Part shown: piece after piece, positions 1 to 64,000 of the stretch
Layout of the letters: every line of letters begins with the position of its first letter
Position numbering within the stretch: position 1 is the stretch's first letter
DNA from: Shinella sp. PSBB067
GTDB lineage: Bacteria; Pseudomonadota; Alphaproteobacteria; Rhizobiales; Rhizobiaceae
Length of the DNA: 64,000 bases
Direction: 5' to 3'
Assembly (NCBI RefSeq): GCF_016839145.1
Contig: NZ_CP069304.1
Span: 310,001-374,000 of the forward strand
Notes under the pieces: model-generated
Seen by the model: only the letters and a program-made list of their open reading frames with translations
Told to the model about the DNA's origin: nothing
Databases searched by the model: none
Translations under genes and position numbers: made by a program

Positions 1-2711
1 GCGGTGGTCCGGCCGGTATCGATGACGGGACCGGTATAGTATTCCGCATACCATCCGACGCCGTTCGACCGTCCGCTTGTCTGCGTGTTCCAATAGCTGT
101 TGGTGACGGAGCCGGACCAGATGGTGCCGACCAATCCGCCAATGTATTTGCCGTTGCCGCCCCATACAGCGCCGGTCGAGTAGGATCGGTCGATTACTCC
201 GTCGACGTTCTGCCCGGAATAGCCGCCATTCTGCCCGACAAGGCCGCCATAGTGGTAGCCGTATGGGCCGGAGGTCACCGAGCCCGTTGCGTAGGACTGG
301 CGGATCGTGCCGGTATTGTATCCGACCAGCCCGCCGCCATAGTAGCTGTCCCCAAGTTCGGTTCCCCAGCCGGTAAGAGCGCCGGTCGCATAAGACTGGC
401 TGATTACGCCCTCGTTCCTGCCGGCCAGCCCGCCGAACCAATACTTCGCCGAGGCGGCGCCGGTCGCAAAGGATTGCGTGATTGCGCCCTGCCCGGCATT
501 GATACCGACCAGCCCGCCGACACCCTGCCTGGCGGTTGCCGACGCAATGCCGGAATAGGATTGCGCTATCGAGCCGCTATTGTACCCGACCAACCCGCCG
601 ACGTTGTAATAGCCTGAAACGCTGCCGCCGGTCAGGCCGACATTGCGCACCGCGCCGGTGGAGTAACCGAAGAGGCCGACATGATAGTTTGTCGTCCCGC
701 TGATCGTCAGATTGCTGATCGTATGGCCAAGGCCCTCGAACTCTCCGGAGAAGGCGGTGGGCAACGCATCGGTCGTGCCTCCGCTCGCAATCAGGCCGGC
801 GGTATAGGTAGTGCCGGCGGCATTGAGATTGGACGCCAGCGCATATTTGCCGGCAAGGCCTGCGCCGTAGGTCGTGACAGCGTTGCCCGTCGCCGCGCTG
901 GTCCCGTCGATGGCGTCCAGATCGGCCATCGAGTAAATCAGGGTATAGGCATCGCCGTTGATCGCAAGGCTCTGATTGCCAGGCGACGCACTTTGCACAT
1001 TGCCGCTCGCATTCAGGTAGGTGAAGCTCCCAGAAAAACCTGATCCTGCCAGACCAAAGGACAGATTGGTCGGCAAGGACGTATCGTGGGTGAGCGCGAC
1101 GGCACCCGCGCCCTTCACCGCAATCGGCGCATTGATGGCAAGTGCAGCGGCCGCGTAGAGATTGAGACCCGCCCCCGCAGCGCCGCCGAAGGTAATCGGA
1201 GCATTGACATAGATGTTGTTCGCCGCATTCAGCGTGAGCGTCGTTCCTGCGCTCCACGAAAGGGGCGCGGCAACCGTGATGTCGCCTGCCTGGCTTCCGG
1301 AAGAGCCGGTGGAGACGACGACGTTCGCACCGGAAAGCGCAGTCAACAGCGTGGCTGCATTGATGACGCTGTCATTGCCGGTAGCGGTAAAGCCGGAGAC
1401 ATTGCTACTTGCATCGCTGGATATGGTGACATTGTAGGGGTCCAGCAGCAATGTGCCGAAAAAGCCGTTTGCCGCTCTCAGGTCGGTGAAGCCCGTGTAG
1501 GAGAGCAGCGCCTCGCCCGACACCTCCGCATCGCCGCCATTGCCGGAAACGGCACCGCCTTTCGCCGATATGGTCCCCGCAAAGCTGGTAGCGTTGTCGG
1601 ACCACAGCACGACATTGCCGCCGTTTCCGATCCAGGTCGCGTCGGCATTGATGAGGGTTCTGGAGTCCACGTCCAGAACCTCGGCGCGCTGAAGCGTGCC
1701 CTTGCCCTGCCTGTCACCGCCCACCTTGACCGTACCGCCGCCGGTTCTACCCGAGACATCGATCTGCGCGCCCTTGAGCTTGAGGTCGCGGCCCGTAATT
1801 GCGACCTTCCCACCGGCGTTAGATTTGCCGGACGCCCTGATCTTGCCGGACACCGCGACCTTTCCGTCCGAGCCGCCGAGGATGATATCGCCGCTCCTGC
1901 CCCCGACCGTATTCGCCTCGATTGTCCCCGACATGTTGACTGCCTGACGCGCCATGGTGCGAGCAGCAGCCGCCGTCAGTTGCACCGTGCCCCCATCAGC
2001 GGAAATTCTGCCGCTGTTGCTGACCAGCGCATCCGTGCCTTGCGCCTCCGTCGGTATTGCGACCTGCAGGAAGCCATCACCGGAAACATCAAGCGTCGCG
2101 CGTTCGCCCGAACCCAGCCCCACCTTGCCCAGAGGCACGTTGATGGTGCCCGAGTTCGCCACTGAGCCACCGATCAGCGCCATGTAGCCGCCGCGGTTTA
2201 TGGTGATCGTGCCGGCGTTGGTCGCCGAGGCGGAGGCGCCGTTGCCCGTAAAGGTCCGCTGACCGGTCATGAAATCGCGGTCGGAAATGCCGAGTGTCGA
2301 GGCTACGAAGGCACCCGCGTCGACCGTGCCGGTGGATGTGATGGCGATGCCGTTGGGATTGACGATATAAACCTGACCGTTGGCGTTGAGTTGTCCCGCT
2401 ATGGACGTCGTCGTTCCGCCGGTGACGCGGTTGAGGATCGCTGAAGAGGCGTTGGGCTGGACGAATGTGACGCTGTTGCCTTGGCCGATGTTGAAGCTCT
2501 GCCAGTTGATGACGGCGCTGCCGCTCGACTGGTTAATGGTGAGCGCGCCGTTCGAATTCGCGCCGATCGTGGCGCTGCCCGCCGCGACCTGGCCACCGGT
2601 CGGCAGGGATTGAGCGAAACCGGAGTTGGCTGTGATCAGAGCCGTCGAGGCGAGCAGAGCGACCATTCTGGCCTGATGAGCGGCAAATCCGCGATCCTGC
2701 GAACGAAACAT
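1..2711 (-). CDS. TpsA-type filamentous haemagglutinin-like exoprotein (3' end outside window)
   Basis: This is the secreted partner of a two-partner secretion system. Reading down from ATG at 2711 gives about 903 codons with no stop before the left edge, so the C-terminus lies outside the window. The N-terminus has an extended signal (hydrophobic MVALLASTALITANSGFA, cleavage near AQS). It is followed by the haemagglutination-activity domain with its hallmark motifs INWQSFNIG, ILNRVTGG and VNPNGI. The region encoded at about 1-620 carries repeated GLUG units (GGLVGYN, GGLVGIN, GGLAGRN) alternating with QSYATG segments, typical of surface adhesins. It starts 11 bases after the tpsB stop, so the two are one operon. 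Family membership is very clear. Substrate, adhesive role and total length cannot be told from here. Confidence 0.93.
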   Translation of the reverse strand, partial: MFRSQDRGFAAHQARMVALLASTALITANSGFAQSLPTGGQVAAGSATIGANSNGALTINQSSGSAVINWQSFNIGQGNSVTFVQPNASSAILNRVTGGTTTSIAGQLNANGQVYIVNPNGIAITSTGTVDAGAFVASTLGISDRDFMTGQRTFTGNGASASATNAGTITINRGGYMALIGGSVANSGTINVPLGKVGLGSGERATLDVSGDGFLQVAIPTEAQGTDALVSNSGRISADGGTVQLTAAAARTMARQAVNMSGTIEANTVGGRSGDIILGGSDGKVAVSGKIRASGKSNAGGKVAITGRDLKLKGAQIDVSGRTGGGTVKVGGDRQGKGTLQRAEVLDVDSRTLINADATWIGNGGNVVLWSDNATSFAGTISAKGGAVSGNGGDAEVSGEALLSYTGFTDLRAANGFFGTLLLDPYNVTISSDASSNVSGFTATGNDSVINAATLLTALSGANVVVSTGSSGSQAGDITVAAPLSWSAGTTLTLNAANNIYVNAPITFGGAAGAGLNLYAAAALAINAPIAVKGAGAVALTHDTSLPTNLSFGLAGSGFSGSFTYLNASGNVQSASPGNQSLAINGDAYTLIYSMADLDAIDGTSAATGNAVTTYGAGLAGKYALASNLNAAGTTYTAGLIASGGTTDALPTAFSGEFEGLGHTISNLTISGTTNYHVGLFGYSTGAVRNVGLTGGSVSGYYNVGGLVGYNSGSIAQSYSGIASATARQGVGGLVGINAGQGAITQSFATGAASAKYWFGGLAGRNEGVISQSYATGALTGWGTELGDSYYGGGLVGYNTGTIRQSYATGSVTSGPYGYHYGGLVGQNGGYSGQNVDGVIDRSYSTGAVWGGNGKYIGGLVGTIWSGSVTNSYWNTQTSGRSNGVGWYAEYYTGPVIDTGRTT

Positions 2712-2722
2712 GGCGACGGCCC

Positions 2723-4507
2723 CTAGAACTGGAACGCTGTTGAAAGCGTGAAGCGGTTATCGTTTGTGCCGTTTCCGAAGCGTTCGGCGCGGCCATATTC
2801 GAGGTTCAGCGTGACACTGTTGAAGCTGGATTGCCCGGCCACCCCGAGCCTGAGACCGACACCGTAAGCGGCGCCCCGCGAAAAACCGCGCTCCAGCGCT
2901 GTCGGCTCATAGAGCTTGACGCCTCCATAGGCACCGAACAGATAGGGCGAGATATAGAGTGCGCCGCTTGTTCCAGAGCCTTGCGGCAAACCCGTTCCCT
3001 GCTGCTTGGGAAAGTCGGGCACGGCGAAGGGCAGAGTTACCGCCGTCACAAACGGAAACTGCGCTTCCCAGCGCAGAGCAAAGCCAGAGTCGCCCTGGAC
3101 AGAACCGAGCGGGAAACTGGACAGGCCGCCCGGAGAGACAAGGCCTATCTGCTCTGCATTGAGCAATGGCTCGCCGAAGGAGGTTTGCGCTCTGGCCTTG
3201 AAGTCGAGGACCAGATGCTCGGCAACCGGCTGACGATAGCCGAGCATGAAGTCCAGCTTATGGAAATCCGCATCCGCACCCTGCCGCGACAGCGGTATTC
3301 CGCTGGCCATCGCGCCACTGAGGTTGCGAGCGCCGAGCCCGTCAATGCCGAAAGACCCCGTAAGACTGCCGAAGACGAACGCGTCGCCGGGCGCGTACCA
3401 CGAGAAATCCGCACCGGCGCGCAGCACGCGCAGCCGATCCTGCGAAACGGTAATTCCGTTGCCGTTGCGCAGCGAAAGCGTCTCGTCCTGAGCATCGAAC
3501 ACGCCCTTGACGTTGAGCATGAAGTTGCGCGAACGGATCACGGGATAGGCGAGCCGAGCAGATGCGCGCGTCAGGTCGGACAGGAACGCGGGGCCGTTCG
3601 AAATCGCCTCGGGCGCAGTGCGCGCAAGCGTTCCTTCGAGATTGAATGTCAGGCCGTCGATGCCAAGCGGAACGATGACGCCGCCGGAGAGCGCGCGATT
3701 GCGTGGATCGCCCGAGAAGAAATCGCCGTCACCGTCGAAACGCGGCGCCCCGTCGGCTCGCAGATAGAAGCGTTCACCGAAGCCGAGGAGAGAATTGAAT
3801 TCGGTGCCGAAGGCGAAATTGTAGTTGCCGAGCGCATCCGACAGGCTGTTGTCGAGCGACAGCGATCCGGTGACGGGTTTGTAGCGGGCTTCGATGGTGA
3901 GTATGCTGCCACCGGGCTTGTTTCCCCTCGACAGCGTCGAGCGCATGACCGTACCCGGCGTCTCGCCAGCGAGCAGCAGCCGCCGCTCGATCACACTGTT
4001 GGTAATTTCTTTCCGGCCTACGAGAGGCGCGAGCATGTGGCCTATGCGGTCGCGGATGTTTGCAGGCAGGTTCGATGTGTCGATCTCTTCGATGAAACCG
4101 TCGATCACGACCAGTCGCAGCACCGCGCCGTTGGTGAGGCGTTGCGCGGGCAGAACCACGCGCACCAGGCTGTAGCCCTTGTCCGCATAAGCCGCCTGCA
4201 GATCTCCGGCGGCCTTGAACAGTTCGGCGGCATTCACCGTCTTGCCGGACAGCCTGGCTATGATCTTGGCCGTCTCGGCGCGCAGCGCCGCAAGGCCACC
4301 CTCGACATCGACGCCCGCGATCCGAACCTCGAGCGCCTCGGCCCCGTCAGGTGCGGTCGGACCGGCACCTTCGGGAATAACGACGCCACCGCCGACGCCG
4401 CTCCGTTGCGTCTGCGGCTCGAATGTCTGCGGCGTCACCTGAGACGCGGTCTGCGCAAGGGCCGACCCGGCAAAAAGCATATAGACGCCGGACCCCGCCA
4501 GGATCAT
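2723..4507 (-). CDS. TpsB outer-membrane transporter (ShlB/FhaC family)
   Basis: This is the beta-barrel pore that secretes the neighbouring TpsA across the outer membrane. From the chosen start the protein is 594 aa. It begins with the signal MILAGSGVYMLFAGSALA/QT, then a proline-rich linker, then a ShlB-type POTRA region (about residues 55-200, including AAYADKGYSLVRVVLPAQ). A long beta-barrel follows, ending in an aromatic terminal strand (TLSTAFQF), as expected of BAM substrates. The frame is open further upstream, but that part is cysteine- and arginine-rich with no transporter-like sequence. ATG at 4507 or a TTG about 33 bases upstream therefore fits the signal peptide best. No strong ribosome site is visible, so the exact start is uncertain. 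It is the first gene of the tpsBA operon. Confidence 0.93.
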   Translation of the reverse strand: MILAGSGVYMLFAGSALAQTASQVTPQTFEPQTQRSGVGGGVVIPEGAGPTAPDGAEALEVRIAGVDVEGGLAALRAETAKIIARLSGKTVNAAELFKAAGDLQAAYADKGYSLVRVVLPAQRLTNGAVLRLVVIDGFIEEIDTSNLPANIRDRIGHMLAPLVGRKEITNSVIERRLLLAGETPGTVMRSTLSRGNKPGGSILTIEARYKPVTGSLSLDNSLSDALGNYNFAFGTEFNSLLGFGERFYLRADGAPRFDGDGDFFSGDPRNRALSGGVIVPLGIDGLTFNLEGTLARTAPEAISNGPAFLSDLTRASARLAYPVIRSRNFMLNVKGVFDAQDETLSLRNGNGITVSQDRLRVLRAGADFSWYAPGDAFVFGSLTGSFGIDGLGARNLSGAMASGIPLSRQGADADFHKLDFMLGYRQPVAEHLVLDFKARAQTSFGEPLLNAEQIGLVSPGGLSSFPLGSVQGDSGFALRWEAQFPFVTAVTLPFAVPDFPKQQGTGLPQGSGTSGALYISPYLFGAYGGVKLYEPTALERGFSRGAAYGVGLRLGVAGQSSFNSVTLNLEYGRAERFGNGTNDNRFTLSTAFQF

Positions 4508-4765
4508 CCGGCAACGCCGCAATAGCGAAAACAAGCTTTTAGGCGTTTTCAGACTACTGATACGCTCAAGTATATGCGGCCCCGCAGGCTGATCGACGCA
4601 TCGGCTTTCAGACTGCATTCGGCAAAAACAAAACCGGCTGCGAGACGTTTGCTGCGCCCCCGCGCCGACGAGGCCAATAAGCTCCGCTGTTGCACAGCAT
4701 GATCCAGCGCCGTCTTCCATTGATCCCGGATGCCCCCACCACAAACGCCGAACTGACGCTTTCCC

Positions 4766-4807
4766 GCATGGGAATGTATGCTAAAACGCATTTCCTCATT
4801 CCCATGC
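4766..4807. promoter_or_regulatory. Perfect 11-bp inverted repeat in the tpsB/regulator divergent promoter
   Basis: GCATGGGAATG (4766-4776) and its exact complement CATTCCCATGC (4797-4807) are separated by 20 bases, with arm centres 31 bp apart (about three helical turns). An inner TATGC...GCAT pair adds more dyad symmetry. The repeat sits between the divergent tpsB and the winged-helix regulator, where an operator would be expected. No T-run follows, so a terminator is unlikely. Confidence 0.6.
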
Positions 4808-4928
4808 AGTCACGCATAAGGCACCGCCGAAGACCAATGCAACGCAACAAATTTGTTCTATTTCTCCGGCTTTCAGATGTCGGATTGCGGGCAATCTCGA
4901 GCCCGCAGCGGGCGAGGATCTTTCCATA

Positions 4929-5831
4929 ATGCCTGAGGTAGCCGATGGCAGCGCCGACCTGCCGCCTCATTGGGAAAACGTGAAATTCCGGTCATCTTCG
5001 GAAATTCGAAGCCATCCTTCGTTTCAGGAGGCCCATGATTGTCTGGTGGATGGACTGCTATCGCTCTACAGCAACAATCGCGTGCTTCTGCGCGGGCTCA
5101 CCGAGTTCGTGCGGGCGGTGTCGTTCATGGTCATCATCTGCCTCGATGCGCTCAACGAGCCGGAAGATCCCGAAACCTGGGTGACGCTCTCGCGCCTTCG
5201 TGATGCTCTCAGAACGATGGGTATCACCGATGCCCGTCGCATTTCAAACATTGTCAACGGGCTCGAGCTCGACGGGTTTCTGACGCGCGAAATCTCCACG
5301 GTCGATCGCCGCACCCGCATCCTCAAGCCGACGGAAAAGATGCTGGAGACCGACCGGGATTGGCTCGCGGTTTTCCATGCGCCGCTGGCGCTGCTCTATC
5401 CGGACGAACCGGCTTTCAAGGCCGCGCTTGCGCTCGATCCGGCGTATCAGGCAGCCTATCGGCGCATTTCCCTCTCCACCCTCGGGCTGGCGAACAGGAT
5501 CAGCCAGGACAACCCGATCATCGGCTTCTTCCTCAGTCACAATGTCGGCATCCGCGTTCTTATGGCGCTGGCCTCGATGGTGCGCGGAAAGCCTGACGTG
5601 CGTACGCTGCCGGGCTTCTATACGGCGGCCGCCGAAAGGGCCGGCGTCTCACGCACCCATGTCAGCAACCTGATGCAGGAATCCGCGAACAGGGGATATG
5701 TCGCTTTGTCCATTCCGGCAGGGCATTACGTGGAGATGCTCCCTATCCTGCAGGATGCGCTGGCACAGTGGATCAGCGATAGCCTGTCAGGTGTTGATTT
5801 CGTCTCGAGCCTGGCGATGCCTCGTACCTGA
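4929..5831 (+). CDS. Putative winged-helix (MarR-like) transcriptional regulator
   Basis: A 300-aa cytoplasmic protein with no signal or membrane segment. Residues about 70-130 look like a MarR-type winged helix: a helical segment, then ARRISNIVNGLELDGFLTREISTVDRRTRILKPTEK, which resembles a recognition helix plus a wing with the basic DRR turn. A second helix-turn-helix-like segment (AAERAGVSRTHVSNLMQESANRGYV) lies at about residues 235-260. Two DNA-reading domains in one chain are unusual for MarR proteins. It is divergent from tpsBA across a perfect inverted repeat and so is a candidate controller of the secretion operon. The ligand is unknown. The start at 4929 is the first ATG of the frame and has only a weak AGGA upstream. 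Confidence 0.65.
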   Translation: MPEVADGSADLPPHWENVKFRSSSEIRSHPSFQEAHDCLVDGLLSLYSNNRVLLRGLTEFVRAVSFMVIICLDALNEPEDPETWVTLSRLRDALRTMGITDARRISNIVNGLELDGFLTREISTVDRRTRILKPTEKMLETDRDWLAVFHAPLALLYPDEPAFKAALALDPAYQAAYRRISLSTLGLANRISQDNPIIGFFLSHNVGIRVLMALASMVRGKPDVRTLPGFYTAAAERAGVSRTHVSNLMQESANRGYVALSIPAGHYVEMLPILQDALAQWISDSLSGVDFVSSLAMPRT

Positions 5832-6386
5832 TGGACTGACCTGAGCCCCAAGTTTCCTCCAGCGTCTTACACGGACGTCTATGGGGATCAGGTAGAGGTT
5901 GAGGAGCCAGCGCAGTTCCGTCTGGAGGATGAGGCCGAAACTCTTCCAGACTTTCTTAGCCAGGAACGTTGGGGCAGGTTGGAGCGCGCTATGAGGACTA
6001 CCTTGTTCGAAACACCTGTTCGGGACTTCTTGATTAGGGCGTTCCACTCCGCAGGAATTGATGAGTTTATCGCCCATCTGACGGTCATGGAAGCGGCCTT
6101 GGGGCTGCACTCAGCCTATGGGAAAAATCAGAAGACCTATCCCAGGAAAGCGACGGCGGTAACGCAGGTGATGCTGACGAGAGTGCAAAACTTACTAGCC
6201 GATCCGAAATCCGTTGGCGAATATGAATCGCTGTTCGATCTCAGGAGCGCTTATGTTCATGGCCGATCGATGGCGCCGATATCGAGCGAAGACCGCCGAC
6301 GCGCGCGCCGACTGGCCCGCGCGGTTGCCTCGGCTTTGGTCGATGTGGCGTCAAGCCCAGGCGCGAAGATTGACCGCTGTAAATAG
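5832..6386 (+). pseudogene. 5'-truncated remnant of an HEPN-like hypothetical protein
   Basis: The frame is open directly after the TGA of the upstream regulator, in the same frame, and runs about 184 codons to TAA/TAG-type termination at 6386. It has no convincing start: the earliest candidate is TTG at 5979, then ATG at 5991, yet the sequence before them (DQVEVEEPAQFRLEDEAETLPDF) reads like real protein. The C-terminal part is helical and contains FDLRSAYVHGR, an R-x4-H motif like the HEPN catalytic motif of toxin and abortive-infection RNases. It is either a decapitated gene joined to this locus by deletion or a short gene with a non-ATG start. The HEPN assignment rests on one motif and helix content only. 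Confidence 0.45.
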
Positions 6387-6404
6387 GCCCCCGCAATACA
6401 ATGA

Positions 6405-7193
6405 TCAAATATCTCGACCTCCGGCAGGAGAGAGGCGAAAGAAATCCCAAATTGCATTCACTTGGTGGTCGAGCATGTGGCGGCCCTCCTGAGTGGGATG
6501 ACCCAGCTTTTCAGCTTCTATAAGTAAAGGGGTTCTTGGCGGCTTCATGATGGCTTCGCAGACCAGAGTCCCGCGACGCAGACTGGCAGGTTCAAAGGGA
6601 AGGCGATCCGAGGCAGACATGCCAGCCGAACTGGCGTTGATCGCGATATCATCAAGCTGCGATGGCTGGTCGACGATGACGGGTATGGAGGTGAAAGCAG
6701 CCAGTCGGTTACGGAGTGTGTACGCGCGCTGAGTGTCCACATCCCAGAGCCGGATTCCGGCAACACCGCGATCAATGAGAGAAAGCGCAATTGCTGTGCC
6801 CGCGCCGCCTGCACCGACGATTGCGCACCGCTTACCCGCAACGGACCCATGGTTGGCTTCAACCCCAATTGCAAAGCCTTCCCCGTCATATAGGTCTCCG
6901 GCCCAGCCCGTGTCGGTTGGCCGGATCGCATTGGCAGCACCCGTGATCGCGACGCGATGCGATGCTTCGGAGAGAAGTCGAGCCGCAGCGAACTTGTGGG
7001 GGACCGTGATCACCAGTCCTCCCAGATTGCCAATACGCCGCAAGCCTTCCACTGCGCTTTCAAAATGGCCAGGCGTGACGAGCAGGGGAACCATGACAGC
7101 GTCGATCCCCCTATCGCGGAAGAGGGTATTGAAAACTTCTGGAGAGCGTACTTGGGCAATCGGATCTCCGACAATACCGAAAATCGTGGTCAT
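6405..7193 (-). CDS. Shikimate/quinate dehydrogenase-like protein (AroE superfamily)
   Basis: A 262-aa NAD(P)-dependent oxidoreductase. The N-terminal substrate domain shows GIVGDPIAQVRSPEVFN and VITVPHKF, whose lysine is the family's catalytic lysine. The partner aspartate is in AGDLYDGEGF. The nucleotide domain carries GAGGAGTAIALSLIDRG, and the C-terminal EGRHMLDHQ supplies the usual substrate-binding glutamine. ATG at 7193 is chosen because it overlaps the stop of the aldehyde dehydrogenase as ATGA; an in-frame ATG at 7223 has no such support. It is the last gene of the LacI-led minus-strand operon. In that setting it is more likely a catabolic dehydrogenase for a cyclic polyol or hydroxy acid than the biosynthetic AroE. 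Confidence 0.85.
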   Translation of the reverse strand: MTTIFGIVGDPIAQVRSPEVFNTLFRDRGIDAVMVPLLVTPGHFESAVEGLRRIGNLGGLVITVPHKFAAARLLSEASHRVAITGAANAIRPTDTGWAGDLYDGEGFAIGVEANHGSVAGKRCAIVGAGGAGTAIALSLIDRGVAGIRLWDVDTQRAYTLRNRLAAFTSIPVIVDQPSQLDDIAINASSAGMSASDRLPFEPASLRRGTLVCEAIMKPPRTPLLIEAEKLGHPTQEGRHMLDHQVNAIWDFFRLSPAGGRDI

Positions 7194-8704
7194 CGCCGAC
7201 CCGTCTCGGGTGCCGGCACCCACATGCCGGTCCGTGGCCCCTGATGAAACAGCACAGACTTCGTTTCCATGTAGTCTTCGATAGCATGCGGACCCTGCTC
7301 GCGGCCGATCCCGCTCTCACGCATTCCGCCGAAGGGCATTTCGGGGAAGCCGTCCATCCAGCAGTTTACCCAGACCGTGCCTGCAGAGAGTTGCCGTCCC
7401 GCCTGCAGGGCACTTTCATAGCGATCGGTCCAAATGCCGGCGGAAAGGCCGTAATGCGTTCCGTTGGCGATGGAGAAGGCATCGTCGAGATCTTCGAATG
7501 TTAGTGTCGACAGCACCGGGCCAAACACTTCATCGGTCGCGATGCGCATATCTCGGGTGACTTTGTTGACGACCGTTGGTGCCATGAAGAGGCCCGCCTT
7601 CGTTTCCATACGGGTTCCACCGAGACGGATTTCCGCTCCATCCCTGCGCGCGCCCTCGACAAAACCCAGAATGCGGTCCATCTGGTTCTGATTAACGATC
7701 GCCCCGACCTTCGTGGTCTCATCGAGCGGGTCGCCGACAGCCACGCGTGCGGTCAGCGCCTCCACACGTGCCAGGAAGTCTTCGCTGATCGATTTTTCGA
7801 CAATCAGCCGGCTCGACGAATTGCAGCACTGGCCGGCGTTGAAGAAGACGCCGAACACGACGGCGTCCGCTGCTGCATCGAGATCGGCGTCGGCGCAGAC
7901 GATCTGCGGGTTCTTTCCGCCGAGTTCAAGCGCGACGCGCTTGAGGTTGCCTGCCGACGCGCGGACGATACCCTTGCCGACGGCGGTGGAGCCGGTAAAC
8001 GAGATCATGTCGACATTCGGATGCTCGGCCAGTCGCTGACCGACCGTCGCGCCATAGCCGACGATGATGTTCACGACGCCTGCCGGTACGCCCGCCTTGT
8101 TGAGGATCGCTCCGAGCTGCAGCGCCGATCCGGGCGTAAGCTCGCTGGGCTTGACAACAACAGTGCAGCCGGCAGCCAGCGCGAAGGGCAGCTTCTGGCT
8201 CAGGATCACAAAGGGGAAGTTCCACGGCGTGATGAGCGCGACAACGCCGACGGGCTCACGTGTCGTCAGGCCGAGCATATGGGGGCCAAGGCTGGAATTG
8301 CTCTCGCCGTGCTGGGACCGGGCCTGCCCGGCGGCATAGCGCCAGAGGTCGATTGCACCTGCAATCTCTGCTCGAACCTGCGTGATCGGCTTGCCGCCCT
8401 CCAGAACGTCCGCGAGGATCAGTTCGTCCTTGTGCTTCTCGACCAGGTCGGCCACGCGAAACAGGATGCGGGAGCGTTCCGCGCCGCTCATGCGCGGCCA
8501 GGGGCCGATATCGAAGGCTTTCCGTGCGGCAGCAACGGCGCGATCCGTGTCGATGACATTGGCGAGCGGATAGTCACCGACTACAACATCATGGGCCGGG
8601 CTCGAGCGGGTGAAGCGCTCGCCGGAAGCGGCGTCGGAGGCGTTCCCGTCGATCCATTGCAGGTAGCTCTGGGACTTGATCCCGCTTGCCTGGTCGATCG
8701 TCAT
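7190..8704 (-). CDS. NAD(P)-dependent aldehyde dehydrogenase
   Basis: A 504-aa member of the classical ALDH superfamily that oxidises an aldehyde to a carboxylate. Visible motifs are the substrate/cofactor segment TPWNFPFVILSQKLPFALAAGC, the glutamate motif ELGGKNPQIV, and the catalytic cysteine in FNAGQCCNSSSRL. The C-terminal EVFGPVLS and PFGGMRESGIGRE segments are also present. It overlaps the upstream GMC oxidoreductase and the downstream AroE-like gene by ATGA, so all three are translationally coupled. The arrangement suggests it oxidises the aldehyde produced by the GMC enzyme before the CoA-transferase acts. The substrate cannot be read from sequence. Confidence 0.95.
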   Translation of the reverse strand: MTIDQASGIKSQSYLQWIDGNASDAASGERFTRSSPAHDVVVGDYPLANVIDTDRAVAAARKAFDIGPWPRMSGAERSRILFRVADLVEKHKDELILADVLEGGKPITQVRAEIAGAIDLWRYAAGQARSQHGESNSSLGPHMLGLTTREPVGVVALITPWNFPFVILSQKLPFALAAGCTVVVKPSELTPGSALQLGAILNKAGVPAGVVNIIVGYGATVGQRLAEHPNVDMISFTGSTAVGKGIVRASAGNLKRVALELGGKNPQIVCADADLDAAADAVVFGVFFNAGQCCNSSSRLIVEKSISEDFLARVEALTARVAVGDPLDETTKVGAIVNQNQMDRILGFVEGARRDGAEIRLGGTRMETKAGLFMAPTVVNKVTRDMRIATDEVFGPVLSTLTFEDLDDAFSIANGTHYGLSAGIWTDRYESALQAGRQLSAGTVWVNCWMDGFPEMPFGGMRESGIGREQGPHAIEDYMETKSVLFHQGPRTGMWVPAPETGRR

Positions 8705-10314
8705 GATGCAGTTCCTTTCACGCTTTGACCCGCTGCAGCGAGGATGAAATCCGAAGCCTTTTCAGCGATCATGATGGTGGGTGCGTTGGTGTTCGCACTG
8801 ATTTCCAGCGGCATGACGGAAGAGTCGCAGACGCGAAGCCCCTCTATGCCGCGCACGCGCAGTTTGGGATCGACCACGGCGAGGTCGTCGGTGCCCATCT
8901 TGCAACTGCCGACCGGGTGATAGTCCGTCTTCGCCCATTGGCGGATATAGGCTTCCAGTTCCTGATCTGTCTTCATCTGCGGGCCGGGCATGCGCTCGGT
9001 CTTGAGATAGGGCTGCATCGACGGGGCGGCCATGACCTCGCGCGCCAGTTTCAGGCCCGCGACTGCCATGCGCATGTCGTCCGGGTGCGAGAGGTAATTG
9101 GGGTCGATGAGGGGCGCCGTCGTCGGATCAGCGCCTGCAAGCCGCACCGTCCCCCGGCTTTTCGGCCGAAGCAGGTTCGTGTAGAGGCAGACGCCATAAC
9201 CCGGGATGCGCATGAGGCCATGATCGACGACATAGGCGGGCAGGAAATGGAGCTGGGTGTCAGGGATTTCCGATGCCGGATCAGCCTTCACGAAAGCGCC
9301 CGCCTCGACGATGTTGGTCGTGACCGGGCCGTTGCGGAACAGTAGATACTGCAGCACCCACCACGCCTGACGGACATGCTGATCGACACCGTAGTAACTG
9401 TGTGGGCCGTTGCAGTCGTAGACGGTATAGCAGTCGAGATGGTCCTGCAGATTCTCGCCCACACCCTTGATATCGGCGACGACAGGGATGCCATGCTGGC
9501 CGAGATGTTCTGCCGGGCCGATGCCGGACAGCATAAGCAGCTTCGGTGAACCGATCGCCCCGCTCGTCACGATGATCTCACGATCGGCGTGAGCACGTTC
9601 GACGTTCGTTGATCCATCGATGCGATACTCGACGGCGACGGCGCGGCCGTTCTCGACGATCAGCCGGCCGACCTGCGCGCGGGTGATCACCGTGAGGCCC
9701 TTGTTCTTGCGCGCCGGGCGCAGATAGGAAACGGCGGCGCTGCCGCGCCTGCCGTCCCGCGTGGTGGTCTGGTGATAGCCGACGCCTTCCTGCTCGGCGC
9801 CGTTGAAGTCGGGGTTGTAGCGAATGCCCGCTTCCTGTGCGGCCTTGATGAAGGCGGCGGAGATCTTCAGGGGGCTGATCGGGTCTGAGACGGCAAGCGG
9901 CCCATCGACGCCGTGGTATTCGTTGGAAAATCGTGCGTTTGATTCCGCCTTCCGGAAATAGGGAAGCACATCGTCGTAGGACCAGCCATCGGCGCCACCT
10001 GCCGCCCATTTGTCGTAGTCGGTGCGGTGGCCGCGGGTGTAGATCATCGCGTTGATGGAGCTGCCGCCGCCGAGCGTCTTGCCCTGCGGATACCACATGT
10101 CGCGATTGTTGAGATGCTTCTGGGGAACCGTGCGGAAGCCCCAGTTTACGCGCGGGCCGCTGAGCTTGGTGAAGCCGGCGGGGACGTGGATGAATGGATG
10201 GTTGTCCGGATAGCCCGCTTCGAGAAGCAGAACCGTTGCGCCGGAATCGCTCAGGCGTGCCGCCAGAACGCAGCCTGCGGCGCCGCCTCCTGCGATGATG
10301 TAGTCATAGGTCAT
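8701..10314 (-). CDS. GMC-family FAD alcohol oxidoreductase (choline dehydrogenase-like)
   Basis: A 537-aa flavoprotein that oxidises a primary or secondary alcohol. The N-terminus carries the dinucleotide motif YIIAGGGAAGCVLAARL, followed by the GMC signature around GKTLGGGSSINAMIYTRG and the second signature TSGAIGSPKLLMLSGIGP. The C-terminal HPVGSCKMG histidine and the NTNAPTIMIAEKA asparagine form the usual His-Asn catalytic pair. ATG at 10314 is chosen over one 24 bases upstream because GGGAAGAGG lies at correct spacing before it. Its 3' end overlaps the ALDH by ATGA. Two more GMC proteins occur at the right end of the window in a different operon. Confidence 0.93.
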   Translation of the reverse strand: MTYDYIIAGGGAAGCVLAARLSDSGATVLLLEAGYPDNHPFIHVPAGFTKLSGPRVNWGFRTVPQKHLNNRDMWYPQGKTLGGGSSINAMIYTRGHRTDYDKWAAGGADGWSYDDVLPYFRKAESNARFSNEYHGVDGPLAVSDPISPLKISAAFIKAAQEAGIRYNPDFNGAEQEGVGYHQTTTRDGRRGSAAVSYLRPARKNKGLTVITRAQVGRLIVENGRAVAVEYRIDGSTNVERAHADREIIVTSGAIGSPKLLMLSGIGPAEHLGQHGIPVVADIKGVGENLQDHLDCYTVYDCNGPHSYYGVDQHVRQAWWVLQYLLFRNGPVTTNIVEAGAFVKADPASEIPDTQLHFLPAYVVDHGLMRIPGYGVCLYTNLLRPKSRGTVRLAGADPTTAPLIDPNYLSHPDDMRMAVAGLKLAREVMAAPSMQPYLKTERMPGPQMKTDQELEAYIRQWAKTDYHPVGSCKMGTDDLAVVDPKLRVRGIEGLRVCDSSVMPLEISANTNAPTIMIAEKASDFILAAAGQSVKGTAS

Positions 10315-10368
10315 TGAAAGCCTCTTCCCATGCGGCAATCCCCCGGAGGTGCCGGAATGCGGTCCGGA

Positions 10369-11937
10369 TCATGCCGGGACGGAAATCTCTCCGTTATCGT
10401 TGAGCGATGCCGGCGCGAAATGCGCCCTGTCCATCTCGATCGGGTTGCGCACGATTGGCGCGAAGGCCATGCGGTCGAGAATGTCCGCGCGAACATCGAT
10501 GCCGGGTGCGTGCTCGATCAGTTCCACCCCGCCATCGACTAGGCGGAAGACCGCGCGTTCCGTGATGTAGTGGATGGTCTGGCCACGCTTCACCGCTTCG
10601 CTGCCGCTGAAGGTGATGCCTGCTACCTGATCGACGAGCTTGGTGATCTGGCCGTGCCGCTCGATCTTCAACCCGCCATCGACAAGGCTGATCCTGGCCC
10701 CCTTCGCATCGAAGCTGCCGCAGAAGACCACATTCTGGGCGCCCTGGGAAATGTCGATGAAGCCGCCCGGTCCGCTGATCTGGCCGCCGAAATGCGAGAC
10801 GTTGACATTGCCGAAGCGATCCATCTCGGCAAGGCCAAGGAAAGTTTGGTCGAGCCCGCCACCGCTATAGAGGTCGAACTGTTCGCTGGCTGACAGGATG
10901 GCGACCGGGTTGGCGGCAATGCCGAACAGGTCTCCTGTCAAAAGGTCTCCGCCGTGGATACCCTGCTCGATGGTGAACCAGTAGTGGCTGCTTTCGCCCG
11001 CTCGGACGATATGCTCGGCGACGCCGGCCGACATGCCGAAACCGAAATTGACGGTCGCGCCCCTGATCAGCTCGACAGCGCCGCGGCGCGCGACGATCTG
11101 GCGGACGATATCCTCCGTCGCTGGCAACTCTACCGGAGTCTCATGGGGGCCGAGACCCGCCAGCGCGAGGTCGTATGGCCCGTGATAGGTCTGGGCCTGA
11201 TCCGGATCGACGATGACGTAGTCTACTAGATTGCCGGGAATGGAGACCTCGCGTGGCCGCAGGATACCCTTGGGCACAACCTCCCGGACCTGCGCGATGA
11301 CGATGCCGCCGCTGTTCTTGGCAGCGAGCGCGATGGAATAGGAATCAAGATCAGCGGGCTCTTCCGACGCGCTGATATTGCCGAGTTCGTCGCTGAAGGT
11401 TCCACGGACGACCGCGACGTGAACCGGAAACGGCTTATAGCGAAGCACTTCCCGGCCGTCTATTTCCATGAGTTCGATGATTTCTTCCGTCGTCCGGTCG
11501 TTGCAGCGGCCGCCGCCAAGACGCGGATCTACGAAGGTGCCGAGTCCGACATGGGTAAAGAGACCCGGCCGTCGGGCGCCGATCTCGCGGAAGAGGTTGG
11601 TGATCGCGCCGCTCGGCAGGCAATAGGCCTCGATTTTGTTTTCCTGGGCGAGACGCAGCATGCGCGGCGACCAGATCCAGTGGCCCCCGATAACGCGCTT
11701 TACCATTCCCTCATAGGCGAAACGATTGGTGCCCTTCTCGACCCGGTCACCCATGCCCAATGCGTGGATCAGCGTGATCTGCGAGGGGCGGCCTGTCGAT
11801 AGGAATGTTTCCTCGAATGCGCTGAGGACGGTTTCCGGCTCAAGCAGGCCGCCGCCGGCCCCGGAGATTGCAACGGTTGCGCCCTCGGAGATAGCCGCGA
11901 TCACCTGCCGCAAGCCGGCTCTATCGACGATCTTCAT
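10369..11937 (-). CDS. Family I CoA-transferase, fused alpha/beta subunits (YdiF-like)
   Basis: A 522-aa protein that moves CoA from a donor such as acetyl- or succinyl-CoA onto a carboxylate. Both halves are present in one chain, as in YdiF and propionate CoA-transferases. The N-terminal glycine-rich segment (GATVAISGAGGGLLEPE) belongs to the alpha half. The beta half has WFTIEQGIHGGDL, whose EQG glutamate matches the covalent-intermediate residue. A longer open frame exists upstream, but ATG at 11937 has a good site (ACGGAG) and overlaps the lacI stop by 17 bases. It lies second in the minus-strand operon and probably activates the acid made by the GMC enzyme and ALDH. Confidence 0.9.
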   Translation of the reverse strand: MKIVDRAGLRQVIAAISEGATVAISGAGGGLLEPETVLSAFEETFLSTGRPSQITLIHALGMGDRVEKGTNRFAYEGMVKRVIGGHWIWSPRMLRLAQENKIEAYCLPSGAITNLFREIGARRPGLFTHVGLGTFVDPRLGGGRCNDRTTEEIIELMEIDGREVLRYKPFPVHVAVVRGTFSDELGNISASEEPADLDSYSIALAAKNSGGIVIAQVREVVPKGILRPREVSIPGNLVDYVIVDPDQAQTYHGPYDLALAGLGPHETPVELPATEDIVRQIVARRGAVELIRGATVNFGFGMSAGVAEHIVRAGESSHYWFTIEQGIHGGDLLTGDLFGIAANPVAILSASEQFDLYSGGGLDQTFLGLAEMDRFGNVNVSHFGGQISGPGGFIDISQGAQNVVFCGSFDAKGARISLVDGGLKIERHGQITKLVDQVAGITFSGSEAVKRGQTIHYITERAVFRLVDGGVELIEHAPGIDVRADILDRMAFAPIVRNPIEMDRAHFAPASLNDNGEISVPA

Positions 11938-12973
11938 TCTCAATCTCCGTACCTGGGCGACACCCGCAAGAGCGTCGGATGCAAAGCGTGGGTTGGAGGA
12001 CCATGCGCACCTGCCGATTTTCGGAAGGCGCGCGCTGGTCCCGTTCGATGCGGTCGATGAGCAGCTGGAGGGCGCGTTGACCAATCGTCAGGCCGGAACC
12101 ATCGACGCTGGTAAGAGGCGATCGGGAGACCACGCCGAAAGGAACTGCGTCGAAGCCGACAAGCGCCAGATCGCCGGGGATAGCACAGTTCATCTCGTCG
12201 CATGCCTGCATGATGCCGAAGGCGAGGTTGTCAGTTGCTGCGAAGATCGCGGTCGGCGGGTTTTCCAGCTTCAGGAGCCGCAGCCCTGCCTGGTGGCCGG
12301 CCTCGACATCCATGCGATCGAGCGACAGTTCATGCGTGGCGGGCGGTTGGATGCCTGCCGCGGCTAGGGCGTCCCGCCATCCTTTCAGGCGTTCCTGGAA
12401 CTGCGCGATGCTGAGCGGCCCCCCGACATAGGCGATCGATCTGTGTCCGTGCTGCAGAAGATGATTGACTGCAAGCTTGGCGCCTTTGACGCTATCGACA
12501 AGAACCATGTCGACCTCCGCATCGGGCAGATGGCGGCTGGCGAGCACGACATTGACGCCGTCCTTGGCGAGCGCCGTCACCTCGCGGTCGGCAAGCCGGA
12601 CCGAGGCGAAGGCGATGCCGTCTACCTGGCGCTGGCGCATCGCATTAACGATCGTGCTCTCACGTTTCGGCTCCCCGTCAGTGCTGGCAAGAAGGAGCGT
12701 GTATCCACGCGCGGCGGCAACTTCCTCGGCGCCGCGGATAAGCTCCGCATAGAAGGGGTTGCCGATATTGGCGACAACGAGGCCGATCGTATGGCTGCGC
12801 TTCAGGCTCAGCCCCTGCGCGACCCGGTTCGGCGCATAGCCGAGCTCGGTCACGGCGGCTGCTATGCGCTCCTTGGTTTCCTGCGAGACGTAATGCGTCC
12901 CGTTCAGGAACTTGGAGACGGTCGCCTTCGATACGCCCGCTGCCTTTGCGACGTCTGTAATTGTTGCTGCCAT
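11921..12973 (-). CDS. LacI-family transcriptional repressor
   Basis: A 350-aa regulator with an N-terminal LacI helix-turn-helix (TITDVAKAAGVSKATVSKFLNG), a hinge (ELGYAPNRVAQGL) and a periplasmic-binding-protein-like effector domain (TIGLVVANIGNPFYAELIRGAE). It ends with the typical arginine-cysteine tail. AGGAGG precedes the ATG. The gene heads the minus-strand catabolic operon and faces the ABC importer operon across 159 bp containing two identical LacI-type palindromes. It therefore very probably represses both directions until a sugar-like inducer binds. Its effector domain resembles those that bind the substrate or an early metabolite of the transported compound. Confidence 0.95.
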   Translation of the reverse strand: MAATITDVAKAAGVSKATVSKFLNGTHYVSQETKERIAAAVTELGYAPNRVAQGLSLKRSHTIGLVVANIGNPFYAELIRGAEEVAAARGYTLLLASTDGEPKRESTIVNAMRQRQVDGIAFASVRLADREVTALAKDGVNVVLASRHLPDAEVDMVLVDSVKGAKLAVNHLLQHGHRSIAYVGGPLSIAQFQERLKGWRDALAAAGIQPPATHELSLDRMDVEAGHQAGLRLLKLENPPTAIFAATDNLAFGIMQACDEMNCAIPGDLALVGFDAVPFGVVSRSPLTSVDGSGLTIGQRALQLLIDRIERDQRAPSENRQVRMVLQPTLCIRRSCGCRPGTEIENEDRR

Positions 12974-13020
12974 GGCGCCTAGCCTCCTGAAGATTCAGCT
13001 ATCATAACGAATTTGGAAAG

Positions 13021-13032
13021 GAAACCGGTTTC
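13021..13032. promoter_or_regulatory. LacI-type operator 1
   Basis: GAAACCGGTTTC is a perfect 12-bp palindrome with the central CG typical of LacI/GalR-family sites. It lies 48 bases upstream of the lacI start. An identical core recurs 67 bp away, centre to centre. Confidence 0.8.
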
Positions 13033-13087
13033 TTAAATTATCACATTCTTGTCTATTGATTCACTGAATATCAGGAACTATAGGTAG

Positions 13088-13099
13088 GAAACCGGTTTC
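13088..13099. promoter_or_regulatory. LacI-type operator 2
   Basis: A second GAAACCGGTTTC, extended to the 14-bp palindrome GGAAACCGGTTTCC (13087-13100). It lies 34 bases upstream of the binding-protein ATG, just before its GGAGGAG ribosome site, where bound repressor would block the importer operon. Confidence 0.82.
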
Positions 13100-13132
13100 C
13101 GGTCGATCATCGTTCTTGGAGGAGAAACCTCG

Positions 13133-14197
13133 ATGACCCATGCCAATTCGACATTCCGCCTGCGCCTGTCCGCGATTGCTGCACTTGCCTGTGGTGCGGC
13201 GTTTTTCGCATCGCAGTCGTTCGCCGCTGACTACACCTACAATTCCGACAAGCCGGACGCGAAGCAAATCGTCGGTGCAGAACTCAACAAGACGCTGGGC
13301 GCGGCCCCGAAGAAGGAAGGCGTGAAGATCGGCGTCGTCCTGAAGAGCCTCACCAACCAGTATTGGCAGGGTATCGCCAAGGGCGTCGAAGCTGCCGCTA
13401 AGGACCTCGATGTTGAAGTTACCGTCCAGGCTGCCAACAGCGAAGCGGACCCGACCCAGCAGTTGACCATCGCCCAGACGATGATCGGTCGTAATTTCGA
13501 CGCCTACGTGCTGTCGCCAGTGTCCGTTTCCAACCTGACGCCGGCGGTTCGCGAGCTGCAGAGCCGCAACATTCCGATTGCGAATGCCGACGATGCCCGC
13601 ATCGCGGCCACGGTCTATATCGGCCCGAACCATGAGCTGAACGGCGTCGTCGCCGCCGACTACATGGCCGAGCACCTGCCGGATGGCGGCGAGGTCGCGC
13701 AGATCGAAGGTCAAGCTGGCTCGAGCGCCGCGATCCTGCGCATCAAGGGCTTCAAGGAGGGCATTGCCAAGCACGGAAACCTGAAGCTCGTGGCGAGCGT
13801 TCCGGGCAACTGGGATGGAACCCAGGCCTATAACGCGACGCAGACGATCCTGCGCAAGAACCCGGAGATCAAGGCGATCTACGCCAACAACGACACGATG
13901 GCCGTTGGCGTCGCCAAGGCTGTCACCGACATGGGGCTGACCGGCAAGATCATTGTCATCGGCACGGATGGCATTCCCGCTGCGCTCGATGGCATCAAGA
14001 ACGGCATGATCACGGCAACGGTCACGCCGCTTCCCTACTATCAGGGTTACTGGTCGGTGGAATCGCTCGTCCGCCTGCTTGGCGGACAGCCGGTCCCGGA
14101 TTGGGTTGTCGCTCCTGCGCAGCTCATTACCAAGGACAACATGACCGAATTCTTTGACGACAAGTACGACGTGAAGGAAGGTCTCTACAACAAGTAG
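13133..14197 (+). CDS. Ribose-type ABC transporter periplasmic binding protein
   Basis: A 354-aa exported substrate-binding protein of the Peripla_BP_4 (RbsB) type. The signal peptide ends around ASQSFAADY. The mature part opens with a strand typical of the fold (VKIGVVLKSLTNQYWQGIAKGVEAAA) and contains the lobe-joining segments DAYVLSPVSVSNLTPAV and YANNDTMAVGVAKAV. GGAGGAG precedes the ATG. It is the first and presumably most expressed gene of the importer operon and is directly preceded by a LacI-type operator. The ligand is a sugar, polyol or similar compound; specificity cannot be read. Confidence 0.93.
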   Translation: MTHANSTFRLRLSAIAALACGAAFFASQSFAADYTYNSDKPDAKQIVGAELNKTLGAAPKKEGVKIGVVLKSLTNQYWQGIAKGVEAAAKDLDVEVTVQAANSEADPTQQLTIAQTMIGRNFDAYVLSPVSVSNLTPAVRELQSRNIPIANADDARIAATVYIGPNHELNGVVAADYMAEHLPDGGEVAQIEGQAGSSAAILRIKGFKEGIAKHGNLKLVASVPGNWDGTQAYNATQTILRKNPEIKAIYANNDTMAVGVAKAVTDMGLTGKIIVIGTDGIPAALDGIKNGMITATVTPLPYYQGYWSVESLVRLLGGQPVPDWVVAPAQLITKDNMTEFFDDKYDVKEGLYNK

Positions 14198-14234
14198 GCG
14201 CGCCGAACCCTCAAATCCTTGTCCGGAGTGCATC

Positions 14235-15740
14235 ATGCCTGCATCCAACGCTAAGCCGCTTCTGAGTCTGAAGGGTGTCTCGAAAAGCTTCCCTGGCGTC
14301 AAGGCGCTGCAGAACGTCCATCTCGATCTCTATCCGGGCGAAATCCACGCTCTGATGGGTGAGAATGGCGCGGGGAAGTCGACGCTTCTGAAGGTGATGT
14401 TCGGGGCTTATTCCGCGGATGAAGGTGCTTTCGAGCTCTCCGGCGAACCGGTCTCGATCCGAGGCCCCGTGGATGCCCTGCACAAGGGCATCTCTATGGT
14501 CCACCAGGAACTGAGCCTCGTGCCGCAATTGTCGGCCGTCCAGAATATCGTTCTCGGCCGCGAGAAGTCCGTGGCCGGGTTCATCGACTGGGCGGCGGCG
14601 CGGCGCGAGGCGCTTGCCGCACTTGCGCGGCTCGATTTCCAGGGCAACCCGCATGTGCCCGTGTCGCGGCTCAGCGTCGGCCAGCAGCAGACGGTCGAGC
14701 TGGCGCGGGCGCTTGCGGCCAATGCCAAGATCATCATTCTCGACGAGCCGACGGCCAGCCTGAGCACGAAGGAATCGGAAAAGCTCTTCACCATCCTGCG
14801 CGAACTGCGCGCGGATGGGCACGCGCTCGTCTATGTCTCGCACCGTCTTGCAGAGGTGTTCGACCTTGCAGACCGCGCGACGGTTCTGCGTGACGGCCAA
14901 TATGTCGGCACCCTTCTGCGCGGTCCGGACCTCAACGAGACATCCCTTGTCCGGATGATGGTGGGGCGGTCGCTCGAGGATTTTGCGATCGAGCACGAGG
15001 CGACGCCTGGCGCTGTGGCGCTCAAGGTCAATGGCCTGACGCGCAACGGCGTGTTTCAGGATATCAGTTTCGAGGTCCGCCGCGGCGAGATCGTCGGCAT
15101 GGCCGGCATGGTCGGTGCCGGTCGTACAGAGGTCGCCCGCTGCATTTCCGGTGCCGACCGGATCGATGCCGGGACTATCACCGTCAACGGCAAGGCGCTC
15201 CCCCTTTCGTCGCCGCGCGATGCGGTTCGCGCGGGCATCGCGTTCCTCACCGAGGACCGCAAGCATCAGGGGCTCGCGCTTCGCATGTCGCTGGCGAAGA
15301 ACGCAACGCTGACCCGCATTCCGACCCGCCTGGGCTTCATCAACCGTGCGAAGCAGACGACAGACGCCAAGAGCGCGCTGGGATCGGTCGGTGCCAGAAT
15401 GCCCACGACCCGTCTGGCGGGTCAGCTCAGCGGTGGAAACCAGCAGAAGGTCGTGCTGGCGAAATGGCTTCTGAGCAGCTGCGACATCTTCATCTTCGAC
15501 GAACCGACCCGCGGCATCGACGTGGGCGCGAAGGCCGACATCTATGCGCTTATGCGCGATCTCGCGGACAGGGGGGCGGCCATTCTGATGATCTCCTCGG
15601 ATCTCCCCGAGATTCTTCGGATGAGTGACCGTGTCCTGATCATGCGCGAGGGCACGCTGTCCGGCGAAGTTGCGCGCGCCGAAGCAACGGAAGAGCGAAT
15701 CATCGCGTTCGCGAGCGGAGGAAATACATGGCAAAGCTAG
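14235..15740 (+). CDS. Ribose-type ABC transporter double ATPase (RbsA-like)
   Basis: A 501-aa cytoplasmic ATPase with two nucleotide-binding halves, energising uptake through the following permease. The first half has Walker A GENGAGKST, signature RLSVGQQQTVELARAL and Walker B IIILDEPTA. The second half has the degenerate Walker A of this family (GMVGAGRTE), signature LSGGNQQKVVLAKWL and FIFDEPTRGIDVG. Length and asymmetry match carbohydrate uptake transporter family 2. It follows the binding-protein gene after 37 bases and overlaps the permease start by 13 bases. Confidence 0.95.
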   Translation: MPASNAKPLLSLKGVSKSFPGVKALQNVHLDLYPGEIHALMGENGAGKSTLLKVMFGAYSADEGAFELSGEPVSIRGPVDALHKGISMVHQELSLVPQLSAVQNIVLGREKSVAGFIDWAAARREALAALARLDFQGNPHVPVSRLSVGQQQTVELARALAANAKIIILDEPTASLSTKESEKLFTILRELRADGHALVYVSHRLAEVFDLADRATVLRDGQYVGTLLRGPDLNETSLVRMMVGRSLEDFAIEHEATPGAVALKVNGLTRNGVFQDISFEVRRGEIVGMAGMVGAGRTEVARCISGADRIDAGTITVNGKALPLSSPRDAVRAGIAFLTEDRKHQGLALRMSLAKNATLTRIPTRLGFINRAKQTTDAKSALGSVGARMPTTRLAGQLSGGNQQKVVLAKWLLSSCDIFIFDEPTRGIDVGAKADIYALMRDLADRGAAILMISSDLPEILRMSDRVLIMREGTLSGEVARAEATEERIIAFASGGNTWQS

Positions 15741-16717
15741 AAGTGGCCAATGCGGCACCCGGAGCGGCTGTGGCCGAGAAGTGGTCGGTCCGTCGCCTGT
15801 TCAGTGAATGGCGCGAACTCGGCATCATCGTCGCGTTGATCATGACGGTGCTTGTCTTCACGGCAGTCGATCCCGAATTCCTGAGCAGCTACAACCTTGT
15901 CAACATCGTGCTTCAGGCATCGGTGACGGCAATCCTCGCCATGGCCGTCACCTTCGTCATCATCACCGGAGGCATTGATCTTTCGATCGGCACAGCACTG
16001 GCGCTGTCTGCCGTCGTCAGCGGCCTCCTGATGTCGCAGGGGTATCCCCTGCCGGTCGTCGTGCTGGGCACGCTGGCGACAGGTGCTCTGGCTGGCCTGT
16101 TCAATGGCATGATCATCACAGTGAGCGGCATTACGCCCTTCGTCGTGACGCTGGGATCGATGAGCATCTTTTCCGGTCTCGCGCTGATCGTTTCCGGCGG
16201 CCAGACGGTCTATGGCATCCCTCCGGAATTCAGCGACCTGTTGGCAGGCAAGATCGGGCCGATCCCGACGCCAATCGTGATTGCCTTCGCGGTCCTGGCC
16301 GTAGCCTCCATCGTCATGCGCATGACCAAGCTCGGAGAATACCTGATCGCTCTCGGCGGCGCGCGTGAAGTGGCGCGTCTCGCCGGCATCAAGGTCGGCT
16401 TCTACACGGCGATCGCCTATGTGATCTCAAGCTCGCTTGCCGCCGTCGGTGCCATGGTGACGGTGGGGCGCCTCGGCGCGGCCGACCCGGCGCTCGGCGC
16501 CGACCTTCTCCTGCCTGCGATCGCAGCAGCCGTGATGGGCGGCGCGGACCTCAATGGTGGGGAGGGCAGCATGCTGGGCGCCGTCATTGGTGCGCTCTTG
16601 ATCGCCACCCTGCAGGCAGGCCTCACCTTCCTCAATGTGCAGGCCTTCTACCAGCAGGTCGCGATCGGCGTGGTCATCATTCTCGCGCTCTTGTCCAACC
16701 GGTTGCAGAAGGTCTGA
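15728..16717 (+). CDS. Ribose-type ABC transporter permease (RbsC-like)
   Basis: A 329-aa integral membrane protein of the BPD_transp_2 family with about eight to ten hydrophobic segments. The family signature GGIDLSIGTALALSAVVSGLL is near residues 79-100, and AAVMGGADLNGGEGSMLGAVIGALLI is near the C-terminus. The ATG at 15728 lies inside the 3' end of the ATPase gene and is preceded by GGAGGAAA, so translation is coupled. It forms the membrane channel of the LacI-controlled importer. Confidence 0.94.
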   Translation: MAKLEVANAAPGAAVAEKWSVRRLFSEWRELGIIVALIMTVLVFTAVDPEFLSSYNLVNIVLQASVTAILAMAVTFVIITGGIDLSIGTALALSAVVSGLLMSQGYPLPVVVLGTLATGALAGLFNGMIITVSGITPFVVTLGSMSIFSGLALIVSGGQTVYGIPPEFSDLLAGKIGPIPTPIVIAFAVLAVASIVMRMTKLGEYLIALGGAREVARLAGIKVGFYTAIAYVISSSLAAVGAMVTVGRLGAADPALGADLLLPAIAAAVMGGADLNGGEGSMLGAVIGALLIATLQAGLTFLNVQAFYQQVAIGVVIILALLSNRLQKV

Positions 16718-16722
16718 GCCCC

Positions 16723-17475
16723 GTGTCGCATCTCAAGATCGAAACCGATGCGCGCGGCTGCCGGACTCTGTGGCTCGACCGCCCGGCCAAGAGGAATGCC
16801 CTCGACGAGACACTGTTGTCGGACCTTCGCGACGCGGCGATTGAAGCACGTACGACGCCAGACCTTCGGCTTGTCGTCCTGCGTTCGACGTCGCCCATGT
16901 TCTGCGCGGGTGCAGACCTCAACGACTGGGCGGACATCACCCCTGCCAGGGCGAGGCACCTTTCTCTGCTGGGCGCCAGAGCCTTCCAGGGCCTTGCGGA
17001 CCTGCCGGTTCCCGTTGTCGTCGTGGTTGAGGGGGGCGCGCTCGGCGGCGGCTTCGAGTTGGCGCTGGCGGGCGATATCCGGATCGCAACCACCGGTGCG
17101 CGGTTCGGTTTTCCCGAAGCCCGGCTTGCCAATACGCCCGCCTGGGGTGGCGTGCCGCGTCTCGCCAAGCTCGTAGGTGCGGGGGCAGTGCTCGATCTTC
17201 TCCTCACCGGCGACCCGATCGGCGCGGAGGGTGCCCAACGCCTCGGCATCGTGCAGCGGCTGTGCGCGCCGGACGATCTGGACGCGCAGTTGCAAGCGCT
17301 GATCGAGAGCCTTTTGGCGTGCGATACCGCGACGCAGGGTTACATCAAGGCGATGTTCGGCAATCCAGGTTCGCTAATTGCGGCGCAGGAGGCGGCCCTG
17401 GCCGGGTTCACCGCGACGCGGATGGAGGCGAGCGCGCGCAAGCAGGCGTTCCTGGACAGCCGTCGCAAGGCATAG
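16723..17475 (+). CDS. Enoyl-CoA hydratase/isomerase (crotonase family)
   Basis: A 250-aa crotonase-fold protein starting at GTG five bases after the permease stop. The oxyanion-hole segment SPMFCAGADLND and the second one GGALGGGFELALAGDIRIAT are clear. The first catalytic glutamate position falls in GFELALAGD and the second in FGFPEARLANTPAWGG. The family covers hydratases, isomerases, dehalogenases and retro-aldolases, so the exact reaction is open. Its place in a sugar-importer operon, opposite an operon encoding a CoA-transferase, implies that the imported compound becomes a CoA ester. That is the odd feature of this locus. Confidence 0.9.
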   Translation: MSHLKIETDARGCRTLWLDRPAKRNALDETLLSDLRDAAIEARTTPDLRLVVLRSTSPMFCAGADLNDWADITPARARHLSLLGARAFQGLADLPVPVVVVVEGGALGGGFELALAGDIRIATTGARFGFPEARLANTPAWGGVPRLAKLVGAGAVLDLLLTGDPIGAEGAQRLGIVQRLCAPDDLDAQLQALIESLLACDTATQGYIKAMFGNPGSLIAAQEAALAGFTATRMEASARKQAFLDSRRKA

Positions 17476-17563
17476 GGCGACTGTCCGATGGTTGCCGCGC
17501 GAACTGACGTTGCCAGCCTGATCGCTATCACGGCCGGCGCCGAAACGGAAAAGGAGAGTTTTC

Positions 17564-18598
17564 ATGCTGCCAAAGACGATGACGGCTGCCGTGCTGGTGC
17601 GCCCGGGCGCCTTCGAAATTCAGGCGGTCCCGGTGCCTCAGATCGGACCGGGCGATGTGTTGATCAAGGTGGCGCGGGTGGGCGTCTGTGGCACCGACGT
17701 GCATATCTACCGCGGCCATTACGCAGCCGACTGGCTGCCGCTCATTCCGGGCCACGAATTCTCCGGGACCGTTGCCGCCATCGGCGATGGCGTGACCACG
17801 GTCGATGTCGGCACGAGGGTGATCGCTGATGTCAATATCGGCTGCGGCCATTGCTTTTATTGCCGCAAGAACGAGGTGATGAACTGCTCGGAGGTCAAGC
17901 AGCTCGGTATTCACATCGACGGTGCCTTCGCCGAATATGTGAAGGTCCCGCAGCGCCTCGTCATTCCCATCCCAGATGAGATGCCCTTCGAGGTCGCCGC
18001 GCTTGCCGAACCACTCGGCTGCACCGTCCGTGCTGCGAAGAAGAGCAACATCCGGTTCGGCGAGAGCGTACTCGTCATCGGCGCCGGGCCGATCGGCAAT
18101 TTCCACGTCCAGCTGGCGCGTGCCATCGGCGCTGCGCCCATCATCGCTGCCGATCTCAATCCTGAGCGCTTGCGGCTGGCGAAAGACTGCGGCGCGGATA
18201 TCGTCGTTTCCGAAATGAGCACACTCGATGCCGCCGTCGGCGCGGTAACCGATGGGAGAGGGGCCGATGTCGTCATCGAGAGCGTCGGCCTGCCCGCGCT
18301 TTACGAGGGGGCTTTCGATCGTGTCCGGCCCGGTGGGCGGATCGCTGCCTTCGGTCTCGCGGGTGACGATGCGACAGCTCGGTTCGCACCGCAGAAAATG
18401 GTGCTGAAGGAGACTGGTATTCGCGGTTCCGTGGCCGCGATGGGGGATGATATGCACGATGCGCTGACTCTGCTGCGTTTCGGACGGATCGACGTGCGGC
18501 CTTTCCTGCAGGAGACCCGGCCGCTGTCCGAGGTGCAGCAGGCGATCGAAACGTTCGCGGCAAATCCAGCTATTTTGAAAATGCAGATCGTCGTCTGA
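17564..18598 (+). CDS. Zinc-dependent medium-chain alcohol/polyol dehydrogenase
   Basis: A 344-aa MDR-family dehydrogenase. The catalytic zinc ligands are in VGVCGTDVHIYRG and IPGHEFSGTVAAIGDGV. The structural zinc site has four cysteines in IGCGHCFYCRKNEVMNC. The coenzyme motif VIGAGPIGNFHVQLARAIGA follows, with an aspartate at the end of the next strand (AADLN) suggesting NAD. It resembles sorbitol, threonine and galactitol-phosphate dehydrogenases. AAAAGGAGAG precedes the ATG. It is fifth in the importer operon and probably oxidises a secondary hydroxyl of the imported polyol or an intermediate. Confidence 0.93.
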   Translation: MLPKTMTAAVLVRPGAFEIQAVPVPQIGPGDVLIKVARVGVCGTDVHIYRGHYAADWLPLIPGHEFSGTVAAIGDGVTTVDVGTRVIADVNIGCGHCFYCRKNEVMNCSEVKQLGIHIDGAFAEYVKVPQRLVIPIPDEMPFEVAALAEPLGCTVRAAKKSNIRFGESVLVIGAGPIGNFHVQLARAIGAAPIIAADLNPERLRLAKDCGADIVVSEMSTLDAAVGAVTDGRGADVVIESVGLPALYEGAFDRVRPGGRIAAFGLAGDDATARFAPQKMVLKETGIRGSVAAMGDDMHDALTLLRFGRIDVRPFLQETRPLSEVQQAIETFAANPAILKMQIVV

Positions 18599-18632
18599 GT
18601 GTCGGAAGCCGGATACGAGCAAAAAGGAAACA

Positions 18633-19853
18633 ATGATGGCCGCAGAGCGCAATCCCCGCACACGTCGCCTTCGCCTCGGCATGATCGGTGGCGGCGAGGG
18701 CAGCCTTATCGGCCGCGGCCATCGTTATGCCGCTCGTCTTGACGACAGTTTCGACCTCGTCGCCGGTGCCTTTTCCGCGACCGCCGCGCGGTCGGTTGCG
18801 TCGGGCGAAGCGCTTGGTCTGCCTGCCGACCGCGTCTATGCCGACTGGCGCCATATGCTGTCGCAGGAGCAGGCATTGTCTGCGGACGAGCGGATCGACG
18901 CCGTCGCCATCGTCACGCCGAACCATGTGCATTGCGAACAGGCGATCGCCTGTCTAGAGGCTGGCTTCCACGTCATTTGCGACAAGCCGCTCGGTGTCGA
19001 TCTCGCCGAAGCGCTCCGGCTCGAAGCGGTCGCGCGCGAAAGCGGCCGCGTCTTCGTGCTGACTCATAACTACTCCGGTTATCCCCTCGCGCGCCATGCG
19101 CGTGAAATGATTAGCCGCGGCGATATCGGCACCATCCGCATCGTCCAGGTCGAGTATGTTCAGGACTGGCTCAGCAAACCGATCGAGAAAGCGGGGCATA
19201 AGCAGGCTGTCTGGCGCCAGGATCCGGGGAAGGCGGGGCCAGGCGGTGCGCTCGGCGATATCGGCACACATGCCTATCAGCTGGCGTCTTTCATGACCGG
19301 CCTTCACGCGGACGAGATTTTCGCCGACCTATCGTCATTTGTTGACGGCCGGGCGCTGGACGACAACGCGAATGTCCTTTTGCGCTTCGGCAGTTTTGCC
19401 AAAGGCATGCTTTGGGTTTCCCAGGTTGCCCCCGGCAACGAAAACGCACTGCGGATTCGCATTTTCGGTAGTGAGGGCAGCATCGCCTGGGCTCAGGAGG
19501 AGCCGAATCGGCTGAGCTATTCCCGATTGGGCGAACCCGAATGCATCATCACGCGTGCAAGTGCTGCGGTGGGGCGTGACGGCAACTATGCCACACGCGT
19601 ACCTCCCGGCCATCCCGAAGGCTGGATCGAGGGCTTCGCTCAAATTTACAGTGATGCTGCGGAAGTCATCACCGCGCAGATGGAGGGGCGAGCTGCTAAT
19701 CCAGGCGCCATCCTATTGCCGACCGTTCAGGACGGGATAAAGGGAATGCAATTCGTGCTGGCATCCGTACAGTCACATCGTTCTGGGCAATGGGTGAGGA
19801 CATCTGACATTGAAGCGGGAGGGTGTGTGACACCTCAATCCTTTGATTCTTGA
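18633..19853 (+). CDS. Gfo/Idh/MocA-family NAD(P) oxidoreductase
   Basis: A 406-aa dehydrogenase of the inositol dehydrogenase/glucose-fructose oxidoreductase family. The N-terminal Rossmann motif is RLGMIGGGEGSLIGRGH. The family catalytic lysine sits in CDKPLG, and GGALGDIGTHAYQLASF carries the conserved aspartate and histidine of the C-terminal domain. Such enzymes oxidise or epimerise ring hydroxyls of sugars and inositols. It is the last gene of the importer operon, 34 bases after the alcohol dehydrogenase, with AAAAAGGAAAC before tandem ATGs. Its presence supports a sugar- or cyclitol-like substrate. Confidence 0.93.
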   Translation: MMAAERNPRTRRLRLGMIGGGEGSLIGRGHRYAARLDDSFDLVAGAFSATAARSVASGEALGLPADRVYADWRHMLSQEQALSADERIDAVAIVTPNHVHCEQAIACLEAGFHVICDKPLGVDLAEALRLEAVARESGRVFVLTHNYSGYPLARHAREMISRGDIGTIRIVQVEYVQDWLSKPIEKAGHKQAVWRQDPGKAGPGGALGDIGTHAYQLASFMTGLHADEIFADLSSFVDGRALDDNANVLLRFGSFAKGMLWVSQVAPGNENALRIRIFGSEGSIAWAQEEPNRLSYSRLGEPECIITRASAAVGRDGNYATRVPPGHPEGWIEGFAQIYSDAAEVITAQMEGRAANPGAILLPTVQDGIKGMQFVLASVQSHRSGQWVRTSDIEAGGCVTPQSFDS

Positions 19854-20017
19854 GCATCCCTACACACCGATACGTTCACCGGAACCAGGATCTTGCGGTT
19901 AACACGCCTCGCCTCCATTAGATGACGCTTCGGCGAGCCAGGGGCTTGGATCGGTCACCACAGTGATTTCCCGATCTCCATTGAGCCACTCTGGGAAGAC
20001 AGGAGTGGGAGATCAGA

Positions 20018-21902
20018 ATGAGGCTCTGCGTATCGGTGCGAAAGTTCTCGGCAGTCTTGCACGTGTCCGCGGAGCTGCAGTGTCGGAGAAATGGCATTCA
20101 TAATGGGGCTATCCTTCAGGCATTCACATTCCGCTCGCGCCGTCGGCACGATCCACTGCTTGCGGCGGTCGCGACCCTGAAAATGCTCTCTGTGGAAGGA
20201 CGTCGTGTCCTGCCGGATCGTGTGCCGGTCGGCCATCTGGGAGCGACCGAAAGGAAACGGATCTTCGACGATGGCAAGCCGGATCGGCGACTTTATGAAA
20301 TCGCCACGCTTGCCCATTTGGGGACCGGCTGCATTCGCGGGATGTGTGGGTCGAGGGCAGTCGGTCGTTCCGTCCGATAGACGAAGATCTCATGCCAAAG
20401 CCAACCTTTGTTGCTCTGAAGGGGCAAGATCAGCTTGGCCTCGGTGTCCCAGGGCGGCGGTGCGGCCTGGCTCGCCGATGTCAGGGAGATGACGGACGTC
20501 AATCTCAAAAGGTTGGCCTGGCGCGCCCGTTTCGGCAAGCTCGATGGTGTGAGGATGGAAAACGGCACGTTGATCGTGACGCCGCAAGTCAGCGATGTTT
20601 CCGCCGCGGCGGAAGCCCTCAATGCCGAAATCACGGACATGTATCCTCTGGTCGAGGTGCCCGATCTCCTACGGGACGTGCATGAGTGGATCGGATTTGC
20701 CGACCAGTTCACCCATGCCCGGACGGGATATGCACCACATAACATATCCGCCATGCTGGCTGGCGTACTTGCCGATGGCACGAATCTCGGCCCGAAACGC
20801 ATGGCTGGGGCGTCGAAGGGGATCAGCGCCCACTAGATCGGCTGGATGCGCAGCTTCCATGTCCGCTCCGAAACCTATCGGGCCGCGCAGACCTCCGTTA
20901 CTGACGCCCATACACGTCATCCGCACTCCGAAATCTGGGGTGGCGGAACGAGCGCTTCATCCGATGGTCAGTTCTTCCGCGCCAGCGACCGGGCCGCCAG
21001 GCGCGGCGATATCAACCTGCATTATGGCAGTGGGCCGGGCTTCGAAATTCTACAGCGGCCTTTCCGACCAATACGGATATTACAGCATCCTGCCGATCAG
21101 CCCGACCGGGAGCGAGGCCGTCTATGTGCTCGACGGCCTGTTCGACCACGACACGGTTCTGGAGATCGAGGAGCTGTTTACCGATACCGGCGGCGCCAGC
21201 GATCATGTCTTTGCCCTGTTCTGCCTGATCGGCAAGCGATTCGCGCCGCGCCTTCGCAATATCAAGGACCGGAAATTCCACACCTTCGAGAAGGCCGATA
21301 GCTATCCGGCGCTGGCAAATCATATTGGCGTGCCGATCAACACCGCCCTGATCATGGAACATTGGGACGAACTCCTGCGCCTTGCCGCCTCGATCACGGC
21401 GCCCACGGTCGCGCCGTCGGCGATCCTCAAGAGGCTCTCTGCCTCGTCGAAATCCAGCGATCTTGCCAAGGCGTTGCGTGAGCTCGGCCGCATCGAGCGT
21501 ACGCTGTTCATGATCGAATGGTATTCCAGCCCCGCGTTGCGGCGGCGCTGTCAGGCCGGGCTCAACAAGGGCGAAGCCGCGCACACGTTCAAGCGCGCCG
21601 TCTTCTTCCAAGAGCGCGGCGAAATCCGTGATCGCTCATTTGACAATCGGGCATTCCGCGCTTCCGGCCTCAACCTGGTGGTCAGCGCCATCGTCCATTG
21701 GAACACCGTCTATCTCAGCCGGGCAACGGCCCATCTGCGACAACGGCGCCGGAATATTCCCGACGCGTTGCTGAAACACGTCTCCCCGCTCAGTTGGGAG
21801 CACATAAATCTCACCGGCATTTATTCCTGGGACACAGAGCAACAGATGTCCGAGGGCTTCAGGCCCTTGCGACTTCCCCGCAAAATCCTCCGGGCCGCAT
21901 GA
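20018..21902 (+). pseudogene. Decayed Tn3-family transposase (frameshifted, 5'-truncated)
   Basis: Recognisable Tn3 transposase sequence runs in several frames. RRLYEIATLAHL is in one frame near 20290. WVEGSRSFRPIDEDLMPKPTF is in another from 20347. From about 20450 the first frame resumes with NLKRLAWRARFGKLDGV and LLRDVHEWIGFADQFTH. At 20834 the SAHQIGWMR motif is broken by TAG where CAG is expected. The frame continues to about 21040, then shifts again at KFYSGLSDQYGYYSILPIS and runs clean to the natural C-terminus SWEHINLTGIYSWDTE...ILRAA. So there are at least three frameshifts and one nonsense change. The N-terminal third was not recognised, and the part before about 20270 is only tentatively included. 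Confidence 0.88.
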
Positions 21903-21921
21903 CATTCACCGTCTGTTCGAC

Positions 21922-21959
21922 CTTAGCGTACGATTTTGCACTCCTCTTGTTCCGACCCC
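21922..21959 (-). repeat. 38-bp terminal inverted repeat of the Tn3-family element
   Basis: Read on the minus strand this is exactly 38 bases beginning GGGGTCGG and ending ACGCTAAG, the start and end expected of Tn3-family terminal repeats. It lies 19 bases after the transposase stop, where the outer end should be. No matching copy was found upstream of the transposase remnant. Confidence 0.8.
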
Positions 21960-21999
21960 AGGTGGGACGGTGGCGCTTGCCCTGGAGTTCGGGCTTTGC

Positions 22000-22422
22000 T
22001 TAAAGGACGGTCAGCACCACATCCATGTTGCCGCGCGTCGCCTTTGAAAACGGGCAACGCCGGTGCGCATCGGCGACGAGGCGCTCGGCGACCTCGCGTT
22101 CGACGCCCGGGATCGAAATGCGAAGTTCAGCGGTCAGCCTGTAGCCATCCTCGCCCGCGAGGACGCCGACGCTGGCGTCGATCGTCGGGTCTTCGGGAAG
22201 GGACACCTTGCCCAGCCGGGCTGAAAGCTTGGTGGCGCTCAGGAAGCAGGCCGAATAGCCGGCGGCGAAAAGCTGCTCGGGATTGGTGCCGGCCCCGCCG
22301 GGCCCGCCGAATTCCGGGGGTATGGTGAGCTTCACCTCAAGGTTTCCGTCATCGCTGCGGATCTTCCCGTCGCGGCCGCCGGTCGCGGTAACGTGTGCTG
22401 TGTATACGAGTTTGTCGGTCAT
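22000..22422 (-). CDS. ohr: Organic hydroperoxide resistance protein (Ohr, OsmC superfamily)
   Basis: A 140-aa thiol peroxidase that reduces organic hydroperoxides in the cytoplasm. The two redox cysteines are in [11 protein letters not shown] (Cys59) and [13 protein letters not shown] (Cys123), both in the Ohr-type context rather than that of Osm[20 protein letters not shown] is also diagnostic. It lies 15 bases after the racemase-fold gene at the end of the long minus-strand importer operon and may protect against peroxides formed during catabolism. No OhrR-type regulator is adjacent, so it is probably transcribed with the operon. Confidence 0.93.
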
Positions 22423-22437
22423 TGGCTCTCCAGTTCT

Positions 22438-23235
22438 CTAGGTGGATGCAAGGGATGCCGCTCCATGCGCCATCAGGGTTCGGAAATCTCTTCTCGCGCG
22501 CTCGTTCGCCAGTTTGAAAGAGGGGCCGCGGCTTGGCTCGAGATCGCTCAGCATGCGTAGCTGGACCCACATTTCCGCAGCCTTCAGGGCGACGGCCGCG
22601 CAATTGACCACGGGGGCATGACCGACGCGAAAGCCGCGCTCTCCGCCAACGAGCAGCCCCGGCAGTACGCCGGCCGGGACGATGACGTCCGCGCCGGCCT
22701 CGACCATCGGCTTCGCGATGCCGGAGAAGGCATCGAGCAGTTCCGCCTTCTTGATCGCGTCGCCTGCGAAGGCCTGGTCGAAATCACCCGGCGTAAGACC
22801 AAGCCCTGCGACGAATTTCACGCGATCACCCAGTCCGTAAAGGTCGGCCTGCTCGCGATGCATGGTTTCGAAGGCCGGATCGAGGGTGACGAGCCCGATC
22901 CGCCGGCCCAGTTGCGAGGCGGCCAGGAGCGTCGCCTCCCCGGTGCCGATGGCGGGAATCCGGACGGCGGAACGGATGTCGTAGAGGCACGGATCCTGAA
23001 AATGCCCCATGACGAAACAATCGTAGCCCTGGTCTTCCGCAGCCAGCGCCGCGTCTATCGCCTGAAGCCCGCAGCGCAGCTCGCTCAGGCGGCCGAAGTC
23101 GCGGTCGGGCGGGCTCATGCCGAAAACCGAGACCTCTGTTCCGGCCGCGGCGATGCCGTTGAGATACCGCGCCAGCCTCTCCAGGTAGGACGCGCCGGTA
23201 TGCGTATCGACAAAACTCTGCCAGAAAATCCTCAC
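22438..23235 (-). CDS. Asp/Glu/hydantoin racemase-fold protein lacking both catalytic cysteines
   Basis: A 265-aa protein with the overall pattern of the aspartate/glutamate/hydantoin racemase superfamily: N-terminal MRIFWQSFVDTHTGASY, then DCFVMGHFQDPCLYDIRSAV, then LGRRIGLVTLDPAF. In active racemases the first cysteine precedes F-x-DP, but here His78 occupies that place. The second site, normally CAG or CTG, reads VPAGVLPG. Both acid/base cysteines therefore appear to be lost, though Cys83 lies near the first site. It may be an isomerase or decarboxylase with altered chemistry. It sits between the alpha/beta hydrolase and ohr in the importer operon. Confidence 0.75.
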   Translation of the reverse strand: MRIFWQSFVDTHTGASYLERLARYLNGIAAAGTEVSVFGMSPPDRDFGRLSELRCGLQAIDAALAAEDQGYDCFVMGHFQDPCLYDIRSAVRIPAIGTGEATLLAASQLGRRIGLVTLDPAFETMHREQADLYGLGDRVKFVAGLGLTPGDFDQAFAGDAIKKAELLDAFSGIAKPMVEAGADVIVPAGVLPGLLVGGERGFRVGHAPVVNCAAVALKAAEMWVQLRMLSDLEPSRGPSFKLANERARRDFRTLMAHGAASLAST

Positions 23236-23260
23236 CCTCTTATCCTCCCCAAAGTGCGGC

Positions 23261-24082
23261 TCATTGCCGGGCCGTGATGTCGTTGGCCTTCAGGAACGTC
23301 GCCACCGCGCCGGCGAATATTTTCGGCAGATGGTCCGGGAAGGGAATGGTTCCCCCGGATATTTCCTCAAGGCGCGCGCCGGGGATCGCGGCGGCGACCT
23401 TCGGGGCCGCCGCCAGCGCCTTCCTGTCCTCGCTTGGCGCAAGGACCAGCGTGGGGCAGCGGACGCGCCCGATCCGGTCTTCCATGCGATAGCGATAGAC
23501 GACGCGGTGCCCCTCCGCGGCCATGGGCCCGGCCTTCAGCGCATCGACCACGAAACGTTCCAGGAGATCGCGGCCCGTTCCTTTCGGATAATGTGGTCGG
23601 CGGCGCTCCCAGAGTTCCAGGATGTGCCGTCCGTCGTCGCGTGGCTCGACCGCGTCGATGATTTCTTCGTCCGCATGCTGGAGGCGCCGTTCGGCATCGA
23701 CGAAGGACATGGCGGAAAGGACGAGGTTCTCGACACGTTCGGGAGCGGCAGCGGCGATCTCGAGGGCGATGATGGCCCCCGTGTGGTGCCCCGCCACAGA
23801 AAAGCGCGGGATTTCGAGGGCGTCCATCAATTCGAGCGCGGCCGCGGCCCAGCCTTCGATCGTCGTCCATTCCGGCGGCAACGGATCGGAATCGCCAAAT
23901 CCGCGCGTATCCATCGCGATGGCGTGGAACTGCGCGCCAAGGATGGGCAACACGTCACGGAACTCCATCCAGGACCGTGGCGTCTGATGCAGAAGGAGGA
24001 CCGGCGCGCCGGAGCCGTTCTCGGCGATGTGGACGACACCGGAGGCGGTCTCGACAAATCGGCGGCGCGTCTTCTGCATCAT
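23261..24082 (-). CDS. Alpha/beta-fold hydrolase with an atypical nucleophile elbow
   Basis: A 273-aa protein of the MhpC/epoxide-hydrolase-like alpha/beta hydrolase group. The oxyanion region LLLHQTPRSWMEFRDVLP and the strand motif AIAMDTRGFGDSDPLP are typical. The nucleophile elbow, usually G-x-S-x-G or G-x-D-x-G, reads GHHTG (residues 98-102), so a histidine stands where serine or aspartate is expected. Later segments (VRCPTLVLAPSEDRKA and a C-terminal region IPFPDHLP) could supply the acid and the histidine. The substrate is unknown. It follows the ALDH gene by 25 bases in the same operon. A duplicated start (Met-Met) leaves a one-codon ambiguity. Confidence 0.85.
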   Translation of the reverse strand: MMQKTRRRFVETASGVVHIAENGSGAPVLLLHQTPRSWMEFRDVLPILGAQFHAIAMDTRGFGDSDPLPPEWTTIEGWAAAALELMDALEIPRFSVAGHHTGAIIALEIAAAAPERVENLVLSAMSFVDAERRLQHADEEIIDAVEPRDDGRHILELWERRRPHYPKGTGRDLLERFVVDALKAGPMAAEGHRVVYRYRMEDRIGRVRCPTLVLAPSEDRKALAAAPKVAAAIPGARLEEISGGTIPFPDHLPKIFAGAVATFLKANDITARQ

Positions 24083-24107
24083 CGGAATGCTTCCTTTTTG
24101 CTGGCGC

Positions 24108-25625
24108 TTACAGGAAATGCTGCACCATCGCCTTCACCCGCGTGTGCCCGAGAACCGCCTCCTCGCCGAGGTCGAAACCCTGGCCGGAGCTTTTCCAGCC
24201 ACCGAACGGCAGCGCCATGTCGAGCGCGTTATGGACATTCACCCAGATCGAGCCTGCCTTGATGCCCCTGCCCATCCTGCGGACTGTCCGGATGTCGTTG
24301 CTCCACACGCTGGCGCCAAGACCGAACTCCGTATCGTTGGCGAGTTGCAGCGCCTCCTCGTGCGTTTGAAACGATGCCGTCACGAGAACGGGGCCGAAGA
24401 TTTCTTCGGCAACGGGCGTCATGCCGGACGAGACGTCCGCCAGGATCGTCGGCTCGATGTAGGCGCCGTCATGGTCCGGGCAGCCGCCACCGGTGACGAG
24501 GCGGGCGCCCTCCGACCGGCCGGCGGCGATGAAGCCCAGCACGCGGTCGCGATGCGCGCGGTTTGCGAGCGGCCCCATCTGCGTCTCCGCCAGCAGGGGT
24601 GAGCCGAGCCTGATCGATCGGGCGATCTCGGCGACCCCCTCGACCACCTCGCGGTAGCGGCTGGCATGCACGTAGAGGCGCGAGCCCGCGCAGCAGTTCT
24701 GGCCATGGTTGGCGAAGATGCCCCAGGCGGCAGCCGGAATCGCCCGGTCGAGATCCGCGTCCTCCATCACGATGAAGGGCGATTTCCCGCCGAGCTCCAG
24801 GCTGACCGACTTGAATTGCGAGGCGGCCGCCTCCGCTATGCGCCGTCCGGTCGCGGTCGATCCGGTGAAGGAGACCTTGTCGACGCCCGGATGCTTCACA
24901 AGCGCCTCGCCGACGGCGGCCTCGCTGCTGGTCAGGACATTGAGGACGCCTTCCGGAATGCCGGCCTCCAGCGCCAGCTCCGCCAGACGCAGGGCGGTGA
25001 GGGGTGTTTGAGGGGCGGGTTTCAGGACGACGGTGCAGCCTGCCGCAAGGGCCGGGGCGATCTTCCAGATTGCAATTCCGAGCGCCACGTTCCAGGGAAC
25101 GATCGCCGCGACGACGCCGATCGGCTCGCGGTAGGTGTAGCCGTCGAATTCGCCGTTCGGGATATAGGGGATCGAGACCGGCAGCGTCGTGCCCTTGATC
25201 TTGGTCGCCATGCCGGCCATGTACCGCAGCACCAGTATCGAGTGCTCGACGTCGATGCCGCGCGTATTGGCAAGAAGGCGGCCGGATTCGAGCGTCGCGA
25301 TCTCCGAGAGTTCCCGGATGTTCTCCTGCAGCAGGTCCGCAAGGCGCAGCAGGCATGCCTCGCGTTCGTGCGGCCGTTTTCCTGCCCATGCGCCCCCCAG
25401 CGCCGTTCGTGCCGCGCTCACCGCGGCATCGACATCGCCGAGGCCGGCTTCCGCGGCGCGAGATACCATCCGGCCGGTCGTCGGGTCGATGACGTCATAG
25501 TGCCGCCGCCCCTCGACGGGTCGACCGGCGATGAACACGCCATGTTCCCGGTCGAGGAAGGACCTCGCCTCCGCGCAGAGCAGGTCCATGTCATTTTCGA
25601 GATGCCGCATTCCGGGCTCCTTCAT
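24108..25625 (-). CDS. Aldehyde dehydrogenase (second copy)
   Basis: A 505-aa ALDH-superfamily enzyme. It has the cofactor-binding segment VPWNVALGIAIWKIAPALAAGC, glutamate motif LELGGKSPFIV, catalytic cysteine in FANHGQNCCAGSRL, EEIFGPVLV and PFGGWKSSGQGFDLGEEAV. ATG at 25625 overlaps the ATPase stop as ATGA, although the frame stays open far upstream inside the ATPase gene on a shadow frame. It is fifth in the peptide-type importer operon and likely oxidises an aldehyde derived from the imported compound. It is distinct from the ALDHs at 7.2 and 44.5 kb. Confidence 0.94.
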   Translation of the reverse strand: MKEPGMRHLENDMDLLCAEARSFLDREHGVFIAGRPVEGRRHYDVIDPTTGRMVSRAAEAGLGDVDAAVSAARTALGGAWAGKRPHEREACLLRLADLLQENIRELSEIATLESGRLLANTRGIDVEHSILVLRYMAGMATKIKGTTLPVSIPYIPNGEFDGYTYREPIGVVAAIVPWNVALGIAIWKIAPALAAGCTVVLKPAPQTPLTALRLAELALEAGIPEGVLNVLTSSEAAVGEALVKHPGVDKVSFTGSTATGRRIAEAAASQFKSVSLELGGKSPFIVMEDADLDRAIPAAAWGIFANHGQNCCAGSRLYVHASRYREVVEGVAEIARSIRLGSPLLAETQMGPLANRAHRDRVLGFIAAGRSEGARLVTGGGCPDHDGAYIEPTILADVSSGMTPVAEEIFGPVLVTASFQTHEEALQLANDTEFGLGASVWSNDIRTVRRMGRGIKAGSIWVNVHNALDMALPFGGWKSSGQGFDLGEEAVLGHTRVKAMVQHFL

Positions 25626-27445
25626 TGCGAGTATTGGGCGTGCAGTTGCGGGTTTCCTCTCGCTGCTGCGACGAGCGTCCTGGTGTATTCGTGCTGCGGA
25701 TTGTTGAAGACCTCTTCGACGGGCCCCTGCTCGACGATCTCCCCCTTGCACATCACCAGCGTTCGATCGCAGACGTGGCGAACGACTGCGAGATCGTGCG
25801 AGATGAGCAGCAGCGAGAACGAGGCCTCCTTGCGCAGTTCTCTCAGCAGTTCGAGGATCTGCGCCTGCACCGAAACATCGAGGCCCGAGACGATCTCGTC
25901 GGCGATCAGCAGGCGCGGGTTCGAGCAGAGCGCCCGCGCGATATTGACGCGCTGCTTCTGTCCCCCGGAGAGCTGGTCGGGAAAACGCCCGATGGCGTCC
26001 GCCGGCAGCATGACCTTGCCGAGCAGGTCCGTCGCCAGCTGCTTGCGGGCTTGCGACGTAAGGCCGTCCCCGCGACATTCCACGCTCTGGGTCACAAGGC
26101 TGCCGATGCGCCGGCGGGGATTGAGCGCGGACTGGGGATCCTGGAAGACGAGCTGGACCTGGTCGAAGAACCTGTCGCGCGGCGTTGTCGTGCGGTCCAT
26201 GCCGACGACGTCGAGAGATCCGGACGTGACGTCCTCCAGGCCCACGATGAGCTTGGTCAGGGTGCTCTTGCCGGATCCGCTCTCGCCGACGATGCCGACG
26301 AATTCGCGCTCGCGCACTTCGAAATCCAGTCCCCGCAGCGCTTCCACCTGCCGCACCCGGCCGAGCCAGTCATGCTGGCGGTAGGCCTTTCCGAGCGCCC
26401 TTGCCTTCAAGACGAGTTGGTTTCCGGGGACGACGCCGTCCTGGTCCGCCCTGGGCGGGGGCGCCGTGATCGTTTCCGTGCGCTCCGGCCGGTGGCATGC
26501 GCTCCAGTGGCCCGGTGCGATGATATGCGGAGCGGGCTTGGCGCTGACGCACAGATCGTCGGCGAGCGGACAGCGCGGCGCGAATTCGCAGCCGGCCATC
26601 GCGGTCCTTTCGATCGCGCTCGGCATGGCCTTCGGCAGGATCATCAGCCGCGACATCGGTCCGGCCAGGTTGGGGGTGGCGAGGTTGAGGCAGCGCGAAT
26701 AGGGATGCTTCGGCTCGTTGATGATACGGCGGGCATCCCCCGTTTCGATGACCCGGCCCGCATAGAGGACGGCGACGTCGTCGCATACGTCGGCGGCGAG
26801 GTGCAGGTCGTGCGTGATGAAGAGCACGGAGGTGTTGTGCGCCTGGCGCATCCTGGCGATGAGTTCCACGACCTTGAGCTGGATGGTGACGTCGAGCGCG
26901 GTCGTCGGCTCGTCCGCGATGACGAGGCGGGGATTGGAGGCAAAGGCCATCGCGATCAGGACGCGCTGCAACATGCCCCCCGACAGTTGGTGAGGATAGC
27001 TTCCCAGCAGCTCCTTCGGGCGGCTCAGCCCGACTTCCGAGAAAAGGTCGATGGCACGCTGTTCACGGATGCGGGGGCTTCTGATCCCGATCCTCGCAAG
27101 ATGGCGGCCGACCTGCTGTCCTATGGTGAGGGACGGATTGAGAGCGGTCATCGGCTCCTGCGGTATGAAGCCGATATCCCGCCCCAGCAGGTCCCTGCGC
27201 GTTTTCGGCGTCATGTCCGTGAGCGTCAGGCCGTCGAACTCGATGGAGCCGCGCGAGATGGTGAGCGCGGTGGGCAGGGTATCGGCAATGGCGCTGCCGA
27301 TCATCGACTTGCCCGCGCCGGATTCGCCGATGACCCCGAGGATCCTGCCGGGACCGATCGCCAGATCCACGTCGTTGAGGATCTTTTCCCCCGTCCGCAG
27401 CGAGATGTCGAGGCGCTTTATGTGGAGAATATCGTGTGCGGTCAT
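25622..27445 (-). CDS. Fused double ATPase of a peptide/nickel-type ABC importer (DppD-DppF)
   Basis: A 607-aa cytoplasmic ATPase containing both nucleotide-binding subunits that are usually separate. The first half has [24 protein letters not shown] and LVIADEPTT, followed by the oligopeptide-transporter C-terminal extension with the cysteines of [14 protein letters not shown]. The second half has [24 protein letters not shown] and [14 protein letters not shown]. In the second Walker B region DEP is changed to DEI, a mild deviation. It is four bases after the permease gene and overlaps the ALDH by ATGA. Confidence 0.95.
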
Positions 27446-27448
27446 GAA

Positions 27449-28303
27449 TCAGGCATCCCGGTTCGCGGTTTGACGCGGGTCAAGGGCTCGTCGCAGGCCG
27501 TCGCCGAAGATGTTGAAGCTCAGAACGGTGATGAAGATCGCGAGAATAGGCAAGGCCAGCCCCCACGGAGCGTCGAACATGTTGATGCGCGCATCCGCGA
27601 TCATCTGGCCCCAGGCCGGCACATCGGAAGGAACGCCCATCGCGACAAAGGAAAGGATGGCCTCGACCACGACGGAAATTCCCATCTGCAGGCTGAGCAG
27701 GGTGATCAGCATCGGCAGGGTCGCCGGGAAAATCTCCTTCATGATCACGCGGACATGCGGAAAGCCGATGAGGCGGGCGAAAGACACGTAGTCCTGGCCC
27801 CGCACGACCTGCACCTCGCTTCGCAGGACGCGGCAGAAGCGGGTCCAGTCCACCAGCACGATCGCAAGGATGACCTTGTCCGTCCCGACGCCGAGCCCGA
27901 TGATGAGGAGCATCGACAGGACCACGGGCGGAAAGGAGAGCCAGACCTCGACCATCCGGCTGATGATCCAGTCGACCCACCCGCCGAAATAGCCCGCCAG
28001 ATGGGCGAAGAAGGCCCCGAGGATCATGGCGCCGAAGGACGCGGCGGTGGCGACCGTCATCGCCGTGCGGGCCCCGTAGATGAGGCGCGAAAGCGTATCG
28101 CGGCCCAGGCTGTCGGTTCCGAGCAGATGCTCGGCCGATCCGTCGGCCGCCCAGGCCGGCGGGGCCAGGATATAAAGCAGGTCCTGGTCGTTCGGATGGT
28201 AGGGGGCAAGCCACGGCGCAAAGACGCCGCACAGGAGCACCAGGCTGGCGACGAGACCGCCGATCAGAAGCGCGGAATTGGATGTCCGAAGGAATTTGAC
28301 CAT
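27449..28303 (-). CDS. Peptide-type ABC permease (DppC-like)
   Basis: A 284-aa inner-membrane permease of the BPD_transp_1 family with an N-terminal OppC_N segment (LLIGGLVASLVLLCGVFAPWLAPYHPNDQD), the LLGTDSLGRDTLSRLIYGAR motif specific to DppC/OppC, and about six membrane helices. The EAA-loop region is ARLIGFPHVRVIMKEIFPATLP. ATG at 28303 is chosen because it overlaps the upstream permease stop (TGATG). An in-frame ATG further upstream would extend into that gene without homology. It pairs with the DppB-like permease. Confidence 0.94.
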   Translation of the reverse strand: MVKFLRTSNSALLIGGLVASLVLLCGVFAPWLAPYHPNDQDLLYILAPPAWAADGSAEHLLGTDSLGRDTLSRLIYGARTAMTVATAASFGAMILGAFFAHLAGYFGGWVDWIISRMVEVWLSFPPVVLSMLLIIGLGVGTDKVILAIVLVDWTRFCRVLRSEVQVVRGQDYVSFARLIGFPHVRVIMKEIFPATLPMLITLLSLQMGISVVVEAILSFVAMGVPSDVPAWGQMIADARINMFDAPWGLALPILAIFITVLSFNIFGDGLRRALDPRQTANRDA

Positions 28304-29319
28304 CACCCGTTCCTCAGCTTCGGGTTCAGCAGATAGGCGGCAGCATCGGCCAGGGAGTTGAAGAGGAGCGTGGTGGCGCAATAGATCAGCGCGACGGCCA
28401 TGATCACCGAAAGATCGGCCGTCTGCATGGCCTTGACCATCAGGTTGCCGAGGCCGGGGAAGGAGAAGATGACCTCGACGAGGAGCGTGCCCCCGAAAAG
28501 CCCGCCGAACTGCGTGCCCACCAGGATGACCACGGGGAGGATCGCGTTCTTGAGGGCCTGCCCGAAAAGGATTTCCCTGTCACTCAGTCCCCGCAGCCGC
28601 GCCTGCCGGATGTAGCTCTGCTGGTAGGTGTTGACGAGGCTCGAATGCAGCACGCGCACGATGGTCGGGGAAAACGCAAACCCCAGGGCCATGACGGGCA
28701 GCGCGATGTGGCTGACCGCGCTCGCGAAAATCGCCATGTCGCCCGTCAGGAGCGAGTCGATGAGCAGAAAGCCCGTATGCTCGGGAACCTGCAGGCCCGG
28801 ATCGAGGCGGCCGTTGACGGGGAAGATGGGAAACAGAACGCCGAACAGCAGGATGAACAGCAGCGCGAGCAGGAAATCGGGCAGCGCCATGATCGCGGAC
28901 GTGATCACCATTCCGACGGACTCGAAAGGCGTGCCGCGCGCAGAGAAGATCAGGAGGCCGCCCGCGACACCGACGAGGACGGCGAAGACCAGTGCGCACA
29001 TCGCCAATTCGATCGTCGCCGGCAGTCTTTCGAGGACGATTCGAGCCGTTGGCATCCGATATTGCGACGATTCCCCGAGGTCGCCCTCGACGGCCCGGTT
29101 CAGCCAGCGCGTGTACTGTTCCCAGATGGGCTTGTTGAGCCCCATTTCCTCGCGCTTGGCTTCGACCTGCTCGATCGTCGCCGACGGCGGCATGGACATC
29201 TGCGCCGGGTCGACCGGCAGGATCCGCAAAGCACCAAAGACAAGGATCGTGACAACCGCGAAAACGGGCACGATCGCCATGAGCCGCCGACCGACGACCC
29301 GCACTATAGCTTTGATCAA
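28303..29319 (-). CDS. Peptide-type ABC permease (DppB-like), probable TTG start
   Basis: A 338-aa inner-membrane permease with the DppB/OppB N-terminus (VVGRRLMAIVPVFAVVTILVFGALRILPVDPA), a large periplasmic loop (KREEMGLNKPIWEQYTRWL) and a C-terminal EAA region (RQARLRGLSDREILFGQALKNAILPVV). An ATG exists at 29352 with no ribosome site. TTG at 29319 is preceded by a perfect GGAGGT at six bases' spacing and gives the length usual for the family, so I prefer it. The difference is only 11 residues. It follows the binding-protein gene by 75 bases. Confidence 0.92.
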   Translation of the reverse strand: MIKAIVRVVGRRLMAIVPVFAVVTILVFGALRILPVDPAQMSMPPSATIEQVEAKREEMGLNKPIWEQYTRWLNRAVEGDLGESSQYRMPTARIVLERLPATIELAMCALVFAVLVGVAGGLLIFSARGTPFESVGMVITSAIMALPDFLLALLFILLFGVLFPIFPVNGRLDPGLQVPEHTGFLLIDSLLTGDMAIFASAVSHIALPVMALGFAFSPTIVRVLHSSLVNTYQQSYIRQARLRGLSDREILFGQALKNAILPVVILVGTQFGGLFGGTLLVEVIFSFPGLGNLMVKAMQTADLSVIMAVALIYCATTLLFNSLADAAAYLLNPKLRNG

Positions 29320-29394
29320 AACCGCACCTCCATGGCCGATGAAACGTGCCATCGCCCGGTCCGGGCCGATGGCACGGTCTCGCGTGGCGTCAGG

Positions 29395-30921
29395 TTACTC
29401 CGCCTTGATGGCCTTGGGCCGGACGAGGCCGTTTGACCAGGGCGTCAGCGTGATGCCCTTGCGGTATCCGATCGTCTGGATGGCCTGGACGAGCGGAATG
29501 ATCGCACCCTCGTTGATGAGGTATTGATTGAGTTCCTCGTATCCCTTGATGCGCTTTTCGTAGTTCGGCTCGCTGAAGAGCGGCTTGACCTTGGCCGTGA
29601 CTTCCGGCGTCTTGTAGGTCGAGAAGGGCAGTTCCTCGTTGAACATGTGGCCGGTGAAGAGCTCCGGATCGCCCGTGCCGTTCTCCCAGACGAAAAGCGA
29701 TGCGTCGGGCAGCTTCCCCGCCGCGTTCAGATCGTACCATTGCGCTTCGGTGATCACCGTCAGGTCGGCCTTGATGCCGACCTTCTCCCACATGGTGACG
29801 ATCGCGCGGGCGATGTCGTAGTCACCCGGGAACTGGCCATTGGTCGTCGCCATGCCGATATTGACCGGTTTTTCGGCGCTGTAGCCCGAGGCGGCGAGCA
29901 ACTCCCTGGCCTTTTCGGGATCGTAGGGGAAGTGGAAGCCGGGGGGGTTGCCCGGCATGCCGGGAATCGTCGGGACGTCGATGGTGACGGCTTCGCTGCC
30001 GAAGAAGGCCTTCGACAGGAGCTTCTTGTCGATCGCATGATGCGCGGCCAGGCGGATGTTGCGATCGGCGAAGGTGCCGTCGGCGCGCACCGTGACGTAG
30101 ATGATCCTGGCGATCGGATTGGCGATGGCATTGTAGTTGCCGCTCTGCTGCAGCCGCTTCACGTCACGGATCGACAGCTCCATCGCGATATCCACGGTGC
30201 CCGATTCGAGCGCGGCCAGGCGTGCCGTCGGATCGGGAATGATCTCGAAGGTCAGTTGCTTTATCGAGGGCTTCTCGCCCCAATAGTCGTCACGCCGTGT
30301 CAGCACGATGCGGCTGTCGCGCTTGTATTCCTTCACCACATAGGGGCCGGAACCCATCGGCGAGGTCTGCAGGCCCTGCACGCCGACCTTTTCCGCATAG
30401 GCCTTCGAGACGATGTAGCTGGAGCTGAAGGCGAGCCATTGCGGTGCCGTCGGGAAAGGCTTCGAGAAGCGCATGACCGCTTCCGTCGGCGACACGACCT
30501 CGATATCGGATACGACGCCGAAACCGACGACAAGGTCGATCTGGTCGCCCTTCACAAAGCGCTCGTGATAGGTATAGCGGATATCCTGCGCCGTCAGTTT
30601 CGATCCGTCGGAGAAGGTCACGTCGTCGCGAAGCTTGAGATGGAGGCTCAGGGCGTCTTCGGCCATCTGCCACTCCGTCACCACGCTCGGCACGAGCTTG
30701 AGATCCGGCGTCTGGTCCAGAGGCTGGTCGAAGACCGTCTTCAGGATGGTCTGCGGATCGGGTGAAAGGCGCTGGTTGGGATCCCAGGTGACCGGATCGG
30801 TCATCCATGCGATCGAGACATTCTCGATCTCGTCCGCGAATGCGAGATCCGGACGGACCAGCAGGGCACAGCCGGCCGCACCGGCAAGTTTCATAAACAG
30901 ACGCCTATCGATATCGTTCAT
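29395..30921 (-). CDS. Peptide/nickel-type ABC binding protein with Tat-like signal
   Basis: A 508-aa SBP_bac_5 family periplasmic protein. The N-terminus DIDRRLFMKLAGAAGCALL has a twin-arginine motif followed by a weakly hydrophobic stretch ending near LAFADE, so export by Tat is likely. Family segments include WDPNQRLSPDPQTILKTVFDQPL, VTFSDGSKLTAQDIRYTYHE, SPMGSGPYVVKEYKRDSRIVLTRRDDYWG and IIPDPTARLAALESGTVDIAMEL. Related proteins bind peptides, nickel chelates, opines, glutathione and other compounds, so the ligand is not fixed. It heads the minus-strand operon and is divergent from an AraC-type regulator. Confidence 0.94.
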   Translation of the reverse strand: MNDIDRRLFMKLAGAAGCALLVRPDLAFADEIENVSIAWMTDPVTWDPNQRLSPDPQTILKTVFDQPLDQTPDLKLVPSVVTEWQMAEDALSLHLKLRDDVTFSDGSKLTAQDIRYTYHERFVKGDQIDLVVGFGVVSDIEVVSPTEAVMRFSKPFPTAPQWLAFSSSYIVSKAYAEKVGVQGLQTSPMGSGPYVVKEYKRDSRIVLTRRDDYWGEKPSIKQLTFEIIPDPTARLAALESGTVDIAMELSIRDVKRLQQSGNYNAIANPIARIIYVTVRADGTFADRNIRLAAHHAIDKKLLSKAFFGSEAVTIDVPTIPGMPGNPPGFHFPYDPEKARELLAASGYSAEKPVNIGMATTNGQFPGDYDIARAIVTMWEKVGIKADLTVITEAQWYDLNAAGKLPDASLFVWENGTGDPELFTGHMFNEELPFSTYKTPEVTAKVKPLFSEPNYEKRIKGYEELNQYLINEGAIIPLVQAIQTIGYRKGITLTPWSNGLVRPKAIKAE

Positions 30922-31253
30922 TTGAGAACCCCTCTTGTTATCAGCGTTTATTGCCGCTGCCCCGGGCAGGCAGTTCTGGCCTCGGTGTTGCCGCGCGACG
31001 TCCTTCCAATTCGGTGCCGGGCAATGACGGCGTCACCCCCGCGGCGCGGGATGGAAGCCGAAAGCGCGCACATCCTCGTAGCCGGCGCGGTCAGGATCCC
31101 TCTTGCGCCTGTGCGACCACGGGGACCATGCCGCCGATCCGAAGAATGACCGCCTGGACGGCGCTATCGCGTGAGATCGTCAAATCCGTGTTCCCATTTT
31201 TGCTTGTTGCCTCGACACTACGTTGCAGCTAGTCTACGGTCCATACCAATACC

Positions 31254-31278
31254 GGCCGATATTTATGCAGATCAGGCC
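31254..31278. promoter_or_regulatory. 25-bp imperfect dyad shared with a site at 55242
   Basis: The element runs GGCCGATA ... ATCAGGCC and is 22/25 identical to 55242-55266. It lies in the 458-bp divergent region between the peptide-type importer (start 30921) and araC (start 31380). The rest of that region has no gene that I can support; the part nearest araC is AT-rich (31290-31360) and probably holds the promoter. Confidence 0.55.
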
Positions 31279-31379
31279 TAAAATTGGGTTTTTGGCAGCT
31301 TTTATGCTCGGATTGAAAAGTATGCCCTTGCATTAGTTTATATACGAAATAATTCTTCGCAAGGGAGGGACGAGAGGAT

Positions 31380-32507
31380 ATGGGCGAGGCGGAATCAGCG
31401 CCGGCAAAACTGAAACGCATACGGCGTAGTGGCGCCGACAGCGCAACTGTACGTCGGTTCTTCCTGGATATAATCCTCAACGAGATGCGGACCGATACGG
31501 CCGAGTGCCGCCGGATTTTGGAAGCGTTCAATGTGAAGAAGGGCAGTTCCGTAAGCCCTTACGCGACATTCCCGCTCAAGTCCTATGTCGCTTTTTTCGA
31601 GGAGGCCGCCAGGGTGCTCGGGCGGCCCTATCTCGGGCTGGAACTCGGGCAGAATTTCCGGATCTGGGATATTGGGCCCGTCTATCCTCTTCTGGCGACC
31701 GCGCCGACATTGCGGGAAGCGCTTGACGTGTTCTCGCGCTTCCAGGCGAGCTGGCAAAGCCACACGGACCTGAGCGTGCAGCAGGAATTCGAGGAGACGA
31801 AGTACGGATACCTGATCGACGATCTGGAAATCTGGCCTCGTCTCCAGGACTCCGAAAATGCCATCGCCGGATTGTGCGCCCTTATCCGCCAGCTCCTTTC
31901 GGAGCGCTGGAGCCCTGTCGAGGTCAGCTTCGAGCATGATGTTTCCGGGCGCGAGGAGGTACTCGCCAGGTTCTTTCGGTGCCCGTTGAGAGGCAATGCC
32001 GACACCAATGCCGTCGTGCTGCGCGACGCCGATCTCGACAGGCCCATGCATGCGTGGATCAACTCCAACGGGCCCGCGCGGGCGATCGTCGAACGGCACG
32101 TTCTGGACCTCCTCCGGCCGCCGGAAGAGGCTTTCCGGCCCATACACGAAAGGCTGTCCCAATTGATCGACCAGCGGCTGGGGCGCGAGAGCGTGGATCT
32201 CGAGGCGCTGGCCCAAAAGCTCGGCATCGCCCCGCGGACGCTTCGCCGCCAGCTCGGCACATTCGGAACGAGCTTCAGCGAGGTCCTCAACAGGCAGCGG
32301 CGGAAGAAGGCCGAGATGCTCCTGAGCACGGGGACGATCAAACTCAGCCAGCTTGCCTCCCATCTTGGATATGCGAACCAGTCGGCCTTTTCGCGCGCGT
32401 TCCGGGAATGGGCCGGGGAATCGCCGAGCGCCGCCCTGCGGCGTGCGCGGCGCATCGTGGGCGTTGCCGACGACGCGGAGATGCAGGGCGATCCCCCAGG
32501 CGAATGA
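31380..32507 (+). CDS. AraC-family transcriptional regulator
   Basis: A 375-aa regulator. The N-terminal about 250 residues match the arabinose-binding-like domain of OruR/ArgR-type AraC proteins (GSSVSPYATFPLKSYVAFFEEAARVLGRPYLGLELG). The C-terminus has two helix-turn-helix units: VDLEALAQKLGIAPRTLRRQLGTFGTSF and IKLSQLASHLGYANQSAFSRAFREWAGESPSAALR. GGAGGGACGAGAGGAT precedes the ATG. It is divergent from the peptide-type importer and probably activates that operon in response to the imported compound or a metabolite. The ligand is unknown; relatives of this subtype often sense amino acids or nitrogen compounds. Confidence 0.92.
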   Translation: MGEAESAPAKLKRIRRSGADSATVRRFFLDIILNEMRTDTAECRRILEAFNVKKGSSVSPYATFPLKSYVAFFEEAARVLGRPYLGLELGQNFRIWDIGPVYPLLATAPTLREALDVFSRFQASWQSHTDLSVQQEFEETKYGYLIDDLEIWPRLQDSENAIAGLCALIRQLLSERWSPVEVSFEHDVSGREEVLARFFRCPLRGNADTNAVVLRDADLDRPMHAWINSNGPARAIVERHVLDLLRPPEEAFRPIHERLSQLIDQRLGRESVDLEALAQKLGIAPRTLRRQLGTFGTSFSEVLNRQRRKKAEMLLSTGTIKLSQLASHLGYANQSAFSRAFREWAGESPSAALRRARRIVGVADDAEMQGDPPGE

Positions 32508-32555
32508 TGCCCGCCGGATCGGAAGGATCGCCCCATGCGAATGACCGCGGTGTGA

Positions 32556-33353
32556 TCAGCCGGCCGCCGCATCATACATCGCGAAGACGCGCAAGGGGCT
32601 GCCGGACCCGTTCCGGATCTTCATGGGCGCGGCGACGATGACGGCGCCGAAGGTGGGCAGCTTGTCGAGATTGGTGAGGCACTGGAGGCCGAACCGTCCG
32701 TTGCCGTGCAATATGGAATGGGCCGGCAGCGGCGGATCGAAGCGATAGGCCTGGCCCGCGTCGGTGCCGACGGTTTCGACGGCAAGGCCGACGCAATCGC
32801 GTTCACGGACGAGGAATTCCATGGCCGTCGCGTCGGGGCCCGGCGAATGGGCGCCGTCTTCCTTCAGGTTCATGTATTGCGGCGTTCCGACGCGTTTGTA
32901 CCAGTCGGTGCGCAACGCGATCCAGTGGCGCGGCGGGATAACCCCGTTCGCGTGTTCCCAGTCTTCAAGGAAGGCACGCGTCACCACGAAATCCGCGTTC
33001 GCCTCCGCCTCGCGACTGATGTCGATCACCACCGCCGGCGCGACGAAATCCTTCGCCTCGATCTTGTCGACCGTGTTTCGCGGCAGGTTGCGCCCTGTCA
33101 CCCAGTGGACCGGCGCATCGAAATGCGTCCCCGTATGCTCGTTCATGGAAATGTTGTTCCAGTACCAGGCGGGCCCGTTGTCGTCGTAGCGCGACACCGG
33201 CTCCATCCGGAACGGCGCGCATTGTCCGAACTCCTCCGGCAGGGCGATGACGGGAAAATCGGGGCTGAGGACGTTGGACAGGTCGACACATGCAAGATCG
33301 CCGTTTGCGACCGCGGCGGCGATCTGCCCGGCGAGGGAATTGGCAGCAGTCAT
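32556..33353 (-). CDS. Cyclase/kynurenine-formamidase-like metal hydrolase
   Basis: A 265-aa member of the cyclase (KynB-like) family of metal-dependent hydrolases. The signature metal motif EHTGTHFDAPVHW is near residue 92, and a second conserved segment is EDGAHSPGPDATAMEFLVRERDCVGLAVETVGTDAG. Family members hydrolyse formamides, lactams, lactones or isatin-like rings. It is the last gene of the nitrilase/gentisate operon, 114 bases after the maleate isomerase gene, with a hairpin in the gap. It is clearly paralogous to the cyclase at 51300, sharing long stretches such as GPAWYWNNIS and EHTGTHFDAP. The substrate may be a ring or amide precursor feeding the pathway. Confidence 0.88.
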   Translation of the reverse strand: MTAANSLAGQIAAAVANGDLACVDLSNVLSPDFPVIALPEEFGQCAPFRMEPVSRYDDNGPAWYWNNISMNEHTGTHFDAPVHWVTGRNLPRNTVDKIEAKDFVAPAVVIDISREAEANADFVVTRAFLEDWEHANGVIPPRHWIALRTDWYKRVGTPQYMNLKEDGAHSPGPDATAMEFLVRERDCVGLAVETVGTDAGQAYRFDPPLPAHSILHGNGRFGLQCLTNLDKLPTFGAVIVAAPMKIRNGSGSPLRVFAMYDAAAG

Positions 33354-33433
33354 CGGTCATCCTTTCCTTGGGTGTTCGTCATCCAATCCCGCAATCGGCC
33401 GGGATTTGCGAAGGCAGGCGGAAGCGCCCGGCA

Positions 33434-33461
33434 GGAGCGGCGGAAAACGCGCCGCCGCTCC
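33434..33461. promoter_or_regulatory. Intercistronic stem-loop
   Basis: GGAGCGGCGG (33434-33443) pairs perfectly with CCGCCGCTCC (33452-33461) around an 8-base loop. It lies seven bases beyond the maleate isomerase stop and before the cyclase gene. With no T-run it is more likely an mRNA-stabilising or partial-attenuation element than a full terminator. Confidence 0.5.
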
Positions 33462-33467
33462 CGTCAT

Positions 33468-34226
33468 CTAGCGCGCGTAGGCGCCGGACAGGAGTGATCC
33501 GAAACCGGGGATGCGCGGTTCCAGCCCCAGCTTCGTCAGCATCTGGTAGGTGGTCGCCACCGAGGCGGACAGCACGGGGATGCCGCACTCGTCCTCGACC
33601 TTCTGGATTGCCGACAGGGATGGCATCTGAACGCATGCCGACAGGACGAGGGCATCGATGTTCCGCAGGTCCAGCCGCTTGTAGATGTCGATCAGATTGT
33701 TCGGGTCCTGCGCGGCGACCTCGAGATTGTCGGGGATTTCCAGCGCGACGAAGTCGGCGACCTCGACGCCCTCCTCCTCGATGTAGTCGGCGACCATCTT
33801 CGTGAGCGGCTTCATGTAGGGCGCGACGATGGAGATCCGCCTGGCTCCCATGGTGTGAAGGCTGTCGACGAGGGCGCCGGCCGAACTGACGACGGGTGCC
33901 GGATTGCCGTTGTCGACCGTGACCTTGTGCAGGCGTGCCTGGCTCTCGCGATGGTAGCCCTTGCCCATCGCCATGATGGCCACGAGACAGGCGTAACCCA
34001 TGACGTCGACCGCGGCATCCGATAGCTCGAGCGCACAGCGGTCGCTGTCGCAATCCATCGCCTTCAGCTCCTCCGGCGTGACCTTTTTCATCCGCATGCG
34101 CGAGGAGTGGAACGAGAAGGTCTCGGGATAGAGGGCCTCGCGGGCGCGAAGCATCGCCGGGATCTCGCGTTCCATCGTCAGGTTGGAGGACGGGACGATC
34201 TGTCCGATCTTGTAGGATGTCGCCAT
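33468..34226 (-). CDS. Maleate cis-trans isomerase (Asp/Glu racemase superfamily)
   Basis: A 252-aa enzyme converting maleate to fumarate. It belongs to the maleate isomerase/arylmalonate decarboxylase branch. The N-terminal carboxylate-binding segment is IGQIVPSSNLTMEREIP. The two catalytic cysteines lie in MGYACLVAIM (Cys80) and LSACVQMPS (Cys198), in the same contexts and nearly the same numbering as known for NicF-type isomerases. ATG at 34226 lies two bases after the FAH-family stop. Co-location with a gentisate-type dioxygenase and an FAH hydrolase supports maleate as substrate. Arylmalonate decarboxylases usually have only one cysteine, which argues against that alternative. Confidence 0.88.
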   Translation of the reverse strand: MATSYKIGQIVPSSNLTMEREIPAMLRAREALYPETFSFHSSRMRMKKVTPEELKAMDCDSDRCALELSDAAVDVMGYACLVAIMAMGKGYHRESQARLHKVTVDNGNPAPVVSSAGALVDSLHTMGARRISIVAPYMKPLTKMVADYIEEEGVEVADFVALEIPDNLEVAAQDPNNLIDIYKRLDLRNIDALVLSACVQMPSLSAIQKVEDECGIPVLSASVATTYQMLTKLGLEPRIPGFGSLLSGAYAR

Positions 34227-34228
34227 CG

Positions 34229-35146
34229 TCACTCTCCGATCTTCACGACGGGATTGCGAAGGATCCCGATGCCGTCGACGCCGCATTCGATGACGTCGCC
34301 CGGCCACATCCATTCCTGCGGGTCGCGCCCGGCGCCGACACCGGCGGGCGTGCCGGTGGCGATGATGTCGCCCGGCTCCAGCGTCATCCCCGAGGAGGTG
34401 TCGGCGATCAGCGTCGGGATGTCGAACAGCAGGTGGCGGGTGTTGGACCGCTGCTTTTCCTCGCCGTTCTTCCTTAGCCAGAGGTCGAGATTGTGCGGAT
34501 CGGCGATCTCGTCGGCCGTCACGATCGCCGGCCCGAACGGGCAGTAGCTGTCCTGGCCCTTGGAGAAGATCCACTGGCCCGCACGCCGGTTGTCGCGGGC
34601 CGACACGTCGTTGATGACGGAGTAGCCGAACACATGGCTCATCGCATCCGCTTTGGAAATGCGCGTCGCGCGCTTGCCGATGATCACGGCGAGCTCGACC
34701 TCCCAGTCCAGCTGCTGCGTCATCGCCGCGTTGTGCTGGATGGGTTCGCCGTCCGCGATGACCGCGGTCGGAGGTTTCGAGAAGACCACCGGCTTGGCCG
34801 GCAACTCCTTGGACGTGTCGAGCGTGCGGGCGGATTCGGCCACATGCTCGACGTAGTTGAGGCCGATGCCGAAGATGTTCTTGCGCGGCCGCGGGATCGG
34901 GGCGAGCATCTTCACGTTCTGCACCGGGACGGCAAGGCCGGGGGCGCGCTTGCCGTCCGTGTCCTTGAGGGCCCGGTCCAATGCGGCCAGGGCGTCCGGG
35001 CCCTGGTCGATCAGGTCGAGCATCGTGGCGGGGAAGGGAAGGCCGATGGAGGCGCCGAGACGCTCGACGTCCACCACCAGCTCGCCATGCACGACGCCGA
35101 GGCGTCCTTCCGACGCCGCGGCAACACGATAGGTTACAAGTCTCAT
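34229..35146 (-). CDS. FAH-family hydrolase (candidate maleylpyruvate hydrolase)
   Basis: A 305-aa fumarylacetoacetate-hydrolase-fold protein. The metal-site segments are IFGIGLNYVEHVAES, LDWEVELAVIIGKRA (the E-x-E of the family) and GYSVINDVSARDNRRAGQWIFSKGQDSYCPFGPAIV. The C-terminal GDIIATGTPAGVGAGRDP is typical. It hydrolyses a C-C bond in a beta-diketo acid. Placed between the gentisate dioxygenase (11 bases upstream) and the maleate isomerase (two bases downstream), it most simply cleaves maleylpyruvate to maleate and pyruvate. If it acted on fumarylpyruvate instead, a maleylpyruvate isomerase would be needed, and none is present here. Confidence 0.88.
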   Translation of the reverse strand: MRLVTYRVAAASEGRLGVVHGELVVDVERLGASIGLPFPATMLDLIDQGPDALAALDRALKDTDGKRAPGLAVPVQNVKMLAPIPRPRKNIFGIGLNYVEHVAESARTLDTSKELPAKPVVFSKPPTAVIADGEPIQHNAAMTQQLDWEVELAVIIGKRATRISKADAMSHVFGYSVINDVSARDNRRAGQWIFSKGQDSYCPFGPAIVTADEIADPHNLDLWLRKNGEEKQRSNTRHLLFDIPTLIADTSSGMTLEPGDIIATGTPAGVGAGRDPQEWMWPGDVIECGVDGIGILRNPVVKIGE

Positions 35147-35157
35147 CCGTGATGTCT

Positions 35158-36282
35158 CTATCCGTTGGCTGCTACGATCTGGTGTCCGTCGTTGTCGACG
35201 AACGCCTGCTCCGCATAGAAGCCGAGCTTCCTGATGGTCGGCAGGTCGTTGAAGGAGAAGAGGCAGGCATCCTCGCCGGACCGGGTGTTGCAGTGTTCGT
35301 GCCACATCCAGGACGGTACGCAGAAGATGTCCTTCTCCTTCCAGTCGAACCGCTGCCCGTCGATGATGGAATATCCCTCGCCCCTGGCCACCTGATAGAT
35401 GACATTGCCGGTGTGGCGATGGGCCTTGGTATGCTCGCCGGGCCTCAGAAGCTGCATGTTCGCGCCCATCGTCAGCATCGGGTCGTCGCCGCTGACCGGG
35501 TTGACATAGCGCATGATCACGCCGTCGTAGGGAGAGCCGTCGGTCGCTTTCGAGTATTTCAGGAGCGCCTCGTAGGTCGGGTCCCAGGCGAACTTGAGCA
35601 GCGGGGAGTAGGGCTTGTCCCACTTGTCCAGCTCGGGCCTCAGCCCGGCATTGCCGTAGGTGAGGGGGCTGTCGTTGAGCGGCAGCGTCACGGTCTGGTA
35701 CTCGTCCGGATGCACCGCGTAGAAATTCGATTCCAGCGCGTTGGTCAGGGGAATGTCGAGGCCGTCCTGCCACATGGAGATTTCGCCGTCCTCGGCGATG
35801 CCGTGCTCATGCCAGGTGCCGTTGGGCGTGATGACGAAGTCGCGCCCGCCCAGCTCCACCTTGTGGCCGTCGACGACCGTGTAGGCGCCCTTGCCCTCCA
35901 TGATGAACCGCAGGGCGGAAGCGGCGTGCTTGTGCGCGCCCGCGCGCTCGCCGGGCTTCATCACCTGGAGGCCGGAAAAGAGCCAGCCGCAGGCCGCGCT
36001 CACCTCGGTCCGCCTGGGGTTGCGCAGGTAGACCACCCGGCGACCGGCGTCTTCCGGCCGGACGAGGTCGATCGCACGCAGCACCTGGCGTCTCAGTTCG
36101 GCGTTGCGCCACAGGACCGGTTCCGAGTTCGGGGTCGGCTGCCACGGCTCGATCTTGTTGGCGACGGTCCAGAGGGCGCCGGTCTTCAGCTTGTCCAGGT
36201 CGGCATAGTAGGCCTCGAGTTCGGCATTGTCCCGTACGCGGGCACGTCCGAAGACGTCGTCACTTTGCGCGGTGTTCGGCAT
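35158..36282 (-). CDS. Gentisate 1,2-dioxygenase-family ring-cleaving enzyme
   Basis: A 374-aa bicupin Fe(II) dioxygenase. The first cupin has GERAGAHKHAASALRFIMEGKGAYTVVDGHK (His117, His119) and GTWHEHG (His158). The second has GEHTKAHRHTGNVIYQVARGEGYSIIDG and WMWHEH. This pattern matches gentisate, salicylate and 1-hydroxy-2-naphthoate 1,2-dioxygenases. With the following hydrolase and maleate isomerase, gentisate ring opening to maleylpyruvate is the best call. Salicylate or an aminated analogue remains possible because the family is promiscuous. It is second in the operon, 27 bases after the nitrilase gene. Confidence 0.9.
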   Translation of the reverse strand: MPNTAQSDDVFGRARVRDNAELEAYYADLDKLKTGALWTVANKIEPWQPTPNSEPVLWRNAELRRQVLRAIDLVRPEDAGRRVVYLRNPRRTEVSAACGWLFSGLQVMKPGERAGAHKHAASALRFIMEGKGAYTVVDGHKVELGGRDFVITPNGTWHEHGIAEDGEISMWQDGLDIPLTNALESNFYAVHPDEYQTVTLPLNDSPLTYGNAGLRPELDKWDKPYSPLLKFAWDPTYEALLKYSKATDGSPYDGVIMRYVNPVSGDDPMLTMGANMQLLRPGEHTKAHRHTGNVIYQVARGEGYSIIDGQRFDWKEKDIFCVPSWMWHEHCNTRSGEDACLFSFNDLPTIRKLGFYAEQAFVDNDGHQIVAANG

Positions 36283-36309
36283 GATCGCTTCCTTTCGTTG
36301 CTAAAAGGC

Positions 36310-37344
36310 TCAAAGACTCTCGATTGCGGACTGAGGGGCCGCGTCCTCTTCGCCGGGTCGTCCGCCGGCGTCCGGCTGCCGGGTGTTGATCGGTTGCTGC
36401 GGGGCCCGGTTGACGTGGAGCTGGAAGACATCGAAACGGTTGTAGTGGCCGACGATGTCGTGCATCTGCTTCGGCTGGATGCAGCGGGCAAGGTCGATGT
36501 CCGCGTAGACGATGCCCTCGTCGTCGATCAGCCCGTTGCCGATCACGCGTCCGTCAGGACCGATGATCCCGGAGAAGGCGCTGGATTTCCGCTCGAGGAG
36601 CGCGCGCGCGTCGGGCCTGATCGTCTCCATCGCCGCGATGATCTCGTCCGACACGGTGGAGGTCGAGATGATCGTGAAGACCTTGCCTTCAAAGCTGTGC
36701 GACTGGCCGCGCAGCTTGATGGCCTCGGCCATGTCGTAGTCGGGCGGCGCCACCGGCAGGGAAATGTAGCTTGCCGTATGAACGAGCTCCCCCTGCGCCA
36801 GAAGGGAAAAGCGGGCCAGCGTATTGGTGTTTTCACCGCAGGCGAGGCCGCCGAGCGGGCCGATCTGCGTGTCGTAGACCTTCAGGCTCGACCCGTCGCC
36901 GCCGGTCCATGTCAGCTTCTCCGCCCAGGTGGGCACGAGCTTGCGGTGCTTGCCGAGGATCCTGCCGTCCGGCCCGATGAAGACCAGCGTGTTGTAGAGG
37001 GCGCCGAGCGAAACAGGGCTGCGCTCGTTCACGCCGATGACGACGTAGGCATCGTTGGCTGCGGCGGCGGCGCAAACCGTCTCGATTTCAGGACCTGGCA
37101 GGAACACCGACGAGCGGACGAGCTTTTCGAACCAGGCGCTGCCGGTGACCGGATCGGTGATCCAGCTCCAGTATGGATACCCCGGAATGAAGACTTCCGG
37201 GAAAACGACGAGGCGGGCGCCATTGCGCGCGGCTTCGCCAATGAGGCCAGCCGCCTTCTGCGCGGTTTTCGCCGCGTCGAGGAAGACCGGACTGGATTGG
37301 ACCGCCGCGGCTTTGAACCGCGGGAATTCCTTATCCGGCAGCAT
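36310..37344 (-). CDS. Nitrilase (carbon-nitrogen hydrolase family)
   Basis: A 344-aa enzyme that hydrolyses nitriles to carboxylates and ammonia. The catalytic triad is visible: Glu in LVVFPEVFIPGYPYW, Lys in GKHRKLVPTWAEKL, and Cys in GGLACGENTNTLARF. The last context matches true nitrilases rather than amidases or beta-ureidopropionases. ATG at 37344 is preceded by GGGAGG at four bases; an upstream in-frame Met-Met at 37374 has no ribosome site. It heads the gentisate operon and may generate an aromatic acid entering the pathway. It is divergent from iorA; the 216-bp gap holds a perfect palindrome and AT-rich promoter-like sequence. Confidence 0.92.
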   Translation of the reverse strand: MLPDKEFPRFKAAAVQSSPVFLDAAKTAQKAAGLIGEAARNGARLVVFPEVFIPGYPYWSWITDPVTGSAWFEKLVRSSVFLPGPEIETVCAAAAANDAYVVIGVNERSPVSLGALYNTLVFIGPDGRILGKHRKLVPTWAEKLTWTGGDGSSLKVYDTQIGPLGGLACGENTNTLARFSLLAQGELVHTASYISLPVAPPDYDMAEAIKLRGQSHSFEGKVFTIISTSTVSDEIIAAMETIRPDARALLERKSSAFSGIIGPDGRVIGNGLIDDEGIVYADIDLARCIQPKQMHDIVGHYNRFDVFQLHVNRAPQQPINTRQPDAGGRPGEEDAAPQSAIESL

Positions 37345-37409
37345 GAAGCCTCCCACCGGCGCGGCATGCATCATGCGGGGCGGCCGACGCTTCTTCGTTT
37401 CGGCATGAC

Positions 37410-37427
37410 GCGCGACCGCGGTCGCGC
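37410..37427. promoter_or_regulatory. Perfect 18-bp palindrome upstream of the nitrilase gene
   Basis: GCGCGACCGCGGTCGCGC reads identically on both strands. It lies 66 bases upstream of the nitrilase start in the divergent region to iorA, the usual place for an operator. No regulator for the minus-strand operon is adjacent except the MarR pair downstream of iorAB. Confidence 0.5.
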
Positions 37428-37526
37428 ACGCTCACGGATGGCATTGCGGTTCTCCTCCATCGGCTGGGCCCGGGCGTGCTTTCCGCAGTCGCTCTTGCAG
37501 GCCACTTGCTATATTTTACATATAAA

Positions 37527-37538
37527 GTTATGCATTAC
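37527..37538. promoter_or_regulatory. Candidate MarR-type operator before iorA
   Basis: GTTATGCATTAC is a 10/12 palindrome centred on ATGCAT in AT-rich DNA, 22 bases before the iorA ATG. It just overlaps a plausible -10 region following TTGCTA at 37506. Two MarR genes lie at the end of the same operon, so autoregulation is plausible. Confidence 0.35.
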
Positions 37539-37560
37539 CATATATTTTTTGGAGGGCGTG

Positions 37561-39714
37561 ATGGCGGAACGATCTTTCGCAAAAGAAGTGGAGCATTTGC
37601 GGCTCGGTGACGGGGAAGTGTTCGCCGGCGAGGGCATTCTCGCCATCACCAAGGCCCTGCTGCAGTCCGGCGTGTCCTATGTCGGGGGATACCAGGGTTC
37701 GCCCATCTCGCACCTGATGGACGTACTCGCCGACGCCAACGATATCCTCGACGAGCTGGGCGTGAACTTTCAGAGTTCGGCGAGCGAAGCGACGGCGGCG
37801 GCGATGCTGTCGGCGTCCGTGATGTATCCGTTGCGCGGCGCGGTGGCGTGGAAATCGACGGTGGGCACGAATGTCGCCTCCGATGCGCTGGCCAACCTGG
37901 CCTCGGGCGGCGTGACGGGCGGGGCGATGGTGATCGTCGGCGAGGACTACGGCGAGGGCTCCTCGATCATGCAGGAGCGCACGCATGCCTTCGCCATGAA
38001 GTCGCAGATGTGGTTGCTCGATCCGCGGCCGGAGCACGAATGCATCGTCAACCTGATCGAGAAGGGCTTCGAGCTTTCCGAGGTGTCCAACACCCCCGTC
38101 ATGCTCCAGGTTCGCGTCCGCTCCTGCCACATGACGGGCAGCTTTGTCGCGAAGGACAACAAGCGGCCGGACTTCACTATCGCCGACGCTCTCGAAAACC
38201 CGAAGCGGGACCTGAGCCGCATCGTTCTTCCGCCCGCCGCCTACGAGCACGAGCAGGAGAAGATCAGGCACCGCCTGCCGGCGGCAATCGAGTTCGTCCG
38301 CGCAAACAGGCTCAACGAGTTCTTCGGCGAGAAGACCGGAAAGACCGGGATCATCACCCAAGGCGGCATGTATAACAGCGTCATAAGGGCGTTGCAGTTC
38401 CTCGGCCTCAGCGATGCCTACGGCACGACCCGCCTTCCCATCTATGTGATGAATGTCGGCTACCCGACGATCAGCAGCGAGGTGGAGGAGTTCTGCAGCG
38501 GCCTCGACGCCGTCCTGGTCGTAGAGGAGGGCCAGCCGGAATATATCGAGCAGGCCATCACGACGGTTCTGGCGCGGGGAGCGATCCCCGTGACGGTTCG
38601 CGGCAAGGCCTATCTTCCGATGGGCGGAGACTACACCGCCGCCGTTCTGACCAGGGGGATCGAAGGTTTCCTCAACGATTTCGATCCGCAGCAACTCGGC
38701 AACCGGCCGCCGAGGCCCGATGTCGCGCCCGTTCTCGCGCAGCCCGCCGTCGCCAGGCTCAAGGACGTCGTGCCGGCGCGGCCCCCCGGGCTTTGCACGG
38801 GTTGTCCGGAGCGGCCGATATTCGCCGCGATGAAAATGGTCGAGGAGGAACTCGGCGCCCACCACGTCTCTGCGGACATCGGCTGCCACCTGTTCTCCAT
38901 CCTGCCGCCGTTCAACATCGGTGCGACCACGATGGGCTTCGGCCTCGGGGCGGCGTCGGCCTCGGCGTTCAACGTCAAGGCGAAGAAGCGCTCGATCGCC
39001 ATCATGGGCGACGGAGGCTTCTGGCATAACGGCCTGACGAGCGGCATCGGCAATGCCGTGTTCAACAAGCACGACGGCGTCTTCCTCATCGTCGACAACT
39101 TCTATTCCTCCGCGACCGGCGGACAGGACATCCTCTCCTCGCGTGCCTTCAACAAGCGCCGCAAGACCAACAACTCCATCGTCGATGCGGTCCGCGGCAT
39201 CGGCGCCAAATGGGTGCGGCAGATCGATCGCACCTATGACGTGACGAAGATGCGCGCCGTGCTGAAGGAGGCCCTGACCACGAAGGAACAGGGGCCGAAG
39301 GTCATCGTCGCCTCCTCGGAATGCATGCTCAACCGGCAGCGCCGGGAAAAGCCAAGGGTCGCAAAGGCGATCAGCGGCGGCGCGCGCACGGTAACCGCGC
39401 GTTTCGGCGTGGACGAGGAGGTCTGCACCGGCGACCACGCCTGTATCCGGCTCTCCGGATGCCCTTCGCTCTCGGTCAAGCAACTGGACGATCCGTTGCG
39501 CGACGACCCGGTGGCGTCGATCGACAATACCTGTGTCGCCTGCGGCAATTGCGGCGAGGTGGCCGACGCGGCGGTGCTGTGTCCCTCGTTCTACCAGGCA
39601 GACGTCATTCACAACCCGAGCCGCCGGGACAGGCTGAAGGAGAGATTGACGGCGCCGCTGATCCGTTTCCTGCAGGCGCGCCAAGATCGGCTGGCCACGA
39701 GTTTCGAGGCGTGA
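37561..39714 (+). CDS. iorA: Indolepyruvate:ferredoxin oxidoreductase alpha subunit (IorA)
   Basis: A 717-aa thiamine-diphosphate and iron-sulfur enzyme that oxidatively decarboxylates aryl-pyruvates to aryl-acetyl-CoA. The N-terminal pyrimidine-binding domain includes LQSGVSYVGGYQGSPISHLMDVL. The C-terminal TPP domain has CTGCPERPIF and GDGGFWHNGLTSGIGNAV. The ferredoxin-like tail has cysteines in CTGDHACIRLSGCPS and NTCVACGNCGE...LCPSF. The frame stays open far upstream, but GGAGGG four bases before the ATG and the family N-terminus fix the start at 37561. It is first in the plus-strand operon, with iorB seven bases downstream. Confidence 0.92.
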   Translation: MAERSFAKEVEHLRLGDGEVFAGEGILAITKALLQSGVSYVGGYQGSPISHLMDVLADANDILDELGVNFQSSASEATAAAMLSASVMYPLRGAVAWKSTVGTNVASDALANLASGGVTGGAMVIVGEDYGEGSSIMQERTHAFAMKSQMWLLDPRPEHECIVNLIEKGFELSEVSNTPVMLQVRVRSCHMTGSFVAKDNKRPDFTIADALENPKRDLSRIVLPPAAYEHEQEKIRHRLPAAIEFVRANRLNEFFGEKTGKTGIITQGGMYNSVIRALQFLGLSDAYGTTRLPIYVMNVGYPTISSEVEEFCSGLDAVLVVEEGQPEYIEQAITTVLARGAIPVTVRGKAYLPMGGDYTAAVLTRGIEGFLNDFDPQQLGNRPPRPDVAPVLAQPAVARLKDVVPARPPGLCTGCPERPIFAAMKMVEEELGAHHVSADIGCHLFSILPPFNIGATTMGFGLGAASASAFNVKAKKRSIAIMGDGGFWHNGLTSGIGNAVFNKHDGVFLIVDNFYSSATGGQDILSSRAFNKRRKTNNSIVDAVRGIGAKWVRQIDRTYDVTKMRAVLKEALTTKEQGPKVIVASSECMLNRQRREKPRVAKAISGGARTVTARFGVDEEVCTGDHACIRLSGCPSLSVKQLDDPLRDDPVASIDNTCVACGNCGEVADAAVLCPSFYQADVIHNPSRRDRLKERLTAPLIRFLQARQDRLATSFEA

Positions 39715-39721
39715 GTGCAAG

Positions 39722-41290
39722 ATGAAAGATGATACTGTCAAGCTCGACCTGAAGGCCGTCGGTCCGGCAACAGAACGGCCCATATCGATCGCCATCGTTG
39801 CGATGGGGGGGCAGGGCGGGGGCGTGCTGACCGAATGGATCGTCGCTCTGGCCGAGCGGGAAGGATGGATCGCCCAGTCCACCTCGGTGCCGGGGGTTGC
39901 GCAGCGCACCGGCGCGACGATCTATTACGTCGAGATGATGCAGGCGAGCCCGGAGGGACGCAAGCCCGTTCTCGCGCAGATGCCGACCCCGGGCGATGTC
40001 GATGTGGTGATCGCTTCGGAATACATGGAGGCAGGCCGATCCATCCTGCGCGGCATCGTCACGCCGGATCGGACGACCCTGATCGCCTCGGACCACCGCG
40101 CGCTCTCGGTGACCGAGAAGATGGCGCCGGGCGAAAGCATCGCCGACAGCGGCGCGGTGACGGAGGCGGTTCACGCCACTGCGCGCCGCGAGATCATATT
40201 CGACCTCAACGCCGTCGCGGTCGAAAACGGGAGCGTCATTTCCGCCGCGCTTTTCGGCGCGCTGGCGGCGTCGGGCGCCCTCCCGTTCGCGCGGGATTCC
40301 TATATCGAGGTGATCCGTCTCGGAGGCAAGGGCGTCCAGGCCAGCGTCAGGACGTTCGATGCCGCCTTCGACCGGGCGACGAAAGGCCCGGCGCAACCAT
40401 CCCTGGTCGAGCAAGAGGACCATGCCGGCGCGCCGGTACCGGTCCGTCTGCCGGACCGAAAGGCCGATGCGTTGCTGCAGCGACTGCGGACCTCACTCCC
40501 GCAAGCCGCCCATGAGATCGCCTTTCTCGGGCTGAAGAAGGTCGTCGACTTCCAGGACGCGGCTTACGGAGCCGAATATCTCGATCTTCTCGGCGCGCTT
40601 CATGCGAGAGATGCTGCGGCGGACGGCGGGCAACACGGCTGGGCCTTCACCGTCGAGGCGGCCAAACACCTTGCGAACGCCATGGTCTATGACGACCTCA
40701 TCCGCGTCGCGCGGGCAAAGACGCGTACCGTCCGCCGCGAAAGGATCAGGAAGGAACTGGGGGTAGATGGCGACCGGATCGTCCGCACCACCGAGTACAT
40801 GCATCCCCGAATGGAGGAGTTCGTCTCCGCGCTTCCCATCGGCCTGGCGCGCTGGATCATCGCCCGTCGCGGCCTTTACGAATGGGCGGACAGGCGCATC
40901 AACAAGGGGCGCCGGGTGCAAACCTACTCGATGCGCTGGTTCCTGGCGCTCTATCTCATCGGCTCGATGCGCGGGACGCGCCGCTGGTCCTTGCGACATG
41001 AAACCGAGGTGAGGCACCGCGGGGAATGGCTGGCGGCGGCTACCGGCGCCCTGGCGTCCAACTACGCTCTGGCCGTCGGGATCCTCAGGTTCCGCAGGCT
41101 CATCAAGGGCTATTCGGACACCCATGTCAGAAGCCTGTCCAAGTTCGACAAGGTCATGCGGACGACCCTGAAAATCGCGGATCGCGACGACGCGGCCATG
41201 TGGGCCGGCCTGTTGCTGTCCGCCGCCGTCAAGGACCCCTCGCACGAGACCCTCGACGGCGTCATCAAAACAATAGAGACGATCCAATGA
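39722..41290 (+). CDS. Indolepyruvate oxidoreductase beta subunit with C-terminal extension (IorB-like)
   Basis: A 522-aa protein. Residues about 18-210 form the gamma-type catalytic domain of 2-oxoacid oxidoreductases (ISIAIVAMGGQGGGVLTEWIVALAEREGW, TSVPGVAQRTGATIYYVE). The remainder is a long helical domain like DUF6537 found fused to IorB in many proteobacteria (FLGLKKVVDFQDAAYGAEYLDLL, GLARWIIARRGLYEWADRRINKGRRVQTYSMRWFLALYLI). It forms the oxidoreductase with IorA. It overlaps the thioesterase gene by ATGA, so the aryl-acetyl-CoA product may be hydrolysed by the next protein. Confidence 0.9.
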   Translation: MKDDTVKLDLKAVGPATERPISIAIVAMGGQGGGVLTEWIVALAEREGWIAQSTSVPGVAQRTGATIYYVEMMQASPEGRKPVLAQMPTPGDVDVVIASEYMEAGRSILRGIVTPDRTTLIASDHRALSVTEKMAPGESIADSGAVTEAVHATARREIIFDLNAVAVENGSVISAALFGALAASGALPFARDSYIEVIRLGGKGVQASVRTFDAAFDRATKGPAQPSLVEQEDHAGAPVPVRLPDRKADALLQRLRTSLPQAAHEIAFLGLKKVVDFQDAAYGAEYLDLLGALHARDAAADGGQHGWAFTVEAAKHLANAMVYDDLIRVARAKTRTVRRERIRKELGVDGDRIVRTTEYMHPRMEEFVSALPIGLARWIIARRGLYEWADRRINKGRRVQTYSMRWFLALYLIGSMRGTRRWSLRHETEVRHRGEWLAAATGALASNYALAVGILRFRRLIKGYSDTHVRSLSKFDKVMRTTLKIADRDDAAMWAGLLLSAAVKDPSHETLDGVIKTIETIQ

Positions 41291-41775
41291 CAATTCCATC
41301 CGTGAAGGGAACCGCCGCGTCCCCGACACCGCTCACCCGCTCCGGCCTGCAGCCCGGCCTCTGGTCGACGAGGGTCGTGTTCAGGCATGGCCAGTGCGAT
41401 CCGGCCGGCATCGTCTATACGCCGAAATTCTTCGACGTCTTCAACCAGACCGTCGAGAAATGGTTCTGTGAAAGGCTCGGCGTGGATTACTACGAGGTCC
41501 TCGGGCCGCGCAGGATCGGGCTCGGCTATGCGGCCGCGTCGGCGACATTCTTCATCCCCTGCATGATGGGGGATGAAATCGAAGTATTCGTCGACGTCGA
41601 CAGGGTGGGGACCAAATCATACACGCTGGTCCTGCATGCATTCAAGGGAGACGGCGAAGCTCTGAGGGGGCAGTTCGTCACCGTCACGACTTCGCTTGCG
41701 ACCCACCAGTCGATCCCGATCCCCGAGGACATCCGCAAGGCGCTTGTTGTTTACTCTGAAACCGCAAGGCGATAA
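41287..41775 (+). CDS. Hotdog-fold acyl-CoA thioesterase (4-hydroxybenzoyl-CoA thioesterase-like)
   Basis: A 162-aa protein. The signature VVFRHGQCDPAGIVYTPKFFDVFNQTVEKWF contains the conserved aspartate of the Pseudomonas-type 4HBT active site, and SATFFIPCMMGDEIEVFVDVDRVGTKSYTLVLHAF forms the central sheet. ATG at 41287 overlaps the iorB stop (ATGA). It probably hydrolyses an aromatic acyl-CoA, possibly the IorAB product. It is followed by two MarR genes. Confidence 0.87.
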   Translation: MTIPSVKGTAASPTPLTRSGLQPGLWSTRVVFRHGQCDPAGIVYTPKFFDVFNQTVEKWFCERLGVDYYEVLGPRRIGLGYAAASATFFIPCMMGDEIEVFVDVDRVGTKSYTLVLHAFKGDGEALRGQFVTVTTSLATHQSIPIPEDIRKALVVYSETARR

Positions 41776-41817
41776 ATGTGCCGTCGATAGAGCGCATACG
41801 AAGAATCGGAACGATCG

Positions 41818-42345
41818 GTGCCGACTGAAAACAATCCTGGCTTCCATGAACACGATGTTGGAGACCACCACGGTACGGACCGGCAAGTCGCGGAAACCCG
41901 GCTCTGGCTTCAGGTCCTCAATGTCCATCGGATCATTTATGCAGACCTCAACGCTGCCCTTGCGGACCGCTTCGGGCTTTCCGTTCCCAAGTTCGATGTC
42001 CTTTCCCATCTCTACCGCTACCCGGAGGGGCTTTCGATGGGCGAACTGTCGAAGAAGCTCAAGGTCAGCAACGGAAATGTCTCGGGCCTCATCGCCCGCC
42101 TTCGCAAGGACGGCTATCTTCAAAAGGAAATGACCAGGTCGGACCGCAGGTCGTTCCAGGCGCGCCTTACCGAACGCGGCAGGACGGTATTCGAGGAGGC
42201 GCTGGACGTTCACAGGGACGTCGTGTCCAGGGCGATGGCGACCGCGAGCTCGGTCCAGATCGACGGCCTGACGGAGGGCCTGAAGACGCTGATCCGAAAA
42301 GACGCGACCCCATCCGAAGACGGCGGATCCGGACGACATCGATGA
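41818..42345 (+). CDS. MarR-family transcriptional regulator (first of pair)
   Basis: A 175-aa winged-helix protein: dimerisation helix LNVHRIIYADLNAALADRFGLSVPKFDVLSHLYRYPEGLS, recognition helix MGELSKKLKVSNGNVSGLIARLRKDGYLQKE, and a wing with the DRRSFQARLTERG motif. The start is GTG at 41818. It lies 42 bases after the thioesterase gene and overlaps the next MarR gene by ATGA. It is likely a repressor of the iorAB operon or of the nearby aromatic genes. MarR proteins of aromatic loci commonly sense aromatic acids or CoA thioesters. Confidence 0.9.
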   Translation: MPTENNPGFHEHDVGDHHGTDRQVAETRLWLQVLNVHRIIYADLNAALADRFGLSVPKFDVLSHLYRYPEGLSMGELSKKLKVSNGNVSGLIARLRKDGYLQKEMTRSDRRSFQARLTERGRTVFEEALDVHRDVVSRAMATASSVQIDGLTEGLKTLIRKDATPSEDGGSGRHR

Positions 42346-42845
42346 TTACTTCCAAAGACAAGGCGCTGCAAAAGTTTCCATTCAACAGCCGGGAGGAGAT
42401 GGAGAACTATCTGCCCTATCTCCTCAACCGGCTCGCGCGGGAATGGTCGATCATCCAGAACAAGGCCTTGCAGGAGCACGGCTGGACGGAAGCGATGATG
42501 CGCATCATGGCGTCGTTGCAGGCGCACGGCCAGCTCACGGTCAACGAGGCCGCGGCGATCTCCCTGATCGAGCAGTCCAGCGCCAGCCGGGTCATCGAGA
42601 GCCTGGTGAAGGCCGGCGAGGTCGTGCGCAAAATCTCCAGCAAGGATCAGCGCGTCCGCACGGTGGCGCTGACGAGCCGGGGCCGCAAGAAACTGCAGGA
42701 GGTCGCGCCGGCGATCAACGACATCTATTTCAAATTCGTCGCCGAGCTCGAATCGGACGAACTCAGGAATTGCATCCTGGGCCTGAGGAAGCTCGAGACG
42801 CGCCACGAGCGGACGGGACAGGGCCAAATGAACGACGTCGCTTGA
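42342..42845 (+). CDS. MarR-family transcriptional regulator (second of pair)
   Basis: A 167-aa winged-helix protein with LNRLAREWSIIQNKALQEHGWTEAMMRIMASLQAHGQLTVNEAAAISLIEQSSASRVIESLVKAGEVVRKI and a wing SSKDQRVRTVALTSRGRKKLQ. It overlaps the preceding MarR gene by four bases (ATGA). It is only distantly similar to its partner, so this is not a recent duplication. Two co-translated MarR proteins might form a heterodimer or answer to two effectors. It is convergent with the acyl-CoA ligase gene, 21 bases away, with no clear terminator between. Confidence 0.88.
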   Translation: MITSKDKALQKFPFNSREEMENYLPYLLNRLAREWSIIQNKALQEHGWTEAMMRIMASLQAHGQLTVNEAAAISLIEQSSASRVIESLVKAGEVVRKISSKDQRVRTVALTSRGRKKLQEVAPAINDIYFKFVAELESDELRNCILGLRKLETRHERTGQGQMNDVA

Positions 42846-42866
42846 ACCTGCGGTTCCTCCGGGCGC

Positions 42867-44504
42867 TCAACGCTTCAGCTTGTAGCCGGAGGCCTCGCGG
42901 TCCCAGGTCGACGCGGTCACGCCCGCCTCGCGCAGGCGCACCTTGCGGATCTTCCCGTTTTCGGTGAGGGGCAGTTCATCGACGAAATCGATGAAGCGCG
43001 GGACGGCGAAGTAGGAAAGCCGGGCGCTGCAGAAATCCGTCAGTTCCACCGGGTCGAGGAGGGCTCCCGGTTCCAGGAGAACCGCCGCCATGACCTCGTC
43101 CTCGCCGAACTCCGAAGGAACCGCATATGCCGCGCAGGACGAGACCGCGGGGTGCGACAGCAGCACCTGCTCGACCTCCCAGGAGGATATGTTCTCGCCG
43201 CGACGCCGGATCGCATCCTTCATGCGGTCGATGAAGCGATAGTTGCCGTCGGGATCCCGGCTCACCCGGTCCCCGGTGTGGAACCAGAGGTTTTGCCAGG
43301 CTTCGACCGTCTTGCCCGGCATGGCGAAATAGCCGGTCGCGAAGGCGAAGGGTTCGTTCGCCCGCAGGATCAGTTCGCCCGCCTCGCGGTCGGAAACCTC
43401 GACGTCGTCCTCGTCGACGATCCTGGCCTCCACGCCGGGGCAGAGATAGCCCATGGTGCCGGGATGCCCGGACGGGATGCGGCTGGCGAAAACGAAGTTG
43501 GTTTCCGTCGATCCGTAAGCGTCGAGCAGCGGTACGCCGAAGCGTTCGAGGAAGGGCTTGTGAAAACGCCCGGGAACTCCTCCGCCGAGCGCCGTCCGCA
43601 TCGAATGGGCGCGGTCGGATTCATCGTCGGGCCGCGACAGCAGGATCGCCGCCATGGCGCCGAGGAAATAGCCGACCGTGGCCTTGTGCCTTGCGGCGGA
43701 TTTCCAGAAGCCGGACGCGGAGAACCTGGCCTCGAGCACATAGGTCGATCCCGTCAGCAACGCCTGCCAGAAACAGTTCAGGGCGTTGGTGTGGAAGAGC
43801 GGAAGGGTTGTGAGGAGCACGTCGCCCTCGCGAATGCCGAGCCCGCGCGCGGTGTTGACGCCCCACCAGAAGAACTGGGCCTGCGGGCAGCAGACGCCTT
43901 TCGCCGGGCCCGTCGTGCCGGACGTATAGAGGATCGCCAGCGTGTCGCCGGGACGCACCGCATGCGCATCGATCGTTTCCCGCCCCTCGGGCAGAGGGCG
44001 CGCGGGACGGTTGCCGACCATTTCGACGCTCCCGCCGATCGTCCAGACCTGCTCCAGCGTGCTGCAAGCCTCGGCAGCGTCGTCGAAAGCCGGGGAGATG
44101 TCCGACTCCACGATGAGCAGCCGGGCCTCGCAGTTGCGCAGGATGTGCTGGAGCTGCGTGCCGCGCGACGCGGTGTTGATCGGAACCATGACCGCGCCGA
44201 TCCAGGCGCAGCCGAGAAAAACGGCAAGGAACTCCGACCGGTTTGAACAGAAGATCGCCACGCGGTCGCCGGCCTTGATGCCCGCCGAGACAAGCAGCGC
44301 CCCCGTGCGGCCGGCCACATCGAGCGTGTCGCGACAGGTCCATGCCTGATCGCCGAAAACCGCCAGCCAGCGATCGCCGTAGCGTTCCGCCTGTGCCTTA
44401 AGGATGTGCGGCAAGGTTCTGCAATGGGGCGGGAAACGGTGCGGCAAGGCATCGATGAAGCCGATCGTTGCCGCATCCGCCGCGGAGGCATTGTGCTCGA
44501 GCAT
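42867..44504 (-). CDS. AMP-dependent acyl-CoA ligase (first copy)
   Basis: A 545-aa adenylate-forming enzyme that activates a carboxylic acid to its CoA ester. It has P-loop-like ILYTSGTTGPAKGV, LDAYGSTETNFVF, the hinge-region WFHTGDRVSRDPDGNYRFIDRMKDAIRRRGENISSWEVE and the catalytic lysine in LPLTENGKIRK. ATG at 44504 is preceded by AGGAG at proper spacing. It follows the ALDH by 26 bases. Together they make an aldehyde to acid to acyl-CoA module. Crotonobetaine/carnitine-CoA ligase-like enzymes have a similar layout; the real substrate is unknown. Confidence 0.92.
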   Translation of the reverse strand: MLEHNASAADAATIGFIDALPHRFPPHCRTLPHILKAQAERYGDRWLAVFGDQAWTCRDTLDVAGRTGALLVSAGIKAGDRVAIFCSNRSEFLAVFLGCAWIGAVMVPINTASRGTQLQHILRNCEARLLIVESDISPAFDDAAEACSTLEQVWTIGGSVEMVGNRPARPLPEGRETIDAHAVRPGDTLAILYTSGTTGPAKGVCCPQAQFFWWGVNTARGLGIREGDVLLTTLPLFHTNALNCFWQALLTGSTYVLEARFSASGFWKSAARHKATVGYFLGAMAAILLSRPDDESDRAHSMRTALGGGVPGRFHKPFLERFGVPLLDAYGSTETNFVFASRIPSGHPGTMGYLCPGVEARIVDEDDVEVSDREAGELILRANEPFAFATGYFAMPGKTVEAWQNLWFHTGDRVSRDPDGNYRFIDRMKDAIRRRGENISSWEVEQVLLSHPAVSSCAAYAVPSEFGEDEVMAAVLLEPGALLDPVELTDFCSARLSYFAVPRFIDFVDELPLTENGKIRKVRLREAGVTASTWDREASGYKLKR

Positions 44505-44530
44505 GTCCACTCCTGAGCCTCGGGTTCCGA

Positions 44531-46042
44531 TCAGCCGGCGTCGCCAAATTCCAGACGCATGCATACGGCGCGCGGCTCGGTATAGGCATGAATGGCCTCG
44601 GATCCGAACTCGCGGCCCAGGCCGGAAAGCTTGGTGCCGCCGAAAGGCATCGCGGTATCGAGCACGTTGTGGGTATTGATCCAGACGGTGCCCGTATCGA
44701 TCTGGCTCGCCAGGAGATGGGCGTTGTTCAGGTCGCGCGTCCAGATGCTCGCGCCGAGGCCATAGACCGTGTCGTTGGCGAGAGCCCTGATCTCACGGAT
44801 ATTGTCGAAGGGCATTGCAAGGACGACCGGGCCGAAGACCTCCTCGCGCGTGATGCGCATGTCGGCGCGTCCGCGGCCGAGCACCGTCGGCTTGAAGAAG
44901 TAGCCCTTGCGGTCCTCGCGGCCGGCACCGCAGAGCGGTTCGGCGCCTTCCTCCACACCGCTGTCGACGAGCGCGGCGACCCGCTCCAGCTGGCGGGCGG
45001 AAATCAGCGGCCCGAGCTGGCTTGCCGGGTCGAAGCCGCTGCCGAGGCGCAGATCCCTGGCTATTTCCACGACGCCGCGCGTCACGTCCTCGTAGATCGA
45101 CGCGTCGATGAAAAGACGGGAGCCTGCGGTGCAGACCTGCCCGGAATTGGGGAAAATCGCGTTTGCCGCTCCCGGTATCGCCTTGTCGAGATCGGCGTCG
45201 GCAAGGATGATCGTCGGAGATTTTCCACCAAGTTCCAGTGTGACCCGCTTCATCGTGCGCGCGGACGATTCCAGGATCTTCTGACCCGTCGCGGTCGAAC
45301 CTGTGAACGTGATCTTGCGCACGAGAGGATGGTCGACCAGCGCCTGGCCGGCATCGTGCCCGTATCCCGTGACGATGTTCACGGCGCCGTCCGGGATGCC
45401 GGCCTCGAGAATGAGCTCCCCCAGCCTGAGTGTCGTGAGGGACGCCTCCTCCGAAGGCTTGACGACGATGGTGCAGCCGAAGGCGAGGGCCGGAGCGATC
45501 TTCTGCACGGCCTGCCCCATCGGGAAATTCCACGGCGTGATGCCCGCGACCACGCCGACGGGCTTGCGCTCCGTGTAAGCCCGGTACGTTCCCCCGTCAT
45601 CGACGAAAGGCGACAACGCAATATATTCGCCGGCCATCTTGGAGCTCCATCCGGCATAATAACGGAGCGCGTCGACGGCGAACTTCATGTCGACATTTCT
45701 CGAGACGCCATACGGTTTTCCGTTGTCCAATGTCTCGAGGCGTGCCAGTTCCTCGGCATCGCGTTCGACGAGAAGGGCGAGCCTTTCGAGAAGGCGGCCG
45801 CGATCGAGCGGCCGCATACGCTGCCATGCCGGGCTTTCGAACGTGCGGTGCGCGGCCTCGACCGCACGGTCGACATCGGCTGCGGAGGCCGCCGCGATGT
45901 CGGCGATCTTCTCCTCGGTCGCCGGATCGTGGACGGCGATCGTTTTCCCGTCGGCGGCGTCGTACCACCGTCCATCGATCAGCAGCTTTCCGGCCGGAAT
46001 CCGCACCGCCTGGCCGCCAGCCCTTTCTATCATTGCATGCAT
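44531..46042 (-). CDS. Aldehyde dehydrogenase (third copy)
   Basis: A 503-aa ALDH with TPWNFPMGQAVQKIAPALAFGC, glutamate motif LELGGKSPTIIL, catalytic cysteine in FPNSGQVCTAGSRL, EEVFGPVVL and PFGGTKLSGLGREFGSEAI. The pattern is close to betaine and aromatic aldehyde dehydrogenases. It is transcribed with the downstream acyl-CoA ligase and lies just upstream of a LysR gene on the same strand. Its 209-bp 5' region contains CCAATAATTTTGG, a motif with relatives in front of other operons here. It may oxidise an aryl acetaldehyde. Confidence 0.94.
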   Translation of the reverse strand: MHAMIERAGGQAVRIPAGKLLIDGRWYDAADGKTIAVHDPATEEKIADIAAASAADVDRAVEAAHRTFESPAWQRMRPLDRGRLLERLALLVERDAEELARLETLDNGKPYGVSRNVDMKFAVDALRYYAGWSSKMAGEYIALSPFVDDGGTYRAYTERKPVGVVAGITPWNFPMGQAVQKIAPALAFGCTIVVKPSEEASLTTLRLGELILEAGIPDGAVNIVTGYGHDAGQALVDHPLVRKITFTGSTATGQKILESSARTMKRVTLELGGKSPTIILADADLDKAIPGAANAIFPNSGQVCTAGSRLFIDASIYEDVTRGVVEIARDLRLGSGFDPASQLGPLISARQLERVAALVDSGVEEGAEPLCGAGREDRKGYFFKPTVLGRGRADMRITREEVFGPVVLAMPFDNIREIRALANDTVYGLGASIWTRDLNNAHLLASQIDTGTVWINTHNVLDTAMPFGGTKLSGLGREFGSEAIHAYTEPRAVCMRLEFGDAG

Positions 46043-46168
46043 GTCAGACTCACTCCCGTTCGGATGGCGCCGGCTGGATCGGAAATTCCGGACTGTCAGC
46101 GCGGCCGCGGCCGATCACCCGCCTTCTGGCACCCAGGCAATGAGAGAACCATCACGGCGCCGACCGGT

Positions 46169-46181
46169 CCAATAATTTTGG
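46169..46181. promoter_or_regulatory. CCRATA-type site upstream of the ALDH/ligase operon
   Basis: CCAATAATTTTGG is a CCAA-N5-TTGG dyad lying 127 bases before the ALDH start, between it and the lysR stop. Related sites occur at 47165, 55244 and 56839. Confidence 0.4.
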
Positions 46182-46251
46182 CGGGGAGAACCGATACCGA
46201 AACGCGATCGAATGAAGGCCGGTCCTGAACGGTTTGCTCTGAAACGCGTCG

Positions 46252-47127
46252 TCAGAATGCCAGCAGGCTGAGGAACTGCCGTAGCGCCGGGACCGAATGA
46301 TCGCGATGATAGACAAGGGCAAGATCGAGGCCGACGTCGAGATTCCGTACCGGAATGAGGGCGATGCCGTGAGGCGGGCGCCATCTCTGACATTCATTCA
46401 CCAGTGCCACACCCATGCCCGTGGTCACGAGGGCCAGCATCTCCGCCTCGTTGATCGCCTCATGGACGACGTTGGCCGACACGCCGGCCTGGAACAGGCC
46501 GCGATTGAGCTCGTCATGGTAGGTCGGGCTCTCGCGGCGGTGAAATGAAATCAGCGGCCTTTCCGCCAGTTCCGACACGTCCACGAATTGGCGGCTCGCC
46601 AGTTCCGTCTCCCGCGGCACGGCCAGCAACACGGTATGACGTGCGATCGGGCTGACGACCAGAAGGGGATCCCTGGGCGGATTGTATATGAAACCGGCAT
46701 CGATGCGCCCGTCGTAAATGCCTTGCAACTGGTCCAGTCCGCTGAGGCTGTTCAGGACGAGGCGCACGCCGGGATAGTTCCGCCGGAACGCCATGATCGT
46801 TTCCGGAATGACACCGTTCCAGGCGGTGACCTCGATGAATCCAAGCTTGAGGATGCCGGCCTCGCCGCGGGCGACCGCCTGCGTCTCGCTCACCGCATGG
46901 TCGAGATTGACGAGGATCTGGTTGCAATGATCGAGGAAGGTGCGGCCGGCGGCGGAGAGCCTCACGCCGCGCGGAAGCCGCTCGAACAGCGTGACGCCCA
47001 ATTCCGCTTCGAGCAGTTGGATCTGGCGGCTGAGCGCCGGCTGGGCAATGCGGATGCGCTCGGAGGCGCGACCGAAATGCTCCTCCTCGGCAACCGCAAT
47101 GAAATATCGAATCTGTCTTAGATCCAT
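46252..47127 (-). CDS. LysR-family transcriptional regulator
   Basis: A 291-aa regulator. The N-terminal helix-turn-helix MDLRQIRYFIAVAEEEHFGRASERIRIAQPALSRQIQLLEAELGVTLFERLPRGVRLS is textbook. The effector domain begins LKLGFIEVTAWNGVIPETIMAFRRNYPGVRL, like BenM/CatM-type regulators of aromatic catabolism. ATG at 47127 gives the canonical N-terminus; the upstream open frame has no homology. It is divergent from the acyl-CoA synthetase operon across 134 bp and upstream of the ALDH/ligase operon. Half-sites with CCAAT cores in both control regions make it the natural regulator of both. Confidence 0.93.
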   Translation of the reverse strand: MDLRQIRYFIAVAEEEHFGRASERIRIAQPALSRQIQLLEAELGVTLFERLPRGVRLSAAGRTFLDHCNQILVNLDHAVSETQAVARGEAGILKLGFIEVTAWNGVIPETIMAFRRNYPGVRLVLNSLSGLDQLQGIYDGRIDAGFIYNPPRDPLLVVSPIARHTVLLAVPRETELASRQFVDVSELAERPLISFHRRESPTYHDELNRGLFQAGVSANVVHEAINEAEMLALVTTGMGVALVNECQRWRPPHGIALIPVRNLDVGLDLALVYHRDHSVPALRQFLSLLAF

Positions 47128-47164
47128 GTCGTTCAATATCAATTCGGCATCGGTTCGGGCAAGC

Positions 47165-47176
47165 GAAAATATTGGA
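47165..47176. promoter_or_regulatory. CCRATA-type site between lysR and the acyl-CoA synthetase operon
   Basis: Read on the minus strand it is CCAATATTTTCG. A further TCCAATC lies at about 47198 on the plus strand. Both are in the 134-bp divergent promoter, where LysR proteins usually bind. Confidence 0.4.
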
Positions 47177-47261
47177 CGGTAATTGTCGTTGACCTTATCC
47201 AATCGACAGTTCTCCGGGAGGCGGCGGCCGCCGCGCCGGGGTCTGCGGCGAAAGGACGGCA

Positions 47262-48884
47262 ATGCAATCCCCCTACCTGATCTTCGAGAAGCAAGCCCGG
47301 CAGCAGCCCGACGCCCCCCTTCTGATCGCGCCGAAATCCGCCGGCCTGCCCTATGCGGCAGATGGTTTCCGGATGACCTACGGGGAGGTCTTCGCCGCCG
47401 TGGATGTCCTGAAGGACAGGTTTGCGAAGGCGGGTTACGGCGCGGGGCACCGCGTCGCGCTGCTGCTTGAAAACCGGCCGGAATTCTTCATCCACTGGCT
47501 CGCTCTGAATGGCCTCGGCGTGTCGATCGTTCCCATCAATCCGGATCTTCGCACCAACGAACTGGAATACCAGTTGTCGGTTTGCGAGGCGGAACTGCTG
47601 GTGGCGTGGTCGAAGTCCGCTGCCGCGCTCGTCGGCTTTTCCCGTCCGGGCCTCGCCATCGTCGACCTCGATGACGACGTTCCGCCCGCATCGACGCGCT
47701 CGGGGCGTCAGCACGGCGTGGAGACGGACGAATGCGCGCTCCTCTTCACCTCCGGCAGCACCGGCAAGCCGAAGGGATGCATGCTTTCCAACGCCTATTT
47801 TCTGACACTGGCGGACTGGTATGTCACCCAGGGCGGGATCGCGAGGGTCGAAGAGCGCTCGGAAGTGGCGCTTACCCCATTGCCGATGTTCCATATGAAC
47901 GCGCTCGGCTGCACCGCGCTCGGCATGATCGTTTCGGGCGGCGCGATCGTTCCGCTCGATCGTTTCCATGCAAGCCGCTGGTGGCAGTCGGTGAGCGAAT
48001 CCGGCGCGACCATCGTCCATTGCCTCGGGGTCATTCCGGCCATTCTCCTGCGGTTGCCCGCCTCGCGCTTCGACAGGGACCATGCGGTGAAGTTCTCGTT
48101 CTCGCCGGGAGTGGATGCGCAGCACAAGATCGAATTCGAGGCGCGCTACAACATCCCCATCGTGGAAGCCTGGGCCATGACGGAGACGGGCGGCCGCGCC
48201 ACGACCACGACGGCCCGTGACGACTACACGCCGGGCCTGCGGTGCATCGGCCGGCCGCGCGAGGGAATGGAATATCGCATCGTCGACGATGCGGGGGCCC
48301 CTGTCGAACGCGGCACGCCGGGTGAACTGATCGTGCGGGCGGCGGGGGAGGATCCGCGCCGTGGCTTTTTCAGCGGATACCTGAAGGACGAAGCGGCCAC
48401 CGAGGAAGCATGGGCGGGCGGATGGTTCCACACCGGCGACATCCTCTACGAAGATGAAAAAGGCCTGCTCTACTTCTTCGACCGCAAGAAGAGCATCGTG
48501 CGCCGCAGCGGCGAGAACATCGCGGTCCTGGAGGTCGAGGCGGCCATCGGCGGAAATGCGTCGATCAAGGCCGTCGCTGTGACGCCGGTGCCGGACGACC
48601 TGCGTGGTGAGGAAGTCTTCGCCTTTCTCGTCAAGGCCGACGCGGCGCGCGATGCCGACCCCTCGCGCATCGCCGAGGAGATCATGCGCAGCGGCGCCGA
48701 GCGCCTCGCCTATCACAAGCTGCCCGGATATGTGGCTTTCATCGACGCCCTTCCGCTAAGCTCGACCCAGAAGCTGCAGCGGGGGGAGATCAAGACGATG
48801 GCGACGGAGTTCGTGCGGTGCGGCAAGGCCATCGATTTGCGCGAGATGAAGGCCGGCATGCGGCGCAAGACGGTGCATGCGTGA
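47262..48884 (+). CDS. AMP-dependent acyl-CoA synthetase (second copy)
   Basis: A 540-aa adenylate-forming enzyme with ALLFTSGSTGKPKGC, EAWAMTETGGRATTT, WFHTGDILYEDEKGLLYFFDRKKSIVRRSGENIAVLEVE and a C-terminal lysine in LPLSSTQKLQRGEIK. It activates the acid that enters the thiolase-like/DUF35 pathway downstream. AAAGGACGGCA precedes the ATG. Its stop overlaps the next gene's ATG by one base (TGATG), starting a run of four translationally coupled genes. Its sequence differs clearly from the ligase at 42.9 kb. Confidence 0.93.
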   Translation: MQSPYLIFEKQARQQPDAPLLIAPKSAGLPYAADGFRMTYGEVFAAVDVLKDRFAKAGYGAGHRVALLLENRPEFFIHWLALNGLGVSIVPINPDLRTNELEYQLSVCEAELLVAWSKSAAALVGFSRPGLAIVDLDDDVPPASTRSGRQHGVETDECALLFTSGSTGKPKGCMLSNAYFLTLADWYVTQGGIARVEERSEVALTPLPMFHMNALGCTALGMIVSGGAIVPLDRFHASRWWQSVSESGATIVHCLGVIPAILLRLPASRFDRDHAVKFSFSPGVDAQHKIEFEARYNIPIVEAWAMTETGGRATTTTARDDYTPGLRCIGRPREGMEYRIVDDAGAPVERGTPGELIVRAAGEDPRRGFFSGYLKDEAATEEAWAGGWFHTGDILYEDEKGLLYFFDRKKSIVRRSGENIAVLEVEAAIGGNASIKAVAVTPVPDDLRGEEVFAFLVKADAARDADPSRIAEEIMRSGAERLAYHKLPGYVAFIDALPLSSTQKLQRGEIKTMATEFVRCGKAIDLREMKAGMRRKTVHA

Positions 48885-50065
48885 TGGCGGCGCCGATGGT
48901 ACGGAAATCATATAGCGGCGTCGTCGCGACCGTTCCGGTCTCCATTCCCTATGAACGGTATTCGATCGAGAGCGCGCATTGGTGGATCGGCCGCGCATTG
49001 CGGGCGCTTGCACAAGGAGCCGGCATCAGCCATCGCGAGATCGACGGCTTTGCCATGGCCAGCTTCTCCACGGCGCCCGACAGCGCGATCGGACTGACGC
49101 AGCATCTCGGCCTGTCGCCGCGATGGCTCGACCACATCCCGATGGGCGGTGTTTCGGGTATCCTGTCCCTTCGCCGGGCGGCGCGCGCCGTACAGGCGGG
49201 GGATGCCGACATCGTCGCATGCGTGGCGGGAGACACCAATCAGGTGGACACGTTCCGCAGGACCCTGGAAAACTTCTCGAGGTTCGCGCAGGATGCCGCC
49301 TATCCCTATGGCGCGGGCGGCGCCAATGCCAGCTTCGCCCTGATCGCCCGTCATTACATGGATCGCTTCGGGGCGAGGCGGGAGGACTTCGGCAAGCTTT
49401 GCGTGGCGCAGCGGACCAACGCGCTGCGCAACCCGAATGCGCTCATGAAAAAGCCCCTGACGCTCGAGCAATACATGAATGCGCGACCGATTGCCGATCC
49501 GATCCATCTGTTCGACTGCGTCATGCCCTGCGCCGGCGCGGAGGGTTTCCTCGTCATGCGCGAGGAGACGGCGCGGTCGCTGGGCCTGCCCAGTGCGCGC
49601 ATCCTGTCGATCATCGAGCGTCACCATGCGTTTTCCGATGACGCGGTGCAGTATCGGGGCGGCTGGGCGAGGGATATCGGCGAGCTCTACAGCATGGCCG
49701 GCATCTCGCAGGACGCCATCGACGTCGTCCAGACTTATGACGATTATCCGGTCATTTCCATGATGCAGTTCGAGGACCTCGGCTTTTGCGGAAAGGGCGA
49801 GGGCCCCGACTTCGTCCGAAGCCACTCCTTCGAGATCGACGGCAGCTTCCCGCACAATACCAGCGGCGGGCAATTGTCCGCGGGACAGGCGGGCGCCGCC
49901 GGCGGCCACCTGGGTATCGTCGAGTGCATCCGTCAGGTCATGGGCCTTGCCGGTCCCACGCAGGTCGAGGGGGCAAAGCTGGGTCTGGCCTCGGGCTTCG
50001 GAATGATCAACTATGATCGCGGCCTTTCCTCGGGCGCCGTGATCTTTTGGGGAGAGACGACATGA
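48884..50065 (+). CDS. Thiolase-fold protein without thiolase cysteines (Ltp/BbsB-like)
   Basis: A 393-aa SCP2-type thiolase-fold protein. The acylated cysteine expected near residue 89 is missing (IPMGGVSGILSL). The GHP histidine position reads GGQLSAGQAGAAGG (residues 328-341), and the C-terminal cysteine region reads ASGFGMINYDRGL. The fold signature persists, so the enzyme probably catalyses C-C bond cleavage or formation on a CoA thioester by other residues, as known for steroid side-chain retro-aldolases (Ltp2) that work with a DUF35 partner. The next gene encodes exactly such a DUF35 protein and overlaps by ATGA. ATG at 48884 overlaps the synthetase stop. Confidence 0.85.
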   Translation: MAAPMVRKSYSGVVATVPVSIPYERYSIESAHWWIGRALRALAQGAGISHREIDGFAMASFSTAPDSAIGLTQHLGLSPRWLDHIPMGGVSGILSLRRAARAVQAGDADIVACVAGDTNQVDTFRRTLENFSRFAQDAAYPYGAGGANASFALIARHYMDRFGARREDFGKLCVAQRTNALRNPNALMKKPLTLEQYMNARPIADPIHLFDCVMPCAGAEGFLVMREETARSLGLPSARILSIIERHHAFSDDAVQYRGGWARDIGELYSMAGISQDAIDVVQTYDDYPVISMMQFEDLGFCGKGEGPDFVRSHSFEIDGSFPHNTSGGQLSAGQAGAAGGHLGIVECIRQVMGLAGPTQVEGAKLGLASGFGMINYDRGLSSGAVIFWGETT

Positions 50066-51303
50066 CCGAGCCGCTGTCCCCCCCGAAACGCAAGAACCCG
50101 CTGGCCCGCACGCGAAGGACGTTGCTGCCGCCGTCCGCCCGAAGTCGCACCGCGCATGGATTGACCCTCGCGGCTGCGGAGGGACGTTTCGCACTCCAGC
50201 GCTGCGGCGAATGCGGCAAGTTCACCTATCCTCCGCGCGATGCATGCCCTGAATGCCTGTCGTCGCAACTGGTTTTCGTCGAAGCGCCCGTCGGGGGCGT
50301 GCTGGTCACGTCCACGACCATCCACGTCACCGGCGACAGCTACTTCCGTGAGCACATGCCTTGGCGGCAGGGTATCGTCGTCGCCGATTGCGGCCCGCGG
50401 ATCATCGCCCATCTTCACGCAGACTGCACGGACGGGGAACGGGTGAACCTTTCGCTCCGTCTCGACAAGGCCGGCCAGCCGGTCGCCTTCGCGGCACCTT
50501 CGCAAAGGGCTTCCAACATGCAGGACGATCCGGCCTTGCGCGAGATGACCGCCGATCCGAGATACAGGCGCGTGCTCATCACCAACGGGCGCCACCCCGC
50601 AACCGAAGCATTGGTCCGGTCCTTCAAGGATGCAGGGGCCACGTCGGTTTTCGTTGGCGTTGCGGAAGCCTGGAAGCCGCTTGCCGGCGAGGACCGGCTG
50701 GGGGCGATCGACGGCGTCCAGCTCCTGCCGCTCGACCTCACCGATCAGCGGTCGGTCTTCAACCTCGCCGCGGATATCGCCGGCAAAGTCGATATATTGG
50801 TGAACACGGCCGACCACGTAAGACCTGTGCATCTCTTTGAACCGGCCGGCACGCGCAAGCTGATGGAAGCGGTAAACGCCACCGTCGCCGGCACGATGAA
50901 CCTGGCGCAGGCCTTCGGGCCGGCCATGGCCGGCCGCGGGGCCGACGGGGTCAATTCAGCCGCAGCCTGGGTCAACCTGCTGTCGGCTTATGCGCTGGCA
51001 AATGCGCCCGAATTCGGCGCGGTTTCCGTTTCGCATGCCGCCTGTCTCTCCCTGTCGCATTGGCTTCGGGCCGAACTGCGCAAGGGCGGCGTGCGGCTCC
51101 TCAACGCGTTTGCCGGTCCCCTCGATGACGAATGGTACCAGTCGGTGCCGGCGCCGCGCGTCTCCGCCGGTCAACTGGCGGACGGCATCATCGACGGGCT
51201 GCGTCGCGGGCTGGAGGAAATCTATGTCGGCGACGTCGCACGCGACATCCGCGCCCGGCTCGCCGCCAATCCAAAAGCTCTGGAACGGGAAATCGGTCGA
51301 TGA
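50062..51303 (+). CDS. DUF35 Zn-ribbon/OB-fold protein fused to a degenerate short-chain dehydrogenase
   Basis: A 413-aa two-domain protein. Residues 40-150 are a DUF35/ChsH2-type unit: rubredoxin-like zinc ribbon C48-x2-C51...C62-x2-C65 (RCGECGKFTYPPRDACPECL), then an OB-fold (GGVLVTSTTIHV, GIVVADCGPRIIAHL). Residues 168-410 follow the SDR fold: LITNGRHPATEALVRSFKDAG in place of TGxxxGxG, DILVNTADHV for NNAG, and VNLLSAY for the serine strand. The catalytic Y-x3-K is replaced by V321-S-V-S-H325. The SDR half is thus probably non-catalytic or altered. It should form a complex with the preceding thiolase-like protein, whose stop it overlaps. Confidence 0.83.
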   Translation: MTEPLSPPKRKNPLARTRRTLLPPSARSRTAHGLTLAAAEGRFALQRCGECGKFTYPPRDACPECLSSQLVFVEAPVGGVLVTSTTIHVTGDSYFREHMPWRQGIVVADCGPRIIAHLHADCTDGERVNLSLRLDKAGQPVAFAAPSQRASNMQDDPALREMTADPRYRRVLITNGRHPATEALVRSFKDAGATSVFVGVAEAWKPLAGEDRLGAIDGVQLLPLDLTDQRSVFNLAADIAGKVDILVNTADHVRPVHLFEPAGTRKLMEAVNATVAGTMNLAQAFGPAMAGRGADGVNSAAAWVNLLSAYALANAPEFGAVSVSHAACLSLSHWLRAELRKGGVRLLNAFAGPLDDEWYQSVPAPRVSAGQLADGIIDGLRRGLEEIYVGDVARDIRARLAANPKALEREIGR

Positions 51304-52106
51304 ACATCAGTCATGATAGCGCCTGCGAGGCCCTGCTCGCCTCCGTCGCCCTGGCCATAGCGGATGGCGGGTTACAGGTCGTCGACCTCACGCAGACATT
51401 GAGCCCCGACTTCCCGACGATCGTGCTGCCGCCGGAATTCGGCCAGAGCGCGCCCTTCCGCATGGAGCGGATCTCGCGCTACGACGGCGACGGCCCGGCA
51501 TGGTACTGGAACAACATCTCGCTGGGAGAGCATACCGGGACGCATTTCGACGCGCCGATCCATTGGTATACCGGCAGGGACCTGCCCTTGAACACCGTCG
51601 ACACGATCCCCGTCCGCGATATGGTCGCGCCGGCTTGCGTCATCGACTGCTCCAGCCAATCTGACGCCGATCCGGACTACCTCCTCGGCGTCGCGGACGT
51701 GCTTGCCTGGGAAGAGCGCCACGGCAGGATTCCGCCACGGACATGGGTGCTGCTGCGGACCGACTGGTCGAAGAAATCCGGCCGGGACTATACGAACCTG
51801 CGCGATGACGGCGCCCATACGCCCGGCCCAGACGCCGAGGTGATGCGATGGCTGGTGGAGGAGCGCGACATCCTCGGCTTCGGGACGGAAACCATCGGGA
51901 CGGATGCCGGGCAGGCGTCGCATTTCATCCCCCCGCATCCCGCGCACCACTTCCTGCATGGAGCCGGGCGGTACGGGCTCCAGTGCCTCTCCAATCTCGA
52001 TCTTCTGCCCGCGCGGGGCGCGCTGATCGTCGGTGCGCCGCTGAAGATCCGGCATGGCTCGGGCAGCCCCTTGCGCGTCCTTGCGCTTGTGGCCGCCAAG
52101 GCCTGA
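51300..52106 (+). CDS. Cyclase/kynurenine-formamidase-like metal hydrolase (second copy)
   Basis: A 268-aa paralogue of the 32556-33353 protein, with the same metal motif GEHTGTHFDAPIHWY, the same PAWYWNNIS block and DDGAHTPGPDAEVMRWLVEERDILGFGTETIGTDAG. By eye well over half the residues match. It starts by ATGA overlap with the DUF35-SDR gene and ends the operon. A lactonase, amidase or ring-opening hydrolase role is likely. Keeping one copy in each of two unrelated operons suggests that both pathways handle the same chemical group. Confidence 0.87.
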   Translation: MNISHDSACEALLASVALAIADGGLQVVDLTQTLSPDFPTIVLPPEFGQSAPFRMERISRYDGDGPAWYWNNISLGEHTGTHFDAPIHWYTGRDLPLNTVDTIPVRDMVAPACVIDCSSQSDADPDYLLGVADVLAWEERHGRIPPRTWVLLRTDWSKKSGRDYTNLRDDGAHTPGPDAEVMRWLVEERDILGFGTETIGTDAGQASHFIPPHPAHHFLHGAGRYGLQCLSNLDLLPARGALIVGAPLKIRHGSGSPLRVLALVAAKA

Positions 52107-52107
52107 C

Positions 52108-52126
52108 AGGGGCCGTGCCGGCCCCT
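52108..52126. terminator. Possible bidirectional terminator between convergent genes
   Basis: AGGGGCC (52108-52114) pairs with GGCCCCT (52120-52126) around a five-base loop between the cyclase stop and the oxidoreductase stop. It lacks a T-run, so efficiency is uncertain. Confidence 0.45.
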
Positions 52127-53417
52127 AAAGGCGTTCCAGCCGATAGGGAGAGGGATCGACGATCGGGGTCTGCCCGCAGACCAGGTCGGCCGCAAGCTGG
52201 CCGGCGGCGGGCGAGGTGCCGAAGCCGTGGCCCGAAAAGCCCGAGGCAACGGTCAGCCCGGGTACCTTCGCCACCGGCGAAATGACGGGCAGGGAATCGG
52301 GCGTGACGTCGATCATTCCGGCCCAGGCCTGCGTCACGACGGCGTTCTTGAAAACGGGCCACGCTTTCACGAGATTGCGCATGGCTTCTGCATTGAGGGC
52401 TTCGTTGACCGGGGGATCCATGGTGCGCACCCGCTCGAACGGCGACACCGCTGACGCATTCCAGCGCCGCGCCAGCGAAATGTCGTTGAGGAATGCCCTT
52501 CCCAGCGATATGCGCACATTCTTCCACTGGGCCCGCAGCGTGGAAAGGTAGCGCCTGCCGATAAGCAGATGGTCGAGCATGAGCGGCGCATAGAGCGCGC
52601 CGCGCTGGGTGATCGTGAAGCCGCCGTCCTGGCGCTTGCGGAAGGAGAAGTCCGGCGCCCCGACCGCGATCTCCGTCGGGCCCTCCATCGCGGCGGTCCT
52701 CAGGACCGATGCGACCAGGGGCAGCGTCGGCAGCGACACGCCGAGATTGCCGAGGAAGCGCCGCGACCACAGGCCGCCGGCAAGCAGCACATGCTCGCAA
52801 CGGATCTCGCCCCGTTCGGTCACGACGCCGCTGACCTTGCCCGCAGACAGCGACAGCACGCGGACGGCACAGTCCTCGACGATGACGGCGCCCCTTGCGA
52901 TGGCGGCGGATGCGATGGCGCTCGAGGCGAGCGTGGGCTCGGCGCGCCCGTCGGAGGCCGTGTATATCCCGCCCGCCCAGCGGCCTTCGCCGCCCGGCAC
53001 GAGATGATCGACTTCCGATGCGCTCAGCAGGCGCGAATCCAGCGAGAGTCCGTCGACCGACCTGGTCCAGGCCTGGTGCACGGCCATTTCCGCTTCGGTC
53101 CGGGCGATATACATGATGCCCGCCTGGCGATAGCCGACATCCGCGCCGACGCGTTGCGGCATTTCCGTCCAAAGGCGATCGGAGGCCAGCGAAAGGGGCA
53201 CGTCGAGTTTCTCCCGGCCCATCTTGCGGATCCAGCCCAGATTGCGCGACGACTGTTCCCCCGCGATCCGGCCTTTCTCCAGCACGACCACGGGAATGCC
53301 GCGTTCCGCCAGTGTCAGGGCGGCCGTCAGGCCGATAATTCCGCCGCCGATGACGACGACGGTCGTCGATGACGGATGGTCGGGAGAGGTTCGTACCGGA
53401 GCGATAACGGGTGCCAC
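52125..53417 (-). CDS. FAD-dependent amino acid/amine oxidoreductase (DAO family)
   Basis: A 430-aa flavoprotein of the DadA/glycine-oxidase/sarcosine-oxidase superfamily. The FAD motif TVVVIGGGIIGLTAALTLAERGIPVVVLEK is near the N-terminus, followed by SSRNLGWIRKMGRE. The C-terminus has the second FAD segment VTPDSLPVISPVAKVPGLTVASGFSGHGFGTSPAAGQLAADL. It oxidises an amine or amino acid to an imine. It is third in a minus-strand group with RidA, which hydrolyses imines, and an ornithine-cyclodeaminase-like protein, so an imine intermediate is likely handled here. It lies 84 bases after the RidA gene. Confidence 0.9.
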   Translation of the reverse strand: MAPVIAPVRTSPDHPSSTTVVVIGGGIIGLTAALTLAERGIPVVVLEKGRIAGEQSSRNLGWIRKMGREKLDVPLSLASDRLWTEMPQRVGADVGYRQAGIMYIARTEAEMAVHQAWTRSVDGLSLDSRLLSASEVDHLVPGGEGRWAGGIYTASDGRAEPTLASSAIASAAIARGAVIVEDCAVRVLSLSAGKVSGVVTERGEIRCEHVLLAGGLWSRRFLGNLGVSLPTLPLVASVLRTAAMEGPTEIAVGAPDFSFRKRQDGGFTITQRGALYAPLMLDHLLIGRRYLSTLRAQWKNVRISLGRAFLNDISLARRWNASAVSPFERVRTMDPPVNEALNAEAMRNLVKAWPVFKNAVVTQAWAGMIDVTPDSLPVISPVAKVPGLTVASGFSGHGFGTSPAAGQLAADLVCGQTPIVDPSPYRLERL

Positions 53418-53501
53418 GTCTTTGTTCCTTGCGGTAAGGCAGCGGAGCGGGTTGGCGCACGGCCATGCGAAGGCTCGTGCACCAACGCGCAGGTATCTCG
53501 G

Positions 53502-53924
53502 TCAGAGGGAAATCGTCATCTCTTTGACATTCGCCTCGGAAGCGCCCCGATAGGCGGTCACTTCGATCTCGACCTTGTATTCCGCCGAGCCGAGCGCCGG
53601 GCATGTCATCGTGAGGGTAGGGTTGATGCCGCGCATCTTCTGCGCATAGGCCGCCATGATGACGTCGATGTCCTTCGGGAACTGGACGAACACCCGCGCC
53701 GCCACGATATCCGCCAATGTCGCGCCGACGGCGGCGAGTGCGCCTTCGATATTGGCGAGAACCTGCAGCGTCTGTTCCGTCAGGTCCTGCGGGATCTGCT
53801 TCGTTCTGGGATTGCGGCCGGCGGTATTCGAAACGAATATGAGATTGTCGACGGCGACGAGGCGTGAATAGCTGCCGATTTCTTCGAATTTCGAGCCTGT
53901 TTTTACCTTGGTTACATCGGTCAT
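53502..53924 (-). CDS. RidA-family protein (imine/enamine deaminase-like)
   Basis: A 140-aa protein of the YjgF/YER057c/UK114 family. SRLVAVDNLIFVSNTAGRNPRTKQIPQDLTEQTLQVLANIEGALAAVGATLADIVAARVFV is the typical trimer-forming core. The arginine usually involved in catalysis is in DIVAARVFVQ, and MTCPALGSAEYKVEIEVTAYRG corresponds to the C-terminal strand with conserved proline and glutamate. ATG at 53924 gives the usual length; the frame opens 10 codons earlier without homology. Between an oxidase and a cyclodeaminase-like protein it probably hydrolyses an imine product. Confidence 0.9.
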   Translation of the reverse strand: MTDVTKVKTGSKFEEIGSYSRLVAVDNLIFVSNTAGRNPRTKQIPQDLTEQTLQVLANIEGALAAVGATLADIVAARVFVQFPKDIDVIMAAYAQKMRGINPTLTMTCPALGSAEYKVEIEVTAYRGASEANVKEMTISL

Positions 53925-53996
53925 GGTGTTCGCTTTCTCGGAGACACAAAACAACGATAGGTCGGATGGTGGATGGTCCGGGCCGTCCGGCAGGGA

Positions 53997-55172
53997 TCAG
54001 CGCAAGGCCGGGACGTCCCAGAGATTGAGCTTGACGCCGATTCCCTTCTGAAGGGCGTTGCGGTAGACCACCGTCCCCCAGGCCACATCCTCGACCGGCA
54101 TGCCGCCGACGGACATGATGATGATTTCGTCGTCGTTGCGACGGCCGGGTGCTTCCCCGGCGACGATCTTGCCGAGATCCTCGAGCTGGTCGCGCGACAT
54201 CCTGCCTTCGGCGATCAGGTCCATGAACTTGATACCGACCACCGGGATCGAATTGTGCACCGGCTTGGGATTCTCCTCGTACCAGGCCTCGTAGAGGCCG
54301 GGATTGTCGAGCACCTTGCGGACGTCCGGCGACTCCATGCCTTCGTCGATATTGCTCAGCGCGGGCATCGACAGGAATGTGCCGGGGCTGATCCATTCGC
54401 GCTTGACCATTGGATAGGTGGAGGGGTCACCCGTCGCGCCCGAATTGCAGAAGGTGACGATGTCGCAGTTGCGCACCACCTCTTCGGCGCTGTCGACGAC
54501 CGTGACATTCGTGATCTGGGGGAAGGTCGCGTCAAGCCACGCCAGGAAGGCATCGAGGTTTTTCCTGCCGCGGCCCTTGACCTTGACGGTATCGATTTGC
54601 GGGCAGACCGCCATGAAGGCGGAAAGCGAGGTCTTCGCCATGACGCCCGGCCCGAGGATGCCGACGACCCTGGAATCCTTGCGCGCGAGGTGGCGCGCGC
54701 CGACACCGGGAACCGCTCCGGTGCGATAGGCCGACAGGAGGTTGGCGGACATGAAAGCCAGCGGCGCTCCGGTGTCGGCATCGTTGAGGACGAACATCAG
54801 GATCGAGCGCGGCAGTCCCTTTTCCCGGTTCTCGATGTTCGAGCCGTACCATTTCATCCCCGCCGTCTGGAAACGGCCGCCCAGATAGGCAGGCATTGCC
54901 ATGAAACGCCGGTCGGGCGTCGGTTTCGGCATGTCGGGAAACGGCGAATTCTCCGGGAAGATCACAACGGAGCCGTGCGAGTTGTTGTTCGCGCCGGCCA
55001 TGCGATAGTCGCCATGGTAGAGCAGCGCGAACATCTCCTCCATCGTGTCGACGCAGCCGGCCATGTCCGTGACACCCGCCGCGATCATGTCGGGTTCGGA
55101 CAGATAAATGAAATCGATCCTTGTCGACGCACGGGAATTGTCGAGCGGGTGAGCGCGATTTTCTTGAAGCAT
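53997..55172 (-). CDS. Ornithine cyclodeaminase/mu-crystallin-family protein
   Basis: A 391-aa NAD(P)-binding protein, about 60 residues longer than typical ornithine cyclodeaminases. It has IDFIYLSEPDMIAAGVTDMAGCVDTMEEMFALL, PAYLGGRFQTAGMKWYGSN (active-site lysine), ANLLSAYRTGAVPGVGARHLARKDSRVVGILGPGVMA and CDIVTFCNSGATG. This longer subgroup has been named tyramine oxidase subunit B in some annotations, which I recall but cannot verify here. It heads the group with RidA and the FAD oxidase. Its 5' region carries one of the paired 25-bp dyads, 70 bases before the ATG. A role in amine or amino-acid imine chemistry is likely. Confidence 0.85.
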   Translation of the reverse strand: MLQENRAHPLDNSRASTRIDFIYLSEPDMIAAGVTDMAGCVDTMEEMFALLYHGDYRMAGANNNSHGSVVIFPENSPFPDMPKPTPDRRFMAMPAYLGGRFQTAGMKWYGSNIENREKGLPRSILMFVLNDADTGAPLAFMSANLLSAYRTGAVPGVGARHLARKDSRVVGILGPGVMAKTSLSAFMAVCPQIDTVKVKGRGRKNLDAFLAWLDATFPQITNVTVVDSAEEVVRNCDIVTFCNSGATGDPSTYPMVKREWISPGTFLSMPALSNIDEGMESPDVRKVLDNPGLYEAWYEENPKPVHNSIPVVGIKFMDLIAEGRMSRDQLEDLGKIVAGEAPGRRNDDEIIIMSVGGMPVEDVAWGTVVYRNALQKGIGVKLNLWDVPALR

Positions 55173-55241
55173 GGGACCACTCTGCTGATTTTCGATCAGC
55201 AGAAGCTGTCATGAAGACGAGGCGCAAGGAATGACGGATGC

Positions 55242-55266
55242 GGCCGATAATTTTGCATATCAGGCC
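55242..55266. promoter_or_regulatory. 25-bp imperfect dyad shared with a site at 31254
   Basis: The element runs GGCCGATA ... TATCAGGCC, with arms GGCCGATA and TATC(A)GGCC. It is identical at 22 of 25 positions to the element at 31254. It lies 70-94 bases upstream of the cyclodeaminase-like gene in the 333-bp gap before the M20 gene. The rest of that gap shows no supportable gene. Confidence 0.6.
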
Positions 55267-55505
55267 ACCCGGTCGATGTCCTTCGATCGGGCGCCGAGGC
55301 GCGTGGAGGAACCATGGCTGCGATTGAGAACCAGACGGTCTATCGGGTTCGAGCAATGCCAAGCGCGCGGGACATCAGCACCTGCCTGCACTTGCGGCAG
55401 CCGGGGAGCGAGGGTGGCGCGGATGTTCCTGCTTGCCGCCGCGGCCGGCCGCGAAGCCGGCGGAGCACGATCTGACATGCGAGGCTCGACGGCGACCTGG
55501 CAGCC

Positions 55506-56720
55506 TCAGTTCCGCGGCATGCGGGACGGCGCTGTCGACGGCGGCGTCTCCGCCAGCAGCTTCAGCGCGGCGTGGGTGAACAGCCGCACGCCCATGGCCA
55601 GCGCGTCCTCGTCGATCTGGAAGGCGGCATCGTGATGGGCGGCGGTGATGCCTTTTTCAGCATTGCCGGCACCCAGCAGCACGAAGCACGACGGCGCCTC
55701 GTGGCCGAAGGCGGAGAAATCCTCACCCGGCATGATCGGCGGCATCTCGCCGACGCCCCGCGGATCGAACAGGCCGGTGGCGACGTCCCGGACGATGCCG
55801 GCGGTCGGCGCGTCGTTGACGACGGCGTCGTAGATACGCCGGTATTCGTAGATGCAGGTTGCGCCATGGGCCGCGCAGATGCCGGCGGCGATCTCGCCGA
55901 TCCGCCGCTCGATCCTGTCGCGCACGCCGGCATCGAAGGTATTGGTGCCGCCGCCGATGGATGCGCTCGCCGGGATGACGCCGACGGAGCGGCCGGCATG
56001 GAATTCGGTCACGCCGACGACCGCCGCCTCGAGCGGATCGATCTCCCGGGACACCAGGTGCTGCAGGTTGGCGACGATCTGCGCGCCGATGGCGATCGGG
56101 TCGATGGCTGCATGCGGCGCACCGATATGGCCGCCCTTGCCGACGACCTTGATCCGGAAGACATCGCAAGCCGCCATGACGCGCCGTGAATTGACCTGGA
56201 CCGTGCCGATCTCGTAGGGCGACCACAGATGCAGGCCGATGACCCGGTCGACGCCGTCCATGGCGCCGCCGGCGATCATCCCGGCCGCCCCGCCGGGCGG
56301 CGTTTCCTCGCCGTTCTCGAACAGGAAGCGGACCTCGCCGGCGATCTCTTCACGCAGGCGCGACAGCACGCTGGCGGTGCCGAGAAGGATGGCGGTATGC
56401 CCGTCATGACCGCAGGCATGCATGACCCCGTCGCGCCGCGACGCATAGGGCAGGCCGGTTTCCTCGCGGATCGGCAGCGCGTCGAAATCGGCGCGGATCG
56501 CGATCGTCGGGCCGGGACGGGCCCCGCGCAGACGCCCGACGACGCTGGTCCCGGAGGGATGCGAGATCTCGATGCCGCCGAAGGCGGAAAGCTTGGAGGC
56601 GATGAACGCCGAGGTCTCGACCTCCTCGAACGACAGTTCGGGATTGGCATGCAGGTGCCGCCGCCACTCGACGACGCTTGCACGCATGTCGTCGACCATG
56701 TCCTCGATCTTTTGCCTCAC
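55506..56720 (-). CDS. M20 amidohydrolase (hippurate/IAA-amino acid hydrolase-like)
   Basis: A 404-aa zinc peptidase-family enzyme that hydrolyses N-acyl amino acids. Motifs are RRHLHANPELSFEE, ADFDALPIREETGLPY, the metal motif MHACGHDGHTAILLGTA, ENGEETPPGGAAGMI and a C-terminal GEDFSAFGHEAPSCFVLLG. GTG at 56720 is chosen because GAGGGGAG stands six bases before it and the protein then begins near the usual RRHLHANPE region. An upstream in-frame ATG at 56822 gives a low-complexity extension. It is divergent from the binding-protein gene at 56996 and likely splits an imported conjugate. Confidence 0.92.
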   Translation of the reverse strand: MRQKIEDMVDDMRASVVEWRRHLHANPELSFEEVETSAFIASKLSAFGGIEISHPSGTSVVGRLRGARPGPTIAIRADFDALPIREETGLPYASRRDGVMHACGHDGHTAILLGTASVLSRLREEIAGEVRFLFENGEETPPGGAAGMIAGGAMDGVDRVIGLHLWSPYEIGTVQVNSRRVMAACDVFRIKVVGKGGHIGAPHAAIDPIAIGAQIVANLQHLVSREIDPLEAAVVGVTEFHAGRSVGVIPASASIGGGTNTFDAGVRDRIERRIGEIAAGICAAHGATCIYEYRRIYDAVVNDAPTAGIVRDVATGLFDPRGVGEMPPIMPGEDFSAFGHEAPSCFVLLGAGNAEKGITAAHHDAAFQIDEDALAMGVRLFTHAALKLLAETPPSTAPSRMPRN

Positions 56721-56836
56721 GTCGGCTCTCCCCTCGTTGGCGTCGTCCGCGGCGGCAGGCTTCGGTCGGCCGGGCCTGTCCGAGATGCGGCTTGTCCGCG
56801 TCCCTAGGCCCCAGCCAAACACCGGTGGCCGGCGAT

Positions 56837-56905
56837 ATCCAATAAATTCGAGGGTGTGAACCGATGCCGTTTCGCGATTGATAGCCCGTATCCATTCTAT
56901 TGGAT
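56837..56905. promoter_or_regulatory. ATCCAATA/TATTGGAT inverted pair in a divergent promoter
   Basis: ATCCAATA (56837-56844) and its complement TATTGGAT (56898-56905) lie 53 bases apart between the M20 gene and the binding-protein gene. The first extends to CCAATAAATTCG (56839-56850), resembling the CCRATA sites at 46169 and 47165. Confidence 0.4.
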
Positions 56906-56995
56906 GGCAATGGAAATATCGTCTTCTCTACGTTTTCCCGGCGGCGACGCGACGGCGCGATCGTCGGCGGCAATCAAGCAAAAGAGGAGAACATC

Positions 56996-57985
56996 ATGCC
57001 ACGCTTGCTACCGTCCGCCGTTGGCCTTGCGGCCCTGGCGGCGACCGCGATCTGCGGTGCTGCGAGAGCCGAGACCCTGGTCGGCTACGTTTCGCCGACC
57101 GCGGCCCAGCCCGGCCAGCAACTGGTCGACCTTGCGATCAACCAGGCCGCCAAGGAAAAGGGCTGGTCCTACCGCGTCCTCGATGCCAATCTGTCGCCGG
57201 ACCGGCAGGTCTCCCATATCGATACGCTGCTGACCCTCGGCGCCAAGGCGATCGGCACCTGGTCGCTGGACAACAACGCGGTCGCCGGCGTCTATTCCCG
57301 CGCGAGAGCCCAGAACGTCCCGATCATCGGCCTGATCTCGGTCGGTGCGGATGTGACGAACACCGTCTACTGGGATCCCAATCTGTGCAAGCCGGGCGGT
57401 CCCTTCGACCAGCAGGCGGCGTGGATCGCCGAGCGCAAGCCGGGTGCGAAGGTCATCGTCTTCGGCGGCCCGCCGGTGGAATCGATCGTCAACAACACGA
57501 ATTGCTTCACGCAGGCCGCCAAGGCCGCCGGCCTCGATGTCATCGACCGGGTGGACAACACCAAGGATTCGACCGCCAGCGCCGCGACGCTGGCTGCCGA
57601 CCAGTTGATCCGCTTTCCCGACGTGCAGGTCTTCTGGGCCTATAACGATTCCACCGCACTCGGCATCTCCGCGTCCGTGATCGCCTCCGGCAAGTCGATC
57701 TTCGACGGCAAGAACGAGGACGGCGTGCAGGTGTTCGGCATGAACGGTGACAACGACGCCATCGTCGCGGTCAAGGAAGGCCGCCTGACCGGAACCATCG
57801 ACACCGATGCCTATGCGACGGGCCTTGCCATGGCGCTTGCGATGGACCGGGCGATGGCCGACCCCTCGGCAAAGCAGGAGCCGATCGTCGTCGCCTCCAA
57901 GCTCTTCACTGGCGACAATATCGAGACGTGGAAGCCCGGTCCGGAGCGCGGCTACACGCTGGAGAACTTCCCCATGGCGAAATGA
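56996..57985 (+). CDS. Sugar-type ABC transporter periplasmic binding protein (second system)
   Basis: A 329-aa exported Peripla_BP_4-type protein. The signal is MPRLLPSAVGLAALAATAICGAARA/ETL. The mature start LVGYVSPTAAQPGQQLVDLAINQAAKEKGW and segments IDTLLTLGAKAIGTWSLDNNAVAGV and FWAYNDSTALGISASVIASGK fit the fold. AGAGGAGA precedes ATG 56996; a longer frame upstream has no signal. The matching permease and ATPase lie just downstream on the opposite strand, which is unusual. A strong hairpin separates them. The ligand may be non-sugar, judging by the neighbouring amidohydrolase and GMC enzymes. Confidence 0.92.
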   Translation: MPRLLPSAVGLAALAATAICGAARAETLVGYVSPTAAQPGQQLVDLAINQAAKEKGWSYRVLDANLSPDRQVSHIDTLLTLGAKAIGTWSLDNNAVAGVYSRARAQNVPIIGLISVGADVTNTVYWDPNLCKPGGPFDQQAAWIAERKPGAKVIVFGGPPVESIVNNTNCFTQAAKAAGLDVIDRVDNTKDSTASAATLAADQLIRFPDVQVFWAYNDSTALGISASVIASGKSIFDGKNEDGVQVFGMNGDNDAIVAVKEGRLTGTIDTDAYATGLAMALAMDRAMADPSAKQEPIVVASKLFTGDNIETWKPGPERGYTLENFPMAK

Positions 57986-58035
57986 CCCTTGCGCCCGCGG
58001 CGGACTGCGGCGATGCGCGCGGCGCGCAAGGAGAG

Positions 58036-58070
58036 AAAAGGCCCGGGGCGCCAAGCGCCCCGGGCCTTTT
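58036..58070. terminator. Strong bidirectional Rho-independent terminator
   Basis: A perfect 16-bp stem, AAAAGGCCCGGGGCGC (58036-58051) with GCGCCCCGGGCCTTTT (58055-58070), closes on a CAA loop. The A-run and T-run on the outer sides let it work in both directions. It lies between the plus-strand binding-protein gene and the minus-strand permease gene. Confidence 0.92.
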
Positions 58071-58156
58071 CTTGCCGGCGGACCAGACGGGCCCGTCCAG
58101 CCGTCCGGGCACGGCGCCTCTGGACCTCACGCATCGATGGAGGCCGGGCGGATCAT

Positions 58157-59185
58157 TCACAGCGCCGACTGGCGCCGGCGTCGCAGGAGCTGGCGCAGGC
58201 CGCCCAGCCATACCGCCATGATCAGGATGGCGCCGCTGACCATGCCCTGCCAGAAGGAGGATACGCCGCTGAGCGTCAGGCCGTTCTGGATGACGCCGAG
58301 GAACAGGACGCCGATCATCGTGCCGAAGACGCCGCCCTCGCCGCCGGTGAAGGCCGTGCCGCCGATCAGCACCGCGGCGAGTACCGTCAGCAGCAGCGTC
58401 GGATCGACCTCGGCGGGGGCGGAGGTCAGCCGGCCGACCTGGACGACGCTGCCGAGCCCGGCCATCAGGCCCGCGATCACGAAGACCACAAGCATCACCC
58501 GCTTGACATCGATCCCGTTCAGCCTCGCCGCCTCCGCATTGGCGCCGATCGCGTAGAGGGCGCGGCCGAACGCCGTGTAGCGCAGGATGCCGCCGGCAAG
58601 CAGCAGGAGCGTCATGTCGAAAACGAGAATGACCGGTACGGGGCCGATATTGCCGTTGACGAAGGTATTGATCATCTTGAAGCCGGGCGCGGAGAACACG
58701 CTGATGCTGGCGCCGTCGTTGGCGATCAGCGCGAAGCTTTGAAACATCGACAGCGTTCCGAGCGTGACGACGAAGAAGGAGATCCTGAAATAGGAGATCA
58801 GGACGCCGTTGATGGCCCCGAGCAGCGCGCCGAAGGCGATTGCCGCGGCAATGGCGGCGGGTGCCGGCAAGCCGGTCAGCATCAGGAATCCGAAGATCAT
58901 TGCGCTCGCCGCCGTCGCGCTGGCCACAGAAAGGTCCACCGCCCCCGAGATCACCACGTAGGTCGCGCCGAGCGCCAGGACGAAGGCCACGCTGTTGGAC
59001 TTGACGACGTTCATCAGGTTGCCCCAGGTCAGGAACACCGGCTGGCTGATCGTGAGGAACGCGCCGATGATCAGCAGGCTGATCAGGGCGCCGGCATAGG
59101 GGTTCTGGAAGATGCGGGCAAGGAGTGATGGCGGCGCGCCATAGCGGCCGCGCGCGGCCTGGTTTTCGCTGTGTGTGACCGTCAT
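58157..59185 (-). CDS. Sugar-type ABC permease (second system)
   Basis: A 342-aa BPD_transp_2 family membrane protein with about nine hydrophobic segments. Family motifs are ATYVVISGAVDLSVASATAASAMIFGFL, RISFFVVTLGTLSMFQSFALI and AAVLIGGTAFTGGEGGVFGTMIGVLFLGVIQNGL. It is the channel partner of the ATPase, whose stop it overlaps by ATGA at 59182-59185. The binding protein is encoded convergently beyond the terminator. Confidence 0.94.
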   Translation of the reverse strand: MTVTHSENQAARGRYGAPPSLLARIFQNPYAGALISLLIIGAFLTISQPVFLTWGNLMNVVKSNSVAFVLALGATYVVISGAVDLSVASATAASAMIFGFLMLTGLPAPAAIAAAIAFGALLGAINGVLISYFRISFFVVTLGTLSMFQSFALIANDGASISVFSAPGFKMINTFVNGNIGPVPVILVFDMTLLLLAGGILRYTAFGRALYAIGANAEAARLNGIDVKRVMLVVFVIAGLMAGLGSVVQVGRLTSAPAEVDPTLLLTVLAAVLIGGTAFTGGEGGVFGTMIGVLFLGVIQNGLTLSGVSSFWQGMVSGAILIMAVWLGGLRQLLRRRRQSAL

Positions 59186-60750
59186 GACATGGCTCCGGAC
59201 ATGGTGTTTCGTTGCTGGTGGTTGTGGGCGCCGGCGACGGCGATCGCTGCGATTGCCTCCTCGCTGGCGTTGCCGCGGTCGAACTCGCCCTCGATGCGGC
59301 CCTCGAAGAAGACCGCGATGCGATCGCAGATGCCGAGGAGTTCCGGCAGCTCGGAAGAGACGACAAGCACGGCGGCGCCCGCTTCGGCCGCATCCTGCAG
59401 CATCCGGTAGATCTCGCTTTTCGCCCCCACGTCGATACCGCGCGTCGGCTCATTGAGGACCAGAACCTTCGGCTTGCGCACGAAAGTCCGTCCCAGGATG
59501 ACCTTCTGCTGGTTGCCGCCCGACAGCGTCGAAATCTGCACGGCGGCGGAGGACGCCGCGACCCTGTAGGTATGCATCGCCGTGCCGACCTCGGCCTTTT
59601 CCCGCCTCGTGTTGAGAATGCCGCGCCGGCACAGGCGGTCGAACCAGGCGAGCGAGAAGTTCTCCTGGACGCTGCGCACGAGAAGCAGGGCGGCCGCCTT
59701 GCGGTCGTCCGGCACGTAGCCGATGCCGGCGTCGATGCAGTGGCGCGGGTCGCCGGGCCGGACAGGCCTGCCGTCGACCTCGACGCGCCCCGTGGCCGGT
59801 ATCGCTCCGCCGAGCGCCATTGCGAACTCCGCCTTGCCCGAGCCGACGAGGCCGGCGATGCCGACGATCTCGCCGCGACGCACCGAAAGACAGGTCGGCT
59901 TGAGAAGCGCCTCGGGCGCGGCCAGATCCGTCACGCGCAACACCGTCTCGCCGGCCGCGATCGAACGCTTTCCATAGAAATCCTTGATCTCGCGGCCGAC
60001 CATCAGCCGGACGAGATCGGCCTCGCCTGTTTGCGGCAGCGGCACGGTCGCCACCAGCCTGCCATCGCGCAACACGGTGGCGATGGACGAGACGGCGTAG
60101 ATTTCCGGCATGCGGTGGGTGATCATCAGGATCGCCATCCCGGCTTCGCGCTGCTGCCGTACCAGCGCCATCAGCCGTTGGGTCGCCGCTTCCGACAGCG
60201 TGCTGGTCGCCTCGTCGAGGATCAGCAGGCGTGCATTGGAAGAGAGGGCCCTGGCGATCTCGATCTCCTGGCGCATCTCCACGCTGAGCTCGGAAACGAG
60301 CGCGTGCGGCTCGACGTGGACACCGAGGCGGTCGAGCGCCACGCGGGCGTCCTCTTCCAGCCGCGTCCAGTCGATCGTCCCGAACCGCGTTCTCGGCAGG
60401 CGGCCGAGGAAAATGTTCTCCGCGACCGTCAGGGTCGGGGCCAGCGTCAGTTCCTGGCTGATCATCACGAAGCCGCGCGTCAGCGCCTCTGCCGGGCTGG
60501 CGATGGTGGAGGCGACGCCGTCGATGATGATCTCGCCTTCGTCGGGCTGGATGAGGCCGGCAATGATCTTGGAGAGCGTCGACTTGCCTGAACCGTTCTC
60601 CCCGGTCAGCGCATGGACCTCGCCGGCCCTTACCGTCAGGTCGACGTCGCTCAGCGCCCGCACGCCGGGGAAGCTCTTCGAAATGCCCACGAGGCGCACG
60701 ATGGGGTCCGCATCCCGCCCGTTGCCGTTCGACTGCACTGTCCTGTTCAT
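59182..60750 (-). CDS. Sugar-type ABC double ATPase (second system) with altered Walker B motifs
   Basis: A 522-aa RbsA-type double ATPase. The first half has GENGSGKST, ELSVEMRQEIEIARAL and LLILDEATSTLS. The second half has the usual degenerate Walker A (GLVGSGKAE) and LSGGNQQKVILGRTF. Its Walker B reads VLVLNEPTRGID, with asparagine where aspartate is normal (compare FIFDEPTRGID in the 14235 homologue). Family identity is clear. The second site may be catalytically weak. It overlaps the GMC gene upstream and the permease downstream by ATGA each. Confidence 0.94.
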   Translation of the reverse strand: MNRTVQSNGNGRDADPIVRLVGISKSFPGVRALSDVDLTVRAGEVHALTGENGSGKSTLSKIIAGLIQPDEGEIIIDGVASTIASPAEALTRGFVMISQELTLAPTLTVAENIFLGRLPRTRFGTIDWTRLEEDARVALDRLGVHVEPHALVSELSVEMRQEIEIARALSSNARLLILDEATSTLSEAATQRLMALVRQQREAGMAILMITHRMPEIYAVSSIATVLRDGRLVATVPLPQTGEADLVRLMVGREIKDFYGKRSIAAGETVLRVTDLAAPEALLKPTCLSVRRGEIVGIAGLVGSGKAEFAMALGGAIPATGRVEVDGRPVRPGDPRHCIDAGIGYVPDDRKAAALLLVRSVQENFSLAWFDRLCRRGILNTRREKAEVGTAMHTYRVAASSAAVQISTLSGGNQQKVILGRTFVRKPKVLVLNEPTRGIDVGAKSEIYRMLQDAAEAGAAVLVVSSELPELLGICDRIAVFFEGRIEGEFDRGNASEEAIAAIAVAGAHNHQQRNTMSGAMS

Positions 60751-62357
60751 GCCGCCTTCCTCCCGATGAGATCGGCGGCCTTCTCGCCGATCATGATGGC
60801 CGCCGCATTGGTGTTGCCGGAAACGAGCGTCGGCATGATGGAGGCATCGGCGACGCGAAGGCCCTCGATGCCGTGCACACGGAGCTCGGGATCGACGACG
60901 GCCAGCGGATCGATGCCCATCTTGCAGGTTCCGACCTGGTGGGAGACGCAGCCGCCCTGGCTTGCCAGATAGGCCTCGATCTCCGCATCGCTCGCGGTCG
61001 CCGCGCCCGGCAGGTGCTCCTCGATGACGAAGTCGCGCAGGGGCGTCGTCGCGGCCATGCGCCGGGCCAGCTTCAGGCCCTCGACCGCGATCAGGCGGTC
61101 GCGCTCATGGGAGAAGTAGTTGGGCATCAGCTTCGGCGCATCCTGCGGATCGGACGAGCGCAGCGCCACCTCGCCGCGGCTTTCGGGACGGACCGGGCAG
61201 ATGAAATTGGCAAAGCCGGAAAACCTGAACAGGCCGTCCTCGTAGTACCCGCCGGAGAAGGTCTGGAAGAGGAACTGCAGGTCGGGCGAGGCCGACTGCG
61301 GCAGGACCGTCGTGAACAACCCGGCCTGGCCGGCGGGAACGGATAGCGGCCCCCGGCGGGTCAGCAGCCATCGAAGGCCGGCCGCGGCCTGCCGGAGCCG
61401 GCTCGCCATGATGTCGTTCATGGTGATAGCCCTATTGCATTTCCAGGTGATCTGCCCGCCGTAGTGATCCTGGAGGTTCTGGCCGACGCCGGGCAGGTGA
61501 TGCACCGTCCCGATGCCGTGCCGGCCGAGCGCCTCGCCGTCGCCGATGCCGGAGAGCATCAGAAGGTGGGGGGATTTGACCGAGCCGGCCGAAAGGATGA
61601 CCTCGCGGCGCGCCTTGGCCTCCATGTGCACGCCGTCCCTGACGAAACGGACGCCCGAAGCGCGCCTGCCGGAAAGCAGGATCCGCTCTGCCAGCGCATG
61701 CGTGACGACGACGAGGTTGGGGCGTCGAAGGGCCGGCCTGAGATAGGCGGTGGCTGCCGAGGCGCGCCGTCCCCTGCGCACCGTCGCCTGGAAATAGCCG
61801 GCACCTTCCTGTCTGACCCCGTTGAAATCGTCGTTGCGTGGAATTCCAAGTGCGCCGGCGGCGGCGATGAACGCGTCGCACAGCGGATTGCGCTCGGTCA
61901 GGTCGGTGACCGACAGCGGTCCGCCGGCGCCGTGATAGCGGTCCGCGCCGTTTTCCTGGTCCTCCGCCTTGCGAAAGTAGGGGAGCACGTCCTCGTAGGC
62001 CCAGCCGGCATTGCCGAGCTGGCGCCAGTGATCGTAGTCCTGCGCCTGGCCGCGGATGTAGATCAGCCCGTTGATCGAGGACGAGCCGCCGAGCACCTTG
62101 CCGCGCGGCCAGTAGATGCGCCGCCCGCCGAGCGCCGGATTGGGCTCGGTCTCGAACTTCCAGTTGACGCGCGGATCGACGATGGTCTTGCCGTAGCCGA
62201 CGGGTATGTGGATCCAGAAGCTCGTGTCGCGGCCGCCGGCTTCCAGCATCAGGACCGTTGTCTTCCCGTCCTCGGTCAGCCGCGCGGCAAGCGCGCAGCC
62301 CGCCGAGCCCGCACCAATGACGATGTAGTCGAAACTCTGTCCGTCGAGCACGCGCAT
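60747..62357 (-). CDS. GMC-family FAD oxidoreductase (second copy)
   Basis: A 536-aa flavoprotein with DYIVIGAGSAGCALAARLTEDG at the N-terminus, GKVLGGSSSINGLIYIRGQAQDYDHW, SAGSVKSPHLLMLSGIGDGE, and C-terminal HQVGTCKMG (catalytic His) and SGNTNAAAIMIGEKAADLI (Asn). It oxidises an alcohol group, probably of the imported compound, as it is coupled by ATGA to the ABC ATPase. It is closely related to the next GMC gene upstream on the same strand (62492-64000), pointing to a tandem duplication. Confidence 0.93.
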   Translation of the reverse strand: MRVLDGQSFDYIVIGAGSAGCALAARLTEDGKTTVLMLEAGGRDTSFWIHIPVGYGKTIVDPRVNWKFETEPNPALGGRRIYWPRGKVLGGSSSINGLIYIRGQAQDYDHWRQLGNAGWAYEDVLPYFRKAEDQENGADRYHGAGGPLSVTDLTERNPLCDAFIAAAGALGIPRNDDFNGVRQEGAGYFQATVRRGRRASAATAYLRPALRRPNLVVVTHALAERILLSGRRASGVRFVRDGVHMEAKARREVILSAGSVKSPHLLMLSGIGDGEALGRHGIGTVHHLPGVGQNLQDHYGGQITWKCNRAITMNDIMASRLRQAAAGLRWLLTRRGPLSVPAGQAGLFTTVLPQSASPDLQFLFQTFSGGYYEDGLFRFSGFANFICPVRPESRGEVALRSSDPQDAPKLMPNYFSHERDRLIAVEGLKLARRMAATTPLRDFVIEEHLPGAATASDAEIEAYLASQGGCVSHQVGTCKMGIDPLAVVDPELRVHGIEGLRVADASIMPTLVSGNTNAAAIMIGEKAADLIGRKAA

Positions 62358-62491
62358 CTCCCATGGGCGGGCACGCGGAGCCCCGCTCGTTTTTCACATC
62401 TTTCCCCGGCGACGTTCCCGTTTTCTTGTCTTTGGATCGACCGGGGATTGGTCTTGCCGGCATCGCGGCGCCGCGGCGCGGCGGGCGATGC

Positions 62492-64000
62492 CTAGGCGGC
62501 TTGTCTGCCGCGGATCATGTCGGCGGCCTTCTCCGCGATCATGATCGTCGGTGCATTGGTGTTGCCCGAGACGAGCGTCGGCATGATCGAGGCATCGACG
62601 ACGCGCAGCCCCGCCAGGCCGTGAACCTTCAGCTGCGTGTCGACCACCGCCATCGGATCGCCGCCCATCTTGCAGGTGCCGACCTGATGGCAGATCGACA
62701 GGCCCGTCCTTCGGGCATAGTCGAGGATCTCCGCATCCGATCGCACCGCCGGTCCCGGCGCGTATTCGGACAGGATATGGTCGGCGATCCGGCCGCCTGC
62801 GGCGACCCGGCGCGACATCTTGATCGCCTCGACCAGGACATGCCGGTCCGCCTCGGCGGAGAGGTAGTTTGGCTGCATCGACGGCGCGTCCTTCGGATCG
62901 GTCGAGCGCAGCTTCAAGGTGCCGCGGCTCTCGGGCCGGATCGGGCAGACCGCATTGGCAAAGCCGGAGAACTTGTGCAGCCCGCCGTCGAGATCGTCAT
63001 GGCTGAAGGTCTGGAACAGGAACTGGATGTCCGGGGTCTCCAGCCGTGCATCGGATTTCACGAAGGCGCCGACCTGCGCCGCAGAAATGGTCAGGGGGCC
63101 GCGTCGCAACAGCAGATACTGCAGCCCGACCTTCAGCTGCCGCATTCGGCTCGTCATCACGTCGTTGATCGTCAGGGGCAGCTTGCTCTTGTAGGTGATC
63201 AGCGCGCCATAGTGATCCTGGAGATTCTCGCCCACTCCCGGCAGGTCGTGCACGACGTCGATGCCGAGCTGCGAGAGCTGGCCGGCCGGCCCGATGCCCG
63301 ACAGGAGCAGAAGTTTCGGCGAATTGAGCGAGCCCGCGCTGACGATGACTTCGCGCCGCGCCCTGACGACAAGCCGGCGCCCGTCGCGCTCGGCGACGAC
63401 GCCGACGGCGCGGCGCCCCTCGAACAGGATGCGCTGCGTTTCCGCGCGCGTCACGACACGAAGATTTTTCCGCTTCATCGCCGGGCGGAGATAGGCGACC
63501 GCCGTCGAGCAGCGGCGGGCATGGCGGGTGGTCGTCTGGTAATAGCCGACGCCTTCCTGCACCGGGCCGTTGAAATCGTCGTTGCGCGGAATGCCGGCCG
63601 CGATGGCGCTGGCGATGAAGGCTTCGCAGAGCGGATTGCGCTCCGTCAGGTTGGAGACGCGCAGCGGGCCGCCCGTGCCGTGACGCGGGTCGGCGCCGTT
63701 TTCCTGGTCTTCGGCCTTGCGGAAATAGGGCAGCACGTCGTCATGGGCCCAGCCGGCATTGCCGAGCTGGCGCCAATGGTCGTAGTCCTGCGCCTGGCCG
63801 CGGATGTAGAGGAGCCCGTTGATCGAGGAGGAGCCGCCGAGAACCTTGCCGCGCGGCCAGTAGAGCGCCCGTCCGCCGACGTCCTCGCCCTTCTCGGTCT
63901 CGTAGAACCAGTTGACGGCCGGATCGACCATGGTTTTGCCGTAGCCGATCGGAATATGGATCCAGGGATTCCAGTCCCTGCCGCCGGCCTCCAGCAACGT
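62492..64000 (-). CDS. GMC-family FAD oxidoreductase (third copy, 5' end outside window)
   Basis: About 502 codons are inside the window. The N-terminal FAD-binding motif is beyond the right edge: the visible part begins at LLEAGGRDWNPWIHIPIGYGKTMVDP. It contains GKVLGGSSSINGLLYIRGQAQDYDHWRQLGNAGW, SAGSLNSPKLLLLSGIGPAGQ, HQVGTCKMGG and SGNTNAPTIMIAEKAADMI, so both signatures and the catalytic His/Asn are present. It shares long identical stretches with the 60747-62357 protein. A 134-bp gap separates the two genes, with no gene or clear terminator in it. A separate transcript or a loose operon are both possible. Confidence 0.93.
   Translation of the reverse strand, partial: TLLEAGGRDWNPWIHIPIGYGKTMVDPAVNWFYETEKGEDVGGRALYWPRGKVLGGSSSINGLLYIRGQAQDYDHWRQLGNAGWAHDDVLPYFRKAEDQENGADPRHGTGGPLRVSNLTERNPLCEAFIASAIAAGIPRNDDFNGPVQEGVGYYQTTTRHARRCSTAVAYLRPAMKRKNLRVVTRAETQRILFEGRRAVGVVAERDGRRLVVRARREVIVSAGSLNSPKLLLLSGIGPAGQLSQLGIDVVHDLPGVGENLQDHYGALITYKSKLPLTINDVMTSRMRQLKVGLQYLLLRRGPLTISAAQVGAFVKSDARLETPDIQFLFQTFSHDDLDGGLHKFSGFANAVCPIRPESRGTLKLRSTDPKDAPSMQPNYLSAEADRHVLVEAIKMSRRVAAGGRIADHILSEYAPGPAVRSDAEILDYARRTGLSICHQVGTCKMGGDPMAVVDTQLKVHGLAGLRVVDASIMPTLVSGNTNAPTIMIAEKAADMIRGRQAA

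Follow-up and report, generated by a model that had tools for sequence, protein, structure and literature searches.

The thiolase-fold protein and DUF35-SDR fusion of a Shinella gene cluster match IadG and IadH of the iad auxin locus and probably act as a scaffolded retro-aldolase

The window analysed here, a stretch of 64,000 nucleotides from Shinella sp. PSBB067, encodes a thiolase-fold protein (THI) and a DUF35-SDR fusion (FUS) which, together with a ligase (LIG) and a cyclase (CYC), match IadF-G-H-I of the auxin (iad) locus, as judged from sequence. IadG and IadH, a pair that serves soil bacteria in breaking down the plant hormone auxin, belong to the iad auxin-degradation locus of Variovorax paradoxus (PMC12633357, PMC9613470, PMC10374108). 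The window pair is likely to be the IadG and IadH of an auxin-catabolic locus that resembles iad, and to act as a retro-aldolase on a DUF35 scaffold. A sequence-only reading of this DNA had proposed that the pair could be a C-C lyase of CoA esters resembling Ltp2/DUF35, whose DUF35 scaffold is fused to an inactive SDR, in an undescribed pathway; the evidence favours the lyase, whereas the claim of an undescribed pathway fell with the finding of IadG/IadH homologs. An aromatic or alicyclic lyase unrelated to known loci was ruled out by the iad homology and synteny.

The four genes follow one another on the forward strand, and the acyl-CoA synthetase and the cyclase reported beside the pair are indeed there, LIG before THI and CYC after FUS. 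LIG (47262..48884), an AMP-forming acyl-CoA ligase and IadF homolog (Pfam AMP-binding, 202 bits), shares 44-46% identity with its counterparts in the iad loci L131 and L129, and its stop codon has one base in common with the THI start codon (TGATG, 48882-48886). THI (48884..50065), the predicted retro-aldolase and IadG homolog, has 393 aa and overlaps by ATGA (50062-50065) with FUS (50062..51303), the IadH homolog of 413 aa with zf-ChsH2, OB_ChsH2_C and adh_short domains; the coordinates and frames of this overlap had been read correctly. Another ATGA (51300-51303) is common to FUS and CYC (51300..52106), an isatin-hydrolase-like cyclase and IadI homolog.

In L131, the genes run reductase, Rieske alpha, Rieske beta, ligase, THI, FUS and CYC, which is the iadC-to-I order, and the Rieske alpha protein matched the solved Variovorax IadD 9o71 with E 1.6e-162. 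In the Variovorax-type locus L129, a Rieske alpha that matches the IadD chains 7yls and 9o71 (984 bits) lies about 2 kb away from THI and FUS; CYC and LIG homologs are present too, which makes all four IadF-G-H-I homologs plus IadD; among the matches listed, all FUS relatives of L129 with a genus name were Variovorax. Compared with L129, identity is 64% for the window THI and 48% for the window FUS, and the window pair is 57-73% identical to the pairs of loci in IadD-bearing genomes such as L038 and L051. L038 carries IadD, IadE and an IadJ-like SDR directly upstream of THI-FUS-CYC, followed by LIG, a second ligase (LIG2), a thioesterase (TE), IorA and IorB. The window has its IadF, IadG, IadH and IadI homologs in order and is without the first oxygenase IadCDE, so we call it iad-like and not a complete iad locus. 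No IadD ortholog was found in its own genome, where the best IadD-like match was 29% identical and on another contig. We submitted 50 of 80 loci to an IadD survey, leaving out L073 and L077; among the 48 FUS-bearing genomes searched, 19 had a match (E <= 1e-60) and 29 had none.

THI had been described as lacking the acyl cysteine, the GHP histidine and the C-terminal cysteine of thiolases, and alignments to 7yvy and 6esq bore this out. Gly89 (49148..49150, + strand) occupies the acyl-Cys place, Gln335 (49886..49888, +) the GHP-His place, and the C-terminal Cys site reads LASGFGMIN. Gly89 and Gln335 are each kept in 120/120 THI homologs, and CtSal likewise has Gln (GGQLSFGQSG); since these 120 proteins are the top-listed matches of one search, and the 241 FUS proteins discussed below those of two, both sets are biased to close relatives. 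The YDDY motif (Y285-D286-D287-Y288; 49736..49747, +), which holds the proposed base Tyr and Asp287 as the proposed second catalytic residue, was present in all 120 homologs and in 85/85 locus rows, and its place reads YDCY in Sal, YDHF in Ltp2 and HDCF or HDAF in thiolases. THI is thus a thiolase by fold but not by its acyl Cys, GHP His and C-terminal Cys positions. With Sal and Ltp2 it shares the base Tyr of YDxx (Y285, 120/120) and a Zn-ribbon DUF35 partner encoded alongside. The second catalytic residue of those enzymes (Cys in Sal; in Ltp2, Tyr344 together with the His of YDHF) is missing from THI, and because Asp287 and Gln335 are found instead, we file THI not as Sal or Ltp2 but only as probably working alike. 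IadG-type proteins join CtSal in the tree weakly (76/72) and on long branches. The AF2 model of THI is below 50 pLDDT at residues 1-6, 121-147, 203-214, 250-253 and 330-336, which are partly in the active site, and its top fold matches, thiolases included, span about two Z units.

HMM searches of the two halves of FUS placed zf-ChsH2 and OB at residues 37-131 and the SDR half at residues ~168-413 (50563..51300, +, for 168-413). The fusion is intact, and its four cysteines, V321-x3-H325 in place of Y-x3-K and TNGRHPAT in place of TGxxxGxG agree with what had been read from the letters. The Zn-ribbon cysteines C48, C51, C62 and C65 (50203..50256, +) are kept in 86/86 aligned rows, window included, and in 241/241 proteins. 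None of the 241 IadH-type proteins has both the SDR Tyr and Lys, and the first Gly of the glycine motif is D, N or E in every one. Variovorax-type IadH has Phe for Tyr and keeps Lys and Ser308 (each 121/121); Lys is missing from Rhizobiales-type IadH in 120/120. The L129 row, with Phe for Tyr, is the sole fusion row of 86 to retain Lys, and Ser308 is retained in the window FUS. By the Tyr, Lys and TGxxxGxG signatures FUS is not a classical SDR oxidoreductase. Among solved SDRs the nearest is 5u4s; it aligns Leu at the Tyr place yet contains NADP in the structure, so the SDR half of FUS might still bind a nucleotide. Fold matches listed for the FUS model were SDR chains only, and this fold test covers the SDR half.

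The motif alignments comprised 86 FUS and 85 THI rows (window included) from 100 and 106 hit loci, excluding the duplicate loci L085-L089 and L098-L106 and hits with <330 aligned residues or with <35% (fusion) or <50% (THI) identity. The fused ORF is free of internal stops in 80/80 related loci, and the 4-base THI/FUS overlap is present in 69 of the 79 loci measured. An intact Cys/His/Cys set, an intact Tyr/Lys pair or separate genes, any of which would have contradicted the earlier reading, were absent from the 80 closest loci. Co-occurrence was surveyed in 398 genomes, where THI and FUS were adjacent and in the same 8; FUS matched 29 of these genomes at E <= 1e-20, 21 of them in the SDR half only, and these 21 were not counted as fusions. 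In the order sample, FUS was found in 14/297 genomes, all of which lie within the 17/297 with THI (E <= 1e-100), G448, G592 and G607 having THI only; misses are possible in these genome searches, since scoring stopped after the first few candidates of each genome. G505 and G538 have the two genes separated by 0.45-1.2 kb. Unfused DUF35 was seen only next to more distant thiolase-fold relatives. In L165, L167 and L169 a YDDY protein adjoins a DUF35 stretch (in L169 a tblastn match only) and a ligase, and the search turned up no SDR half; L166 also encodes a YDDY protein, but DUF35 was not matched in its neighbourhood, the L171 and L172 proteins read YDDF, again without a DUF35 match, and the L168 THI, with NDEC aligned where YDDY is expected, was not counted.

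Thiolase/DUF35 pairs are known from other pathways. In toluene degradation, BbsC of BbsCD is a non-catalytic SDR of the same pathway as BbsAB, and the DUF35 and SDR of the Bbs system are separate proteins. BbsAB (7pxp) is a thiolase/DUF35 pair like THI/FUS, with BbsB named the thiolase subunit, and its PDB sequence match was only 1.3e-22. The bile-acid aldolase CtSal-CtShy(DUF35) (PDB 9myr; PMC12329534) shares with the window pair the thiolase fold without acyl Cys, YDxY with the base Tyr, GGQLSxGQ with the Gln and the DUF35 partner; it differs in having catalytic Cys304 where THI has Asp287, and CtShy is a Cys3His protein fused to a MaoC hydratase whereas FUS combines a four-Cys ribbon with an SDR. 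The steroid aldolase TcLtp2-ChsH2(DUF35) (PDB 6ok1) shares the base Tyr, in YDHF, and the DUF35 partner, and it performs retro-aldol cleavage of a tertiary-alcohol beta-hydroxyacyl-CoA, as we propose for THI, but its YDHF His and Tyr344 are without counterparts in THI, which has Asp287 and Gln335 at or near these places. The published catalytic residues are Y302 and C304 in CtSal and Y294 and Y344 in Ltp2. Activity was undetectable in CtSal C304A, C304S and C304H, which counts against Asp287 in that place, and we have seen no evidence for Asp serving at the C304 place of CtSal. The V. paradoxus iad locus, compared through L129 and not CL014, has a homologous THI and the same DUF35-SDR fusion; unlike the window it has IadCDE, and its IadG and IadH are named differently in PMC12633357.

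CYC matched isatin hydrolase A structures (5nna, 5nnb, 5nmp; PMC6117287) with E 1e-105 to 1e-110 and has the HTGTHFDAPxHW stretch in common with 5nnb, which by sequence places it among isatin hydrolases. Kynurenine formamidase was ruled out (4cob 2.4e-8 vs 5nnb 1.2e-110). A second isatin-hydrolase-like cyclase, CYC2, is encoded at 32556..33353 on the reverse strand (5nna, E 9.8e-100). A preprint (PMC12633357) reports C8H7NO3 after IadI. By arithmetic this is isatin + H2O, while C8H7NO2 + H2O would be C8H9NO3, so the product fits hydrolysis of isatin and not of dioxindole.

We propose that LIG would form dioxindole-3-acetyl-CoA (3-hydroxy-2-oxindol-3-yl-acetyl-CoA), a tertiary beta-hydroxyacyl-CoA, and that the pair would cleave it to isatin and acetyl-CoA by a redox-neutral retro-aldol reaction. 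Tyr285 of THI would take the proton from the C3 hydroxyl, the C3-CH2 bond would break to give isatin and the acetyl-CoA enolate, and Asp287, held near Gln335, would most likely give or relay the returning proton. Within FUS, the DUF35 half may dock on the aldolase and give the acyl pocket its shape, like its counterparts in Sal-Shy and Ltp2-ChsH2, and the SDR half may be a pseudo-enzyme that binds or positions without reduction. Deletion of iadH lowers anthranilate (PMC12633357) even though 0/241 proteins have Tyr + Lys, which points to FUS as a structural partner. Isatin would pass to the adjoining CYC to give isatinate, which an IorAB-type oxidoreductase and a thioesterase may convert to anthranilate. 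Candidates on the forward strand are the IadA-like IorA (indolepyruvate:ferredoxin oxidoreductase alpha; 37561..39714, start approximate), proposed to act on isatinate and 70-71% identical to the pair-neighbouring IorA of L017, L031, L038, L058 and L069; the IadB-like beta subunit IorB with DUF6537 (39722..41290; NF006179, 664.9 bits, cut-off 348); and the 4HBT thioesterase TE (41287..41775; 4HBT_2, 55 bits), proposed for anthraniloyl-CoA hydrolysis.

In bacterial auxin breakdown, the conversion of dioxindole-3-acetate to isatin is still poorly assigned; for this step PMC12633357 fell back on annotation, with IadG named as a ketothiolase and IadH as an alcohol dehydrogenase. The IadG and IadH sequences argue against these names. 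Our literature search, mostly open-access, found no paper applying retro-aldol cleavage to IadG or naming dioxindole-3-acetyl-CoA, and since PMC12633357 uses the names above, the enzyme class and mechanism of IadG, not the pathway, appear new. Should the pair prove to be a redox-neutral retro-aldolase, this reaction would need no NAD(P)H, yield acetyl-CoA directly and hand isatin to the adjacent hydrolase; the widespread database names acetyl-CoA acetyltransferase and SDR oxidoreductase would be corrected, a Tyr-Asp active site would join the Sal/Ltp2 aldolases and a pseudo-SDR the DUF35-scaffold partners, with bearing on cassettes that move auxin degradation into root bacteria.

Among the alternatives, we give some weight, though well below that of the reading above, to a retro-aldol pair that in Rhizobiaceae-type loci such as the window uses another beta-hydroxyacyl-CoA, its product merely isatin-like. 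This would suit the lack of IadD in the own genome and in 29 of the 48 searched, as well as the extra window genes for a nitrilase, a gentisate-dioxygenase-like protein, FAH and an M20 amidohydrolase, but CYC and CYC2 are both isatin-hydrolase-like, the pair is 57-73% identical to those of IadD genomes (such as L038 and L051), and IorAB and a thioesterase lie nearby as in L038. The published model, in which the ketothiolase IadG and an active alcohol dehydrogenase IadH remove the side chain reductively to dioxindole (C8H7NO2), we regard as unlikely. In that study C8H7NO2, with two H more than isatin, accumulated without iadI and with iadCDEFGH_JK2, from which reductive removal was inferred (PMC12633357); the Lys and Ser308 of Variovorax-type IadH and the NADP in 5u4s also speak for it. 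IadG-type proteins, however, have neither Cys nucleophile nor GHP His, Tyr or Lys and the first Gly are replaced throughout the IadH types, and C8H7NO3 fits isatin.

Less probable again is a true thiolase that converts 2-aminobenzoylacetyl-CoA to anthraniloyl-CoA and acetyl-CoA. The thiolase fold of THI would agree with it, as would the older B. japonicum route via 2-aminobenzoylacetic acid, postulated by Egebo 1991 as cited in PMC8383072, but besides lacking the acyl Cys and GHP His, THI has Tyr for the His of HDxF, and the isatin hydrolase would be left without a role although both isatin and isatinic acid have been found in V. paradoxus. A sequencing artefact or a decaying gene is hardly credible as the origin of the fusion or of the missing residues: we found no supporting point, an artefactual fusion is rejected by the uninterrupted reading frame in all 80 loci, and the motifs are uniform in the 241 and 120 proteins.

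Beyond the retro-aldolase reading, a more speculative extension is that Rhizobiaceae-type loci without IadCDE scavenge plant-oxidised or conjugated auxin through a third, Tyr-Asp class of DUF35-scaffolded aldolase, whose fused pseudo-SDR might be an oxindole-binding or isatin-channelling domain. The inputs would be oxIAA or dioxindole-3-acetate, perhaps released by the M20 amidohydrolase. In such a pseudo-SDR, Lys would have been lost in one lineage and Tyr in another. M20 amidohydrolase genes recur in L005, L007 and L010.

Two MarR regulators are encoded on the forward strand. The first (41818-42345) had 3boq as best match; the second (42342-42845) matched 7kym (E 5.7e-29), a structure deposited with an auxin MarR study, and more strongly 3e6m (2.3e-32). 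On the reverse strand follow LIG2 (42867..44564; NF004808, 826.6 bits, cut-off 722), an acyl-CoA ligase recurrent in related loci, and an aldehyde dehydrogenase (44531..46042) with 78-86% identity to counterparts in L005-L010 and L021.

The operon opens with the acyl-CoA ligase gene (LIG, 47262-48884), which shares one base with the gene for the thiolase-fold protein (THI, 48884-50065). Four-base overlaps then link THI to the DUF35-SDR fusion (FUS, 50062-51303) and FUS to the isatin-hydrolase-like cyclase (CYC, 51300-52106). The sequence-only reading had described THI as a thiolase without its catalytic cysteines and histidine, and FUS as a DUF35 unit joined to a degenerate SDR half. The reading frames, the Pfam domains and the alignment to solved thiolases bear out this structural description. 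Thiolase_C_1 is the sole Pfam match of THI, and FUS matches zf-ChsH2, OB_ChsH2_C and two SDR models, with the OB_ChsH2_C match lying just above threshold (27.2 bits, cut-off 27.1). The catalytic residues of the known DUF35-associated aldolases CtSal and TcLtp2 are given in PMC12329534, according to which the position of the thiolase nucleophile is a Gly in Sal. For CYC, the E value is 1.2e-110 against isatin hydrolase A and 2.4e-8 against kynurenine formamidase, and a second isatin-hydrolase-like cyclase is encoded at 32556-33353.

A scan of contigs with the fusion alignment returned 323 stretches encoding relatives, and the best 80 of these 323 were kept. THI adjoins FUS in 79 of the 80 loci, the exception (L059) being a contig cut at that point, and a close CYC is likewise present in all but one (L021). 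Three loci carry IadD, the Rieske alpha subunit of the auxin-degradation (iad) locus of Variovorax paradoxus, next to the THI-FUS pair; L131 and L129 were found by genome searches and L038 by the contig scan. L131 has an unbroken run of genes for a reductase, the two Rieske subunits (alpha, then beta), a ligase, THI, FUS and CYC; the Rieske alpha of this locus is a match to solved Variovorax IadD (chains 9o71 and 7yls). In L129, about 2 kb separate THI/FUS from a Rieske alpha that matches IadD chains 9o71 and 7yls at 984 bits, and homologs of CYC (65%) and LIG (46%) are also present; among the matches listed, Variovorax is the sole genus among the genus-named relatives of its FUS. L038 belongs to a Rhizobiales genome and has IadD, the Rieske beta IadE and an IadJ-like SDR upstream of THI-FUS-CYC, followed downstream by LIG, a second acyl-CoA ligase, a thioesterase, IorA and IorB. 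Therefore, with Iad gene names taken from PMC9613470, LIG, THI, FUS and CYC are homologs of IadF, IadG, IadH and IadI, respectively, and the window's IorAB genes resemble IadAB. The sequence-only reading was thus right about the kind of system, probably a CoA-dependent lyase pair, but the pathway is not the undescribed one that it had suggested as a possibility. The Variovorax-type locus L129 additionally holds a second Rieske alpha/beta pair (L129:4199-5994), which shares 46% identity with the IadD-IadE pair in L131.

According to PMC9613470, V. paradoxus yields dioxindole, isatin, isatinic acid and anthranilate. PMC12633357, a preprint, reports less anthranilate and more C10H9NO4 (dioxindole-3-acetate) when iadF, iadG, iadH or iadI is deleted, as well as accumulation of C8H7NO2 in the absence of iadI. 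There, IadF is assigned as an acyl-CoA synthase, IadG as a ketothiolase and IadH as an alcohol dehydrogenase that jointly carry out a reductive removal; by the authors' own account, the intermediate steps were assigned from annotated function.

In a phylum sample of 398 genomes, the full-length fusion was present in 8, and the SDR half alone was matched in 21 further genomes. Strong THI matches fell in the same 8 genomes, adjacent to the fusion, and the next-best THI match was at 4e-83. In an order sample of 297 genomes, 14 carried the fusion and all 14 carried THI, which also occurred in three additional genomes at E <= 1e-100. An IadD ortholog was found in 19 of the 48 fusion-bearing genomes searched, including 16 of the 17 Bradyrhizobium-named genomes (the exception is L067) and none of the Rhizobium-, Neorhizobium-, Mesorhizobium-, Ochrobactrum-, Bosea- or Chelatococcus-named ones. 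An iad locus in B. japonicum is described in PMC9613470. One stop codon lies within the aligned stretch in 10 of the 20 IadD matches, from 10 genomes (nine TGA, one TAA), possibly where the alignment runs past a genuine C-terminal stop. The search of the strain's own genome returned no IadD ortholog, only four Rieske matches of 26-29% identity, all on another contig; therefore, on the boldest reading left, the locus may serve to degrade auxin that has been oxidised or conjugated.

Several genes at 22000-31000 of the window have homologs near THI-FUS in other rhizobia: an OsmC-like gene (22000-22422) and an Asp/Glu-racemase-like gene (22438-23235), both in L018 and L029; an ALDH-like stretch (24123-25610) in L005, L007, L009 and L010; and a peptide-type ABC transporter (25622-30921) in L006, L018 and L029. 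The catabolic cluster may extend over 22-52 kb of the window. Within 33468-37374, the minus strand encodes a gentisate/5-aminosalicylate-dioxygenase-like cupin, both of whose matches are below cut-off, together with an FAH hydrolase, an arylmalonate-decarboxylase-like protein and a nitrilase. These genes could channel anthranilate through gentisate in a lower pathway, a route that PMC8383072 cites for Alcaligenes. The M20 amidohydrolase at 55506-56822, also on the minus strand, has a 71-74% homolog within the cluster in L005, L007 and L010 and is a candidate for auxin-conjugate hydrolysis.

Near THI-FUS in another related locus (L130:8461-10848), a 795-aa bifunctional protein resembling salicylyl-CoA 5-hydroxylase (1053.7 bits, cut-off 1078) suggests an anthraniloyl-CoA branch. 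Two more distant THI relatives (L171 and L172) have YDDF instead of YDDY, the THI motif that contains the proposed base Tyr285 and Asp287; therefore, the Asp at this position may mark a larger group.
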